From assembly GCF_003054445.1 (NCBI RefSeq), contig NC_042506.1, positions 1,433,501 to 1,497,500 of the forward strand: DNA of 64,000 bases, in the 5' to 3' direction. The position numbers and the translations under genes are program-made. A model generated the notes under the pieces. It was not told the DNA's origin, did not search any database, and saw nothing but the letters and a program-made list of their open reading frames with translations. Below, piece after piece: positions 1 to 64,000 of this stretch. How positions within the stretch are numbered: position 1 is the first letter of the stretch; each line of letters starts with the position of its first letter. The stretch is from Pichia kudriavzevii (Eukaryota > Ascomycota > Pichiomycetes > Pichiales > Pichiaceae).

Positions 1-334
1 AATGATGTGGGATCGAGTGGGATGTGTTGTAAGGTAAACTCATGGTGAAATGTACTAAATTTGTTGTTACTGGAACAACTTTTTCCGTTTATCCGAAAGT
101 TCTTTCTATGTTTTTTTTGTCATATTTATGGAAGTTGCTTTGCAGGAAAAGCGTGGAACTTCGTTGGAATCTACTTACAGTTCAGTGTTTTGTTTATAAG
201 CTATACCAAATTAAGACCTATCAATAACCGAACTGAAGAGTTCCGAAGTTTTTGAATAGACGGGTGTGTTAATAACCATTTTGAAAACCAATTACATGGA
301 GTTATTATATGCCTTTTGTAACATGTTACAGCTT
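1..334. other. Intergenic edge, no gene seen
   Basis: This stretch lies 3' of the first transporter gene and runs off the left edge. It has short open frames on the plus strand of about 60 codons, with no recognisable domain and skewed composition. It probably holds the transporter's 3' UTR and polyadenylation signals. Confidence 0.6.
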
Positions 335-1906
335 TTATACCTTTAGTGGATAAACGGCTCTATACATATATGAACGAACGTCCGCTGCTAGCAACCTTTC
401 CATCTTCATGATCTCTCTCTCCATCTGCTCACCATCCATGCCTGCAAGTGCTGCGTCTTCTTCTTCTTCTTCTTCGTCGCCGTCTAAATTGTTCACTGAA
501 TGTTTCAAATATGCTATCCGTGCTTTCACTGCTCTCTTTACCTTCCATTCTCTGAATGGTAACAATGCAAGGCAGCTCACTCCAGCTGCAACCCCCACAA
601 GGATCTGACAATACAAGAAAGGTCTCTCCATATCGAATCTTCTCAACTTGAACCCTGCCAACTCGGCAATTAGTAAAGGGAAACCGCCTGTAAACATCTG
701 TAGAGAAACCGCATGATTCATGTCGGCACCACCTCCCCCAACAACATCTGCTGTCATCGGTCCAAAATTGACCCAGTTCACCCCTAGCAAAATGCCAACT
801 GCAAATGCAAACCCAATTAGTTGCGCATAAGTCGTCACAAAGATCCAGAAAACAAACGAAAATATTGTAATCAAGATCGTTGAAATAAGTGTGACATTGA
901 CCCTCCCTATTTTGTCCGATAGGAATCCCAACAAAGGTCTTCCGACTGTCTGTGCAACACTTTGGACAGTTGTTACATTCGATCCCTGTTTGTAGCTTAA
1001 CCCGATACTTGAACCATATGCTGATAATGAAAATAGCAAAATACTGTAGGATAACGAGTAAACCATGTTCCAAAGCATGAGACAAATCAAAGGAATCTGT
1101 CTCATTAGATCAAACCGGAACAAAAACGCAGTTAACTCGATAAATAGTGGTTTTTCATCCTTTGAAGTATTTTTAATTGGGCGGTAGGTTCGAATCAAAA
1201 TGATGGATATTGCTAGCATAAATCCACACACTAATGCTTCCATTCTCAACGCCCATGCAACCCCTAGCCTCAATGCATGGTTGGGATCTCCTGCGTATTT
1301 TGGATTGGTTAAGTACTGTTTAATTATTTGATCAGAAGCTCTGCTAAAAATAATACCACCTAACCCACCACCTGCGGTTGCAATACCCTGAGCAATTGAC
1401 CGCTTTTCTAAAAACCATGTTGGCAAGATGAGAAATGTAGAACCAGCAGTCAATGCCCATCCAAATGCCATGAGGAAGCCCTGGAAGAAAATCAGCTGAA
1501 CCACTGTTGTTGCAATCGAGGCTAGCCAGTACGACAAAAATGTTATGATCAACCCAATTGTCATGATAATCTTGTAGTGAACATGGCGACACAAACCATT
1601 AGTAAAAGCGCAGGCCGTAAATGAGAGACCTAATGCCAATCCACCGATCATCACATATTGTTCTGTATTTGCATTCTCAAAATATTTTTCTGTTACATAA
1701 TAGTTTAGATAGACACCAAAGCAAGCATTAAGTCCCCAGCTAAAGGTGTTGATAAACAAAACACAAACCACCGAAATCCAGGCCCAAAATCCACCGTCTG
1801 GTGGCCGGTTCTTGAAATCGAAAGCACTGTACTTCCCAGTATCTATAGCCTTTTGCTTCGTCTCAGAAAAATTCCCTTGCTCCTCATCATTAACGGCATC
1901 ATTCAT
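335..1906 (-). CDS. MFS monocarboxylate-permease-type transporter (MCH family), copy A
   Basis: A 523-residue, roughly 12-span membrane protein of the major facilitator superfamily. The N-terminal cytosolic tail ends in RPPDGGFWAW (about residues 34-43), the fungal variant of the monocarboxylate porter signature before the first helix. NTFSWGLNACFGVYLNYY follows, as in yeast Mch2/Esbp6-type proteins. A GRPLLGFLSDKIGR loop (about residues 310-325) is the MFS inter-helix motif. The C-terminal tail holds a poly-Glu run. Yeast MCH proteins are named for mammalian lactate/pyruvate carriers, but several do not move monocarboxylates (Mch5 imports riboflavin), so the substrate is open. The gene is the downstream member of a tandem pair on the same strand. 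Residues about 233-433 are essentially identical to the neighbour at DNA level. The start is the only ATG preceding the signature in this frame. Confidence 0.85.
   Translation of the reverse strand: MNDAVNDEEQGNFSETKQKAIDTGKYSAFDFKNRPPDGGFWAWISVVCVLFINTFSWGLNACFGVYLNYYVTEKYFENANTEQYVMIGGLALGLSFTACAFTNGLCRHVHYKIIMTIGLIITFLSYWLASIATTVVQLIFFQGFLMAFGWALTAGSTFLILPTWFLEKRSIAQGIATAGGGLGGIIFSRASDQIIKQYLTNPKYAGDPNHALRLGVAWALRMEALVCGFMLAISIILIRTYRPIKNTSKDEKPLFIELTAFLFRFDLMRQIPLICLMLWNMVYSLSYSILLFSLSAYGSSIGLSYKQGSNVTTVQSVAQTVGRPLLGFLSDKIGRVNVTLISTILITIFSFVFWIFVTTYAQLIGFAFAVGILLGVNWVNFGPMTADVVGGGGADMNHAVSLQMFTGGFPLLIAELAGFKLRRFDMERPFLYCQILVGVAAGVSCLALLPFREWKVKRAVKARIAYLKHSVNNLDGDEEEEEEDAALAGMDGEQMEREIMKMERLLAADVRSYMYRAVYPLKV
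609..1209 (-). repeat. Gene-conversion tract, copy A
   Basis: Positions 609-1142 match 2595-3128 base for base by eye (534 bp). Three substitutions follow before identity collapses at about 1209. Flanking coding sequence on both sides is clearly diverged between the two transporter genes, including at silent sites. This is the pattern left by recent ectopic gene conversion rather than by a young duplication. Confidence 0.85.
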
Positions 1907-2341
1907 CTTTGAGGTTCAGTAATTTGATGAGTAATTGCGTGCAACTTTGGAAGTTCACAAAGTTGGAGTTCTTACTCTAATTTTGGAGAGAAGTATATCT
2001 ACATCGATTCAATATTATTTTAGTGACAAGTAACTGAATATCAAAGAGGTAGACTCTTATAATAAATATGCACCTGCAAAAACAAAATCCTGCCGGATAT
2101 CAAAACAATACATCCGAAAACTGGTTTATAAAGTTAACGTTAGTATTTCATGGTTCTAATTACGGATGAACGGTTGTTTGAAACTCCCAACGATTACTTT
2201 CAACGCATACCTCTTTTCCTCTTATTTTCTTTTCTGTTTTTGTTTATATTTTGTCCTTTTATTACATTTTATTAAAAGCCATGAAAACTAGTATATGAAT
2301 ATATTATATAACATTAATCCTGCCTTTGTTGTCCCAAAATA
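1907..2341. other. Intergenic promoter of transporter copy A
   Basis: 435 bp between the tandem transporters, AT-rich, with no open frame of interest. It must hold the 3' UTR of copy B and the promoter of copy A. TATA-like AT runs are present, but I cannot single out a specific factor site. Confidence 0.6.
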
Positions 2342-4144
2342 TTAAACTGCGATAGGATATATCATTCTAAGTATGTAAGTCTTTATATCATTTGCAAGCA
2401 TACCATCAAGTCTGTTGATTTCAGAAGTTATCTCATCATGATCCATGTTTGCAAATTCTCCCTCCTTTTCCTTGGATTCTAACCCACTTTCAAAATTTTT
2501 CTTACGTGCAATCAAAATCCTTCTGACCTTCCATTCTCTAAATGGTAATAGTGCAGCAGCACTCACACCTGCTGCAACCCCTACAAGGATCTGGCAATAC
2601 AAGAAAGGTCTCTCCATATCGAATCTTCTCAACTTGAACCCTGCCAACTCGGCAATTAGTAAAGGGAAACCGCCTGTAAACATCTGTAGAGAAACCGCAT
2701 GATTCATGTCGGCACCACCTCCCCCAACAACATCTGCTGTCATCGGTCCAAAATTGACCCAGTTCACCCCTAGCAAAATGCCAACTGCAAATGCAAACCC
2801 AATTAGTTGCGCATAAGTCGTCACAAAGATCCAGAAAACAAACGAAAATATTGTAATCAAGATCGTTGAAATAAGTGTGACATTGACCCTCCCTATTTTG
2901 TCCGATAGGAATCCCAACAAAGGTCTTCCGACTGTCTGTGCAACACTTTGGACAGTTGTTACATTCGATCCCTGTTTGTAGCTTAACCCGATACTTGAAC
3001 CATATGCTGATAATGAAAATAGCAAAATACTGTAGGATAACGAGTAAACCATGTTCCAAAGCATGAGACAAATCAAAGGAATCTGTCTCATTAGATCAAA
3101 CCGGAACAAAAACGCAGTTAACTCGATATATAGTGGTTTTTTATCCTTTGAAGTATTTTTAATTGGGCGGTAGGTTCGAATTAAAATGATGGATAAAACT
3201 AGCATGAAGCCACAAACAAAAGATTGCATTCTTAAGGCCCATGCAATTCCTAGTTTCAATGCGTGGTTTGGGTCATCTGCATATTCTGGTTTATCCATAT
3301 AAGTCTTAATAATTTGATCAACAGGTCTACTAAAAATAATACCACCTAACCCACCACCTGCAGTTGCGATACCCTGAGCAATGGATCTTTTCTTTAAAAA
3401 CCATGTTGGTAGAATGACAAATGTTGAACCAGCAACTAAAGCCCATCCAATGGACAATAAGAAACCTTGAAACATGACTAATTGAACAACTGTTTTAGAA
3501 ATAGACGCCAGCCAATAGGAGAGAAATGTCAATGCAGTACCAATCGACATTAAAATCTTATAGTTAACACGGCGGGATAAGCCATTAGTGAAAGCGCATG
3601 CAAGGAATGATAAACCTAAATTCATTCCACCAATCATTACATACTGTTCCATTTTACCGTTATGGAAATAATCCGTAGATATATAGTAGTTCAAGTAAAC
3701 ACCAAAACATGCATTTAACCCCCAACTGAAAGTATTTATAGCTAACACACAAAATGCTGAGGTCCACGCCCAAAATCCTCCATCTGGTGGTTTATTCACA
3801 ATGTCATAGCGATTATATCTTCCACTATCTACAACTGTTTCTTCCTTCTGTGATGAAGAAGAGCTTAGGTCACCGCTCTCCTCATCAACCGGATAATTAT
3901 CCAAAGAGGTTGCAGCCGTACCAACTTTCCTCAAATCATTTGGATCGAATGAGGGGTTGGGTTCAACCTGTGTCTTTGCAAATTTATTATCTTCAATAAC
4001 ATTTGATATTATCGTTGAAGTACGAGTAATTATGTTGTTGTTGGTATGATGTTTATTCCCGTTTTCACCATTGTATGGTGGGACATCCAAATTGTTAGAC
4101 TGTGATGTCTCTATTGATGAAATACTAGTCAAATCGCCCGACAT
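2342..4144 (-). CDS. MFS monocarboxylate-permease-type transporter (MCH family), copy B
   Basis: A 600-residue paralogue of the downstream gene. It has the same PPDGGFWAW signature (about residues 119-127), the same 12-span architecture and the same GRPLLGFLSDKIGR loop. It differs by a cytosolic N-terminal tail about 80 residues longer, rich in Ser/Thr/Asn with a five-Ser run, that may be phospho-regulated, and by a different C-terminal tail. Residues about 317-516 are encoded by the conversion tract shared with copy A, so the two carriers have practically the same second half of the membrane domain but distinct first halves and tails. The family is known to include riboflavin and other carriers, and the substrate is not readable here. 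The start ATG opens the longest frame; no internal start keeps the tail. Confidence 0.85.
   Translation of the reverse strand: MSGDLTSISSIETSQSNNLDVPPYNGENGNKHHTNNNIITRTSTIISNVIEDNKFAKTQVEPNPSFDPNDLRKVGTAATSLDNYPVDEESGDLSSSSSQKEETVVDSGRYNRYDIVNKPPDGGFWAWTSAFCVLAINTFSWGLNACFGVYLNYYISTDYFHNGKMEQYVMIGGMNLGLSFLACAFTNGLSRRVNYKILMSIGTALTFLSYWLASISKTVVQLVMFQGFLLSIGWALVAGSTFVILPTWFLKKRSIAQGIATAGGGLGGIIFSRPVDQIIKTYMDKPEYADDPNHALKLGIAWALRMQSFVCGFMLVLSIILIRTYRPIKNTSKDKKPLYIELTAFLFRFDLMRQIPLICLMLWNMVYSLSYSILLFSLSAYGSSIGLSYKQGSNVTTVQSVAQTVGRPLLGFLSDKIGRVNVTLISTILITIFSFVFWIFVTTYAQLIGFAFAVGILLGVNWVNFGPMTADVVGGGGADMNHAVSLQMFTGGFPLLIAELAGFKLRRFDMERPFLYCQILVGVAAGVSAAALLPFREWKVRRILIARKKNFESGLESKEKEGEFANMDHDEITSEINRLDGMLANDIKTYILRMIYPIAV
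2595..3195 (-). repeat. Gene-conversion tract, copy B
   Basis: This is the counterpart of 609-1209 at a constant offset of 1,986 bp, with no insertions or deletions. The first 534 bp look identical. Confidence 0.85.
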
Positions 4145-4462
4145 TGCGCTGTCAACTGAAGTACCAAAAAAAATGCGGTATGTCTATAGATTTAGATTGG
4201 ATATTTCGCTTTAGAGGAAAGAAACAACAGCAGGAAGAGGTAAAGAAGATTTAACTATTAGTCATCACGGCTATTCAAGGATACGGATTTTTAAAACCGA
4301 AAGGATTTTACAATATCGAAAAGTTAAAATTTTTCTTATATCAGGAAATGTACCGATAAACACATTTAACTTGTTTCTTCGAGTTGCCTAATTGGGTAGT
4401 TAACGACGATAGTGTTGCAAAATGTATAGGCATTATATATGGCAGTATAGAAAGATATTTAA
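4145..4462. other. Intergenic promoter of transporter copy B
   Basis: 318 bp between the transporter start and the TIF5 stop, which lies on the same strand upstream. It is AT-rich, with no open frame or repeat seen. It should contain the TIF5 3' end and the copy B promoter. Confidence 0.6.
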
Positions 4463-5626
4463 CTACTCATCATCTGATTCCTCCTCCTCAGAATCTTCTT
4501 CTGCTTCATCTAGCCATTTTAGGAATGGTCTAGCAGCCTTCCTGATATTTCTTGAAGTTTCCTTGTCAACGTATTTCTTGGATACATGAGACCCCCAATC
4601 TCTAATGACATCTTCCGATACCAAATCATTGTCATATAATAGCATTAAAATCTTAGGCACCTTTGGAATTAATTCAGGGTGCTTGACACCAATCATTCTC
4701 TCTATACCTCCAAGTAAAGACTTTTCCATTTTCTCGGAAGTCAGCAACTTAGCTAACAAACCTTTATGATTGGCAATTTCATCTGCAATGTCATCATCAA
4801 ATAACACTTGGGCTAACACTTCAACAGTTTGTCTGTCATTGTTTATCTTGTCGGATATGATTTTTTTGTAGATTTCTATATCAGAAGGTAATTCATCAGA
4901 CGATAATAACCAGTTACCGAATTCTTGATATTTGATTCTAGATTCACCAATATTTAGTTTCTCCAACTCTCTTGCACGAGCCTTGATTGCATCTTCGCTC
5001 ATATCAACAGACCAATCTTCGTCTTTGACAATGACTTTCTCCTTACTCCCAGCTTCTCCAACAGACACGTCATCGTCTGTATTCTTACGTTGCTGTCTGT
5101 TGGCTATATCAGAGATAGATTTACCACCACCAATAACATTTGCACTCGCAGTGTTTGCCTTTTTACTTGATTTCTTTGACTCCTTCTTTGGAGGATTCTT
5201 TAGGATATAAGAGACCAACTTGTAAGTTGGATTGACTCTGGTGATTTTACCACATGCCTTACAATCTCTTTGTAGGTTGTCCTTGCCAACAATCTCCAAA
5301 ACAGTTTCCGGATTCTTACATTGTAAACAAAGGACAAATTTATCAATAAATCCATCAAGACAGTCTTGTAATTCCTTCACACCATGGACACCATTAATTA
5401 GGAATTTTTCGTTTTTTTCATCAATGGTAGTCTGGGCACCTAGTTCAAAACCAAAGTATTTCATAACATAAGAGGCCGGTCTAGCCAGGGCAGTCGCAAC
5501 ATCAGAGAGATTCAAAATGTTGGTCTTGATACCGTTACCACTACCTTCAGTTTTCGCCTGGATAAGAGGCATCTTGTAACGGTAGAACGGATCATTGTTG
5601 GATCTGCAGATATTGACTAACGACAT
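4463..5626 (-). CDS. TIF5: Translation initiation factor eIF5
   Basis: A 387-residue eIF5, the GTPase-activating protein for eIF2 in the 43S/48S preinitiation complex (S. cerevisiae Tif5 is about 405 residues). The N terminus carries NICRSNNDPFYRYKMP, in which Arg16 corresponds to the catalytic arginine finger (Arg15 in yeast and human). A C2-C2 zinc finger follows with cysteines 100, 103, 122 and 125. A Lys/Ser-rich linker comes next, then a C-terminal HEAT/W2 domain (about 215-375) and an acidic tail ending in DEAEEDSEEEESDDE, typical of the eIF2-beta/eIF3c-binding end. All key residues are present. It is divergently transcribed from the CSN12-like gene across a 288-bp shared promoter. Confidence 0.97.
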   Translation of the reverse strand: MSLVNICRSNNDPFYRYKMPLIQAKTEGSGNGIKTNILNLSDVATALARPASYVMKYFGFELGAQTTIDEKNEKFLINGVHGVKELQDCLDGFIDKFVLCLQCKNPETVLEIVGKDNLQRDCKACGKITRVNPTYKLVSYILKNPPKKESKKSSKKANTASANVIGGGKSISDIANRQQRKNTDDDVSVGEAGSKEKVIVKDEDWSVDMSEDAIKARARELEKLNIGESRIKYQEFGNWLLSSDELPSDIEIYKKIISDKINNDRQTVEVLAQVLFDDDIADEIANHKGLLAKLLTSEKMEKSLLGGIERMIGVKHPELIPKVPKILMLLYDNDLVSEDVIRDWGSHVSKKYVDKETSRNIRKAARPFLKWLDEAEEDSEEEESDDE

Positions 5627-5914
5627 GGTTATTGTCTAATGCAGGAGGATGGAGGGAGTAAAGATGTTCTAAAGAAGTATGAAATATTTGCCATTCATTA
5701 AGTAATTTGAAAAAATTCAAGTTGAAATGCGTTGAAAATTTTTCGAATCGTGAAATGGATAAACACTTTAGATATTCTCGGGGGAGAATAAAAGTGAGGA
5801 ATGGAATGAGAAGGGGAGGGGGGGAGAAAAGAAATGAAAAATCAACTTGAACTTCCATCTACTCGTTATTTTGCAAGATGTTCTGCATCAACAACTCTAC
5901 CAGCGCCTATTTAG
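5627..5914. promoter_or_regulatory. Bidirectional promoter TIF5 / CSN12-like
   Basis: 288 bp between two divergent starts. A purine-rich stretch containing a run of ten G residues broken by one A (about 5812-5824) lies near the middle of the region. A short open frame reads through part of it on the TIF5 strand but has no protein-like content. Confidence 0.55.
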
Positions 5915-7279
5915 ATGTGGACACAGTTGTTAGATGACTATGTGGAAGCAGTGAACAGCCACGACACAATGAAGTTTGCCATTTATTTCTCCCGAATTCT
6001 CAATGGTCAAGTCGATATGGGGAGGATGGGCAGCAAGATCGATTTTAACCTTGTCAATAAACGAATCAAATGTTCCATTACAAATGCCGGTAGTCCCTAT
6101 AGTGACAGCGATTACTACCAGCAGCTCTTCCTTGCAAGTGCTGACCTTTGCAAAGTTCCAGACCTTGCAAGTGATGAGGGAGTCAAAACACAGATCGCCA
6201 CCATGAACTTACTCTCCAAACGTCTACTTGATGATCCCTCTCTCTATTTGACACCTATCATTGTCCTTGTAAGACATCTCCACAAGATAGTCTGTTCAAT
6301 TGACACCCCTTACCCCAATGGCCACTCGTCCCAGATCGGCATTAACACATACATCGATGCCCTCCAACGGCCATTTAAGATGCTACTCTCTAATAAATCA
6401 GACCATAAGGTGAACGTCTCTGCCGTGCATATCTTTGCCATCCATCTCTTCTCCGCTTATTTCACACATAACACAGTCAATGCCGCCATTAATCTCTACA
6501 AGGTCCTCCAAAGCACCCTATTAAGAGAATCAACCTCCTCTCATTTCGATTATCCCCCTCTTCTCCCAACAAGTGAGCCTCTCTTTAACTTCTATCTTGC
6601 AAGAGCAGCCCTTGCACAGGGACACCATTCACAGGCATATGCCCTCCTCATAAGAAACAAACACATGACTAAGAACCTGGCTTTGAAGACCCTCTACTAC
6701 TTGCTTCCTCTAGAGTTCCTCCAAACGGGAAAAACACCAACTCTTGGCCTCTTCCATAAATATCAACCTCTCCAGATACTGGCCCCCCTCTATTTGGCTA
6801 TCAAGAGAAGATCCTTGTCTGAATACAATGCCCTCCTTCCCAAATACGAGCCTCTTCTCTTACAAACTAGAGTTCTATCCCTCTATAGAGAAATGGCAAC
6901 ACAAATGAGCCTCCTCATTGTTAAAGACGCTTTTAACTTATTCAACTCCCCTCTCCCTCCTTCGAATCATATCTCTTCTTCTACAAATACGTCTTCTTCT
7001 ACAAACACGTCTTCTACAAACAAGTCTTCTTCTACAAATACGTCCTCCTCTACAGCAACTTCTGTCGTCACGGCCTCTCTTGGGAAACACATTGTCCCCT
7101 TTCATTACTTAGCTAAAGCATTGAGCCTTCAAGAAAATGAATGTGAATCGCTTCTCTGCATTCTCGTCGCGTCGCAGAAAATCAAAGGCTATTTGTCGCA
7201 CTCCCAAAAATGTATGGTCCTCTCAAAGTCAAATCCGTTTCCAGCAATTTCAGGTCAAGTGGCTGCTTCTCAAAGATAA
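5915..7279 (+). CDS. CSN12: PCI-domain protein, CSN12/PCID2 (Thp1-like) family
   Basis: 454 residues with a TPR-like helical N-terminal half and a C-terminal PCI domain. The diagnostic stretches are YYLLPLEFLQTGKTPTL (compare PCID2 YLLPVKMLLGHMPT), LFHKYQPLQILAPL, and the winged-helix end IKGYLSHSQKCMVLSKSNPFP, which mirrors PCID2 [21 protein letters not shown]. Family members pair with the small DSS1/Sem1 protein in TREX-2 (Thp1) or in the Csn12-Thp3 complex, acting in mRNA export and splicing or transcription elongation. The C-terminal motifs favour CSN12/PCID2 over Thp1. A Ser/Thr/Asn low-complexity insertion (about residues 353-383) interrupts the PCI domain. The stop lies 8 bp before the VMA13 frame opens. 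Confidence 0.72.
   Translation: MWTQLLDDYVEAVNSHDTMKFAIYFSRILNGQVDMGRMGSKIDFNLVNKRIKCSITNAGSPYSDSDYYQQLFLASADLCKVPDLASDEGVKTQIATMNLLSKRLLDDPSLYLTPIIVLVRHLHKIVCSIDTPYPNGHSSQIGINTYIDALQRPFKMLLSNKSDHKVNVSAVHIFAIHLFSAYFTHNTVNAAINLYKVLQSTLLRESTSSHFDYPPLLPTSEPLFNFYLARAALAQGHHSQAYALLIRNKHMTKNLALKTLYYLLPLEFLQTGKTPTLGLFHKYQPLQILAPLYLAIKRRSLSEYNALLPKYEPLLLQTRVLSLYREMATQMSLLIVKDAFNLFNSPLPPSNHISSSTNTSSSTNTSSTNKSSSTNTSSSTATSVVTASLGKHIVPFHYLAKALSLQENECESLLCILVASQKIKGYLSHSQKCMVLSKSNPFPAISGQVAASQR
6973..7063 (+). repeat. In-frame Ser/Thr/Asn codon repeat
   Basis: Imperfect tandem units of 12-15 bp based on tctacaaayacgtcttct encode repeating STNTSS. They sit between the helical part and the winged helix of the PCI domain. 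Unit number is likely to vary between strains. Confidence 0.75.
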
Positions 7280-7287
7280 TGGTTTAG

Positions 7288-8709
7288 ATGTTGAAGAGAA
7301 TAACAAAGGATCAACAAGCAACAATTCCGATAGTCTCCCCTCCAATGACCACAGACCTCACATTCTCCCCATTGCGTCTAGAGAGTGACATTGTTGCCCA
7401 TGCCTTGGCCCGTCTTAGAAACCTCCCCCTCTCGTGGACTTCGATAAAATCAAGTGCAATCGACAGCAACCAGCTATCTCTTTTGAGAGAACTCTCCCAG
7501 TTCCCCTATGCAGAGGACCCCGTTCAGAGAGGCGCCTACATCAACGAAAGACAGGACCAGTTTGCTGCCACCTGTCTTCACGTCCTAACAGCTCTAACCA
7601 ACCAGGGAGAAACCGAAACTCAGCTATTCAATAAATCAGACTTGGTCAACTTCCTGCTTTCTATAATTTACGATGGCGCCTCCTATAATAACCAATTTAT
7701 ACTTAAACTCTACACCTCCCACAAAGACTACACTCCCTTTGTCTCTTTGCTTAACTTGGAACTTGACGATATCTCCAAAATACTATCCCTATATACAATT
7801 GTGTCCTTCTTGACTCTTGTTGGTGAAACCAAGGGGAATGTCAAGATCGTCAAGTCGGTCTATTTGGAATTGACCAAATACTTGAAGGCGTCCACCCAAT
7901 TGCAATATATTGGCCTGCAGCTCTTGAAGGAACTATTGAATGTCAAATCCTGTAGGGGATACTTCAATGCATCATCTGAATTGCTCGACATTCTGGAAGA
8001 TAAGTCAATTGAATTGCAGATGAAATATTTGACAATTTATGCCTTGTGGGTCATTTCTTTCGACTCCGCTAAAATCAACTTGATTATCAAAGAACACCCC
8101 AACTTGATCCCCGTGTTGTTCAATCTAGCCAATGATGCAATTAAAGAAAAAGTCACTAGATTGTCGATCTCGATACTTGTCAATATAATCACTCTCAACC
8201 CTTCTTTGGCAACTTTGAAGAAATACCATTTAGCAAATGGATTGACAATTACTAAAAACTTGATTGACAGAAAATGGTCTGATGAAGATCTCAAAAATGA
8301 CTTGAACCTTTTATTGCATCAACTAAACGATTCGTTGAAAGATTTGACAACATTCGATGAATATGAAAATGAGTTGTTGACCCATCACTTGCACTGGTCA
8401 CCTTGTCATGCAAATCAGGAATTTTGGGTAGATAATATCGAGAAATTCAAAGCAAACAATTGGAGCTTAGTTAGGCAATTAATTGAGTTGTTGGATTATA
8501 ATGTTAATGATAACGAGCAACTCTTTGTGAACCAGGCAATAGTTTGCTTTGATTTGGGTATGATCATCAAATTGGACGACTCAATTGTTAGGTTTATCAA
8601 CAACAACGGTTATAAGGAGAAAATTATGCAGTTGATGAATTCTCCTAATTCAAATGTTAAATTCGAAGCTTTAAGGACAACTCAATTGTTAGTATCAAAG
8701 ACTTTGTAG
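7288..8709 (+). CDS. VMA13: V-ATPase V1 subunit H
   Basis: Up to 473 residues, matching the 54-kDa regulatory subunit H of the vacuolar proton pump (S. cerevisiae Vma13, 478). It is an all-helical HEAT/armadillo protein that activates V1 and blocks ATP hydrolysis when V1 detaches from Vo. Telling stretches are IKEKVTRLSISIL (yeast IKEKVSRLCISII), TTFDEYENEL, LHWSPCHANQEFWVDNIEKFKANNW and VKFEALRTTQLL at the C terminus. The first ATG (7288) is only 8 bp past the upstream stop. A second in-frame ATG at 7345 leaves 454 residues and a 65-bp spacer. Residues 1-19 have no family resemblance, so 7345 is at least as likely to be the real start. The promoter must lie inside the upstream gene, perhaps explaining the unusually tight spacing. 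Confidence 0.95.
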   Translation: MLKRITKDQQATIPIVSPPMTTDLTFSPLRLESDIVAHALARLRNLPLSWTSIKSSAIDSNQLSLLRELSQFPYAEDPVQRGAYINERQDQFAATCLHVLTALTNQGETETQLFNKSDLVNFLLSIIYDGASYNNQFILKLYTSHKDYTPFVSLLNLELDDISKILSLYTIVSFLTLVGETKGNVKIVKSVYLELTKYLKASTQLQYIGLQLLKELLNVKSCRGYFNASSELLDILEDKSIELQMKYLTIYALWVISFDSAKINLIIKEHPNLIPVLFNLANDAIKEKVTRLSISILVNIITLNPSLATLKKYHLANGLTITKNLIDRKWSDEDLKNDLNLLLHQLNDSLKDLTTFDEYENELLTHHLHWSPCHANQEFWVDNIEKFKANNWSLVRQLIELLDYNVNDNEQLFVNQAIVCFDLGMIIKLDDSIVRFINNNGYKEKIMQLMNSPNSNVKFEALRTTQLLVSKTL

Positions 8710-9652
8710 TTCGCTGAAACAATCCAAATATATACTTTCTACCGATATAAAATTAATAAATGTGTAATAATAAGCACTTGCATAGGGATAAGATGATTGG
8801 ATCAGAACTCTTCTTTTCCTTTGCCCACTCATGCTAAGACTATGCTATCAATGCTTGTCTTTGTCAACTGGAGTTGAAGTCATCTATTGTATAATGACGT
8901 ATTCTGTTTTGTATTTTTGTGTGTTATTGCTTCGCAATGTATTATGATGCTTCACGAACAAATACCTATTGCATCTTTAAGGTCACTTGGCAAGAGTGGT
9001 GCAGATAAACCTTGTCAAGCTTTCAAAAACTGCAAAACAGAGAAGAGTCATTCTTATAATTTGCTCATTGCCTCTCTTCTAGCCAATGTGTTTCCCGTAG
9101 CCCGCTCACTTCTCCGTTATTTGGTATGTTGAAAACACCAGTAGTTTAGATGTTTTTTTTTCGTTTTTTCTTGTAATACAACCAGCTCGGAATATCGACT
9201 CATGATGCTGTTGGAGTTTTATGGAACTTTTGGTAAATATCAATCTCTTGCGTCCATACCTATTTATCATTCACGCTGATCATAGTTTCTTGTCAGCGAT
9301 TATTTACACAAGCTAACATTGAACATGTTTTGAACCAGATCATGTATACACGCTTTCAAATAATAGGTCAAGGCTGCAGCTACACCATAATTTTGTTGTT
9401 TGGTTCTCATTGGTCCACAGCCCATTCCAATATCCCTATACATGCCCGCAATCCCGTTGCGTAGTCCTACATCGCACTTCAAGTCCAAGACCTTGCTACC
9501 ATCATCAAGCGCAGTAGACACGCATCACAACTGCCACCACACTACTCAGAGGCCTTCTTGATTTCTATCACTACATAGCTACAGTTTAGCTTTTTTTTCT
9601 ATTGTTTGTTTTTCTCTTTAATTCATGCGTTTATATAGTTCGTAAGATTTGT
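8710..9652. other. Convergent intergenic region, no gene seen
   Basis: 943 bp between the 3' ends of VMA13 and JSN1. Two frames of 70-80 codons (8887-9132 plus, 9300-9521 minus) show no domain, no homologue I recognise and no promoter context. I treat them as chance. T-rich runs around 9150-9170 and 9590-9620 may serve as 3'-end signals. Confidence 0.6.
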
Positions 9653-12600
9653 TTATATATTGTTGAAATTCATAAAATTCATGTTGCTCACACCGTTCAT
9701 ATTGTTCATGGTGTTCATGTTATTCATAGTGTTCATGTTGTTGTTTAATGTCAGCTCTTCAAGTTGCTGCCTTAACAATAAATCATAATCAACCTTATTG
9801 CCTCCATTTGGCACTGGTGGGCTCTGGTCTGTTAGATTGGTTGAGTTACTGCCCGACCTTGATCTTGAACTCCAGTTACCAAGAGTAGAAAGAGTGTTAT
9901 GATGGCTAAAGCTATGGTGGTTTAAACGGTTATGACAATTGCCGCCGATACCTCTAATTCCACACTCTTCACCTAATCTTCGCAGGGAGTTATTAGAAAC
10001 AAGTGAATATCCAAATTCCGATATAATATCTGTCAGTACCAGCTTTACCTTATGGATTATACGTCTCTTCAAAACTGGATCTAACGTAGGAATGGATAGT
10101 ATCTTGTGGATAAAATTAGAGCCATGGATGGAGCTGACACCTTTAGGATCGATAAGGATCGATTTAAGTATTAGTTCTCTATGATCAGACTGGTTCTTCT
10201 CTTCTTCAATATTAAACTCGCAACTTAAAATATCATCGCCAAAAATTTTAACTAAAATCAAATTTCTTGCTTCTAAATTAGTTCTGTAATTCAGTATTTT
10301 TAAGATACTCAAAGTACCCAATTTTAGCGTACACGTTTTTATGAACTTTCTACAATTCTTCAGCATTTTGTGCTGTCCATCATCATTTCCATTGTTCCCG
10401 TTTGTGGTATCATTAATCTTTTTGTTTTCCTCCAGATTTCCATCAATTTTATTTTCATTTTCTTCTAAACCTTCTTGTCTATTTTCTATTTTCTGCTCAT
10501 CGCCATCATCTTTGACAAGACCATCATTACCCTCAACATTATTGAATTCGCTTTCGTGTGTTAACACATAAGCTAATAAATAGTGCTTATTTTCAATTGT
10601 TTGGCATGTTTCTAGGAACCAAGTTATTAGTAAAGAACCATTAACATCGGTCATTAACTCACAACACCAAGTCAAAATTGCAATTGCAATCAATGTAATG
10701 AATTCTTTAGAGTGACCATCTTGCCCATCAATTGATTCAAGACAAGTTCTAACTGATCTTGAACCAAATCTATTGAAGGAGATAGTCAAAAACGAAGATA
10801 ATAGAGATTCAAAAATGAAATTATAATAAGGAAAGTTGAATTTTAACACACCATGAATAACATAATTTGCATAAGTGTCATTGAATAGTTGTGTCGCATA
10901 AGGTTTAAGTGCATCGCTTATTATTTTCATTTCTCTATTAGTGCAAACAGTATTAATCAGCTTTTGAGCTGCCCAAGTACCATTTTTATGAGCAGACATT
11001 TGGGATAGATATGGAGCCAATTTTTTTACTAAAAACTCCTTTAAGACATAACTCGACTTGTCCTTTGAGGTGATTTCCAAGAAATGTTGAACGATTGTAT
11101 TACCCAAGTAATCAGACGCTAATTCTGGTAGTTCGTCATCCATCGACAAAATTAATTCCTCGATCTTTAAAGTTGATAGTTGATTCTGATCTAGTTGTTT
11201 CTTCAAGTCACGCAACGAAGGGTTGTCAAATTGTTTGTGGTTTAAAATTGGAGGTAAAGGACCAAGATCATTGGCTTTTATGTTTTTATAATTTAGGGAG
11301 TTATCAATCAATGACTTCAATGTATCTGTATCTAATTCTAATTTCGGATTTTCGGATAAGACAAAGTTTTGGACTTTTGTGAAGTCCTCTATTCTCTCAT
11401 TCAAATTCGTAATGTTAAAAGGTGGAATTGCATCATCAACATTGGAAATCGACTTTGAATGTTGTCTCATAAACGGTTGGTCCTGTATATCCAATTTTTG
11501 AGGCGTATTATTATTGCCATTATTAATATTAATGTTATTGATGTTGTTGTTAATATTATTATTATTACTGTTGGTTTGGTTGCAGTTACTACTATGATTA
11601 TTATTATTATTATTAGCTAACGGAGTAATGATTGTTGGGATTGTGTTTGAATTAGCCGATGCTTGGTTTATTTGATAATTCAATGAGTCCAATAACGATA
11701 AATTATTATTGATTTCCAGGATTTTAGCAAATGATATTGAGCATTTTAATCCCGGATATAATTCATAACTATTTAATTGGGATCTACAATTGATTGCAGA
11801 TTCAACATCCATAAATTCTGCAACAATGACTAAATCGGGGCAATCACAACACTTGATTTGACGAACTGACTTCACTAAGCCAAAATTTTTCAATATCTTA
11901 TTGAAATTAGATGAATTTGAGATATGAGGGTCATTTGGAATATTAATTATTAGTAAAGTATCTGTTGGACCTAACAAGGGGTTTGTATGAGTAGAAGTTA
12001 TTGAGATTGAAGATTCTTGGATGTTATCCAAAAGTAGAGGTTGGTTATTCGAAATAACAGAAAACGAAGATGTTCTGTTAAGAGGTTTTTGTTGTTTTTG
12101 TTGTTGCAATGCCAATTGTAAGGAATTCATACTTAAATTATTGATATTAGTAAGATTCATAGAATTATTAGTATTATTATTCAAATTATTTATATTGTTT
12201 ATATTATTCAAGTTGTTTAAATTGTTAATGTTATTCATATCATTCATATTGAAACTATTGACATTCAATTGCATATTTACAGGTAAGTTATTTGGCATAT
12301 TAATATTATTCATTTGGTTCAACATTTGATTAGGAGATGCAAAAGTCTGAGATCTAGGTCTTAAACTCCCGCCATTTGGATAAACGTGTTCATTAATTGT
12401 CAAAAAGGAGGAAGGAGCTAACGGAGTACTTGCAAGAGGGACATCCAAATTACTATTTGAATACGATCTAAGCCTCGTTTGTTGATATTGCTGTTGCTGT
12501 TGCTGTTGATGAATGGACGGATTCCCCGTTGTATCTAAAGAGGTTATTGAAGCATTAGATAATTGATCATCCCAAAGAGCATTTGAATTTGCCAGTGAGG

Positions 12601-12976
12601 ATTGAGATCTCATTCTCAAGGAGAAATCTGCCGAAGTTGGAGGCGTCATTGTCTGTTGTTGAATTGGATTTGTCGATAACGACGAAGGAAGAGTACCTGA
12701 TCTATGTCTTGTATTAATACCAAGGGCGGCCGATGCCGACACGGGAGGTTGTAATTGTTGCACCGGCACTTGTGATTGTAATTGGGGCTGGGATAGAGGC
12801 AATGGCAGAGAATTTATTTGAGGTTGTACTTTGACGTTTGTGTTTGCATTTGCATTTGCATTTGCATTTACATTTACATGTGTTTGAGATTGAGGCTGAG
12901 CTTGAGGCTGAGCTTGAAGACCCAAATGTTGATGTTGGGTCGGAGAGAGCCTGCTCTGCTGAGTTTTGGGCAGCAT
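9653..12976 (-). CDS. JSN1: PUF-family RNA-binding protein with RRM, Jsn1/Puf1 (Puf2) type
   Basis: 1,107 residues from the ATG at 12976 (S. cerevisiae Jsn1 is 1,091). The N-terminal 330 residues are Gln/Asn-rich, with QLQ, NANANAN and NNINNLN runs. An RRM follows (about 338-420, containing DTLLIINIPNDP and ending SISFAKIL, as in Jsn1). A poly-Asn stretch (about 450-500) precedes a Pumilio array (about 600-1000) with ELASDYLGNTIVQHFLE, AHKNGTWAAQKLI and NRFGSRSVRTCLES, each matching Jsn1 repeats. Jsn1 and Puf2 bind mRNAs for membrane proteins; Jsn1 also sits on mitochondria and promotes Arp2/3-dependent movement. A Glu/Asn-rich insert (about 825-870) splits the array. The tail is an MNTMNN repeat. 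A slightly longer frame exists but lacks an ATG. Confidence 0.93.
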   Translation of the reverse strand: MLPKTQQSRLSPTQHQHLGLQAQPQAQPQSQTHVNVNANANANANTNVKVQPQINSLPLPLSQPQLQSQVPVQQLQPPVSASAALGINTRHRSGTLPSSLSTNPIQQQTMTPPTSADFSLRMRSQSSLANSNALWDDQLSNASITSLDTTGNPSIHQQQQQQQYQQTRLRSYSNSNLDVPLASTPLAPSSFLTINEHVYPNGGSLRPRSQTFASPNQMLNQMNNINMPNNLPVNMQLNVNSFNMNDMNNINNLNNLNNINNINNLNNNTNNSMNLTNINNLSMNSLQLALQQQKQQKPLNRTSSFSVISNNQPLLLDNIQESSISITSTHTNPLLGPTDTLLIINIPNDPHISNSSNFNKILKNFGLVKSVRQIKCCDCPDLVIVAEFMDVESAINCRSQLNSYELYPGLKCSISFAKILEINNNLSLLDSLNYQINQASANSNTIPTIITPLANNNNNNHSSNCNQTNSNNNNINNNINNININNGNNNTPQKLDIQDQPFMRQHSKSISNVDDAIPPFNITNLNERIEDFTKVQNFVLSENPKLELDTDTLKSLIDNSLNYKNIKANDLGPLPPILNHKQFDNPSLRDLKKQLDQNQLSTLKIEELILSMDDELPELASDYLGNTIVQHFLEITSKDKSSYVLKEFLVKKLAPYLSQMSAHKNGTWAAQKLINTVCTNREMKIISDALKPYATQLFNDTYANYVIHGVLKFNFPYYNFIFESLLSSFLTISFNRFGSRSVRTCLESIDGQDGHSKEFITLIAIAILTWCCELMTDVNGSLLITWFLETCQTIENKHYLLAYVLTHESEFNNVEGNDGLVKDDGDEQKIENRQEGLEENENKIDGNLEENKKINDTTNGNNGNDDGQHKMLKNCRKFIKTCTLKLGTLSILKILNYRTNLEARNLILVKIFGDDILSCEFNIEEEKNQSDHRELILKSILIDPKGVSSIHGSNFIHKILSIPTLDPVLKRRIIHKVKLVLTDIISEFGYSLVSNNSLRRLGEECGIRGIGGNCHNRLNHHSFSHHNTLSTLGNWSSRSRSGSNSTNLTDQSPPVPNGGNKVDYDLLLRQQLEELTLNNNMNTMNNMNTMNNMNGVSNMNFMNFNNI

Positions 12977-13347
12977 TTTGAAATCGATCAAACTCTTGGT
13001 AACACTATGGCCAGTTGAAGCACCCTAAATAAGAAACAATTCAAACAAAGAGTATGGGAAGGAATACAAAAACACCCAAAACTCGGAACCAGCTGAGCAT
13101 TTTTGACGTTCAACGAGTGAGAAATCGGAATCCAAATTTGAGAATTACGAAATTACCTGAACCTTATAAATAAATAAATAAATAAATTAATAAAAAAAAA
13201 ACAAAAATAACGGGGCAACAAATTTAGAAAATTAGAAATTACCGGAAAGGGGAGTTTTCTTATGAAAATTAAACAAGATGAAATTTTTAAAAATGAATAT
13301 GAAAAAGGGGCAACAAATTTACACAAGAAGGGAGGGAGGGGACAAAA

Positions 13348-13430
13348 ACTACTTTATACTACTTTATACTACCTTATACTACCTTATACTACCTTAAACT
13401 ACTTTTCTTTGCTTTTCTTTGCTTTTCTTT
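13348..13430. repeat. Two adjacent 10-bp tandem arrays
   Basis: Five units based on ACTACYTTAT (13348-13400) run directly into nearly three units of GCTTTTCTTT (13401-13430). Both arrays keep an exact 10-bp period, close to one helical turn. Confidence 0.85.
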
Positions 13431-13639
13431 AAAATGGAGCCCGTAAATTGGTGCACAAGAACCGTGTCCAATACTAACATCAGCAAGGGGGGGGGGGGGC
13501 TGAAGGAAACGGGGAAATATTTTCCACAGAGATCGGCTTCACCATAAAATTTGCGACACTTTCCTCCCTTCCGCGATCTACAGGAGCAAACTGAATTCCC
13601 TCAATATAAATTTGAACAAGGCTTAAAATTGGCTATACA

Positions 13640-13712
13640 ACGCGTCGACGCGTCGACGTGTCGCAAGTGAGGACAATAGAAAAATAAATATCCTCCTGTT
13701 GTGTCGACGCGT
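13640..13712. promoter_or_regulatory. Cluster of three MCB-like ACGCGT boxes
   Basis: ACGCGT occurs at 13640-13645, 13648-13653 and 13707-13712. The last two sit in the palindromic-looking core TCGACGCGTCG. ACGCGT is the MluI cell-cycle box bound by Mbp1-Swi6 in S. cerevisiae. The cluster lies about 250 bp upstream of the complex I gene and about 670 bp upstream of JSN1. The function here is inferred. Confidence 0.5.
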
Positions 13713-13955
13713 CGCAAGTTCCGGCTGACTTACCGCATTGGTGAATGGACAAATCGCTGTCCTTTTTAGTGAAGTATACAATTCTCGCTATTTGCCCACA
13801 CTGCCTTTTTTTTTTTTTTTTTTTTTTTTTAAATACCTGGAATCCCCTCTCGTAAATTACATCCCCAACTCTGTAATGGTGTGCATGTATTAACTAACGT
13901 TCATATAGGCACAAGTGTAATTACACCTACACAAGCACTACTACTGTCTTCTCCA

Positions 13956-14108
13956 ATGGCTGCAGCTCCTATTCCTAAAGCAGGCCCTTTCTACAGATAC
14001 TCGGCAACCGCCCTGGGCGCAACAATGTGGTTCTGGATGTTCTACAGAGCCAAACACGACTGGAAACAGTGGGTCGGTATTGAACATCCTTGGGACCACG
14101 CCCACTGA
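13956..14108 (+). CDS. Mitochondrial complex I accessory subunit, NDUFB2-like
   Basis: A 50-residue protein starting MAAAPIPKAGPF. It has one membrane span containing ATMWFWMFYRAKHDW, followed by an acidic/aromatic tail WVGIEHPWDHAH. The mammalian NDUFB2 (AGGG) core GLMWFWILWRFWHD with a Pro/Asp-rich tail is the closest pattern I know. The role would be a supernumerary subunit of the membrane arm of NADH:ubiquinone oxidoreductase in the inner membrane. An open frame continues upstream to about 13881 without an ATG, so a short spliced 5' exon adding a few residues is possible. The gene is too short for most gene callers. Complex I genes are absent from Saccharomycetaceae, which helps place the organism. 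Confidence 0.72.
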   Translation: MAAAPIPKAGPFYRYSATALGATMWFWMFYRAKHDWKQWVGIEHPWDHAH

Positions 14109-14709
14109 GCGTCTCCAATACCCACTGCCTATCTGAGGATATACCTAAGTCGTGTCCTCTTTCTCTTACAATCATAAACACAAACACAAACACAAACACT
14201 CTAAACTGAAACTGAAACTGAAACTGAAACTACCCCCCTCTCTCATCATGCAAACCATACCCTCCACTATATCTCATGGAGAGATTTGCCAGAGGATCAA
14301 AAAGTGTGTCTGTTGGTTGTCCCATATATTCATCTACCCAGTTATGTACTTAATTAGTTAACTAGCTATTTATTTATTTATTTAGTCGTTTATTTATTTA
14401 TTCTTTCACTTGTTCGTCCTTATTGTGTCTCTCCTAGATTCACTCCGGCACTCGTATGGAAACTACATCACCCCCCTCCTCCAGTTCCACTGACCTCTAT
14501 ACAATACATTGGTCCCTTCACAACGGAAATAAACGGCCTCCCCTCCCACTGAAGACCAGTATTCTTATCGCCCCCCAACGTCGTATCAGACTCTATTATA
14601 CTGTTTTTTATATACCGCTATCTTGATGATTATTGCAACCCCAACTTACTCGTCTTTTGCTAATACCTCTGCATGGAAAATATACACTGCATCTCTTCAC
14701 TGTCGACAT
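14109..14709. other. Convergent intergenic region with microsatellites
   Basis: 601 bp between the complex I gene and PAR32. It carries a (CAAACA)n stretch at about 14178-14199, five ACTGAA units at about 14204-14231, and TTTA repeats at about 14367-14402. No credible gene; one 69-codon frame only reads the repeats. Confidence 0.7.
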
Positions 14710-15339
14710 TCACTTGAAAAACTTCTTGAGCTTACCAAGAAACCCAACTCTCTCCTCCCCATTCTCACACCCACCTCTAGAACCTCGTGACTTCCTCGAT
14801 GGTGTAGAATGTATGGGAGATAGCTGCTCACTTAGTTCACTCTCTAATGTTACCTTGGTCTTGGTCGCCCGATCGGCCTTGTGTATGTTGCCGGCCCCTC
14901 CTCGTCCTGTACTGAACACAGGACTCAACCCAATCTCTTGTCTCTCCCCATCCTGTACTAACGCACTCGGCGGCTTCTCAAACTTCGTGATGTTCCCAGC
15001 TCCTCCACGGCCAGACGACGCATATATCTTCCCCGTCGCATCATGGTGGTACGTCTTGTCCTCGTCTATCGTCGGCTCATATACCTTATTTGGCTTGTGG
15101 CCTACAGTCCCATGGCTGTTGCTGCCACTATGGTCGTGGCCATCCCCCTGATCATGGTGGTGATCATGATGATGGTGTTGGTGTTGGTGTTGGTGTCTAT
15201 TCAAATGATGTGAGCTGTTGTACCGCTTGAATTCCTCCTCGGTCATAATAACTTCGTCAGCCTTGTCGGCTTCGACTCGATTGCCAACCATATTTCCGGC
15301 ACCCCCTCTCCCCGTAGATACTACTGCGTTCAATGACAT
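14710..15339 (-). CDS. PAR32: Par32-like protein with GRGGAGN repeats (DUF3602)
   Basis: A 209-residue hydrophilic protein with three copies of the GRGGAGN signature (residues 10-16, 110-116 and 145-151), each preceded by Ser/Thr. This is the hallmark of DUF3602 proteins such as yeast Par32. A His-rich segment (about 44-63) separates copies 1 and 2, and the C terminus is basic (FLGKLKKFFK). In S. cerevisiae Par32 is phosphorylated after rapamycin or nitrogen stress and, when dephosphorylated, inhibits the ammonium transporters Mep1 and Mep3 downstream of TORC1/Npr1. Plausible but unproven here. The neighbour on the other side of a 363-bp promoter is MPH1, with no functional link. Sit4, a TOR-pathway phosphatase, is encoded about 7 kb away; this is probably coincidence. 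Confidence 0.85.
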   Translation of the reverse strand: MSLNAVVSTGRGGAGNMVGNRVEADKADEVIMTEEEFKRYNSSHHLNRHQHQHQHHHHDHHHDQGDGHDHSGSNSHGTVGHKPNKVYEPTIDEDKTYHHDATGKIYASSGRGGAGNITKFEKPPSALVQDGERQEIGLSPVFSTGRGGAGNIHKADRATKTKVTLESELSEQLSPIHSTPSRKSRGSRGGCENGEERVGFLGKLKKFFK

Positions 15340-15702
15340 TGCTCTGTTGCTGTGGATTCACCCGTCGATATGAAGGCTTGCACCAAATCTTTAAAAAAAA
15401 TCGTGGTCAATACAGTGGATCTAATATGAAATAGGTCTCTCTCCCGTTTGGTTCCTTCTCCTTCTCCCTTTTCAGCATTTACTAATATTACAATGACGTC
15501 CCCGCTATCCACTTCTCCGTGACAGCTTTTTTTTTCCTTCCTTTTCCGCTTTGTAACTTTTTTCGAGCATGTTTTTATTAAACTGTTTTTTATTTTTTTT
15601 TTTTTTTTTCCTTTTTGGTGTCTCTTGCTAGATCTACCATACTCCTTATATGGTAACTATTCTATACATATAAAACATGCCTGAAACTGGGCTTTAAGTT
15701 CC
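15340..15702. promoter_or_regulatory. Bidirectional promoter PAR32 / MPH1
   Basis: 363 bp between divergent starts. A TGACGTC half-palindrome of ATF/CREB type lies at about 15493-15499. T runs interrupted by single bases lie at about 15587-15610, and a TATA-like TACATATAAAA at about 15665 precedes MPH1. Confidence 0.5.
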
Positions 15703-18429
15703 ATGGAATCCTTCTCTTCACAAGATTCCTTTGAATTCGACGAGGTCGATGACGAACAGCTGGACGCTGTCCTTAATGTTACCGGCGCGTCCAATCACAA
15801 AGGTACGAGGGATCACCTGCCAGAATATGTAGAAGTACAACCTCATCCACCACCTCCATCCGCTTCTACAATCAGCAAACACTTGAACTATGACAACCTG
15901 GATACAATTGTCTATCCAACAAACCTCCAGATGCGGGACTATCAATACCAGATTGTCCAAAGGGCGCTGTTTGAAAACACATTGTGTGCCATTCCTACAG
16001 GTTTGGGTAAGACTTTCATTGCATCCACGGTGATGCTGAATTTTTTCAATTGGACAAACAACTTGAAAATCATCTTTATGGCTCCTACAAAACCGTTGGT
16101 GGCACAACAGATCAAGGCCTTCCTCCAAATCTCGGGCATTTCTATGGCATTCACTGATATCTTGCTAGATAGAACAAGGAGAAATAGGAGACAGATTTGG
16201 GATTCGAAACGTGTCTTGTTCACGACTCCGCAGGTTGTTGAGAATGACTTAAAGTTTGGAATTCTGGACCCAGTAAACGTGGCTCTCCTGGTCATTGATG
16301 AAGCCCATCGTGCAACGGGGAATTATGCATACACCAATGTCATTTCGTTCATGAATAGATTCAACTCTTCCTTTAGAGTCTTGGCCTTGACTGCCACTCC
16401 TGGTTCAGATGTTGAAGCAATACAGAATGTTATAAAAAATCTAAACATTAGCAGAATAGAACTAAGAACAGAAAACGACCCTGATATTGCCAAATACATC
16501 AAGACAAAGACAATTGAAAAATTGGATTGCCCTAAAACTGATGAAATAGACACAATTGTAAACTATATATGCGAAGCAATACAACCGGTATTGCAAAAGG
16601 CTAATGATGCTGGCATCTATGATATCACCGACCCTGCCAAAATTAATCATTTTATGGCCATGGAAAAATCTCAAAAGATTATAAAAAATCCAAAATTATC
16701 CGAAGGTTTGAAATGGTCCTATTACTTCATTCTACAGTTATTAGGAACAGTAGGTCAGTGTCTTAGAAGGCTCAACATTTATGGAGTTAATGTCTTCTAC
16801 AATTACTTTTTGGAAAAATACACAGAATTCACCACAAAATTCAGTAACAAAAAGTCAACTAATAAATTGGCAGCTTCTTTTTACTATCATGATCAGATAA
16901 TAGAAATGAAAAAATATGTGGAACGATTACTCGAGAATGATTTACAAAACAACAGTAAGGATCATATTAAGGGAGAATTTGCACATACTAAATTACAATA
17001 TACAGTTAAAGAATTGACAACTTTTTTTCAAGAGAGCAAACAATCATCCTCTTCGTGTATTATATTTACCGAATATCGTGAGTCTGCACTAGAAATTGTC
17101 CGTGTATTAGAAAATGCAAATACAGCTATTGGTGAAGAGTTGCTTCGACCGCACATTTTCATTGGCCAATCAAAGGAAAAAGACAAATTTGATCAGGATG
17201 CATACTTGATGAAAATTCTTCCTAAAAAGAAGAAAAAGGCTTTAGAAGAAAAGAAGAATAAGGCAAATGGGAAGGAAACAATCGATGGTAAGGAAAATAC
17301 ACTTGAACCTAGGGATGCAGAACGATTAGGTAGTTCGGAAATGGCTCAGTTGAAGGGTATGAACCAAAAATCACAAAAGGAATTAATTCAGAACTTCAAA
17401 AATGGTACCTATAATATCCTTGTCGCCACATCTATCGGTGAAGAGGGTTTAGATATAGGTGAGGTTGATCTCATTGTGTGTTTTGATTCTACCCAGTCAC
17501 CAATCAAGAATATTCAAAGAATGGGTAGGACTGGGCGTAAACGTGATGGTCGTGTTCTTTTACTGTTCAGTTCCAATGAAAGAACAAAATTCGAGAGTGC
17601 CATGGGTAAATATGAATGGATCCAAAACCAGATTAAGAACTCATCAAGTTTCCAATACTTTGATGCTGAAAAAAATCGTATCGTTCCTCAAAATATAACG
17701 CCAAAGGTTGAATTGAGGTACATAACAATTCCTCAAGAAAACGAGCACCTACTAACGGAGTCAGATATTGTAGATACTGACGAATTTATTAAACTCGCAG
17801 CACAGACAATACAGAAAAATGGGAAGCCACCAAAGAAACGTAAAATCTTAGGTAAGAAAGCTTCAAAGGATGATAACAAACAAACGAAATTAGACAAGGT
17901 ATTCTTTATACCGGCAAATGCACAGGAAGGATTCAAGCCTGCATTGTCTTTGGTCAAGCAAGTTCGCCCAGGAACGGCAATTAAGCAACTACCTGCACTG
18001 ATAATTAAACCACAGGCAAAGCCAACTTTGGGTCCTCTGCCTTCATCTTCAGGCGCTAATGAGAGCATTGATCTAACTATTAACTCAAGTGATGAACAAA
18101 CCAATGAAGGCCAAACCGAAGGCGATAAAACAAGTGATATTAGTGGTAATATCCTACCAAGAGCTTCTAATCAACCACATGGTGTGTCGAAAGAAGGGGA
18201 TAAGTTAAATATCAATTTTGATGATTTCTCTGAAGATGAATTCTCCGATGTGTCATTTTCTGATATTTCGAAAAATGCTGTTACCCTTGGATCCTCCCTT
18301 CCTGCAAAGCGTCCATTTACTGACCTTTCTTCTGATATCTTTTCCGATGGTATTGATGACGATGAACTGATCAGACAACTAGAAAAGAATGAAGTTGTGG
18401 AAGATCAACCGAGACCAGCAAAAAGATGA
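15703..18429 (+). CDS. MPH1: ATP-dependent 3'-5' DNA helicase Mph1 (FANCM family)
   Basis: 908 residues (S. cerevisiae 993). Superfamily 2 motifs are in order: Q-like entry LQMRDYQYQIVQRAL, Walker A IPTGLGKT (97-104), APTKPLVAQQ, DEAH box VIDEAHRATGNYAY (199-202 DEAH), TATPG, then the second RecA lobe with FTEYRESA, the long Lys-rich Mph1-specific insert, MAQLKGMNQKSQKELIQNFKNG, ATSIGEEGLDIGEVDLIVCFD and QRMGRTGRKRDGRV. The family remodels stalled forks and dissociates D-loops to suppress crossovers. The acidic C-terminal tail (about 770-908) contains IDLTINSSDE, which resembles a SUMO-interacting motif, and a KKRKILGKK stretch that could be a nuclear signal. Intact and complete. Confidence 0.97.
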   Translation: MESFSSQDSFEFDEVDDEQLDAVLNVTGASNHKGTRDHLPEYVEVQPHPPPPSASTISKHLNYDNLDTIVYPTNLQMRDYQYQIVQRALFENTLCAIPTGLGKTFIASTVMLNFFNWTNNLKIIFMAPTKPLVAQQIKAFLQISGISMAFTDILLDRTRRNRRQIWDSKRVLFTTPQVVENDLKFGILDPVNVALLVIDEAHRATGNYAYTNVISFMNRFNSSFRVLALTATPGSDVEAIQNVIKNLNISRIELRTENDPDIAKYIKTKTIEKLDCPKTDEIDTIVNYICEAIQPVLQKANDAGIYDITDPAKINHFMAMEKSQKIIKNPKLSEGLKWSYYFILQLLGTVGQCLRRLNIYGVNVFYNYFLEKYTEFTTKFSNKKSTNKLAASFYYHDQIIEMKKYVERLLENDLQNNSKDHIKGEFAHTKLQYTVKELTTFFQESKQSSSSCIIFTEYRESALEIVRVLENANTAIGEELLRPHIFIGQSKEKDKFDQDAYLMKILPKKKKKALEEKKNKANGKETIDGKENTLEPRDAERLGSSEMAQLKGMNQKSQKELIQNFKNGTYNILVATSIGEEGLDIGEVDLIVCFDSTQSPIKNIQRMGRTGRKRDGRVLLLFSSNERTKFESAMGKYEWIQNQIKNSSSFQYFDAEKNRIVPQNITPKVELRYITIPQENEHLLTESDIVDTDEFIKLAAQTIQKNGKPPKKRKILGKKASKDDNKQTKLDKVFFIPANAQEGFKPALSLVKQVRPGTAIKQLPALIIKPQAKPTLGPLPSSSGANESIDLTINSSDEQTNEGQTEGDKTSDISGNILPRASNQPHGVSKEGDKLNINFDDFSEDEFSDVSFSDISKNAVTLGSSLPAKRPFTDLSSDIFSDGIDDDELIRQLEKNEVVEDQPRPAKR

Positions 18430-19205
18430 CATATACATTCGTTCCTTATTTTTATTGTATAATAAACGGTGATGTAATACGATATGTACATTTAAAGCGA
18501 AACATAAATTGAGCTTGTCCGTCCCTCCAAACAACTACAAGCTTGAACTATGTCACTTTTATCCTTTAACTCTGACCTTCCTGTATTTCTTGTCTGAGCA
18601 GGCTTTTTTTTTTTTTCTACTTAGCCGTACTACCACCAGATATCATTTACACTGGCTTACAAACTGGAAATGTTACGTAAAAATTCCCAAAACTGATAGT
18701 CAATTTTCTCATACAATACTCCTCAGTATAGCTATATTGCGTATGGGCCAAGGGAGCAGTTTATTCGGTAAGGTTTGAACAAGAATAGTACTCTCCTTTT
18801 TCAAATACGTGCTGCCATACACGTTCCAATTTTGCAATTAACAGCAACTTCTCCTGTTTTGACCTGTCATCGGTACAAAGGGCACTTTTGGCAAAAGAAT
18901 ACATCATCTCACATAGTCTTTACAGTGTGGCTTTAAGAGGTGAATCGTATGGGAACTAAATGTATATAGTTATGTGTTGATAAAAAAGTGATAGGAACAA
19001 TGCATTCACCAATCTGGTGAGATTTTCTGTGGCTGCAAAGTCATTCTACTGTGGCTTTTTTCATATCGTTCCCTGATCGAGTACCCAACCTACGGTCTTT
19101 GAACTATTACATTTTGAGACATAGATAAAAGCCAATTTTCCCACTTTCTGATCATCATGTGATCTCGTTGAGGGGCCTCCCACAACAAGTACAAAGAAAG
19201 CAAGA
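18430..19205. other. Intergenic region upstream of arylsulfatase
   Basis: 776 bp between two plus-strand genes, holding the MPH1 3' end (with an AATAAA-like signal soon after the stop) and the sulfatase promoter. A T13 run lies at about 18604-18616. The 89-codon frame here begins without ATG and is not gene-like. Confidence 0.6.
18925..19055 (+). promoter_or_regulatory. Three TGTGGC Met31/Met32-like sites
   Basis: TGTGGC is found in the same orientation at 18925-18930, 19028-19033 and 19050-19055. The last two are the longer CTGTGGC, and all are within 281 bp of the sulfatase ATG. In S. cerevisiae this core recruits Met31/Met32-Met4 to sulfur-assimilation genes. A role in derepression on sulfur limitation fits the gene downstream but is inferred. 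Confidence 0.5.
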
Positions 19206-20882
19206 ATGACAGCTATATCTAAAAGACCAAATTTCATTGTCATCGTTGCCGACGATTTGGGATTCACAGACACATCTGCATTTGGAGGTGAAATCAACAC
19301 CCCTAACTTGAACAAACTTGCTCAAAGAGGACTTAGGTTTACAGACTTTCATACTGCATCAGCATGTTCACCAACAAGATCGATGTTACTATCTGGTACA
19401 GACAACCATATTGCTGGATTGGGTCAAATGAGGGAATTTATCAACAGAATTCCCGAAAAGTTTGCTGATAAACCAGGTTATGAAGGTTATTTAAATTTCA
19501 GAATTGCTGCATTACCTGAAATTCTAAAAGAAGCAGGATATTACAACTTTATTTCTGGTAAATGGCACCTTGGTTTTTCGGAAGAACATTGGCCCGATAA
19601 AAGAGGGTTCCATAAATCATTCACACTAATCCCAGGTGCGGGAAATCATTATAAATATTATCCAAAGGATGAAGATGGACACTTGAAATTTATGACACCA
19701 ATATTTGAGTCTGATGGTAGGAAGATTGATCCTGACAAAGAGATACCTGATGATTTTTACAGTACCGACTATTTCACTGAAAAGTTTCTTAGCTTTTTAG
19801 ATTCCGAAGAGAGGGAAGACCGACCATTTCTTGGATTGCTAACTTATACTGCACCACATTGGCCATATCAAGCCCCACAAGAAGTTATAGAGAAATACAA
19901 GGGTGTGTATGATGATGGACCAAGAAAGTTAAGAGAAAGAAGATTGAAGGACGCCATTAAGCTGGGAATCATTCCAGAGGGCATTGATCCGCATGCAGTT
20001 GAAACTCACAAAGACTCTGCTTGGGATGATTTGACTCCAGAAGAACAACAAACAGAGGCAAAAATCATGGAAATTTATGCGGCAATGGTAGAGATTATGG
20101 ACACGAATATTGGTAAGGTCCTCGATAGAGTTGAGGAGCTAGGTGAACTAGATAACACCTTTATAGTTTTCATGTCCGATAACGGTGCTGAAGGCATGTT
20201 AATGGAAGCAATGGCAACTGTATCACAGAATTTCCAATATTTCATTTCTAAATACTATAACAATGCCTATGATAATCTAGGAAACAAAGATTCTTTTGTT
20301 TGGTATTCTGAAGAGTGGGCACAGGCTGCAACTGCACCGTATTATATGTATAAGATGTGGGCTTCAGAAGGAGGTATTAGATGTCCTCTAATAGTGAGTC
20401 ATCCTGATTTAATTCCAGAGGAGGATAACGGAGGTATCAAGGATGGATTTGTCACGGTGATGGACATCTTACCAACCATTTTAGAATTGGCCAATGTGAA
20501 ACATCCAGCCCCTGATTTTCAGGGCAGACAAGTTGCTACTGTTCGTGGGTCCTCGTGGGTAGACTATCTCTCCCACAACAGTGATGAGGTTCACAATGAC
20601 GACAAGATCATTGGCTGGGAGCTATTTGCACAACAAGCCATACGGAAGGGGAAATATAAGGCCCTCTACATTCCAAAACCTTTAGGGTCGGATAAGTGGC
20701 AGTTGTTCAATATCCGAACCGATCCCGGTGAGACAACAGACCTTGCAGATGAAAATCCAGAAGTTTTGGCTGAAATGATCAATTATTGGTCTGAATATGT
20801 CGCTGAGACCGGTCTCGTTGAGGTTACAGACGTGTTTTACGATAGGGTCAAGATGGAATATGAAACCAAACGTTTATATTGA
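19206..20882 (+). CDS. Bacterial-type class I arylsulfatase (AtsA-like)
   Basis: 558 residues of the alkaline-phosphatase-fold sulfatase family. PNFIVIVADDLGF (8-20) supplies metal ligands Asp16/Asp17. ACSPTRSMLLSG contains the CxPxR activation motif with Cys54, the residue turned into formylglycine in active enzymes, and Arg58. SGKWHLG and FMSDNGAEG follow. The match runs end to end with Pseudomonas aeruginosa AtsA, including LPGAGNHY, TAPHWPYQAP and GWELF...AIRKGKYKALY. There is no signal peptide, so the enzyme should be cytosolic, hydrolysing imported sulfate esters to free sulfate. It is unrelated to yeast Bds1, a metallo-beta-lactamase-type (class III) sulfatase. The AtsA-like character suggests acquisition from bacteria. 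An upstream TGTGGC cluster suggests sulfur control. Confidence 0.93.
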   Translation: MTAISKRPNFIVIVADDLGFTDTSAFGGEINTPNLNKLAQRGLRFTDFHTASACSPTRSMLLSGTDNHIAGLGQMREFINRIPEKFADKPGYEGYLNFRIAALPEILKEAGYYNFISGKWHLGFSEEHWPDKRGFHKSFTLIPGAGNHYKYYPKDEDGHLKFMTPIFESDGRKIDPDKEIPDDFYSTDYFTEKFLSFLDSEEREDRPFLGLLTYTAPHWPYQAPQEVIEKYKGVYDDGPRKLRERRLKDAIKLGIIPEGIDPHAVETHKDSAWDDLTPEEQQTEAKIMEIYAAMVEIMDTNIGKVLDRVEELGELDNTFIVFMSDNGAEGMLMEAMATVSQNFQYFISKYYNNAYDNLGNKDSFVWYSEEWAQAATAPYYMYKMWASEGGIRCPLIVSHPDLIPEEDNGGIKDGFVTVMDILPTILELANVKHPAPDFQGRQVATVRGSSWVDYLSHNSDEVHNDDKIIGWELFAQQAIRKGKYKALYIPKPLGSDKWQLFNIRTDPGETTDLADENPEVLAEMINYWSEYVAETGLVEVTDVFYDRVKMEYETKRLY

Positions 20883-21172
20883 GTAATACCTTGTAAATGT
20901 TTATTAATGGTGTATAGACGAAATAAAGAAAGGCATCAACATAAAATAGTATAAACAAAAGGAAAAGAAGCTTCCCAATAAGGAAATTGCACGGATACCA
21001 CGGTGTAAGTTGACATACGGTAGCCTTCTCTGTGCAACTAAAAATTCAAGGGCAGAATCCGCAGTAGTTAAGAAATTTGTACAAGGCCTCCCCATTTAGG
21101 GAGTGCACCTTGCAAGTACAACGGAAGTGGAAGTGGAAGGTGAATGTCTCTCCTAGGATCTACAATTCTACA

Positions 21173-21805
21173 ATGCTGAACTTCTTCCGCAAGCCATCAC
21201 AGGGGGTCGTCCACCTTGACACCGAGGAGTCAAGAGAGGCGACGATCTCGACGGACTCGACGGACTCGACGTTCCGATTTGTGAGAAATCCGTTTAGAAA
21301 TATAAGTTGGCAAATACCGTCAAACCCCTTATTCCCAGAAGACGACTTTGAGAATCCTCGTGAAGACCCCCTATGGAGACTCTCCTATTTTGAGAGAATC
21401 TCCGTATTTCTTCTCTCTCTTGTCGGTAGCTACTCCTGCTATGCCATATGCTTCATATTTTTCCCGCTGTTATCTCTGAAACCCAGAAAGTTTGCCCTGA
21501 TATGGACAATCGGATCCCTGCTGTTTCTACTGGCCTTTGTTGTCCTCAATGGACCACGCAAGTTTTGGAGACATGCTGCTACAGTGGAGAGATTACCCTT
21601 TACCGTGTCCTTTGTAGCATCCATCTCTGCAACACTCGCATTTTCCGTGATTTGGAAACATACTTTGCTAGTAATAGTGGCCTGTGTCATTCAGGCAGTT
21701 TGTTCCCTCTGCTATACCATATCCTACTTCCCCTATGGACGCCAAGGGCTGGAAATCGGTGGAGGAATAGCACGTGCCCGGCTGGATGGCTGGTTGGCAG
21801 CCTAG
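21173..21805 (+). CDS. SFT2: Sft2-family Golgi/endosome traffic membrane protein
   Basis: 210 residues (S. cerevisiae Sft2 is 215). A Ser/Thr/Asp-rich cytosolic N terminus is followed by four closely spaced membrane spans (about residues 95-195). Diagnostic motifs are LSYFERISVFLLSL, LKPRKFALIWTIGSLLFLL (yeast LKPRKFALLWTLGSLLF), VERLPFTVSF and CYTISYFPYGRQG. Sft2 is a tetra-spanning protein that, redundantly with Got1, helps membrane fusion at the early Golgi via the syntaxin Sed5. The open frame extends 32 codons further upstream without a proper ATG, so 21173 is the start. It lies 290 bp downstream of the sulfatase on the same strand. All expected motifs are present. Confidence 0.93.
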   Translation: MLNFFRKPSQGVVHLDTEESREATISTDSTDSTFRFVRNPFRNISWQIPSNPLFPEDDFENPREDPLWRLSYFERISVFLLSLVGSYSCYAICFIFFPLLSLKPRKFALIWTIGSLLFLLAFVVLNGPRKFWRHAATVERLPFTVSFVASISATLAFSVIWKHTLLVIVACVIQAVCSLCYTISYFPYGRQGLEIGGGIARARLDGWLAA

Positions 21806-22246
21806 ATAACATGGTACAACTAATTCTTCTCTGTGTATCGACATGACGTTTATGCTTCCCTCTATTTCTATTTTTTCTCGTTTTTTCCAACAACTTCGCA
21901 TTTTTGCATTTTCGCATTTTCGCATTTTTGCATTTTCGGGCATTTTCGCTTGTATTGTGAGAACAAAATGGAACAAAGTCCAGAAATGTTCAACTATGCA
22001 AGGGGGAAAGTTAGGGTGAGAAAGGAGACACCACGGCAGTCTTGGCTTAATACCAACAACCGACTCCTTTTAGAACCAGAGCGTTCATTAACTTGACCAT
22101 CCAAGGAACCGCAGAAGGGCGTTTCATTAGACAGATCAGTGTTCATTAAGACATTGTTTATTATTAATAATCCATCGATTAGGAATCCGTAATTCCATAA
22201 TCTCTAATTCCCATTTCATATTCCATAATCCCAGTACTTGACTAAA
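21806..22246. other. Intergenic region SFT2-SIT4
   Basis: 441 bp holding the SFT2 3' end and SIT4 promoter. A GCATTTTY tandem repeat (21897-21950) is the main feature. Overlapping minus-strand frames of 76-102 codons merely translate this repeat and are rejected. Confidence 0.65.
21897..21950. repeat. GCATTTTY tandem repeat
   Basis: About six imperfect 8-9-bp units (gcattttcgcattttc...) lie roughly 300 bp upstream of the SIT4 start. Slippage-prone, probably polymorphic. Confidence 0.8.
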
Positions 22247-23194
22247 ATGCCAGAAAGAGGACCCGATCAATGGTTCGAAGATATCAAAAACTGTAAGGCC
22301 TTGCCTGAAAATGATATGAAGCAACTATGCGAGAAAGTTAAAGACTTGCTCATGGAAGAATCCAACATCCAGCCTGTCACTTCTCCTGTCACCGTTTGTG
22401 GTGACATTCATGGACAATTCCACGACTTGTTGGAGTTATTCAAAATTGCAGGTGGGTTCCCCTCTGGATCGTCTCTCAGCACAAATTACGTCTTTTTGGG
22501 AGATTATGTTGACAGAGGCTACTTCTCATTAGAAACATTCACAATGTTGATGATATTAAAAGTAAAGTTCCCGCAACATATCACCCTAGTTAGAGGTAAC
22601 CATGAGTCCAGGCAAATCACCCAGGTTTACGGTTTCTATGAAGAATGCCTAAATAAATACGGATCTACAATGGTATGGAAATATTGTTGTCAAGTTTTCG
22701 ACTTCTTGACATTATCGGCTATCATTGACGGTAAGATTCTCTGCATACACGGTGGATTGTCTCCCGAAATTAGAATGCTAGACCAAATACGTGTCTTATC
22801 TAGAGCTCAAGAAGTCCCTCATGAAGGTGGATTCTGTGACTTGGTTTGGTCGGATCCAGATAATGTCGACACTTGGGCCATTTCTCCAAGAGGTGCTGGT
22901 TGGCTATTTGGTGCCAAAGTTGCAAGAGAATTCAATCACATAAATAACTTACAGTTGATTGCTAGAGCCCATCAATTAGTCATGGAGGGCTTTAGGTATC
23001 ATTTCCCAGAGAAGGATGTCGTCACGGTCTGGTCTGCTCCAAATTATTGCTATAGGTGTGGTAACGTGGCTAGTGTCATGAAAGTAGACGATAGCTTGAA
23101 TGTTAACTTCCAAATATTCAGCGCAGTTCCTGATGATACTTTAAAGATGAACCCTTCTAAAAATCAAAAGAATAACAATGAATATTTCCTTTAG
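22247..23194 (+). CDS. SIT4: PP2A-like serine/threonine phosphatase catalytic subunit Sit4 (PP6)
   Basis: 315 residues (S. cerevisiae 311), colinear with Sit4. GDIHGQ (52-57), GDYVDRG (85-91) and RGNHE (116-120) provide the two-metal active site. [28 protein letters not shown] and [10 protein letters not shown] continue the phosphatase fold. The C terminus ends in YFL, the carboxyl-methylated tail typical of PP2A-like enzymes. Sit4 with its SAP regulatory subunits acts in the TORC1 pathway, G1/S progression, tRNA modification control and cell-wall signalling. A four-residue longer loop (about 71-79) is the only notable difference from yeast. The ATG at 22247 is preceded in frame only by non-ATG codons. 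Strong codon bias suggests good expression. Confidence 0.97.
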
Positions 23195-23706
23195 GTTGGG
23201 TCATCTCCAGATTTTAAAAAAAAAATAATGGAAAACAAGTCTATGTTTTCAACCGTTTTTTTTTCTTTTAACGTATGCTTATGATCATGACTTATTAATC
23301 ATTCCCTTCCCAAATCCAGTCCTTACGACTCCCAATTTTATGTCTCTACGGATTACTCTTTTTCTAATAAATAATGCTAGGCAATCCTACCCAAGTTGTA
23401 TCTTGTCTTATTTCCCATTTAGTCTTTACGTTGTATAATAAACATATTTAGTTGAGCAGTAACAGCATCTCGTGATACTGACATGAGTCTAAGATTGTCT
23501 TTATCACACATATCTTGGCAAGTGTAAAAGGGCGAGCCAAAATCCGGGCCAGAAAACTTGATTACGCTGGTGTGAGTAGTTGACCTCGATATACGTACAC
23601 ATGCACGTCCTTTTCGGACTTGTGGTATCCATATACTCCACTGAATCATTTAGCAGGCAATAGTCATTGCAAAATACTCTTCTAAATTTATGAATGTTCT
23701 TTCATA
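23195..23706. other. Intergenic region SIT4-DGA1
   Basis: 512 bp. An A/T run follows the SIT4 stop. A minus-strand ATG frame of 76 codons (23419-23649) is the best open frame, but it has no domain I know and sits in a promoter, so I do not call it a gene. Confidence 0.55.
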
Positions 23707-24939
23707 ATGAATTCACAATCTAGTGATCTCAAGTCGGATCAATATAAAATGATAGTCAATTCGAAATCCAAGATACCGCCCCTACAAACGCCTCTGAAAA
23801 ACAGGTTACAAACGTTGTTTGTTCTTCTGCATAGCACTTCAATGTGTGTTTTCTGCTGTCTCTATTTCTTGGGGTGGTGTGTTCCTTACTTTTGGCCATT
23901 GATGTTACACTATACTATTTGGTATTATCTCTTAGATCGTAGCCCCGTTAATGGCGGAGTTTTTGAGAGAAGATCAGAATGGTTCCGAAATTTGAAGCTA
24001 TGGAAGATATTGGTAGGCTATTTCCCCATAAAACTACACAAAATGCAAGATCTCAAACCGACTTTTGAAACTACAGTGGGAGATGGTGGAAAATTGATAG
24101 AGAAACGGATAGGACCAACCTACATTTTCGGTTATCATCCTCATGGTATAATTGCAACAGGAGTCGCATGTGGCTTCACCAACAACGGTGCAGGTTTTGC
24201 ACAGATATTTCCTGGAATCAAGTGTTTTGTTACCACATTGGTAAACCAATTCCGTATTCCCTTTTATAGGGACTATTTGATGGCTATGGGAGTTACTACG
24301 GTGGTGAAGCAAAATCTCAAATTACTAATTAACAAAGGTGCAAGTGTGGTGATTGTAGTTGGCGGGGCTCGTGAATCCTTGCTGGCAAAGCCTGGACTAA
24401 ACTCGTTAGTGCTAAACAAAAGAAAAGGGTTTATTAAATTGGCGTTGGAAAGCATCGAAGAAAGAGGGATCTGTGTGGTTCCAGTTTATGGATTTGGTGA
24501 AAATGATATTTACGATGTTTTCTCTACTGTTGAAACATTTTCAAGGGAAAAAAATAATCATCATATCGAAGGAGAATTTGAAAATCAAGATAGTAATCAT
24601 AACTCCAATATTGTAATCAGAAACTTCATTAGAAATACGCTTCATAGGTTTCAGTTGTTTTTGAAGGATAATTTTGGATTTACATTGCCAATAGTAATAT
24701 CACGAGGTGTTTTCAACTATGATTTTGGTATTTTACCCTATCGTAAGCCTATAAACGTTGTATTTGGTAAACCTTTGAATATTGAACGACTGGACGGTCT
24801 AAAATACGGTGATGAAGTTACCCAAAGGGAAATCGATTACTGGCACGGAAAATATGTCGAAGAGCTCAAAAAAGTATGGGAATGGGGAAGTCCACAATTT
24901 TCATATCCTGGTGATCAAGAACTAAACATTCTTGAGTGA
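23707..24939 (+). CDS. DGA1: Type 2 diacylglycerol O-acyltransferase
   Basis: 410 residues (S. cerevisiae Dga1, 418). It makes triacylglycerol from diacylglycerol and acyl-CoA at the ER and lipid droplets. A hydrophobic hairpin (about 37-76) is followed by YIFGYHPHG, with the catalytic HPHG at 144-147. RDYLMAMG, GGARESLLAKPG, then NKRKGFIKLALE and VPVYGFGEND form the conserved core of the family. FNYDFGILPYRKP near the C terminus is also a DGAT2 hallmark. A hydrophilic insert (about 280-310) varies among fungi. The next gene downstream is a second DGAT2. This copy is closer in length and motif spacing to Dga1, so I give it the symbol, without certainty which paralogue is the orthologue. Confidence 0.93.
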   Translation: MNSQSSDLKSDQYKMIVNSKSKIPPLQTPLKNRLQTLFVLLHSTSMCVFCCLYFLGWCVPYFWPLMLHYTIWYYLLDRSPVNGGVFERRSEWFRNLKLWKILVGYFPIKLHKMQDLKPTFETTVGDGGKLIEKRIGPTYIFGYHPHGIIATGVACGFTNNGAGFAQIFPGIKCFVTTLVNQFRIPFYRDYLMAMGVTTVVKQNLKLLINKGASVVIVVGGARESLLAKPGLNSLVLNKRKGFIKLALESIEERGICVVPVYGFGENDIYDVFSTVETFSREKNNHHIEGEFENQDSNHNSNIVIRNFIRNTLHRFQLFLKDNFGFTLPIVISRGVFNYDFGILPYRKPINVVFGKPLNIERLDGLKYGDEVTQREIDYWHGKYVEELKKVWEWGSPQFSYPGDQELNILE

Positions 24940-25032
24940 TGAAATTGTAAGTGTATAACTTTGCCTCCTTTCTAATTTATACCTAACTTTCATACAGTGA
25001 ATACAAAACGTATAAACAGCAATAGAGTTGGT

Positions 25033-25046
25033 AAATCACGTGATTT
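25033..25046. promoter_or_regulatory. Perfect 14-bp palindrome around CACGTG
   Basis: AAATCACGTGATTT reads the same on both strands. TCACGTGA is the Cbf1-type E-box and is also compatible with other bHLH factors. It lies 115 bp upstream of the second DGAT2 start. Confidence 0.55.
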
Positions 25047-25160
25047 GGAGAAGGTTCTTATTTTTTGAGTGATTTAGTAAAGAAGAATTTATATGAATTT
25101 GTTGATTGGAATTGCACACCTTCAGATCTCGTAAGTAAACAATGAAAATCAAATTTGAAT

Positions 25161-26654
25161 ATGAAAAGCATGGGAAGGACCCTCCATACTGATATACCGA
25201 AGTCTGCCATTCACGACAAACAAAACATGACCAGCGGAGATAAAATCAATAGCCATTCACCAATTAAACTCCCGCTGTATCGTAGGTTCACCACGCTATC
25301 AATCCTTCTTCACTGCAGTTCTATTATTCTATTACCGTGCCTATACTTCTACTTGTGGACTTTCGAATCTTTGTGGCCTTTTCTTATCGTTTATTCTGTT
25401 TATACTTATATATTGGACGACACACCAACGACAGGTGCATCGATCTACAGAACCTCAACATTTTGGAGAACACTTTCAATCTACAAAGGATTCATTGATT
25501 ACTTTCCAATAATTACTCATAGAACGGTGCCTCTACCTCCCACCTTAGAAGAAAAAACAGTCAAAAAAGTCTGTCTTCCCTCCTGGACACGAGCATTACC
25601 CAATACCGTGATCAGATTCCTAAAATATTCAGGTCTTATCTCAGAAAAGGAAAGAACTGTTATCAGTGAAGAAGCTATTGGACCGCGGTATATATTTGCA
25701 TGTCATCCACATGGTGTTATTTCTCTGGGAATCACAGGACTGCTTTGCTGGGGCGGCAAATCCCAAATCACAAAAACAAAAATCACAGAAGGAGTAAATT
25801 TCAGTCTAAAAGACTTTGAAATTGATAACCCAAAAGATGTGGAGGATGATAGCCAGACTACTCACCATATACTGCTGTCGTCAAAGTCGTTTGCTTCATT
25901 GTTCCCTGGCATTAAGACGCATCTTCTAACGATTTCGACACAGTTTTTACTACCTTTCTACAGAGATTATATTATGGCTTTAGGGGTCGGTTTAGTAACA
26001 AAGAGTGGAATTGCATCCTTACTGAAGAAAAACCGCAGTGTTGCTATCGTTATCGGCGGAGCCCATGAGTCATTACTTGCTAAACAAGGTAGCAACAAAA
26101 TAGTACTGAACAAACGTAAAGGCTTCATTAAAATTGCACTACAAAATTGTAATAGAAGCGATACAGTTTCCAACCTCACAGAAGAACAAATCGATCAGAA
26201 GGTTATGGATGGTAAATGGAATTGTGAGATGAGCAATATAGCTATTGTTCCCACATATATATATGGAGAAAACAATATTCACAATGTATTCAATACAACC
26301 GAATACACTCAGCAGACTCCTGGACAGGAAAATGAAAAATCCAAGCTACTAAATTTACTTTTGAAAATGCAATTGCGTTTAAAAAACCTGACAGGTTTTA
26401 CTATACCTATTGTGAATAGCCGCTCAATATTCAATTATGATTTTGGGTTGCTGCCCTACAGGCGCAAAGTTGATATTGTCGTTGGAAAACCTATTTATAT
26501 AACAAGAAAATTTGGTTCTAATGTCGGAGATGAAGTTACTCAGGAAGAAATTGACTATTTCCACTCCCTATATATAGAGCAACTAATGAGGCTATGGAAA
26601 GATAACAGAATGTTTTGTTCTCCTACTGATGAAGAGCTCAGCATCGTTTACTGA
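25161..26654 (+). CDS. Second type 2 diacylglycerol O-acyltransferase (DGAT2 paralogue)
   Basis: 497 residues from the ATG at 25161. It shares with the upstream gene a hydrophobic hairpin (about 44-85), the catalytic HPHG (182-185 in YIFACHPHG), RDYIMALG, GGAHESLLAKQG, NKRKGFIKIAL, YGENNIHNVFN and FNYDFGLLPYRR. It is about 87 residues longer, through insertions before the HPHG (about 132-168) and after it (about 200-238). PTYIYGENN replaces the usual VPVYxFGEND. The catalytic residues are retained, so it is likely active, with a different substrate preference, or it could be a sterol or wax acyltransferase of the same fold. Sequence divergence from its neighbour is high, pointing to an old tandem duplication. 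Two further in-frame ATGs lie within the first 25 codons. Confidence 0.9.
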   Translation: MKSMGRTLHTDIPKSAIHDKQNMTSGDKINSHSPIKLPLYRRFTTLSILLHCSSIILLPCLYFYLWTFESLWPFLIVYSVYTYILDDTPTTGASIYRTSTFWRTLSIYKGFIDYFPIITHRTVPLPPTLEEKTVKKVCLPSWTRALPNTVIRFLKYSGLISEKERTVISEEAIGPRYIFACHPHGVISLGITGLLCWGGKSQITKTKITEGVNFSLKDFEIDNPKDVEDDSQTTHHILLSSKSFASLFPGIKTHLLTISTQFLLPFYRDYIMALGVGLVTKSGIASLLKKNRSVAIVIGGAHESLLAKQGSNKIVLNKRKGFIKIALQNCNRSDTVSNLTEEQIDQKVMDGKWNCEMSNIAIVPTYIYGENNIHNVFNTTEYTQQTPGQENEKSKLLNLLLKMQLRLKNLTGFTIPIVNSRSIFNYDFGLLPYRRKVDIVVGKPIYITRKFGSNVGDEVTQEEIDYFHSLYIEQLMRLWKDNRMFCSPTDEELSIVY

Positions 26655-26927
26655 ACGTAAATATACAACCTTAATTACAGCAAAAATCTGGTATAATTGT
26701 TCTGTAAAGCAAAAATTAATTCATCAGCAACATTTCACTCAACTGGATTTCTACGAAGAATATAAATCACCATTTTACTTCAGATTTTCACGCAGAAACA
26801 TATCCACACCTGCAAAGGTCACCAACAAACGTCATTTCTCTTCTCTTGCCTGCTCTAGTACTCTCCGCATAAATAAAAATGGAAAATCGTCAACCCCATT
26901 TTTTGGGCGTTTGACAAAAAAATGATA

Positions 26928-26998
26928 TGCGCAAGCCCGGAATCGAACCAGGGGCTTAACGATGGCAACGTTGAATTTTACCACTAAACCACTTGCGC
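26928..26998 (-). tRNA. tRNA-Gly (anticodon GCC)
   Basis: A 71-nt cloverleaf, nearly identical to S. cerevisiae tRNA-Gly(GCC). It has the acceptor stem GCGCAAG/CTTGCGC with discriminator A, A box TGGTTTAGTGG, anticodon GCC in GTTGCCATC, and B box GGTTCGATTCC. No intron. A run of T for Pol III termination follows on the minus strand (poly-A on plus at about 26916-26922). Confidence 0.97.
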
Positions 26999-28783
26999 AA
27001 GTTTGTCTTTTCTATGGGATTTTTCATGATCTGCTCCAAAAAAGAAAGTGTCAGTAGATAGATGATAACATACTAATATTAAGGTTTTGATGTTAGAAAA
27101 AGGGAAGTTAACAAGGGTCAAGTATCCCGAGTAGGAAGCAAAGAGAGGTAGTCCCGTTGATCATGTAGAAAATAGGCATAGAGAAGCCGTCCGAGACACT
27201 GTCATTAGCATAAATTAACTATTATTTGTCAACGAGCTATGACAGGAATGGCATAGCAAAAATAAAGACCTAAAACGTAATAAGCTCGTACAGGAGTCTG
27301 CTATACGAAAAAGAGTAGCAACCGAGGGTGATTCCAGGTTGCGGGCGTGAAGTATATAAGACAGACAATATCCTGTTATATAGAATTGATAGAGCTGATA
27401 TAGCTCCTCATCGGGAGTGAAAGGAGCAGAAGGAGGAAAAGTTGGAATAGTAGGAGACTCGGATTAGAACGACGCATTTTTTGAAAGGCAATCTTTTGTC
27501 TAAGAAAGACTTATGCATAATGGAAAGTTGAGTAGTGAATTGAGAATAGTCCTTGGACAAATAAGAGTTTTTTCCCTCCACCTTACTAATGGGCTTTCAC
27601 CTATAACTTTTGTTATAGTTGAACGACTGGATTTCTTGTATAATCGAAAGTTTATGTTAGCATGAGACTTAAAAGGGACTAAAAGTGGATGGATAACTCT
27701 ATTTTTTTATCAGTGAGGAAAATGCCTATCTAAATCTATTAACCTAACTTGTGGTGAGAAATATGCACCTACTTTTTATGACTGCGTATTTAGATTATTT
27801 AACTGAGGATTCTTTTTTGTTGTCCTTCTTTACTAGAAAGACTCTTATATTAGGTCTGTTTACGAAAATGGTGTTTTAACTTTTATGTTTCTCTTGAAAT
27901 TATACAATATTAGTAATGGGTTATGAGATTCTTTTTATCTTTTTAGTTTGAGGCAGTTATTACAAACCATTTTTTTGGGTAAGTATTTAAGGCTATAGTT
28001 TATACCAAAAAATAATAAGGTATATAACTGACAGGTACTTTCTAGTCAGAAATTATGTAGTATAGGTTCTGGTTTTTTTTGTAAAACTTGAACGAATTTG
28101 CATCAAAGCAAGATATTTCCTAAGTTGAGTTAATCAATTTTTGGAGTGAAGGTACCTATTAGTCGATATATGTTGTATTCATTCAAATTGATGATTTATG
28201 CCCTCCTAAAGCCTTACCATTAAAATAAGTAACTAATATTCTAAAGAACCAATGGGTGTTGTCCAGGTTTCGTCATCTCATCCACCAAACTACCGATTTG
28301 TTCATTTGTCACTCCTAAATTTAGATAACCACTTGCCAAAAATTTTAACACGTCAATATGTATGATAAGAGAATCACCTCTGTAAACCTTGAAAAAACTT
28401 TCAACTTTGCTCGTCTTAATAATGCACAAGAAAAATAAAACTGTATTTTATCAGATTAATACATAGTAGACTTTGAACCAGAGAGGAACTGTCAGTCTTC
28501 ATATTGTAGGTGTGACAAAATGAATTGAGCTTATATTCAATACGTTTATCAATACATATAATATAGCTAAAAAAAGCAATAGGGCAAAAACCTTTGATAG
28601 CAATACTTTTAGAGAAAAAAATTTGAAGCACGATCAAAAAATCTCTGTTTAATAAGCACTCAAAAGTACAAGTATAGACGCAATAAAAAATGTGCTTCAA
28701 CAATTCATAAAAAATAAAGAGATATCCTTCTTTGAAAAAATGAATATGAATTTAACAGTGGCAATTAAATAAAAGCAAATAAT
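26999..28783. other. Gene-free stretch between tRNA-Gly and hexose transporter
   Basis: 1,785 bp with no convincing gene. A 62-codon minus-strand frame (28241-28429) and a 95-codon one (28416-28703) show no known domain. The first 650 bp, with a TATATAAG at about 27353, have the feel of an old solo LTR beside a tRNA gene, but I find no matching ends or target-site duplication, so I do not call one. Confidence 0.5.
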
Positions 28784-30433
28784 TTAGGCGTTCTTTGACA
28801 TTGCTAATTCATCTTCAGCTTCTTTTTCAAGTGCAGCCTTTTCTGCAGCAGCATTGGAGAATTTTTTCATGAATGCTAAACCTGGAGTGTAGTTTCTATA
28901 TAGTTCATCAACATCTTCTAGTGAAAGACCCTTGGTTTCAGGAACAAACGCAAAGACAAAGACCAAGGAGAATACAACACAACCAAAGAAAACATAACCG
29001 TAAGCAAAATGGATTGCACCTGTAATAAACGGAGTGAAGAAACCAATTAAGAAACCCCAGATCCAGTTAGCACAGTTTGCAATGGCCATACCCTTGGCTC
29101 TGATTCTCAATGGATAAGTCTCAGAGACAACAACATAGACACATGGACCCCATGTTTGCGCAAAGAAGAAGATGAACAAACAAACCAAGAAAATCATGGC
29201 ATTACCAACTGGTTTTTTTGCTTCAGAACCGTAACCGTCGACATATAAATCTTTAACACCAATAGATGCAAAAATAACCAAGGTAACAAGCATACCTATG
29301 GATCCAGCCATCAATGTCATTCTTCTACCAAATCTATCAACAACCCATAATGCAAGGAAAGTAGAAGCAAAGTTAATAACACCAAAAATAATGGAGGTTT
29401 CAAAAGAGTCATCCAAACCAATCGCCTTGAAAATAGTGGTACCATAATAGAAGAAATAATTGTCACCAGTTAATTGTTGCAAGGATTGTAGAAGGACACC
29501 CACCATTAATCTGTAGAAAATCTTTGGCTTACCTGTGAACAATTCGCCCCATGTTGCATTACCTGCAGATTTTTCAAGCTCAATAGCATCAGCCAAAATG
29601 TTAACTTCATTAATAACAAATTCGGAATTGACATCTTGTTTATTATTTTTAGCAAGAGATTGTTTGGCTTCCTCAATTCTATCATTCTCGACTAAATATC
29701 TAGGAGACTCTGGAGTAAAGGTCAAACCAAAGATCATAAATAGAGCCCAAGCAAAAGACAGACCTAGTGGGATTCTCCATAGTCTTGAGTCGAGGTAATG
29801 ATGGTAGGTACCGTAGGTGGTACAGTAACCTAAAAAGACACCGCCAGTATTCATCAACTGATAGCAAGAAACTAAGGTACCTCTAATAGCCTTTGGAGAA
29901 GTTTCAGAAATAAACATTGGAACAAGGACACCAATAGAACCAACAGCAATACCGGCAATGATTCTACCAATAAAATATTGGACCCAAGATTTAACAGCTG
30001 CAATCTGAATAATAATACCAACAATATAGACAACCATGGTCATCATTAAACCTTTCTTTCTACCATACATGTCACCGGTTTTACCTAGGGTTACACCACC
30101 GATAGCACAACCAATGTTGAAGATAGAAAGCATTAAACCAGTTCTTGTTTTGGATAGATATTTTTGACCTTCAGAGCTGATTTGACCATACCTATGAACG
30201 AAATCCGGCATGTTGACAAAACCAGAAATAGTACCGGTATCCCAACCAAAGACAAAACCACCAAAGGCAATTAAAATACAGGTGAAGGCAGCAAATAGGT
30301 ATGTAGTTTTTGGAGCAGTCGGAACAATATTAGCAGTGTTTTCTTCTTCTAATAATCCGTCACCACTGCCAACAGGAGCAGTTACATCATCATGTGAAGT
30401 GTTGTGTTTTTCAGCAGATGAAATGGAAGACAT
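28784..30433 (-). CDS. Hexose transporter, HXT/RAG1 type (MFS sugar porter)
   Basis: 549 residues, 12 membrane spans, the usual size for yeast Hxt proteins (about 540-590). Sugar-porter signatures in order: [14 protein letters not shown] in helix 1, [10 protein letters not shown] loop, [15 protein letters not shown] after helix 4, PESPRYL at the start of the central loop, [18 protein letters not shown] in helix 7, VDRFGRRMT and [15 protein letters not shown] after helix 12. [13 protein letters not shown] is the Hxt form that favours glucose and fructose uptake by facilitated diffusion at the plasma membrane. The acidic N-terminal tail is typical of proteins down-regulated by endocytosis. Codon choice is strongly biased, implying high expression. 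CGGANNA motifs upstream suggest glucose repression control. It is the last intact protein gene before the gene desert. Confidence 0.94.
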
Positions 30434-33400
30434 CTTTTGAATAATTTTCTAAATTCAAGTTAAGTTTAAGTAATTTGGGATACTATGACTAAGGATGGTA
30501 AAAGAATTAGAAAAAAGTAAAAAAGGAAAATCAAGAATGTGCTGATTCGGAGAAAAGTGGAATTTAGGGAGAGAGAGAGCAAGGAATTTAAATACAATCT
30601 AGTTTCTCCGTGAAATAGAAAACTCACCTCCTATAAGTGGTTTCCGTTTGACTAAAAATCACACAATGATGAAATAGCCGAAATAGACAGGTTCCCCGTA
30701 TTTTTTCCGCAAAAAAAAAGAAGCTATTTTTGAAATTGTTACAACAAAGCATAAGGGTGGGTGGTAAAGAGCGGAAAATAAAACTCTGTTTCTCTCTGCT
30801 TTTTCAATTTCAGCTTAATAGACTTTCAGGTAGTTTAGGTTTACAAACTTGCGAGTGGCATATGCTAGGGAACACGTTACTTTGCACTTTAGACTTCTCC
30901 CTTTTATTAAAGGGAGGAGAAGACGATATTGGTATGTAAAAGTGGGTAATATTTACATAGCTGAAGAAGCTGCTCTTGAGATCTTAATTGTCAAGTTAGT
31001 TTGAGTAAAGACAGGAACAACTGGAACTATCAATACAGAGACAGCCATGATATTTTGACTGAGTTTCCGCTCCAGATATAGTAAAAGAATGTTTCCGGTA
31101 ATATGTCTTGCTAATATGATAGGTGTGACCTGCATTGAAATACTAATAGTTCCCTATATTTTTTCCGTTGTGTTACATTTTCCCCTGCGTGGCGCTCCCA
31201 ATCAATTTCTACTCTGCTTGTGTTATTCTCAGATGATGTTTCGGCCATTTTTGTGTAATTTCTTCTTGCAGTATTTTTATTTCCGGTGGGATGTTTAATA
31301 TATCTCATTCTTCTGAAAAGAAAAAATTTTAATAGTAAACAATCCAATGAGATAAGGACAGCCTTTTATGCCTATAGAGTTAACAACAACAAACAAACAA
31401 ACATCAATTTTTTTACAATCTCTCCATCCTACCTTGGATAATTGTCACATACCACTTCTCTGGTAATGCCAAAAAGAGGAAAAAAATATCCTAAAAAATA
31501 GGTTGAAAAATTAAATTGCCGCGCATGGCAATGCAGTGTGTGCTGCCTTTTCAATCTGCAACTAGATAGAGTATCACTTTTTAATGGGACGACAAAACGA
31601 ACAACTGAATAGATAGTGTACATATTGAACTTATTTTTTTTTGGATTACTTAGTGGTGGTTGTTGGGTTTACTGCCATTTAACAAAACACAACATGTTTA
31701 AACTTTGAGAGGTAGAGTGACATCGTTGAGAGATGGCTCCATCATTTCCATGTATGACCCTATTTTTTGTTTTTTGTGTTTCTTTGTTTCTTGTTATTTT
31801 TTTTATTTACACAAAAGCTTAATAATCTACAACCTTTGACGATTTTTGATTCTATCTCCGAATTCATGGTTTTGTTTGTTCCCGCTTTTTCCTGTTCCGC
31901 AGTGTTTCTCTTTTTTCCATGCACAAAAATCTATCCCCACTTTGGGTATATCACAGTATTTCTTTAATTAGGAAAACCCAGTGTATAACATCAATCTCTG
32001 CTTTTTTGTTCATACTCTGGAACATATTTTGGTCTACTTATCTTTTTGATGCAGTGGAATACACTAAAATCAGAAGTATGAACCTTGTTGTCAGATGGGT
32101 TTGAATTTTAAACCCCTAGAATAGCCAGCTGCTAGTACTATTGCTAACTCGGTATACATTTTTTTGGTGTTGCGGGAAAATTATATGCTACTGTATGGAC
32201 AAAATTATATCCTTCCATCATGGATTAATTCAAGATAAAGAAAAAATACAAGCTATAATACTTCAGCAATCGCCGAGATCGGATATTCTACAAAAGATTG
32301 ACATATTACCGCCTAAACAGCATGACCAAGGCTGTTTGAACTTATTCCGAAACAAATTTTCAGGGCTGACATAGTCGTCTAGCTAGTTTTGCTGACAGTT
32401 AGACAAACCTGTAAATATTTAACTTGGTAAGGAGACTTGTTGGAAGGTTAACTCAAGCAGTGGAAACTAATGATTAGCACCAAGGTATCATTTTACCATC
32501 TCTACGACAGTAGATCTCAGACCACCTTGGAACACCTTTATCGGAAGTCCTTGAATCGTCCTTTTTTTCAGTCCCTTTAGTTGAAACTCAACTAACAAAG
32601 TTAAACCAGACATTCTCTAATAAATTGTCCTAAAAAAACACGAATGAAACTTTGCTAAAATAATAATATATGATATCTTCGAATCACAATCATCCGTCGG
32701 TAATGAAGAGATCAATGAATGCTGAAATATTCAATGTTCTCTAGAAATTGATAATTGCTAAGGAACAGTGTTGCTTGTTACCTATTATGGCCAAATTAAA
32801 CAACTTATTCAAAGTTCAACAGTAACAAAACTGCGGTTAGATCAGATAGACAGACGAAGGTGCTTGATTTAAGTGATATAATAATGTCCTTAAAAAAAAC
32901 ACATCGGCTTTGTCGCTTCTATTGGGTGTATGACATTTGTGATCTTTACTGTCTGATATAAACGTGCAATGCTCTTCTTTTGCATCCACTGAACGTAAAA
33001 AACATGTAAGAAAAAAATACCTGAACTTTTCTTTTTTCAACTCTAGTCTTGTTCTCGTTATATGCATAGCTTGATCTTTTTCTTTGCTTTCAGATGTGCT
33101 GATGACAAGAAAACAAAACAAGTAGCTTCAATAAACGATCCTTAGACCAAATATTTTAAGTAATATCAGAGTCGCCAATCTCTGTCTTCTTTTAAATACT
33201 GCAGCTACTTCTCTTTAGGGATATTAAATAGAATTATCTATTTTATTGCTTATAATTTCACCAAATAAATTATTTTGAGCTGAATACAAAACGTGTTTTT
33301 CGTCAAGCTGTTAATAAAAATCCAACTATTCAGGGTCCTAGGAAACAAATATTCCTCTGCTAACCTCCGGAGTAAAAACTAAGCAGTGTCTTGTAATGGT

Positions 33401-33759
33401 TAGCAAAAGCAATAACGCACTAAAACTTAGGTTTATATGTGACAACCTAATTGAGACTGATATGTCTACATTTCTTTAAGTTCAACCATAGTCTCAAAAA
33501 GTGTATTATAATAACTACGCCCTGGATACCCCTATTAGAAATGTTTTATTTTCTTTTCTGATTAACCTTTTCTATGTTCCCTATTAAAATTCTTTTAGCG
33601 GCAGTCCAGTCTATAGCTTTAATAATATTCAATGTAGAATCAGTTCACGTTAATATAACTCCTTAGCAATTATTGCTCTAAAAATAAAAAGATTGGGTTG
33701 GTTTTCATTTAAGAAATTATTAGGTCATACTAGTTTACGTAATAAACTATTTCAGCAAT
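30434..33759. other. HXT promoter, then start of gene desert
   Basis: 3.3 kb without a gene. The first several hundred bases are plausibly the HXT promoter. The rest is AT-rich with many homopolymer T and A runs and only chance-length open frames (up to 94 codons) lacking recognisable domains. No tRNA, LTR pair or tandem array was seen. Confidence 0.6.
30548..31167. promoter_or_regulatory. Five Rgt1-like CGGANNA motifs upstream of HXT-type gene
   Basis: CGGAGAA at 30548-30554 (+) and 30604-30610 (-), and CGGAAAA at 30703-30709 (-), 30772-30778 (+) and 31161-31167 (-). In S. cerevisiae several CGGANNA copies bind the repressor Rgt1 at HXT promoters. Roughly one would be expected by chance in this length of AT-rich DNA. 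Confidence 0.45.
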
Positions 33760-33850
33760 TCCCTGTTAGCTCAGTCGGTAGAGCGTTCGGCTTTTAAGAT
33801 CTTCCAAGAAGTCGACCGAAATGTCCAGGGTTCGAGCCCCTGATAGGGAG
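33760..33850 (+). tRNA. tRNA-Lys (anticodon UUU) with 18-nt intron
   Basis: The acceptor stem TCCCTGT pairs with ATAGGGA, with discriminator G. A box TTAGCTCAGTCGGTAGAGC. The anticodon TTT is at 33793-33795 in the loop CTTTTAA. The B box is GGTTCGAGCCC. An intron at 33797-33814 sits one base 3' of the anticodon, the canonical position, and yeast tRNA-Lys(UUU) also has an intron there. The mature RNA is 73 nt. A T-run terminator follows at 33852. Confidence 0.96.
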
Positions 33851-36231
33851 ATTTTTTCTTTTGAAGTTTTTTTATGTTATATATCTAACTTACATAACCT
33901 GTTATCACAAAAACCTATAATAATAAATCGAATACAAGCTAAGCAAATGCAAAAATAGTTATTTTGGACGTGATTTTTTTAAAACAAGGACTAGAATAGT
34001 TAACCTCAAAAAGATATTGCCACGACTAAGATAGATTAATTACTTCTAGTAAGTTCATAGCGAACATTCATCTATTTGTTTACCATGTTACCTATTCTGA
34101 ACCTTGGCATAGCAGCATTGAATGGATGTCTAACAATTTGATACTTTAAACTTCCATTTTGCCTTGTATGCAATGCCAAGTAGTCTAGCATGAAACACTA
34201 AGTTAGTAAGTGCTCCTTTCTCTGTATCTTGTTATGTGCACACATCCATCTCACAATATAACCCTTTTGTAACCATTGAACTAGTTAGGTCAAAATGTTA
34301 GCCAAGGATACAATTCTTTATAAGTTTCTGAATGTTGTAGAAAGTTGAAACCCAATTAATGCCATTAATGTTTTGCTTTAAAAGCACTTAGTTGGGAGTC
34401 GCAACTCTTGTTTTGATTAAATGCATTTCGGAGTGACATGGTATTTGGTATTTTTCTATATTATTGTGTATACCATGTCCATTTGAACCTAATTTGGTGT
34501 AGTGCAGGCTTCCCCTTGTTGATAACCTATGTGATAGGTATTTTAATATATTCTAGTTTATAGTCAGCGTTGAAGGCATATTCTACACTGTTGCTATGAC
34601 TAATGCATTCGCTTCCTGTAAGAAAGCTCGTTGAGATCATCTAAATTTTCAAAAACGACATAATAACATTTAAATTTACAAGAACAGCGGTATTCGACTT
34701 TAATTAAGTGTTCCCAATATTACCTGATCAATCAGAATCTTTACTTAAATAAACAGTCTATGGTTGGACATCATGCAGTGTACCTTGACACATAATCGTT
34801 TGCCCCACCTATGAAATCAAACATTTGAATTCGGCTCTTCACTTGTATGATTAATCTCAACCTAAAAGGCTTTATTGCTAGTACACATCGAGCTGCTTCT
34901 CGACTATTGTCCATATGCCATTAAGATGGATTTTCTGAAAGCCACAATAGACAGACACTCGATAATAGTACCTCCAATCCAACATTGCTAACTGCAACAA
35001 AAGTATTACGAAACATGATCCACCAGATAGCTAGTAAACTTTCCTCCCTGGCACCAATAATTCACTTTTGTTTTATCCTGAAGCTTTCGACAAATTGAAG
35101 TATTCAAAGTTCTCTTTTATAGCCAAATTCCTAGTTCTTTCCATTGTTTTCAGATGTGTTTTTTATTGCCAACCTATAGAAAATATTTTTAATTATTACA
35201 GTTTTTGTCTAAAAAAAGGCATGAGTTTGATATATCTGCTTCAAAAAAGCGGATTTCCAGACCAATACTAGCCTTCACCCCCTTTGTACTTGCTTCAGCA
35301 AACAAAAATTAGAGTGCCATCAAGCTAAAAGGCTAAAAATTATTATTTCAAAAATAAATTACTTTCTTATACTAGTTTCTCAAAATAAATTCCATTGGCA
35401 TGTTTGTGGCAGCGAGGTATCACTTTCCAAGTTTTTTTCAGTTCATATAGTTAACTTTGAGTTTTATCGCACAGTCGTCTGCTTTGTGGGTAGCGTTATG
35501 CTCTTCTAAGTATATGTACAGCCCACATCATCATTAGAAAGGGAGCATTGAAATCCATCTGTATGTTGTTGCATTTATCGGCCCTTCAATGCCGATACCC
35601 AAGTGAATTGTTTCAAATCTTCTATATGATAGTTCTTTGTAAATGTAGTTGAATCACATCTCTCGGGGAACCCTTCTTTTGTAGTTCTTGTTTTAGCCAT
35701 TCCTTTTTAATCTTCCAAGTCACACACTTATCGCCAGCCATATATAGCATACAGACAGGAAACATCTTGCAAACATCTTCTATTAGGAGGGGCTAATTTT
35801 TGGATGTTTTAGGCACTTATTGATTCAAACTTACTTAGAGACGCCTTTCACCATCATACTATCCAAGTTGCTTTAGTACTTGTTCGTATTCGCAACGTTT
35901 TCTGCCATCTTGTTTCATAGACCACTAATTTTATGACTAAAACCATTAATGGCATCCAATGAGCTAAAAAAACATGCCAAAGTACAAACTATAGTTTCAA
36001 ACGAAAATTAGTTTGTTTTACGTTTCTTTAAAATAACGCACCCATTGGAAAAGTCGTTTGTTTTCAATTAAAAAAATCGACGGTGAATTCAGAGAAAGCC
36101 TTTGAGAGCAAATTATTTTTGCTCCTGACCTTTTTACATGAACTCTTTCTCACGGATTTCATTTAATAACTACTGTTACACAAAAGTACAGGACTACTCG
36201 CCGATTTCCAATCTTTCTAGCCTACCAAACA
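33851..36231. other. Gene desert between tRNA-Lys and copia fossil
   Basis: 2.4 kb of AT-rich DNA with no gene, no recognisable domain in any frame and no repeat pair that I can see. Probably decayed transposon and pericentromeric sequence. Confidence 0.55.
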
Positions 36232-37447
36232 CTAAAATTCAACCATGGTCAAATGCTTCCAAGAAATCTGATTTCTTGGAAAATCTGGAACAAGAAGAAC
36301 GTCATGCAAGATTAGTTTGTCAGAAGCAATAACGTCACCTCTTTCCCTGTAAACACCAGCCTTATTGACTGAGTGAATAATTATTGGAGCATAACTTTTG
36401 TTGGATAACAGCTTTGCATCATTAATAATATGAATCAAAGCACCTGTGTCAATAACAAATCGGGTCTTATTATCCACAAGTTTTACCTCACCATCTTCAG
36501 TAGGCCTAACTTCCGATGCGACCTTTTCATCTCCTTCTGCTAACATTCCACCAGGTACGGTTCATTTTCGACTTCTGACAAGTTCACAATGCCAGCAAAG
36601 TTGGCCGAATCTTCTTTGCAGAATGTTTCTTAGAACAGTTATTCAGGGCGTCCTTTTCTTCTGCACTTAGGGCAACAGGTTTTTTGTGATTTTCCCTTTT
36701 ACCTCTACTGGCCAGGTCAACAACGGATTTTTCTGGACTTTCCAAAGGCTCCACCCTGTACTGTCTGTATGCATAATACATGTCTTTGACGTTTGCAGAC
36801 ATCAACTTCTTCCTTTTAGAGGGAAGATAAGTTTCAATTGCTTGCAAAAACGGAGCAGCAACAAGTTTTGGTATAACTGAACAAAACACTGTGGCCGCTA
36901 ATAGTTTTGACTCCGGGACGTGATGGGATGCCAAGCTAAGATAGTTTTCCAGATCATTCAACTTGGATGGATTGTTAATCTTGTTGTTCAACTCTCTAAA
37001 AATCTCAATCTTAAAACAATTCAACGATGCTATCTCATGGTTCAGCTTAGAATAAAGGGCTAAGCCATATTCATCTTCAAACCTTTCATAGACATTGGAT
37101 TCAAAATATGCTTTAATGGCGGCTGATAAAACGTTACCAAACATGTTTGGTGGGACACTAATATAAGAAACATTGGCCTCACTGTCAGTAAAAAATAGAT
37201 CGAAGTCGAAAGATGGGATTATTGTTAGAAGCGTTTTAGCACATCACATCTTAAAGACAGGCCAATCCAGTTTATTCTTACTTTTAGTTCCTTTCGGGAC
37301 TGCAAGCTTAGTGATGCATTTCTCATATGTTTCAAAAGTGACATCATTACTGATGACAGCAGTATCATCAATAATTTCAATGGTAGTTGACATTTCGTTA
37401 ATGATTGGTAGGTAATAAATATTGGAAACTTGTGAGAAGTCCTGCAC
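36232..37447 (-). mobile_element. Ty1/copia (Pseudoviridae) fossil: gag and protease part
   Basis: The minus strand keeps a Gag-like region (about 36.58-37.45 kb) followed by the start of pol. There an aspartic protease signature DTGALIHI precedes a copia-style DVLLVPDF segment. Reverse transcriptase, RNase H and integrase are not seen next to it, so this is a partial copy. At least two breaks are evident. No flanking LTRs could be recognised by eye. Old, non-functional remnant. Confidence 0.75.
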
Positions 37448-40099
37448 CTTCAGTATAAAGTTAATTATTAGATGAAATCTATTTAAAAAGCTACTTGTAG
37501 AAAGTTTGAATGGAAAAAGTTTTACAATTACGTATATTTTTCCCCGACTCCCATTTTCATTTGCATTTTCGGTTATACGATCCTAGCAAAAGATGACCTG
37601 AAGGAACTGCACCATAGAGTTTACCGTTGCTTAGGTTTAAGGCAATACTAGCTTATGACCTGCAGTAAGCTGTAACCTCTGAAAAACATGCTCCTTTAGA
37701 TGTATGGATATAAGCCTTCATTGCTATTTAATAATAATCAAAAAAAAAAAAACAGTGAATCTGCTTGCTGGGCATTGCAGAAAAAATAAATGGTCATTTT
37801 AGGTTGGAAAGCCTGAGGAGTGTGTGTATTTGATGATTGCATACGCGGCAATACCACTATTAATAAGCACTGATAACCATAGCTATAGCGGTTGTGGTAG
37901 TGGGGTCAGTCGCATAATGTTTTACGTAGTTAACTAGTCTTAACTGGAATCTTTGATTGCCAAGTGAAATTACACTAAATCACACTTTGTTCACTTGGTG
38001 AGCATACAACCCTACTGTAGTCCCCTTAAGCAGTGAAGAAAAAACAAAACAGTTTATAATGAAGCTGGGTATATATAATACCAGCTGGAACGCTGAATTT
38101 CACTTTATAAGTCACGAAATTTGGGACTTAATCATGCAGGAGCAGCATTCGTTAGTAAAACAAACTACGATCTAGTTAAAATACTATGTAAATAGGCCAC
38201 ATCTGCAAAAAACTTATAACGTGTTTATCGCAGGTAGTTTATAAAGCCAGCATTACAGTACTTTTACCAAATACCCCTTTTTATGAAGAAATTCACCTAC
38301 ATATACTCTTATATGGAATAAAAATTATTTTTACATTGATGTCTACCATGATGAATAGTGGCTTACAAGGAAGACTTTTGTACAAGGCTTGGTTTATCTT
38401 ATCGTTTCGTAATTGAGAAAATTAGAGAATACGCACTTTTACAGTAGCGGTCGATATTATTGACTGGCTGCAACAGTCTTGGACCAGTTGATCTAATTTA
38501 CTTAATTTCTCATTATTGCAGGTTTTGTTATGGTTCTTGACATAATTATGTATCATCCTTGAATACAATCAGTTAATTTGTTCCCTATTATTTCGAAAGT
38601 ATATAGAAAAGTTACATATCAGTGATCTATGATTTTAAGTACCATTACTAAGTCATTCTAGTAGTTGTCGAAATGAGAAAAGTCAAATTTGATAAATCGT
38701 GTCACTAATAGTGAATGACTCTAGTAATAGGTACAAGACTACTTGAACTACTAAATGCTATTGAACGTTCACAAATTAATGCAATGTGGTTCGAAGTTAT
38801 CAGTGAGTGAAGAAGCAAGCAAGAAGAGAATCACTATGGTGAGAATCATCTTCCAACATTTGTTTAAGTTGTTTGTAGACTTTTTTAAATTCATCAAGTA
38901 ATGATTTAGAAACTAGTATTGCTTCTGAAATTGTATCCTGTTTACACTTAAAGATTCTACTTTTGATATCCATATTAAAGTTATAGGTTGAAATATCATT
39001 AAAAAAATTTATGTAGAATAGCATATGGAGAACACGCTAAGTAAAAAAATACTAACCGGATTGGACTCATCGTGATTGGTGAGGGTATTTATTGTTTGAT
39101 TGGCTAATGCTTTAATTACCTCTTTCAACCGATTTCCAAATCTTTTTAATTTCTTCATATTGAGATTAGATCATAGTATCAAAATACTGTTAACTTGCTA
39201 GTGGCCTATTTTAATTTGAAATTGATAAGGAACAAACAAGTAGATCACCAATGTAAGAGAAAACATTAAACAGATGTTCTTGGAGAACTAAGGCTTAAAG
39301 TACATAGGAGAGAAACGTGCAATAATCAGTCTCTAAAATACGTACCAGCAACAATTACAAAATGTGACGGACTTGGGGTAACGTGTCAAAATTATTTCCT
39401 TATTTGGGATCTTTTAACAGCTGAATCTTTTTAAAAATAATCACTAACCTTAACAATAGCAAAAACAGTGTATGTAACAATGATAATTATGATACACGTA
39501 TTAGTAAGTACGCCATAGGTGTATAATCACACGAGTAGACAATGGGTGTGGTGGAACTTAGTTGTAGTAGAAGCAGTAAATAGATCTCTCTCTTCCGCCT
39601 TTTGCTGCTTTCACTCCCGATTAGGAGCTTTATTGTCTATCTACTTGCACTTCCTTTTTCGGGACACATTCTGAAAAATCCCTTTCACATTATGAAAATG
39701 TTGCTGGTGGTGCGTATTTTAGAACCTGATTATTGCTTATTTGTATCTTATATATTTTATACACTATTTCTCCGAGGCAGCTATAGAATGTTCCCTCTTT
39801 ATGTAGTAATTGTTTAATCTAAAAATAGCATTTTGAGGGATTTAATTATCTCCTAGAACTTCTGTCTAACCTTCTACAATCTTTTTCAACCTTCCATATA
39901 ATTGCCCGATTAGGAAATAGGGAGATGGTCCTTTATCTGATCTCTTATACTACCCCGTCGCTTTAGAAACTTCATCCCGAAGTTTATTATCTTTATCAAT
40001 TGCTCTTGCATTATCCCATAATGTTTTCTGTAAGTCTTCTGGGATCTCTAAAAATAATGAAAATGGGATGCTTGAACTATGACAAGGGTCACAATCTTT
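37448..40099. other. Gene desert between copia and gypsy fossils
   Basis: 2.65 kb of AT-rich DNA. The only protein-like signal is a pair of minus-strand frames around 38.8-39.16 kb that could be joined by a short intron (listed separately). A 71-codon plus-strand frame at 39602-39817 is hydrophobic but unrecognised. Nothing else seen. Confidence 0.5.
38800..39158 (-). CDS. Possible small spliced gene, unrecognised (speculative)
   Basis: A basic, helix-prone 34-codon frame starts at ATG 39158 (MKKLKRFGNRLKEVIKAL...) and ends at a GTTAGT donor-like site after 39057. A second helix-prone frame, with SKSLLDEFKKVYKQLKQMLEDD, runs to the stop at 38800. An in-phase CAG acceptor at 38938-38940 would give a 119-nt intron and a 79-residue protein rich in heptad-like Leu spacing. 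There is no clear TACTAAC branch site on this strand. I do not recognise the product. It could equally be a relic of a mobile element or chance, given the surrounding decay. Confidence 0.15.
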
Positions 40100-43000
40100 C
40101 TAGTAGACATCCAATGTATCGTTTGTTTCATCGATACCAGCTATACCGATAATCTCGGTCAGTCTACTTCTTGCTTCAGCTATCATTCTTGGGGGTACCT
40201 TGGGAAACTGTTTATCCGCTTGTAAGGATCTTCTAAGCCATCTGACATTGATTACTCTATCCTTTTTATTCGTTTTCGGTAAATCAACTTCGTAGGCGTT
40301 GTCTGATATCTTCTTGACAACCTTGTAGGGTCCGTAGTATACCGGTTGTATTTTGTAATACAATCTATCACTACCGTATGCATCTTTGTGCAATAGTATC
40401 CAATCTCCAACTTCAAATGTCTCGTACACTCTCGACTTATTATGCTGTATTTCCTGGCTTCTTTGCGCTTCAATCATGTTTTCTTTCACATTTTCCATGA
40501 TGACTTTCATTTCTAATGCGAATTCTTCAGCTTTATTGCTGTACCTTCTACTTGAAACACGACTGCTAGAAATAAACATTGGCGAGTCTGGTAAGTAACC
40601 ATAGCAAACTTCAAATGGTGATGAACTTATCGAGACTTGATGGGAACTGTTGTAGGCAAATTCGGCCATTGACAACCATTTGTCTCAACTGTAGAGATCG
40701 TTACTCGCATAATTCCTTAGTAATTGGTTTAAGATTCTATTTTTTCTTCCACTCTGGCCATCTGTTTGAGGGTGATTAGTGGTTGAGAAGAGTGATGATG
40801 TACCAAGAATTCTATGTCATTATCTGAAACCATTCTTTTTGGAATCCCATGTAATTTAAAACAATTTTCTACCATCAATTTCGCACATTGCTCTGCGGTT
40901 GCAGTTTTCCTAGTGGGGATGAAATGTGCCATCTTCGTGAATCTATCCACCACTACCAAAATCATATCGTGTCCATTTTTGCATCTGGGGACACCTTTGA
41001 CGAAATCCAAACTGATGTCTGTCCATCTTCCTTCAGGAATTGGAAGAGGGGAAAATAATCCTCTTTGACCAGTTGTCTCGGGTTTGGTTTTCTGGCAAAC
41101 CGTACATCTTTGACAATATCCCTTCACGCTTTTTAGCATATTTGACCAGTAAAACATAGGGTGAAGTCTCATGTATGTTTTGAAATACCCGAAATGACCA
41201 GCAGAGTTACCGTCATGAGCGTTACCAATAATTTCCTGAACCAACTTAGACTTAGGGGAGACTACTATTCTTCGATCATTTTCTCCTTTAACCACCAAGA
41301 AATATAATAAATTATCCTCAATTGAATAATGTTTAGTGTAGTTATGGATTGACTTCGGGATCGACAAATTTTCTTTTAAAATGTCGTATATCTCCTTAAT
41401 TTCGTTGTCTTCTTCGTATGACTGGATAATCCGTTCTATCACTTCATGGTTTGGTGTTAACACCTATTTTATTGTGTTGATACTAACTTCATTTTCCTCG
41501 TCTGGGTACCTAGACAAAGCGTCTGCTACTGAATTAGTAGGACCTCAAGTATTGAATTTTGAAATCGTAATCAGCTAATCCTAGGAATGATTGAGCATCT
41601 TTGGCATTTTTCGGAATTGGCCAACTCTTGATTTTGTCTATCTTAGCAGGGTCAGTCTGGATACCTCTGCTTGAAATGAGATGTCCTAAGAAACCTAAGG
41701 TTTTGAAGTAAAATGAGCATTTCTTTTCTTCGCAATCAGCTTATTTCTCCTGAGCAATTCCAATATTTTTCTAATGTGACTGTAGTGTTCTTCGACAGTC
41801 TTTGAGTAAATTATAATATCATCCAGGTACACCTGAACAAATTGGTTCAAATAAGGTGCTAGAATCCTATTCATCATTCTTTGAAAAGTACTAGGGGCGT
41901 TGGTTAAACCGTAAGGCATCACAACCCACTCGTAGTGACCGTAATCTGTGGAAAATGCTATTTTTTCAATATCATCTTCTGCGATTCTGACCTGAAAGTA
42001 ACCTGACATCAAATCCAACTTGGAAAATACTGAAGCTCCTCCAAAAAATGTGATTAATTTGTCGATTCGTGGTATTGGGAACTTGTCTTTTACCGTATTG
42101 TTATTCAGTAACCCATAGTCAACACACATTTTCATACTACCATCTTTCTTCTGGAACAAGTAACAAAAAACTATTGAAAGAACTAGGGGCAGACTTGATA
42201 AAGGCTAGTTTCAACAGTTCATCAACCTGTTTATTCAGTTCTTGTTTCTCTGAATAGCTTGATTTGTACTGGCGTCTGTATGTACTCTTGGTAGGTTCAA
42301 TGAGTATAATTCTGTGAGTCAAATCCCTTTGGGGAGGTAAACTGGTGGGTTGGTCATTGGTCACCACATCTCTAAATTTTTCATGAATTTTATTTCTAAT
42401 TCCAACAACACCACCGTAAGGTTCTTCTAAAACATTATTATTTTCTTTTTCTTCAACTGACTGCACAAACACTAATAATGGATAATTATCAACATTCTTT
42501 AAATTTCTTCTGACTGCACGCATAGATTTAATAGCTATAAGTTCATTTTCTTTTGTTTCTTCTAAGTCATTTCCGTTATTTAATTTTATTTCTTTTTGAT
42601 ATCTGGGATTTCAGGAGTTTCCGTTTCCTTTTCGATATTTTCCCAGTCAACTTTATTTCCATGATCTTTAACAAATGGGAAACCTAATATCATTTTATGG
42701 TTGATATCCTCTAAGACTAAGAACCTAATATTCTCATTTTGCCATTCGTCTCTTAGCTTGAACTACAGTTTTGTTTTTTCTACTGAAGGTAGACTTGTAG
42801 CAATATTGTGATCAACTACCTTTATGGCCTCTAATTAGTTTATTTTCTTTGGCCCGTTTTTTACCACCATAACCAGCACTATATAATCTAATAAAATTTT
42901 AGCTCCATTTAAAACCTTCCAAGTTCCGACCAAGGCATAATCTGTACTTTATGTCGAGAAAGATAATTAAAACAGTAACCAATAAAACCACAGCCCTCTT

Positions 43001-43230
43001 TATCAGTTTCAAAGATGCCATTCAGGCCTAGTTAGCTGATTTATCAAATTCAGGATTTAGCTATTTCTAAATTTTGATAGTAAAGTTTATATTTGTTTTT
43101 GTTTAAAAGCGATCCCGCATGTCTATTTAGCTCAGTGTACAACTGATATTCCTGTAACTGTACCAGGTGATTTTGATTTCCATTGTCCTTCATATGTTCT
43201 TTTATATAGGCTCTTTCAAAAACGGTTCAA
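40100..43230 (-). mobile_element. Ty3/gypsy (Metaviridae) fossil A
   Basis: Minus-strand remnant of a Ty3/gypsy pol region, with a possible gag tail at its right end (about 43.1-43.2 kb). A reverse transcriptase part lies at about 41.7-42.5 kb with the YLDDIIIYS active-site motif. An integrase lies at about 40.1-41.46 kb, with an HHCC zinc region, a catalytic core containing DISLDFVKG, and a C-terminal GPYKVVKKI segment; no chromodomain is evident. Roughly five or more breaks. LTRs not found by eye, so the outer limits are approximate. It differs from fossil B in sequence, so it is a separate family or an old lineage. Non-functional. Confidence 0.85.
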
Positions 43231-46200
43231 CTGATAACATCACGATGGATATCTAAAGTGGAATTAATAGATCAAAGCAAGAGAGGATTTCCAAGGAATA
43301 GGGCAATTCTAGTATAGGAAGACTGTGGATTGTCGAGACAAACAAAAGTTGAGTTGTGAACCTTTTGTTTATGAGAAGTTCAATTCGCACTCCTTTTCTT
43401 TACAAGCTTGGGAATTCAGATAGAGATAATACCTACATCTACTGAATATTAAGTGAACCAAAAATCACTGTAACAGCACTCAGTCAACTAAAGTCGACTG
43501 TTTAAGCTCCTCTTTAGAAAGCCCCACTCGTCTCTAAATTAGTTTCTATGCTATAAGCATCAGAGAGCTCCTCTAAGAATGTAAGAAAAGTGAAAAGCTT
43601 CTTTTGGTCTGATAGTTTTTTAATTAAACAGTTCAGTAACAGAAAAACTCGTTTTGAGCTTTTCCTTGTTAATCCACGACTTTTGGATATACATTATATG
43701 CTGTAGGTCCTTTGTAATAACAATAGCTATTTTGGCATCGAGTTGTACAAGTTGACATTTCGTTTTATGTTGCTATTATTTAATAATATTAAGTGTTTCT
43801 TATCAAATGTATATAACCTTTGTCGGATGAATAACGAACCAAGTTACAAACCTAGCAATTGGACTCTTTCCGCTAGCCTTTGCTGGTTGACTTGAGAAGG
43901 TAGTTTTTCATGATAAGTTGCACCCTGGCCATCTCTATGAAAATCAATATTTCAATAATCTTATATACACTTATAATGAACGCGCATTACTCAGACAAAG
44001 AAACAAGGACTTCTTGGAATTCCAAGTTGTGGTTGTTCAATTGAATCTTTATGTTTGACTTCTTCTTTATCCGCTTTATAGAAAACTTCCTGGGACAACA
44101 AGGTTCGAACAAGAACATGAACAAGAACATGAACTTTTGCTCAATTAAACCCATTTGCTCTAATTCATTAATGAAGTGAAAAAATAGGATTGGAAAGGTT
44201 TTTCGCTAGAGAAATCGCTTTTCTCAGCAGTCTTAAGTATCTGGCAATCACTGTGGTTCCCTTTGGTTTCAAAGTGTACAATCGTTACCTCATAAAAGTT
44301 TTCAGTATGAATGAAATGATGTTTACTAGGGAACATAAACCATTGGGATCTTTCTAGACTTAAACTGCCTTTTAAAAGCTGGGCCTTCAGAAACGATTCA
44401 TCATAGGGAGTTTTGGAGCTTCCTTGGATGTGCTCCTTATGTAAACTATTCCTTAGTTCTCAAAAAAAAAAGCAAAAAGAACTGTAGTGATTTAACATCA
44501 TCTGTAGGAATCTTTAGCTACATCTCTTCTCAGTTTTGTTCAATATGACTTTGTTTTGGAGATTAGCCTGTTTCTAAAAGTAAACGTAGTTATGTTTCAA
44601 GGTGCTTTAGACAGCTTAGGGAGTGGATTTTCTGGAGATATGGCTTGCGCATGTCATGTGCCGAGTAGTCACCACGGGTCACCTCCTGGAAAAGTATAAA
44701 CACGATCTCAAACTCGATTGGTTCTGAAAGGTTTTCATATGATAAGCTAAAAAATGGTTTTCGCGTTAAAGCTAGAATTGTCTGATTTCCTTCATCGATG
44801 TGAAGTGATCCAGTCTGACCACGCATAAAATCCGGAATGGAAATCACACCAAAAGATGAGGAAATATCCAATTATGCTTAAATTGTCAACTCAAACACAA
44901 GATGTCGCAGCAAACATTTGACGGGCTTGTAGGCTTTAAAACCAAGAATTCTGAAATAAAAACAGTACTAATTAGAACTTTATCATGAAGACACATGTAT
45001 CATTTAATGCTCGACACCAGGTGATGACAAACAGCACCTCTCTGGTGAAAGGGATACAACAGTTCTGCCTTATCTATCTGAAAATAAAGGTGGAGTTTGT
45101 ATTAGGAAAGAAAAAACATCGAGTTTATGTTGATTCCTGATATTGTGAATGGAGTTGTACAATTTGATTAAAAGCCAGGTTTGAGTAGCATCCAACTAAT
45201 CTCTGGTGTGGCTATCAAACCAATGTGTTTTTGGAATTGATGCTGCATTCAACGTGTCAACATGCCAAGATTTTACGGCAAAAAACTATCAACCCTGAAA
45301 AAGATCTTGGTTGTGTGGGTGTTGACATATTGACAAGGATTGGGTGAGAAAGAAATAATATTAAGTGTAAACCGCAGCAAACAGTTTTGTCTCTCCATCA
45401 TACACTACATATTTGATAATGTTTTACTTGCCAATGATGAGGATATATTTGACAGTATCTATTATATCTTGTATGAGGCGAGATGGAAAAGAAAAGACTA
45501 TTAATCTAAGCTTTGACAGTATGTTACCTATATCGTTAGGGGCTGATATCGAACCAGTCTTTAATGTAAAAACCTTACTTTAAATTACTTAAATTCAAGA
45601 GATGGAAGAGATGGAAGAAACCACTGGAAAGGCTGAGCTTGATCAGACCAATTAAAAAAGACGGATATTTATCTCAGACAACTGACACTATACTATATAG
45701 AACACGGGATTATAGATGTGCTTAAAAACGAAGTAAAAGATATTGGGTACGAGCAGTTGTTGAGACCAAAGACGGCCACCAGCATCCATCCATTGAAAAG
45801 TCAAAACACTCAAAAGAAAAGAGTTACTGGTATTAGAAGCAGAGATTTATTTGAAATTATATTGTTGGAGCCAAAGTCTATAGTTCCAGATCAATGGAAA
45901 TTGGACAGTGTGTTTATTGGGTATAGAAAGAAATGTCTTATTTACGTCTATAATGTTGGGTTGTTCCCTGCCATAATTTGGTTGCTATCGTTAATATTAG
46001 TCATTGTTAAGCAGCATTGCTTAAATATACTTTTTCTATAACTATATGGCGGTTTATAGTACAACATTCTAAGGATTCTTGAACTTTGGAAATCACCTCT
46101 GGAGCTTTTAAGATGCATCAGCATGTCTCATTCATCTGCAATATATCATGTGACCATGCTTTATGCTCAGGGAGAGTAGGGTATTTAGGATTTGATGAAC

Positions 46201-46446
46201 CGTATAGAACTATAAAATTCTGCAACTATTCTCATGTTATATGCTGTTATATAAGCTCTACAAGTACAGATAACGCGTTTGCTTGAATTTTGTTCGTGCA
46301 GGAGTGTTTGTTATTTGATTAAGATGAGAAGAGAATCTATTATGTTTATCCTAAAGTTAGCCTAAATCTCGTTGCCCGAATGTTTACCGTGTAAAAGCTA
46401 CTTTTTTTACCACTTGGAGCATCATTTTAGGGTTGTTCTGTAAGCA
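43231..46446. other. Gene desert left of the inverted repeat
   Basis: 3.2 kb of AT-rich DNA. It contains one broken plus-strand gene at 45.6-46.04 kb (separate entry) and an unrecognised 93-codon minus-strand frame (44590-44871). The left repeat arm may extend further left into this stretch, but its partner lies beyond the window, so this cannot be tested here. Confidence 0.5.
45602..46041 (+). pseudogene. Broken unrecognised gene with C-terminal membrane span
   Basis: A short frame from ATG 45602 (MEEMEETTGKAELDQT) stops after 17 codons. An overlapping frame continues from about 45643 to 46041, with protein-like content: DQLKKTDIYLRQLTLYYIEHG, then a polar middle, then a hydrophobic C-terminal span (VGLFPAIIWLLSLILVIV). 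Conceptually this is one protein of about 140 residues with a frameshift near 45,640-45,650. I do not recognise the family; a subtelomeric or pericentromeric membrane-protein relic is a guess. It lies about 400 bp outside the minimum left repeat arm. Confidence 0.35.
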
Positions 46447-48905
46447 GCTTAAGGTTATGTAAGGTCAAGTTTTTCTTGCCATTAGGGGACTTAGAATTGT
46501 TGAGAGTTAAAGAAGAAACGTAGTGTTATGTTTATGTTGAGAAATTCAACATTGACCTGAAAAAGACCCTAGTACATTGACTTACATAAACTAAACTAGA
46601 TCATAATCGACAACGTTAGCTGGGAAGTTAGCTAGATTTCAACAAAAAACTTAGTATAAACAATAAGTAAACCTTATAAATTATTGTTTTTTTGCTCTCA
46701 GAGCAAATGGTAAGTTGCACGCCCTTATACATACGCAAAATACATTAAACTCTTATAGAAAAAAAAAACTTGTGCTCTTAAAGGTCGGCCTAACAATCTT
46801 GCAAATAGCTATTTGGGCCAATAACACAACAATGCTCTGATAATTCAGAAGAGTTCTGGTTGTTTGCAGAGGACTAGCCTCTTAATTATCAAAAGCATTT
46901 TGCCTGTTATTGTGGAACAATCATTAGCAATGTAATACATAAATCCTTTTGTTGCATTCTACTAAATTAAGCTGTTATTCACTCACATGACTCTACCCTT
47001 AGCAGCTGCTTGAATTCCATGTGTTGGATTTTCTTAGTATACGTTTCTACTAACTTCAGCAACGTCTAACCGTTTACCCTTATGCTTTGCATCAAATGAC
47101 GGAGTCTCTGCAGCCTTTTCTGGATTCAGCTTTGGACTATGTGATTGCTGTCCCTTATGTTCCAGTTTTTTTCTTTTCATTTATTTGTTCGTTACCTACC
47201 CGTCCTTGAGCATTTTCATCAAAAGAAATCCGTGTGTGACTATTCCTCTTATAGTACATGATTTAAATATATGAGACCCCCGTTAAAACAGCACTGTCTA
47301 AAGGATGCTTAAATAATAGATTCTAATCACCAACTTGTTTGTACTCTCAGTTCAATGGTCCCTCTATCAGGGCTGACTCACCATGCTTAATAAACATAAC
47401 GCTAATTTCAACATTATCCCACACATTGGAGTTTTTTTTTCCATCAAAAAAATAATATATAAATAGCTTTCTTAGATTAGTGTATTCTTTTTCGCCTAAT
47501 ATTTGTGATGAGCTAAAAGATAGATCGATAAGGTCTAGCAAGAAAAGAGTCATTTAGTTCTCAAAGGTAACTGTTTTTTTTTTTCATGTCACAATGACCA
47601 ATATTTAAAGTCGCTGATCTTGAAATTGCAAAAAAAAAAAGAAACACTATTCAACTAACACATACAACCTTTTTGTACATAAAAACAAGTAGCTTTTTCA
47701 AACAGCTACTTAAAATTCAGCTACATCGTGAAACTATTGGCTTTTCAGCTAGTTTGGTCCGACTGGAAACGTACGTCCTTTATAATTTTTTGTTGGACTT
47801 TTCTACTGGAGAATCTGAATTTCGAGACCAAGTATTTAATTATATGTCCAAAAAGAACGTAATAATCTGGAAGTACGTCTTTACTACTCAAATTTTCAAA
47901 CTTAATTTTACTGTGTGTATTGGATGAATCTTCCATAAATACAGTACTTTGTAAAACTAGAACTCTCTAAGATCCTGCATTTTCCCAGTTTAAAATATGT
48001 ACGGGTTGAAAACAGAAGAGTAATAGCCGTCTAACAAACTTTTGATATCCCTAAAGAAAACATTTCTACGACAATATTATTTGTAATATTGGATAGCTTC
48101 CATTTCCGATCTTTTGCCGCACGAAACTCAAATCAAAAACATACAATTTTTGTAATGCAATAATGTAATCTTGATAATTTCTAAAAAAAACACCCAAAAG
48201 GTTTCATTGATCCATTCTGTAGGAATAAATCAGAAAAAAACATGTGCTTCTTTCTAAACTTTATCAAAATATTTGTCAAGCTATAGTTTTTATAGACACT
48301 CTTCTTTTTTCTTTCTCTCCACAGTCTAATCTACCAAACATTTTCTTAGAGAGTTATAATAAATGTCAAAACTCTATACAGACAATTATGTATGACTGTT
48401 ATGCCTTTTCCTGAACTTATTTAAACAGTATGTTTCAGAAAACGTTTTGCGGCAAAGTCGAATTCGTGGTTCGCTTAGTTTATATTTCATGTGGAAGTCA
48501 TGTAAGCCTCTTGTTATAGGATAGTAAACGCCGGCTGTTTTAAACAGGAAGGCTATAGCTTAAGGAATATCGTGCATCCATAAAATCATTTCTGTAAGGG
48601 CTCATATATAAGAAGTTGACGTCAACGAAAAATCAATCAATAGGTGCAAATGGAACATTACGAAGTGATCTATCGACCAGCAAGAAAAGTTTGCACCTTA
48701 TGAGTATCCGGCAATTTCTCGGATTTTCATGTTTAGATCTCGTTGCAAATTTTCACTAAAGAGTGCTATGTCGAAACAGTGCTGAGGGTAATTTTTACAA
48801 TTACCTAGAGGGTAAGATTAGGTACTAAGATGTGATGTCACTTTCAGAAATAGTGCTCACTTAAAGTTGTGTAACTGGCGATGGTTTCATTCGAAGCAAA
48901 CTATA
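46447..48905 (+). repeat. Left inverted-repeat arm, outer part
   Basis: Reverse complement of 61548-64000, with coordinates summing to about 110,446-110,453 throughout. By eye I noticed about ten substitutions or single-base indels over 2.46 kb, hence roughly 99.5% identity. Open frames of 68 codons (47347-47553, minus) and 84 codons (47673-47927, plus) occur identically in the right arm; the identity reflects arm homogenisation, not selection on proteins, and I do not call them genes. The partner sequence is cut by the window end, so the arm may extend left of 46447. Confidence 0.95.
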
Positions 48906-50969
48906 GTACATGTGCATTTAAACCAGAAAGAGTACGATTCTTTTTAACTTTTGAGCATCTTTCATGATTGATCCGGCATAGTTTCGTTATCAGATTCAAC
49001 ACTGTAGATAGTTAACAATAGGCCAATTTCAGGATCAGTATTCATTTCTGATTGTTTGACAGCTATATTAAGACCTATGTTCTGAGTTAAGCACAGAAAT
49101 AACAATTAAAATTTATATCAGCATTAGTTATGGAAGACACCCTCAGTCATCATGGCACCAAAACAAAGATTAATAAGAAACCAGTTCAACTCCAACTGAA
49201 TCTATTGATATCGATCTATATAATTTGTGGATTCTTTTTAAGTTATCCAACTGCTGGACTAAATATGGGCATCACGTCAGGAATTGTGCCTCTTGAACAC
49301 CAGTTTTTATAGAATTTACAGCTACTATAAATATCTACATTGTGGCATAACGCTATTCCTTAACCACTGTTCTCCAATGTCAACTCATCTAGTATTTTTT
49401 ATATAAAATATCATTTCTTATTTTGTTCGCGCTGTTTGCAAAGAAATTTGTTTTACTATCATAAAATTGATTAATTTGTCTCCCAAGACCTTTTACATGT
49501 ATATCATTACTATTAATGTGCTTATTCGATAGTTATCCGCATATATTCTGAGTATCATCATACTTCGCTGGAAGTTTTCCAATATATAATTTATTTTTTA
49601 GGTTCTATCGTTTTATTTACATATATATCAATGTTGTTTATTTATTGTTGATATTGAATAACTTATAAATCCATTAAAAAGGATATTGCATAATTCTCAC
49701 TATTTGGTTCTCAATGAACAGAACTTATAAATATACTTGAAGTTATTGTTTTAGTTTTCTGTATACAGTAACATTCCTAAATTCATTTAGTAAATTGAAA
49801 TTATGCCATAAATAAGTTTATCGACTCAGAGACAGCTTTATAAAGATATTCCTAATCCTCTTACTAATAAAACAAAAGTTGCATTCACTATTTTTCTGGG
49901 AGAGTCTGATTCATTTTTGTTTTTGCTCAGGAAATTTAATCGTGTTATAATATAAAAGAAGAATTTTCCTCAAGAGTACTCTTAGACATATTTATGGAGA
50001 ATGAGTTTGTTTGCCTGAATGGTAAAGTAGCTAAGAATCTATACTTTTTTCAGGGTTTTTTTTATATTGACTTAATGATTGGAATAATAAATCAGATTTG
50101 TAAAAAAATTGACGGAATTAGTTTGAGTGGCTTCCCATGTAAATATGCTCTCTATCAGATATATTAAACATGAAAATTTATTATACCTCATTGTACTCTC
50201 GACATTAGTTAAATCTCCAAGTTCTTCCTGGCGCAATATATTTATATAATCATAATGGAGCTAATGAAAAGAATCTTGCTCAAGCTTGCTATCTATTTTT
50301 TGACTACTGGATTTAGCGAAATATAAGGTTATTGCTTTACAGAGGCCTTTACAAGATGGATACTCATGAATATTAAGAGAAGCTAGATTTGCGTACTTTA
50401 TTAATGGTAGAATCTCTTAATAACAAGTATTCTTTAGTGATGAGCTAAATAAAAATTATACGTCAAATAAATGCTACACAAATTTAGTTCTTGAGAGAAT
50501 AGGAAATGTAGAGCTCGAGAAAATCGCATGAAAAGATGAAAAATGTTACGGTTGTTTATTAATCCCATTTATTTTTGGGTAACTGTTTCTTATTTTCCTA
50601 ATATTACTAGAAAAATATAATCCAGAAAGATGCTTTTGAGTTGGTTCCAGCCATGGCATCAAATATCGAAGGATTTTCTAATTAGCTCTATTTGACTAAA
50701 GCAAAACGAGAAAATACTCATCGTGTTTGTGATAGATGAAACACCTATTTTGCTTCTATTGTATTTAAGGAAATTAGAAGGTCCACTTCAACATCTAGTT
50801 GGGCCACAACCTTTCTGAATAATGCTTCTTTACCTGGTACTATAATTAGCAACCTTATACGGAATCTGTTAATGCGCACGTGCCCGAAACAAAATGTGTC
50901 AATACATTACCTTCACTTATACATTTATATTTTGTGCATGATATTTGGTTATATCTTCTAGTATCTCTT
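48906..50969. other. 2,064-bp segment present only in the left arm
   Basis: In the right arm the sequences matching 48905 and 50970 are directly joined (around 61544-61548). The segment is AT-rich, with one 60-codon frame (49130-49312) and no recognisable transposase, LTR or terminal repeat. It is either an insertion in the left arm or a deletion from the right. Short TATA/TAAATA microhomology at the junction fits a deletion equally well. Confidence 0.85.
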
Positions 50970-51146
50970 TAAATAGTTTTGTTACACCCAAGGTGACTGA
51001 ATATTCGTACCAAACAGTCCTCTAATTCATTGCTTGGGCTTCTAGACATGTCGTATGAGTCTGAGTAGTGAAAACATACGATTTACAACCCGCCCTTTAC
51101 TATTTCGCTATACACATAGGTATTGCCTGACATTATAGCATATGTC
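50970..51146 (+). repeat. Left inverted-repeat arm, inner part
   Basis: 177 bp matching the reverse complement of about 61367-61543 with about 19 differences, mostly transitions (about 89-90% identity). This is far more diverged than the outer arm. Homology fades at 51146. Confidence 0.85.
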
Positions 51147-54100
51147 GAAGTAAATATTATGGAATTTTTGTATTAATAATTTTTATTTCAAAGTAATGTG
51201 ATTTTCTAAGAGTTTGGTCAACAACGGGATCAAACAAGTAGTAAATATCCAAAGTGCTACTTTTCATTAAATTTTTTTTTTCCATTATTGACAAATCTTT
51301 TTCTTTGCACAAACAGTTCCATTTTTAAAGCATCAGGAGCAAGAACTCTTTAGCCGCTGCTTTTCAAGAGGCTGCAGGAATTTGTTAGTGTCCTTGTTCA
51401 AATGAAGAATACTAACTTCAAACGAGGAGACCTAGTTCAAAGAATTACTATTATTGAAATTGTTCAATATACATAGCTTTTGCCCTTTATATCGTACTGT
51501 ACATTTGCAAAGTTTTCAAACTAGGAAGCAGACCGTCTCTTGACTCTGTTTACAAAACCCGAAGCTATCTTTTTTAATTTTCCCTTTATGCGTAATACAA
51601 AACCTGGAAAAATAACGAGAAGTTTTTGCAATATTCGAAACTTTGCAAATTAACCCGGTCTGCAATATTTTTTGAGCAGCTTTTCACTGTTAGCTTTACT
51701 CTCTTCATTTTTGTAAACATAATGATGTCTTTAATGACTAGAAGGGGAACTTGTTATTATCGTAGCGCCACTTATCTCTACTATATTTCAGTAGTGAAAC
51801 TTTAGCCAGACAAAATTGTCCTAAACCTTTGGGATTTGTTAAAATCCCCTTTGAATTTCGTTTAACTATAAGTAATTATCCGAAGTCTACATTTACTATC
51901 ATCCATTTTTATATTGCCAAATACTTGATAGAAACTATAGATAGCTATGAAGTCTTCAACAAATCGATTTTTTCCTCATAGCTTTCTTAATAACTTGCTG
52001 TTATATATTGTAATCCCAAAATATGAAATTGTTGATTATAGCGCCCAGCTTCAAAGCCTTGACAAAAATACTGGAAATGATGCGTAAACCATTGAGCTTT
52101 GTTTTGAGAATCTTCTTTTTGTTCTTTAGAATAAAAGGAAATAACTGTTTATATTATTCTTAACAGAAGGAAAAAGAAAGAGTTGTCAACGCGTACATAT
52201 TTGTATAATAAAAGCTCCTTTTCAATAAACGTCTAAGGCGGAACTGATAGTATATTCATGCTTGAAATAATTACTTTCGGGCTATTTCCGTCCATAAAGC
52301 GTCTCTAGAGGCCAGCATTTAACTTCTTATAAAATCAAAAATGGATTACTCTTACGTGATTTAATCACCAGCTCATGGAGGTCTTTTTTTTCAATTGGGT
52401 GCTGTTTAGTAAAAAAGTTAAGTTATATTTCCAGGCGACTTTAAGAAGGCTTCGCCTACCAAACACTAACCAAAACAAATAACAGAGACATAGACCAGCG
52501 GTATTCTCTCTTTTGCCTTATGCGTGAATTACTTAACCTTGCCTCGATGTAAGCTCTATCATTTTGAACATGTTTTTTTATGTTTTTACACAGACCCAAT
52601 TTGATAAACTATAACTATATGTACACTTTATAAGCCATTGATTTTAGTGTAAACGAGATCGAAAAAGAAACAGATGCTCCTCGGTAATTTCACAGAAGTC
52701 AATATCTGTTTTTTTTTTGTACAACAATCAAGGAAAAAGTGGTTCACCGGTTTCAAATGCCAAATGCTAGAATTTGAGCGCCGAGTTTCATATTATATGA
52801 AGTTAGGTAATTCTAAAAAGTCTTTTTGCAAAATTAAGTATAAGTTTCCAAAGTACTTCGAAAATAACATTCAGCGGCGTGCAGAGACATTAGGTAAAAG
52901 TAGTCGTTTCTGGCCAATGGTATATATATTTTGATGGTTTGAAATATTTTCCTCGGTTGTTCAATTAGAAGAGTTGAATTGGGGTGTAAAACAGTATAAC
53001 ATACCTACTGATGTTATCATAAACATAATTTCCAACTCAGTAATATTTGTTTTTCTAAGAAATAGTGTATGTTCCACTTACAAACTCGACTTAAACAATT
53101 ATACTGTCGCTTAACAAAACCAGTAGTCTTTGAACTTTTTGCAAGGATAAAGTGTTTTTTTGGGAATATATTTAGACTTGAGTTTCAATGCTCTGAAAAA
53201 GGCTATCACTTTCCTATCAAGGCAGAGAACAACTACATATAGAGAAACAACATAAGTTAATGAGCATATATCAGCATCTTTGATTTAAACAGCTCTAGTA
53301 TTGGAAGCAAAAATAAAAAATATTACTGTTTTGTAGCCTATATAATGCTTGCCTACAAAATGTTTTCTGTCATAATTGTAAAAAGTTGTTTCGAATGGGC
53401 AAGCTAAGTCCCATGCCTTTTTATTTACATCAGGAATATCTTTTCCGCTTCTCTAGAGAACGAAAAGTCGTGAGCGTCATAGGTGCAGCAGAAAAATAAA
53501 AAGTCAGTAGATTGAGTAGATTTTTGTTTACTTTCCCTTGAGTACTTGCGCCCACTCAATGAGAGTTAAAGCAACTGATCATGCTGATTCTGATTGTTAA
53601 GAGAGATAATTTAAACATTGGTGAATCGAAATGCGAACATCATTATGAGCCAAATGAAGCCAAACAGACTTGATCAGGCAACCTGTCAAAATTAAGGAGT
53701 TAGTATTTACTAATGCATATGGTTGTGTTTATATTTCTTAGCATTCAAAAAGTGCACCCGTCCTTGGATATCTAGCTTAGTAGACACATGATGTTCCCTA
53801 CAAGTATCAGATTATTGCCTTGCTTAATTTAGTTTTTATGTTGTATTATATAAGTTCTTTACAAAACTCCATTTTAAATACTTCCACATAGATTTCCAAA
53901 GTAGAGTTAATACTTGTCAATATTTCCTAGTAATAACAATATCTATACCTCTCTCATCAGATTCGAGAAAATAGGAACGTTCTATGTATTATAATCATGA
54001 TTACTTTGTTGATATCAAGCTTGTTCGTGTTCTTGGATCGATTTGGCATTGTGCATTAGGCTTTGACGTAGTGACAAAGCTGCTTGGTTGAATATTCTTT

Positions 54101-57100
54101 CAGGCACCTTTCTTGCTAGAGTTTGATCACAGTCTTTCCACAAGACATCATAAGTCTTTTCCTTGCCTGATTCTTCTGACCATCCACCGATACCAGTCAT
54201 TTCGTTGATTCTTGCCAACATCTCACGCTCTGTTCTAGGCGGTTCCTGGTAAATATTGGGGTTTTCTTTATAGTATTTAATCCACTGTACATTTGATTCA
54301 CGATCCTTCAAATTAATAACCAGTAAATCGACTTCATAAGCATTGTCGTTTATTTTCTTGACTAGTCTGTATGGCCCATACTATACTGGTTGAATTTTTA
54401 TGTACCTTATATTCACACCAAAGGCATCTTGATGCACTAACACTAAATCACCAACTTTATATTCAAAATATCTTCTTTTTCTATTATGGTGTTTTCCTTG
54501 TTGCCCTTGCGCTTTACAATATTATCCAGTGTTTGCTGTAAAATCAATTTCACACGTCTCACAAATTCTTCTGCGTTAGGTGAATATTTGTTATCCTCCA
54601 AATCCCAGCTATTTACTTTTTTTAATCATGTTCGATTCATACCCGTAGGCGATTTCAAAAGGACTTGCTTTAATGGAATCTTGGTACGTTGAATTGTAAC
54701 TAAGTTCACACATAGATAGATGTTCATCCCAGAATAATTGATCGTTTGAAGAATATTTCCGAAGTAACTGATTAACAATCTTGTTGACTCTTTCGGTTTG
54801 ACCATCAGTTTCTGGATGATCAGTAGTCAAGAATAGTAGAGAACTACCATTGAGATAATGTAATGTCTGCCAAAACTTATTCATAAACCGAATATCTTTG
54901 TCACTAAACAAACGAGCACATGCAGCAGCATTAAGTCTTTTGTGCGCTGGTATAAAATGTGCCATTTTTGAAAAGCGATCGACAACAACCATGATCATAT
55001 CGTAACCTGTTCTCGATCTAGGTAAGCCTGTAATGAAATCCATCGTAATGTCGGTCCAGCGACCTGTTGTGATTGGTAAAGGGGAAAACAACCCTTGTCT
55101 TCTTCTGGTGTTAGTGTTGTGCTGTTGACAGATATGGCAGGTTTCTACCCATTTTTGATTTGTCTCAACATAGATGACCAATAAAAACTATCTTTAAGAT
55201 TCAAATAAGTTTTCCATGCACCAAAGTGACAAGCATCTTTGGAATCGTGTGCATTTTTGAATATTCTATACGGTAGTTTCTTGTAGTTTGGAATAACTAC
55301 TCTAAAGAAATCTTGAGACTCTAATGTCTTATAATAACGTACCTCATCTTGATAACAGAAATGTTTGATATGATTTTTTATCTCAACTGGAACTTTTGTT
55401 TTCTCTCTCAAAGTTCTGAATATCAAGGCATAATTAGTATTTTTTTTATAACCCGTAATAATTTCTTTTTTTAACTCTTGATTGGCTTCGATAGTACCTA
55501 GTGTCAAGGAATGTCTCTGTGTTTCATCCTCCTCTTTTTACGTCAATTCCAGCAACGCCAATTCGATTTTGGCTAGCGTTAACCTGTTTTAGTGGTTGTA
55601 TGGGTATCTAGATAACGCATCAGCAGCGGAATTGTTTTTTCCCTGTAAGTAACGAATATCAAAATCAAACTGTGGTAAAAAGTCCATCCATCTAGCCACT
55701 CTAGTGGAGTCTATGAGATTTTGGTTTTTTAAGTAAATTAAACTCTTGTGATCCGTCATAACAATGAAATGTCTTCCCATGAGATAATATCTCCATGTTC
55801 TTAATGCTTCAACAACAGCCATAAATTCACGGTCATATATTCCATAATTCAGTTGACTTCCAACTAGCTTCTTTGAACCGTAAGCAATCACACCTCGTCA
55901 TTTACCTGTTTCGTCCAACTGTTCTAGAGTATAACCTAACGATACTCCACACGCATCGGTATGTAGAACAAATTTACAATTGCCTGACCAACTTGGGTGC
56001 ACCAAGGTGGGACTTGATATCAAAGCGTTCTTTAGTTGATTGAAGGCTTCGTCTTGTTCACTTGTCCATTTACTTTGTTTTGTCATGAACTTATGAATTG
56101 GATTGGCAATTTTGGAATGCCCTTTAATAAACCTTCTATAGTACGAAGTTAAACCAATAAAACTTTGTGCTTCTTTGATCGTGTTTGGCGTTGGCCAACT
56201 CTTTACCTTTTTAATTTTCTCGAGAGCGGTTTGAATACAAATTGGTGTAATAACATGTCCTAAAAACCTAAATTCTTGATAAAAGAATCGGTATTTCGAC
56301 TTCTTCGTGATTAGTTTATGTTTTCTTAGTGTCGACAAAACTTCTTTCACGTGCTTACCGTGAGTTTCAACATCTTCGGAGTATATAAAAATGTCGTCTA
56401 AATACACTTGGACAAATCCATTTATTTTTTTAGACAAGACATTATTCATCATCTGTGGAAAAGTCGCAGATGCACTTGTTAGTCCAGCCGGCATTACCAT
56501 CCATTCATAATGGCCAAAGTAGAAAAAGCCGTCTTCTCGACATCTTCATCCGCAATTCTCACTTGGTAGTAACCAGGCATCAACTCTAACTTAGAATAGA
56601 CTTTTGCCTTACCAAATCTTGAAATCAATTGATCAATATCTGGAAGTGGAAACTTGTTCTTAACAGTATTATTGTTTAGAATCCTATAATCAACACACAT
56701 ACGCATAGTACCATCTTTCTTTCTAACAAATAGCACTGGACTGTTAAAGGATTTGGAACTAGTTTTGATGAAACCTTGTTTGATTAAAACTTCAACTTGT
56801 TTTGTTAGTTCCTGTTTCTCAGAGAAGCTTATTGGGATTTGTATTCATGGGTTAGTTAATATTATCAGGGTTTTCGACTTCGTCAACATCAATCGAGTAG
56901 ATAAAAGTGAGATAGGATTCATTTCTCCTAACTAACTTATTAACGTACTTTTCTTGATATTGAGTGAAACGCTCGATAGAGGTGGATTGATATTTAAACC
57001 AGTTGATTTAATGGCATCAACACTCATTAAAAAAAAAAATTTGAAATTAATTTATTGACACTTAGTCAATAGAGTTCCCAATATGAATATCTGGTGGTCA

Positions 57101-60100
57101 CTGACCAACATGTAAAGCGACTTAATATCACTTATATTAATAGTTTCATTGACGTCTTTTCCAAATGGAATAGCTATAAAACCAATAACAATAGGATTTT
57201 TGATAATTGACGCTATTCGAGGATTACCAAATTAACACTTTTTTTGCCCTGCATGATTCACAAGCATTTTAACATCATTTCCTTTGTTATGACTATTATG
57301 TGAAGAATAGTAGAAAACTGAATTATTTATGCTATTAGGATTTGCTGGTGGCTTAGTAAAACTAAAAAAAACTTGAATTTCTTGCCAACTTAAAATTATT
57401 ATAAGCAGCTTTTTAGGTCCATCAGGAGCCATGAATTTACTATTTTTGTCTCGTTCCTATTTTTTTAAAGTTGTTGGACCTTGGTCTGCGAGGGATGCCA
57501 TTCAAAATACAGATATAATCAGGCTTGTAGACTATCTTATCTCTGTATCTCTCATGGAAGCGCACTAAAATTTCGGAAACGGAAATAGCACCTAGGGTCT
57601 GTTGTAACAATTCCGTATTCCTCATTCCTTGTTCAATTGTACTAAAATATTGAGCAATAGTAGGTTTCTCTTCAGCAACATCGAAAATAGTAGATATAGG
57701 TACCCTAAGTTCTTCCTGCGAGCTCTTCGTTGGTTGATCTGACTTTCTTCTACACATAAATTTGATGATTTCCGTTTCGTGGCTTGTTTTTCGCAATAGA
57801 AACAAATGTTTTTTTAATTTAGCTTTAGAATTGTGTCAGCATTCTTTCAGTAAATCTTTATCAGTTAATTTAGTGGGGGACCTCTCAGAACCTTTTTTTT
57901 TTTTCAGGGTGATAACAGCGCATATAACCTTCTTATCATATGATAACCTACAATATTCATAATATATTCTAATTTGTGATAACCATTCCATTGCCGCGGC
58001 TCTTCCTTTTAACGAAAGCAGTTTGCTAACATTCAGCAAAAGTTATTTTTTTACTTATAAACATGTCGAGCATGCCTTTTTCTCTTGGCTGTTTGTGCAC
58101 ACTGCAGCCTTAGTTCATTTTATCATATATTTATGTCTTCCTGGTCGTTGTGTTCTCAATATATCCCTCTACAATCACCATATTAGTTTGGATGTTAGGA
58201 AGTTGAATTGTACTAACTTGTTATCTTTATCTAATAAGAAGTCGAACATTGCAGGTACTACGTACTTGTTGGTTAATCTTTAAATTTTTTTTCTTTCTTT
58301 TAGTTCATTGTTTCTAGATCTAAATAGAAATCATTCCATTGCTGTTTGCATGTTCTTTTCAGTTTACTTACTTCCATCTATTATTCTTATTGGCCCATTC
58401 CATCTTCTCCTATTAGAATGATTCTGCCAACTAGACTATGCAAAAAGTACATGTAGCCTAGTAGTGGTAAACACGTATGACTTTTCACTAGGACCAGTTC
58501 ATTCTTTTGCTCTTCTTCGTTTCTTAGTTATAGCCTCCATGGTTGACCGCAGAATCATATAACTTCAAGCTATGAAGGTAACGCGGCGTTCTATACAATA
58601 CATTTTTATATAACCCACTGATAGTTAAATACCTGCCTACAGCAGAACCATTTATGATATAAATTTTGGATCAGTGTTTAAAGATGCTTTGAATGATCTA
58701 AAACTTATTTCTGCCAATCTAAATGAAAAATCCGCCATATTATAGTTGAGTGACAGCCTAGTCCTTAAATCGCGTCTTTAAGTTTCTTCACATTTTTTGC
58801 CTTCACAAATATAAGCACATCATTTCACCGTATGTTTTTTGTTCAAAATACTGAGTCGTGCTGCAGGGAATTCATCTACAATCCTAACAATCTAAGTTTG
58901 TTAACTCCTATATACTATTCCATTCGTTAATTTTATTTTATTTTTTCTAAAACATATTAGATGGTGCGTAAACGATGTTTATCTTAGTAAATGGCTAATC
59001 AAAAGTATCTTATTTGCATTGAATAGAAAAAAGTTTAGGAAATTATTTAAACTTCGTTCATAGACAAGCTATATGTTCTTATTTATGTAGAGAAGTTATA
59101 AGCTAATTATTTTTTTCAGCCATTATAAGTTTAAGCATATAACTGTGTTGAAAGCCACTAAATAAGTGATAAAAAAAATCAAAAGACCTACTAGTATACA
59201 GAGTTAATTCTACATTTGCTACCCTAATTATAAAAAGAAACTATCGAGGTATTTCTGTATTTCTTCTGAACAATTGGGGTTTTAAGTCTACCTACTTCTA
59301 AACCTTGATCATAGATACAATAGGTGCACAACACATACACGGTGTGTGGTATATTATGAGCAGCCAATTCACCATTTTGAAAAGCTAAAACTCTGTACCA
59401 TAACTTTCAGTGGGATCCGTATTATCAAAACTATATTTAATAATCCTATGTGCTAACTAAAGCCTGGAAGCTGTATATATATAGTTTAGTTTTAATTCAT
59501 AAAGTTTTTTCATTGGACTGCCGGAATGTCATGGGCCTTTAAAACATTCACTGCTTAACTGGTGTAGATTCTTTGTTACACTGTGCATTGTTACTCGTCT
59601 TTCGTGTGAATTTCCCATCTCTATTCTAATACCTGTATTTTTCTGTTTAGATTTTGGACATTGAGTTACACTACTCGCTTATATTTGTTGTAGCTAGTTT
59701 GAACTGAATCCTGGAAGTTTATTATCTTTTTGTGTTCTCACACCACTTGCCAAGAGACTTGAGCCTGAAAAAAAAGAATGAGTTGAAAAAAATGTAGGTT
59801 TTACACAATTTTAATCATTTTTCTTAAGTATGAATATCAGCTGTCTTGTAAGATGTTTTCCATCAATAAGCTGAACTCACTTTATAGAGCACTGAATTTC
59901 ATTTTTGTATAACAATTGGTTATTTCCTTTCAGTCTGGCACTCGCTTTTATTCATTTTCCTAATAAATAGCTAATTCTGTTTCGATCAGGACTTCTAACT
60001 GTAGTGTGTACGACATCTAATTCTAGAAAGGGTATTCTCACTTCCTAGTTAAGATGTGTATCATATTCTTTTATAAAACTAAAAGCACCTAGCCTATTGA

Positions 60101-61366
60101 GTTTATAATACTGAAAGTCTACTGAACTAGTCATCTTTGTACATTTCTTTAGACTTAGATCCAATCTTGTTGCTTTAGTTTATTTTCTATATAGTTATTT
60201 GAATTAATCACAAGTATCTAACAAAAGGTCCATACTTACCGATTTGTGTAGTAGGATTTTTCTTCTATTTCTTTGTAGGTAGTAGTGTTTCTAGGGGAAA
60301 CCTTTCAAATTGGCCCTTCTGAGTCTATTCTAGTTTGAAAAAAGCAAAGTTCTCACTAAATAACACATATTAATAATAGTCTTTGCTACGGAACTAATTA
60401 TTTCTTGATCTAAACTATTTTTGCTCCTGAATAGAAGGACCTAGTTAATTTTTATATTAGGGCAGAAGAAATCAAAGAAAGAAGTTGAATAAAGAATAGG
60501 TATATTTGTACTAAAGTTTGCTAAAAGCGATTTAGGTGGAGCTTCTTTTTATTTAAAAACCCCAATAATCTTAATAACAATAAAGGTCTTCCTGTAAACT
60601 TTTGAAAAATGTACCGGAGTATTTAAGTTAAGTCCAAACCACGAGAATAGGTCAAAAGCTGCTACTTAGTTTATATTTCATTGCCTTTTCAGTATCTCGA
60701 GACTTCTCCGCTGTCAATAATAAACAGTTGTCTAGCTATTTTGTTTAGGTTGGGTAAAAACCTACGGAAAGACAATAGGAGCTTAGACTATCTATTGATA
60801 GATCAATTATTTGTTTTAAGAACTATAGAATTAAAAACAAGGCAGTAGTTGTAGATTTTAAAGATTATTTAGAGTAGATAGTAAAGGCTGTACTGAATAT
60901 CAATGAGGATTTGCAGAACCAACAAGTGGCCTGCATCAAGCTATTTAAGTGATTCTATTGGTATTTTACTAGAAAAGGAAAGCTAATCATTTTTCCAATG
61001 ACGGTTCATATAATCCAAGTTTTAAATGGTTTGCATCATCATAATAGGGGTATCTAAAAGGCATAAATCGACGAAAGTGATAAAAATTACTTATTAAACG
61101 ACGTATTTACATCCACGTTTTTGCTGGAAGTACTGAATCTGCCTACTGCTAGTTTGGGGAAGACAATAATACACAAAATAAAGACGATGATGAAGATTCC
61201 AGTTTTTTTCAAAGATAAAAAAATAGATATATATGTATAATTGTATGAATAGTTTTAATAATAACTTATGTTGCTATTTTGATAGCAATTCATTTTACTA
61301 TTGAAAAGGTTACCCAGGCAAATAATATGTTTAGCACATCAGATTCTGTACTAATAATAATATAGA
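51147..61366. other. Core between the repeat arms
   Basis: 10.2 kb of unique, AT-rich DNA with the gypsy fossil B in its middle (54.0-58.04 kb). The flanks 51.15-54.0 and 58.04-61.37 kb hold only chance-length frames, such as an 86-codon frame at 52674-52934 with no known domain. No tRNA, tandem array or protein gene seen. Likely the kinetochore-binding core if the centromere reading is right. Confidence 0.65.
54015..58039 (-). mobile_element. Ty3/gypsy (Metaviridae) fossil B inside the core
   Basis: Minus-strand remnant with most of the internal region of a Ty3/gypsy element in order: Gag (about 57.4-58.04 kb), a poorly preserved protease zone, reverse transcriptase (about 55.9-56.74 kb, YLDDIFIYS), RNase H (about 55.6-55.97 kb, TDHKSLIYL), and integrase (about 54.6-55.5 kb, zinc region then ITMDFITGLPRS and TDGQTERVN) with a C-terminal part to 54.0 kb. 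About eight breaks. LTRs not recognised by eye. Degraded and old. Distinct from fossil A. Confidence 0.88.
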
Positions 61367-64000
61367 GTTATGTTATAACGTCAGGCAATACTTATGTGTA
61401 TAGCGAAATAGTAAATGGCAGATTGTAAACCGTATGTTTTTACTACTCAGACTCATACGATATGTCTAGAAGCCCAACCAATGAATTAGAGGACTGTTTG
61501 ATATCAACATCCAGTCACTTTGAGTGTAATAAAACTATTTATATAGTTTGCTTCGAATGAAACCATCGCCAGTTACACAACTTTAAGTGAGCACTATTTC
61601 TGAAAGTGACATCACATCTTAGTACCTAATCTTACCCTCTAGGTAATTGTAAAAATTACCCTCAGCACTGTTTCGACATAGCACTCTTTAGTGAAAATTT
61701 GCAACGAGATCTAAACATGAAAATCCGAGAAATTGCCGGATATTCATAAGGTGCAAACTTTTCTTGCTGGTCGATAGATCACTTCGTAATGTTCCATTTG
61801 CACCTATTGATTGATTTTTCGTTGACGTCAACTTCTTATATATGAGCCCTTATAGAAATGATTTTATGGATGCACGATTTTCCTTAAGCTATAGCCTTCC
61901 TGTTTAAAACAGCCGGCGTTTACTATCCTATAACAAGAGGCTTACATGACTCCACATGAAATATAAACTAAGCGAACCACGAATTCGACTTTGCCGCAAA
62001 ACGTTTTCTGAAACATACTGTTTAAATAAGTTCAGGAAAAGGCATAACAGTCATACATAATTGTCTGTATAGAGTTTTGACATTTATTATAACTCTCTAA
62101 GAAAATGTTTGGTAGATTAGACTGTGGAGAGAAAGAAAAAAGAAGAGTGTCTATGAAAACTATAGCTTGACAAATATTTTGATAAAGTTTAGAAAGAAGC
62201 ACATGTTTTTTTCTGATTTATTCCTACAGAATGGATCAATGAAACCTTTTGGGTGTTTTTTTTAGAAATTATCAAGATTAAATTATTGCATTACAAAAAT
62301 TGTATGTTTTTGATTTGAGTTTCGTGCGGCAAAAGATCGGAAATGGAAGCTATCCAATATTACAAATAATATTGTCGTAGAAATGTTTTCTTTAGGGATA
62401 TCAAAAGTTTGTTAGACGGCTATTACTCTTCTGTTTTCAACCCGTACATATTTTCAACTGGGAAAATGCAGGATCTTAGAGAGTTCTAGTTTTACAAAGT
62501 ACTGTATTTATGGAAGATTCATCCAATACACACAGTAAAATTAAGTTTGAAAATTTGAGTAGTAAAGACGTACTTCCAGATTATTACGTTCTTTTTGGAC
62601 ATATAATTAAATACTTGGTCTCGAAATTCAGATTCTCCAGTAGAAAAGTCCAACAAAAAATTATAAAGGACGTACGTTTCCAGTCGGACCAAACTAGCTG
62701 AAAAGCCAATAGTTTCACGATGTAGCTGAATTTTAAGTAGCTGTTTGAAAAAGCTACTTGTTTTTATGTACAAAAAGGTTGTATGTGTTAGTTGAATAGT
62801 GTTTCTTTTTTTTTTTGCAATTTCAAGATCAGCGACTTTAAATATTGGTCATTGTGACATGAAAAAAAAAAACAGTTACCTTTGAGAACTAAATGACTCT
62901 TTTCTTGCTAGACCTTATCGATCTATCTTTTAGCTCATCACAAATATTAGGCGAAAAAGAATACACTAATCTAAGAAAGCTATTTATATATTATTTTTTT
63001 GATGGAAAAAAAAACTCCAATGTGTGGGATAATGTTGAAATTAGCGTTATGTTTATTAAGCATGGTGAGTCAGCCCTGATAGAGGGACCATTGAACTGAG
63101 AGTACAAACAAGTTGGTGATTAGAATCTATTATTTAAGCATCCTTTAGACAGTGCTGTTTTAACGGGGGTCTCATATATTTAAATCATGTACTATAAGAG
63201 GAATAGTCACACACGGATTTCTTTTGATGAAAATGCTCAAGGACGGGTAGGTAACGAACAAATAAATGAAAAGAAAAAAACTGGAACATAAGGGACAGCA
63301 ATCACATAGTCCAAAGCTGAATCCAGAAAAGGCTGCAGAGACTCCGTCATTTGATGCAAAGCATAAGGGTAAACGGTTAGACGTTGCTGAAGTTAGTAGA
63401 AACGTATACTAAGAAAATCCAACACATGGAATTCAAGCAGCTGCTAAGGGTAGAGTCATGTGAGTGAATAACAGCTTAATTTAGTAGAATGCAACAAAAG
63501 GATTTATGTATTACATTGCTAATGATTGTTCCACAATAACAGGCAAAATGCTTTTGATAATTAAGAGGCTAGTCCTCTGCAAACAACCAGAACTCTTCTG
63601 AATTATCAGAGCATTGTTGTGTTATTGGCCCAAATAGCTATTTGCAAGATTGTTAGGCCGACCTTTAAGAGCAAAAGTTTTTTTTTTTCTATAAGAGTTT
63701 AATGTATTTTGCGTATGTATAAGGGCGTGCAACTTACCATTTGCTCTGAGAGCAAAAAAACAATAATTTATAAGGTTTACTTATTGTTTATACTAAGTTT
63801 TTTGTTGAAATCTAGCTAACTTCCCAGCTAACGTTGTCGATTATGATCTAGTTTAGTTTATGTAAGTCAATGTACTAGGGTCTTTTTCAGGTCAATGTTG
63901 AATTTCTCAACATAAACATAACACTACGTTTCTTCTTTAACTCTCAACAATTCTAAGTCCCCTAATGGCAAGAAAAACTTGACCTTACATAACCTTAAGC
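61367..64000 (-). repeat. Right inverted-repeat arm (continues off the window)
   Basis: Reverse complement of the left arm: 61548-64000 pairs with 46447-48905 at about 99.5% identity, and 61367-61543 pairs with 50970-51146 at about 90%. It lacks the 2,064-bp segment of the left arm. Copies of the same two chance frames are found at 62519-62773 (minus) and 62893-63099 (plus). The repeat is still near-identical at base 64000. Confidence 0.95.

What the first reader, a model, noticed from the sequence alone, without database searches (positions are those of the whole stretch)
46447..64000. Large near-identical inverted repeat around a gene-free core: candidate regional centromere
The outer arms (2.46 kb visible) are about 99.5% identical in opposite orientation and enclose a core of about 10.2 kb without genes but with a retroelement fossil. 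The whole lies in a gene desert of more than 33 kb. This matches the arm-core-arm plan of K. phaffii, C. tropicalis and S. pombe centromeres. In Pichiaceae this would be a centromere with arms much longer than those of K. phaffii (about 2 kb).
Basis: partly seen in the sequence, partly recalled or inferred. Interest (0 to 1): 0.9.

Follow-up and report, generated by a model that had tools for sequence, protein, structure and literature searches.

The report
Known inverted-repeat centromere of a yeast
The window holds most of the chromosome 1 centromere of the yeast Pichia kudriavzevii (Candida krusei), a gene-free stretch between two mirror-image arms that was predicted in print in 2018, so the finding is right but not new.

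Summary
The window lies in a 10.79 Mb, five-contig genome that matches P. kudriavzevii CBS573. The inverted repeat is larger than reported: the left arm is 39365-48905, the mirrored arm runs 7 kb past the window's end, and both are 9.54 kb and 99.8% identical around a 12.6 kb core. The total, 31.7 kb, equals the shortest centromere in Douglass et al. 2018. One such structure was found on each of five contigs. Function is still inferred from sequence; four paper searches found no CENP-A map for this species.

Details not in the passages I read: (1) an 884-bp element (60663-61546) is full length in all five centromeres, and 11 of 11 genome matches lie inside centromeres; (2) CEN1 reads A-B-a and CEN2 b-A-B, two phases of one mirror chain; (3) a diverged 195-bp inverted pair in CEN1 marks an older arm end whose right side lost about 2.1 kb; (4) arm differences are clustered in CEN2 and CEN5, as tract-wise gene conversion predicts; (5) a sugar-transporter gene is mirrored outside CEN1 and repeated near CEN4. 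The genome also encodes a CENP-A candidate, CENP-C and Argonaute.

The parts
39365..48905 (+). complete left arm (IRL) of the inverted repeat, 9,541 bp
   Evidence: C1:1472865-1482405 against 1495042-1504583, 99.79%
48906..61541 (.). central region (MID), 12,636 bp, GC 0.327
61542..64000 (-). visible part of the right arm (IRR); it continues 7,083 bp past the window
39690..42762 (-). Ty3A-type remnant in the left arm (block T), with an integrase fragment at 40100-40669
   Evidence: SH3_Tf2-1, Integrase_p58_C; six full-length relatives elsewhere
39255..39633 (.). LTR-like dispersed repeat; the outer arm boundary at 39365 falls inside it
   Evidence: (dispersed copies at 77-85%)
50965..51159 (+). 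left copy of the diverged 195-bp inverted pair, read as the inner end of an older arm
   Evidence: pair I4, 86%
61352..61546 (-). right copy of the diverged 195-bp inverted pair
   Evidence: pair I4, 86%
50568..51142 (+). U1, 575-bp block with a match in all five centromeres
53969..56556 (-). Y, Ty3-like remnant with a match in all five centromeres (reverse transcriptase fragment 55898-56500); a 90% copy lies outside centromeres at C1:1691405-1693286
60663..61546 (+). U3, 884-bp element matched only inside centromeres, at least one full-length copy on each chromosome
28784..30433 (-). sugar transporter gene outside the arm; mirrored at C1:1510093 (+); close copy near CEN4 at C4:358830 (-)
33760..33850 (+). 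tRNA gene between the transporter and the left arm

Best explanation
This is the regional centromere of chromosome 1 of P. kudriavzevii, a gene-free 31.7 kb arm-core-arm region. Shown here: the anatomy, one such structure on each of five contigs, near-identity of the two arms of a chromosome, and sharing of modules between chromosomes. Inferred: CENP-A (Cse4) nucleosomes occupy the core or part of it; the inverted arms help to establish or confine them, as was tested in C. tropicalis; the arms are kept alike by gene conversion within a chromosome; modules pass between chromosomes by recombination among clustered centromeres, which would explain why CEN1 reads A-B-a and CEN2 reads b-A-B.
For: Identity: contigs C3, C4 and C5 have the lengths printed for chromosomes 3, 4 and 5 (2.542, 1.384, 1.289 Mb), C1 and C2 are 9.5 and 11 kb shorter than printed; six full-length Ty3A relatives lie one on C2, two on C3 and three on C4, the published pattern. 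Structure: one large inverted repeat in each of the five stretches fetched (29-70 kb each), cores 8.07-18.27 kb, totals 31.72 kb for CEN1 and 37.78 kb for CEN2, the printed extremes. In print: called centromeres because of one large IR per chromosome and no genes; loss of heterozygosity is least frequent at them in 32 strains (passages). Kinetochore genes: a 170-aa CENP-A candidate at C2:528922 whose best solved relative is S. pombe Cnp1, just ahead of H3 (145.3 against 141.3 bits), and CENP-C, 80.7 bits. Homogenisation: the CEN5 arms have no mismatch in nine 1-kb bins (4-12) but 65 in the outermost; CEN2 has 23 of its 61 mismatches in one bin and 21 in another.
Against: No CENP-A or Hi-C data for this species were found; PMC12711049 marks Douglass 2018 (its reference 31) as based on bioinformatics only. 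The CEN3 arms match CEN1 only weakly (65-78% over short stretches) and no CEN1 block at the cut-off. The element common to all five lies in or at the edge of the core on four chromosomes but in the outer arms on CEN2, so core and arm carry no fixed sequence. Exact identity of long arms can also come from assembly.
Confidence: 0.93

Rival explanations
1. A mating-type switching locus: in methylotrophic yeasts the MAT region can be inverted by recombination between flanking inverted repeats (recalled; PMC6692504 seen only in the listing).
For: Pichiaceae use inverted repeats for this purpose (recalled), and recombination between the arms here would flip the core.
Against: The core holds no ORF of 120 aa or more outside the Ty3-like remnant, and such structures occur on five contigs.
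Confidence: 0.01
2. A graveyard of Ty3-like elements in a gene-poor region, made into inverted repeats by recombination, with no segregation function.
For: Ty3-type remnants lie in all five structures; arm ends of CEN2 and CEN5 lie 22-23 nt from tRNA genes, where Ty3 elements integrate (recalled); the CEN1 outer boundary falls in an LTR-like repeat.
Against: One structure on each contig fetched, at the place where loss of heterozygosity is least frequent in print; full-length Ty3A relatives lie elsewhere without such structures being reported; blocks A, B1, B2 and U3 are not recognisably transposon-derived.
Confidence: 0.04
3. An assembly artefact: a false inverted duplication.
For: Arms are nearly identical and longer than many reads; long-read assemblies can misplace such arms.
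Against: The arms differ at 20 places in CEN1 (17 mismatches, 3 gaps) and have different flanks; all five structures have different ends and contents; the paper reports the second strain CBS5147 as collinear apart from some Ty3A elements.
Confidence: 0.02

Closest known systems
Centromeres of P. kudriavzevii CBS573 (Douglass et al. 2018, PMC6053246; abstract, one section part and passages read)
   Different: The passages read do not name an element common to all five, the A-B-a against b-A-B phasing, the older 195-bp pair, the clustering of arm differences, or the mirrored transporter genes. Its S1 and S2 dot plots were not seen and may show some of this.
Candida tropicalis homogenised inverted-repeat centromeres (PMC4741521 and PMC7292649, passages read)
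   Same: Core flanked by near-identical inverted arms, shared between chromosomes.
   Different: There: 2-5 kb arms and 2-5 kb cores, CENP-A mapped, arms shown to be needed for new CENP-A loading on plasmids, a repeated 12-bp motif in the arms. Here: larger, no CENP-A map, the core of one centromere is the arm of another, and no comparable repeated 12-mer shared by CEN1 and the CEN3 arm.
Komagataella phaffii centromeres (Coughlan et al. 2016, not held; described in PMC6053246 and PMC12711049)
   Same: One inverted repeat per chromosome, same yeast clade.
   Different: About 2 kb IR with a 1 kb centre and no homogenisation between chromosomes.
Schizosaccharomyces pombe centromeres (recalled; size comparison in PMC6053246)
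   Same: Arm-core-arm plan and size of centromeres 1 and 2.
   Different: S. pombe arms are RNAi-directed H3K9-methyl heterochromatin (recalled); here Argonaute is present but the search for an H3K9 methyltransferase domain was uninformative.

Membership tests
Homogenised inverted-repeat regional centromere | Long near-identical inverted arms around a core | tested here: met
   9.54 kb, 99.79%
Homogenised inverted-repeat regional centromere | No protein genes inside | tested here: met
   10 of 10 ORFs of 120 aa or more lie in Ty3-like remnants
Homogenised inverted-repeat regional centromere | One per chromosome | tested here: met
   One large IR in each of five fetched stretches.
Homogenised inverted-repeat regional centromere | Sequence shared between chromosomes | tested here: met
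   CEN1-CEN2 20 kb at 98.1%; block map. CEN3 arms are an exception.
Homogenised inverted-repeat regional centromere | CENP-A binding | not testable with these tools
   needs ChIP; a CENP-A candidate gene exists
Point centromere of the S. cerevisiae type | CBF3 protein Ndc10 | tested here: inconclusive
   0 matches for PF16787, but no control genome rang
S. pombe-type heterochromatic arms | Argonaute and RNase III proteins | tested here: met
   Piwi domain 252.7 bits, best named solved relative KpAGO; 3 RNase III loci, one or more of them probably not Dicer
S. pombe-type heterochromatic arms | H3K9 methyltransferase (Pre-SET) | tested here: inconclusive
   0 matches for PF05033, but no control genome rang
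MAT inversion locus | Mating-type genes in or beside the core | tested here: not met
   no ORF of 120 aa or more in the core outside the Ty3-like remnant; genes with introns or shorter frames not excluded

The most novel reading that the evidence does not exclude
The 884-bp element U3 (60663-61546) is a sequence-specified centromere determinant: the one non-transposon module kept on all five chromosomes, confined to centromeres, and indifferent to whether it sits in a core or in an arm. P. kudriavzevii would then hide a DNA-defined kinetochore seed inside what looks like a large epigenetic inverted-repeat centromere. Centromere-wide gene conversion and common descent explain the same facts.
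Probability: 0.12. Interest if true: 0.7.

Novelty: already known. Interest (0 to 1): 0.3.

Why it matters
[quoted passage not shown] cerevisiae CEN did not help). A short element shared by all five centromeres gives a small, testable candidate, and the A-B-a / b-A-B phasing gives a concrete record of how inverted-repeat centromeres rearrange while staying functional.

Tried and rejected
MAT inversion locus, assembly artefact and plain transposon graveyard were considered (see rivals). A search for a short repeated motif shared by CEN1 (Ty3 blocks left out) and the CEN3 arm, like the C. tropicalis IR-motif, found no 12-mer with at least 3 and 2 copies and only four A-rich 10-mers, of which three are as common in control DNA. 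Pre-SET and NDC10_II searches returned nothing, but their controls were silent, so they prove nothing. One search (core against own genome) listed no CEN2 match to the core outside Ty3A although CEN2 is 98% identical over 20 kb: its list is a lower bound. The invariant 97-nt run in U3 (61211-61307) is longer than in 5,000 of 5,000 column shuffles, but shuffles ignore gene conversion, so it is a lead and not proof of constraint. Paper searches for an experimental CEN map; for a plasmid CEN; for Argonaute in the species. Cao et al. 2020 (Metab Eng), which I recall as reporting a centromere-like plasmid sequence for this yeast, is not held; whether it overlaps U3 is unknown. Coughlan et al. 2016 is not held under the id tried.

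Full report
Observation. The inverted repeat is real and larger than described. Within the window the arms are 46447-48905 and 61542-64000. The window is G000:C1:1433501-1497500 of a 10,791,929-bp genome in five contigs. Fetching the contig past the window and aligning it to itself gives arms C1:1472865-1482405 and C1:1495042-1504583, 99.79% identical over 9,543 columns with 17 mismatches and 3 gaps, and a core of 12,636 bp; the whole is 31,719 bp. In window terms the left arm is 39365-48905 and the right arm starts at 61542 and ends 7,083 bases beyond the window. Chance is excluded: 17,254 positions start an inverted 50-mer, against 0 in each of three shuffles. All 10 ORFs of 120 aa or more in the structure lie in Ty3-like remnant blocks.

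Identity. The host is P. kudriavzevii CBS573 or a near-identical assembly. Contigs C3, C4 and C5 (2,541,747, 1,383,544 and 1,289,138 bp) have the lengths printed for chromosomes 3, 4 and 5, and C1 and C2 are 9.5 and 11 kb shorter than printed (Table 1 of PMC6053246). Six full-length relatives of the Ty3A remnant lie on C2 (one), C3 (two) and C4 (three), as the published list of intact PkudTy3A elements has it.

Already in print. Douglass et al. 2018 (PMC6053246; [quoted passage not shown] CEN1 here (31.72 kb) and CEN2 (37.78 kb) are the printed extremes; the cores of C3 (8.07 kb) and C4 (18.27 kb) are the printed extremes of core size. PMC12711049 (passages) counts this work among those based on bioinformatic analysis only. 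Four searches found no CENP-A or Hi-C map for the species, in a library that lacks most subscription journals.

One structure per contig. The visible arm matches six places, all in centromeres: C1 twice, C5 twice, C2 and C4 once. C3 was found through the core. Self-alignment of the fetched stretches shows one large inverted repeat in each: C1 99.79%, C2 99.43% (12.7 kb), C3 99.31% (at least 10.1 kb), C4 99.88% (at least 7.4 kb), C5 99.11% (13.4 kb). The fetched stretches cut off the outer ends of the C3 and C4 arms.

Module map. With blocks named along CEN1 and lower case for inverted: CEN1 = T A1 A2 | A3 U1 B1 Y B2 U3 | a2 a1 t. CEN2 = u3 b2 y b1 u1 | T A1 A2 A3 | U1 B1 Y B2 U3, with short ends of U1 and A3 at the junctions. 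CEN5 = Y .. A2 A3 U1 | B1 t B2 U3 | u1 a3 a2 .. y. CEN3 has u3 b2 y in its core and arms without a block match; CEN4 is rearranged. C1:1475068-1495041 and C2:1469845-1489710 are collinear over 20 kb at 98.1%. So CEN1 mirrors A around B, and CEN2 mirrors B around A. In CEN2, CEN3, CEN4 and CEN5, U3 runs into an inverted U1; in CEN1 only the last 195 bp of that junction is left (pair I4, 86%) and about 2.1 kb of the right arm (the rest of u1 and all of a3) is missing, as comparison with CEN5 shows. Inference: all five descend from one arm-core-arm unit with a core of about 10.2 kb, later re-phased by recombination or template switching between inverted or non-homologous centromeres.

A shared element. 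Blocks present in all five at high identity are U1 (575 bp), Y (2,588 bp, Ty3-like, with a 90% copy outside centromeres) and U3 (879 bp). U3 searched against the whole genome gave 11 matches from 11 scored candidates, all in the five centromeres: six full-length (C2 has two) and five of 173 nt in U1. Between chromosomes the copies are 91.5-98.9% alike; 785 of 898 columns are invariant; the longest invariant run is 97 nt (window 61211-61307), a length reached in none of 5,000 column shuffles, although shuffles ignore gene conversion. It sits in or at the edge of the core on C1, C3, C4 and C5 but in the outer arms on C2. No counterpart of the C. tropicalis repeated motif was seen.

Homogenisation. 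Mismatches between the two arms of a chromosome: CEN1 evenly spread at 1-3 per kb; CEN3 1-8 per kb; CEN5 none in nine successive kilobases but 65 in the outermost kilobase; CEN2 mostly in two bins (21 and 23 of 61). This fits conversion in tracts of several kilobases of different ages, though assembly could also make long arms look identical.

Boundaries. The outer arm ends of CEN2 and CEN5 lie 22-23 nt from tRNA genes, and the CEN1 outer boundary lies in an LTR-like repeat. Ty3 integrates just upstream of tRNA genes (recalled), so element insertion at tRNA genes probably supplied the homology at which arms end. CEN1 itself holds no tRNA gene inside the repeat; in the fetched parts of the five structures I count six of the 17 tRNA matches inside the repeats.

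Pericentromere. A sugar-transporter gene lies on either side of CEN1 in mirror orientation (92% identical proteins; DNA 91.8% over 1.68 kb), and of its four closest relatives in the genome, itself included, three lie beside centromeres (C1 twice; C4:358830, 95%, about 9 kb from the CEN4 arm as aligned), the fourth at C2:1911758, 85%. A further 2.1 kb next to it is shared between the CEN1-left and CEN4-left flanks at 83.8%.

Proteins. A third H3-like gene at C2:528922 encodes a 170-aa protein whose best solved relative is S. pombe Cnp1, narrowly ahead of H3: the CENP-A candidate. CENP-C is at C2:890502. Argonaute is at C1:2340124, three RNase III loci exist, and two ORFs carry chromodomains. 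Pre-SET and NDC10_II searches were uninformative.

Mechanism. Shown: anatomy, distribution, homogenisation. From other work: in C. tropicalis, CENP-A loading on plasmids needs the arms, their inverted order and their sequence (PMC4741521, passages), and recombination between clustered centromeres is proposed (PMC7292649, passages). Inferred here: the same kind of arm-assisted CENP-A loading. Verdict: right, real, already published; the added detail is modest.

Noticed in passing
window 36232-37582 (-): Broken copia-type (Pol_BBD, E 1.1e-5, 26.1 bits, just under the cut-off of 27) retroelement remnant outside the left arm; the 2018 paper lists only Ty3-like families and says Ty5-like elements are absent.
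   Followed up: partly
window 28784-30433 and C1:1510093-1511742, C4:358830-360476: Close copies of one sugar transporter gene flank CEN1 on both sides and lie near CEN4; an older, outer mirror of the centromere or a pericentromeric gene family.
   Followed up: partly
G000:C1:2340124-2341080; RNase III at C2:1137785, C4:1264599, C3:86154: Argonaute and RNase III genes: an RNAi pathway may exist, so long inverted repeats could feed it.
   Followed up: partly
window 26927-26999 and 27016-27432: tRNA-Gly with an LTR-like repeat starting 16 nt away; the same repeat lies at the outer arm ends of CEN4 and CEN5.
   Followed up: no
G000:C1:1519620-1520711: Tandem repeat array of about 1.1 kb right of CEN1.
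   Followed up: no
C2:1490789-1491435 and C5:1094492-1095138: Arm end with two adjacent tRNA genes shared by CEN2-right and CEN5-left at 98%, a sign of exchange between centromere flanks.
   Followed up: no
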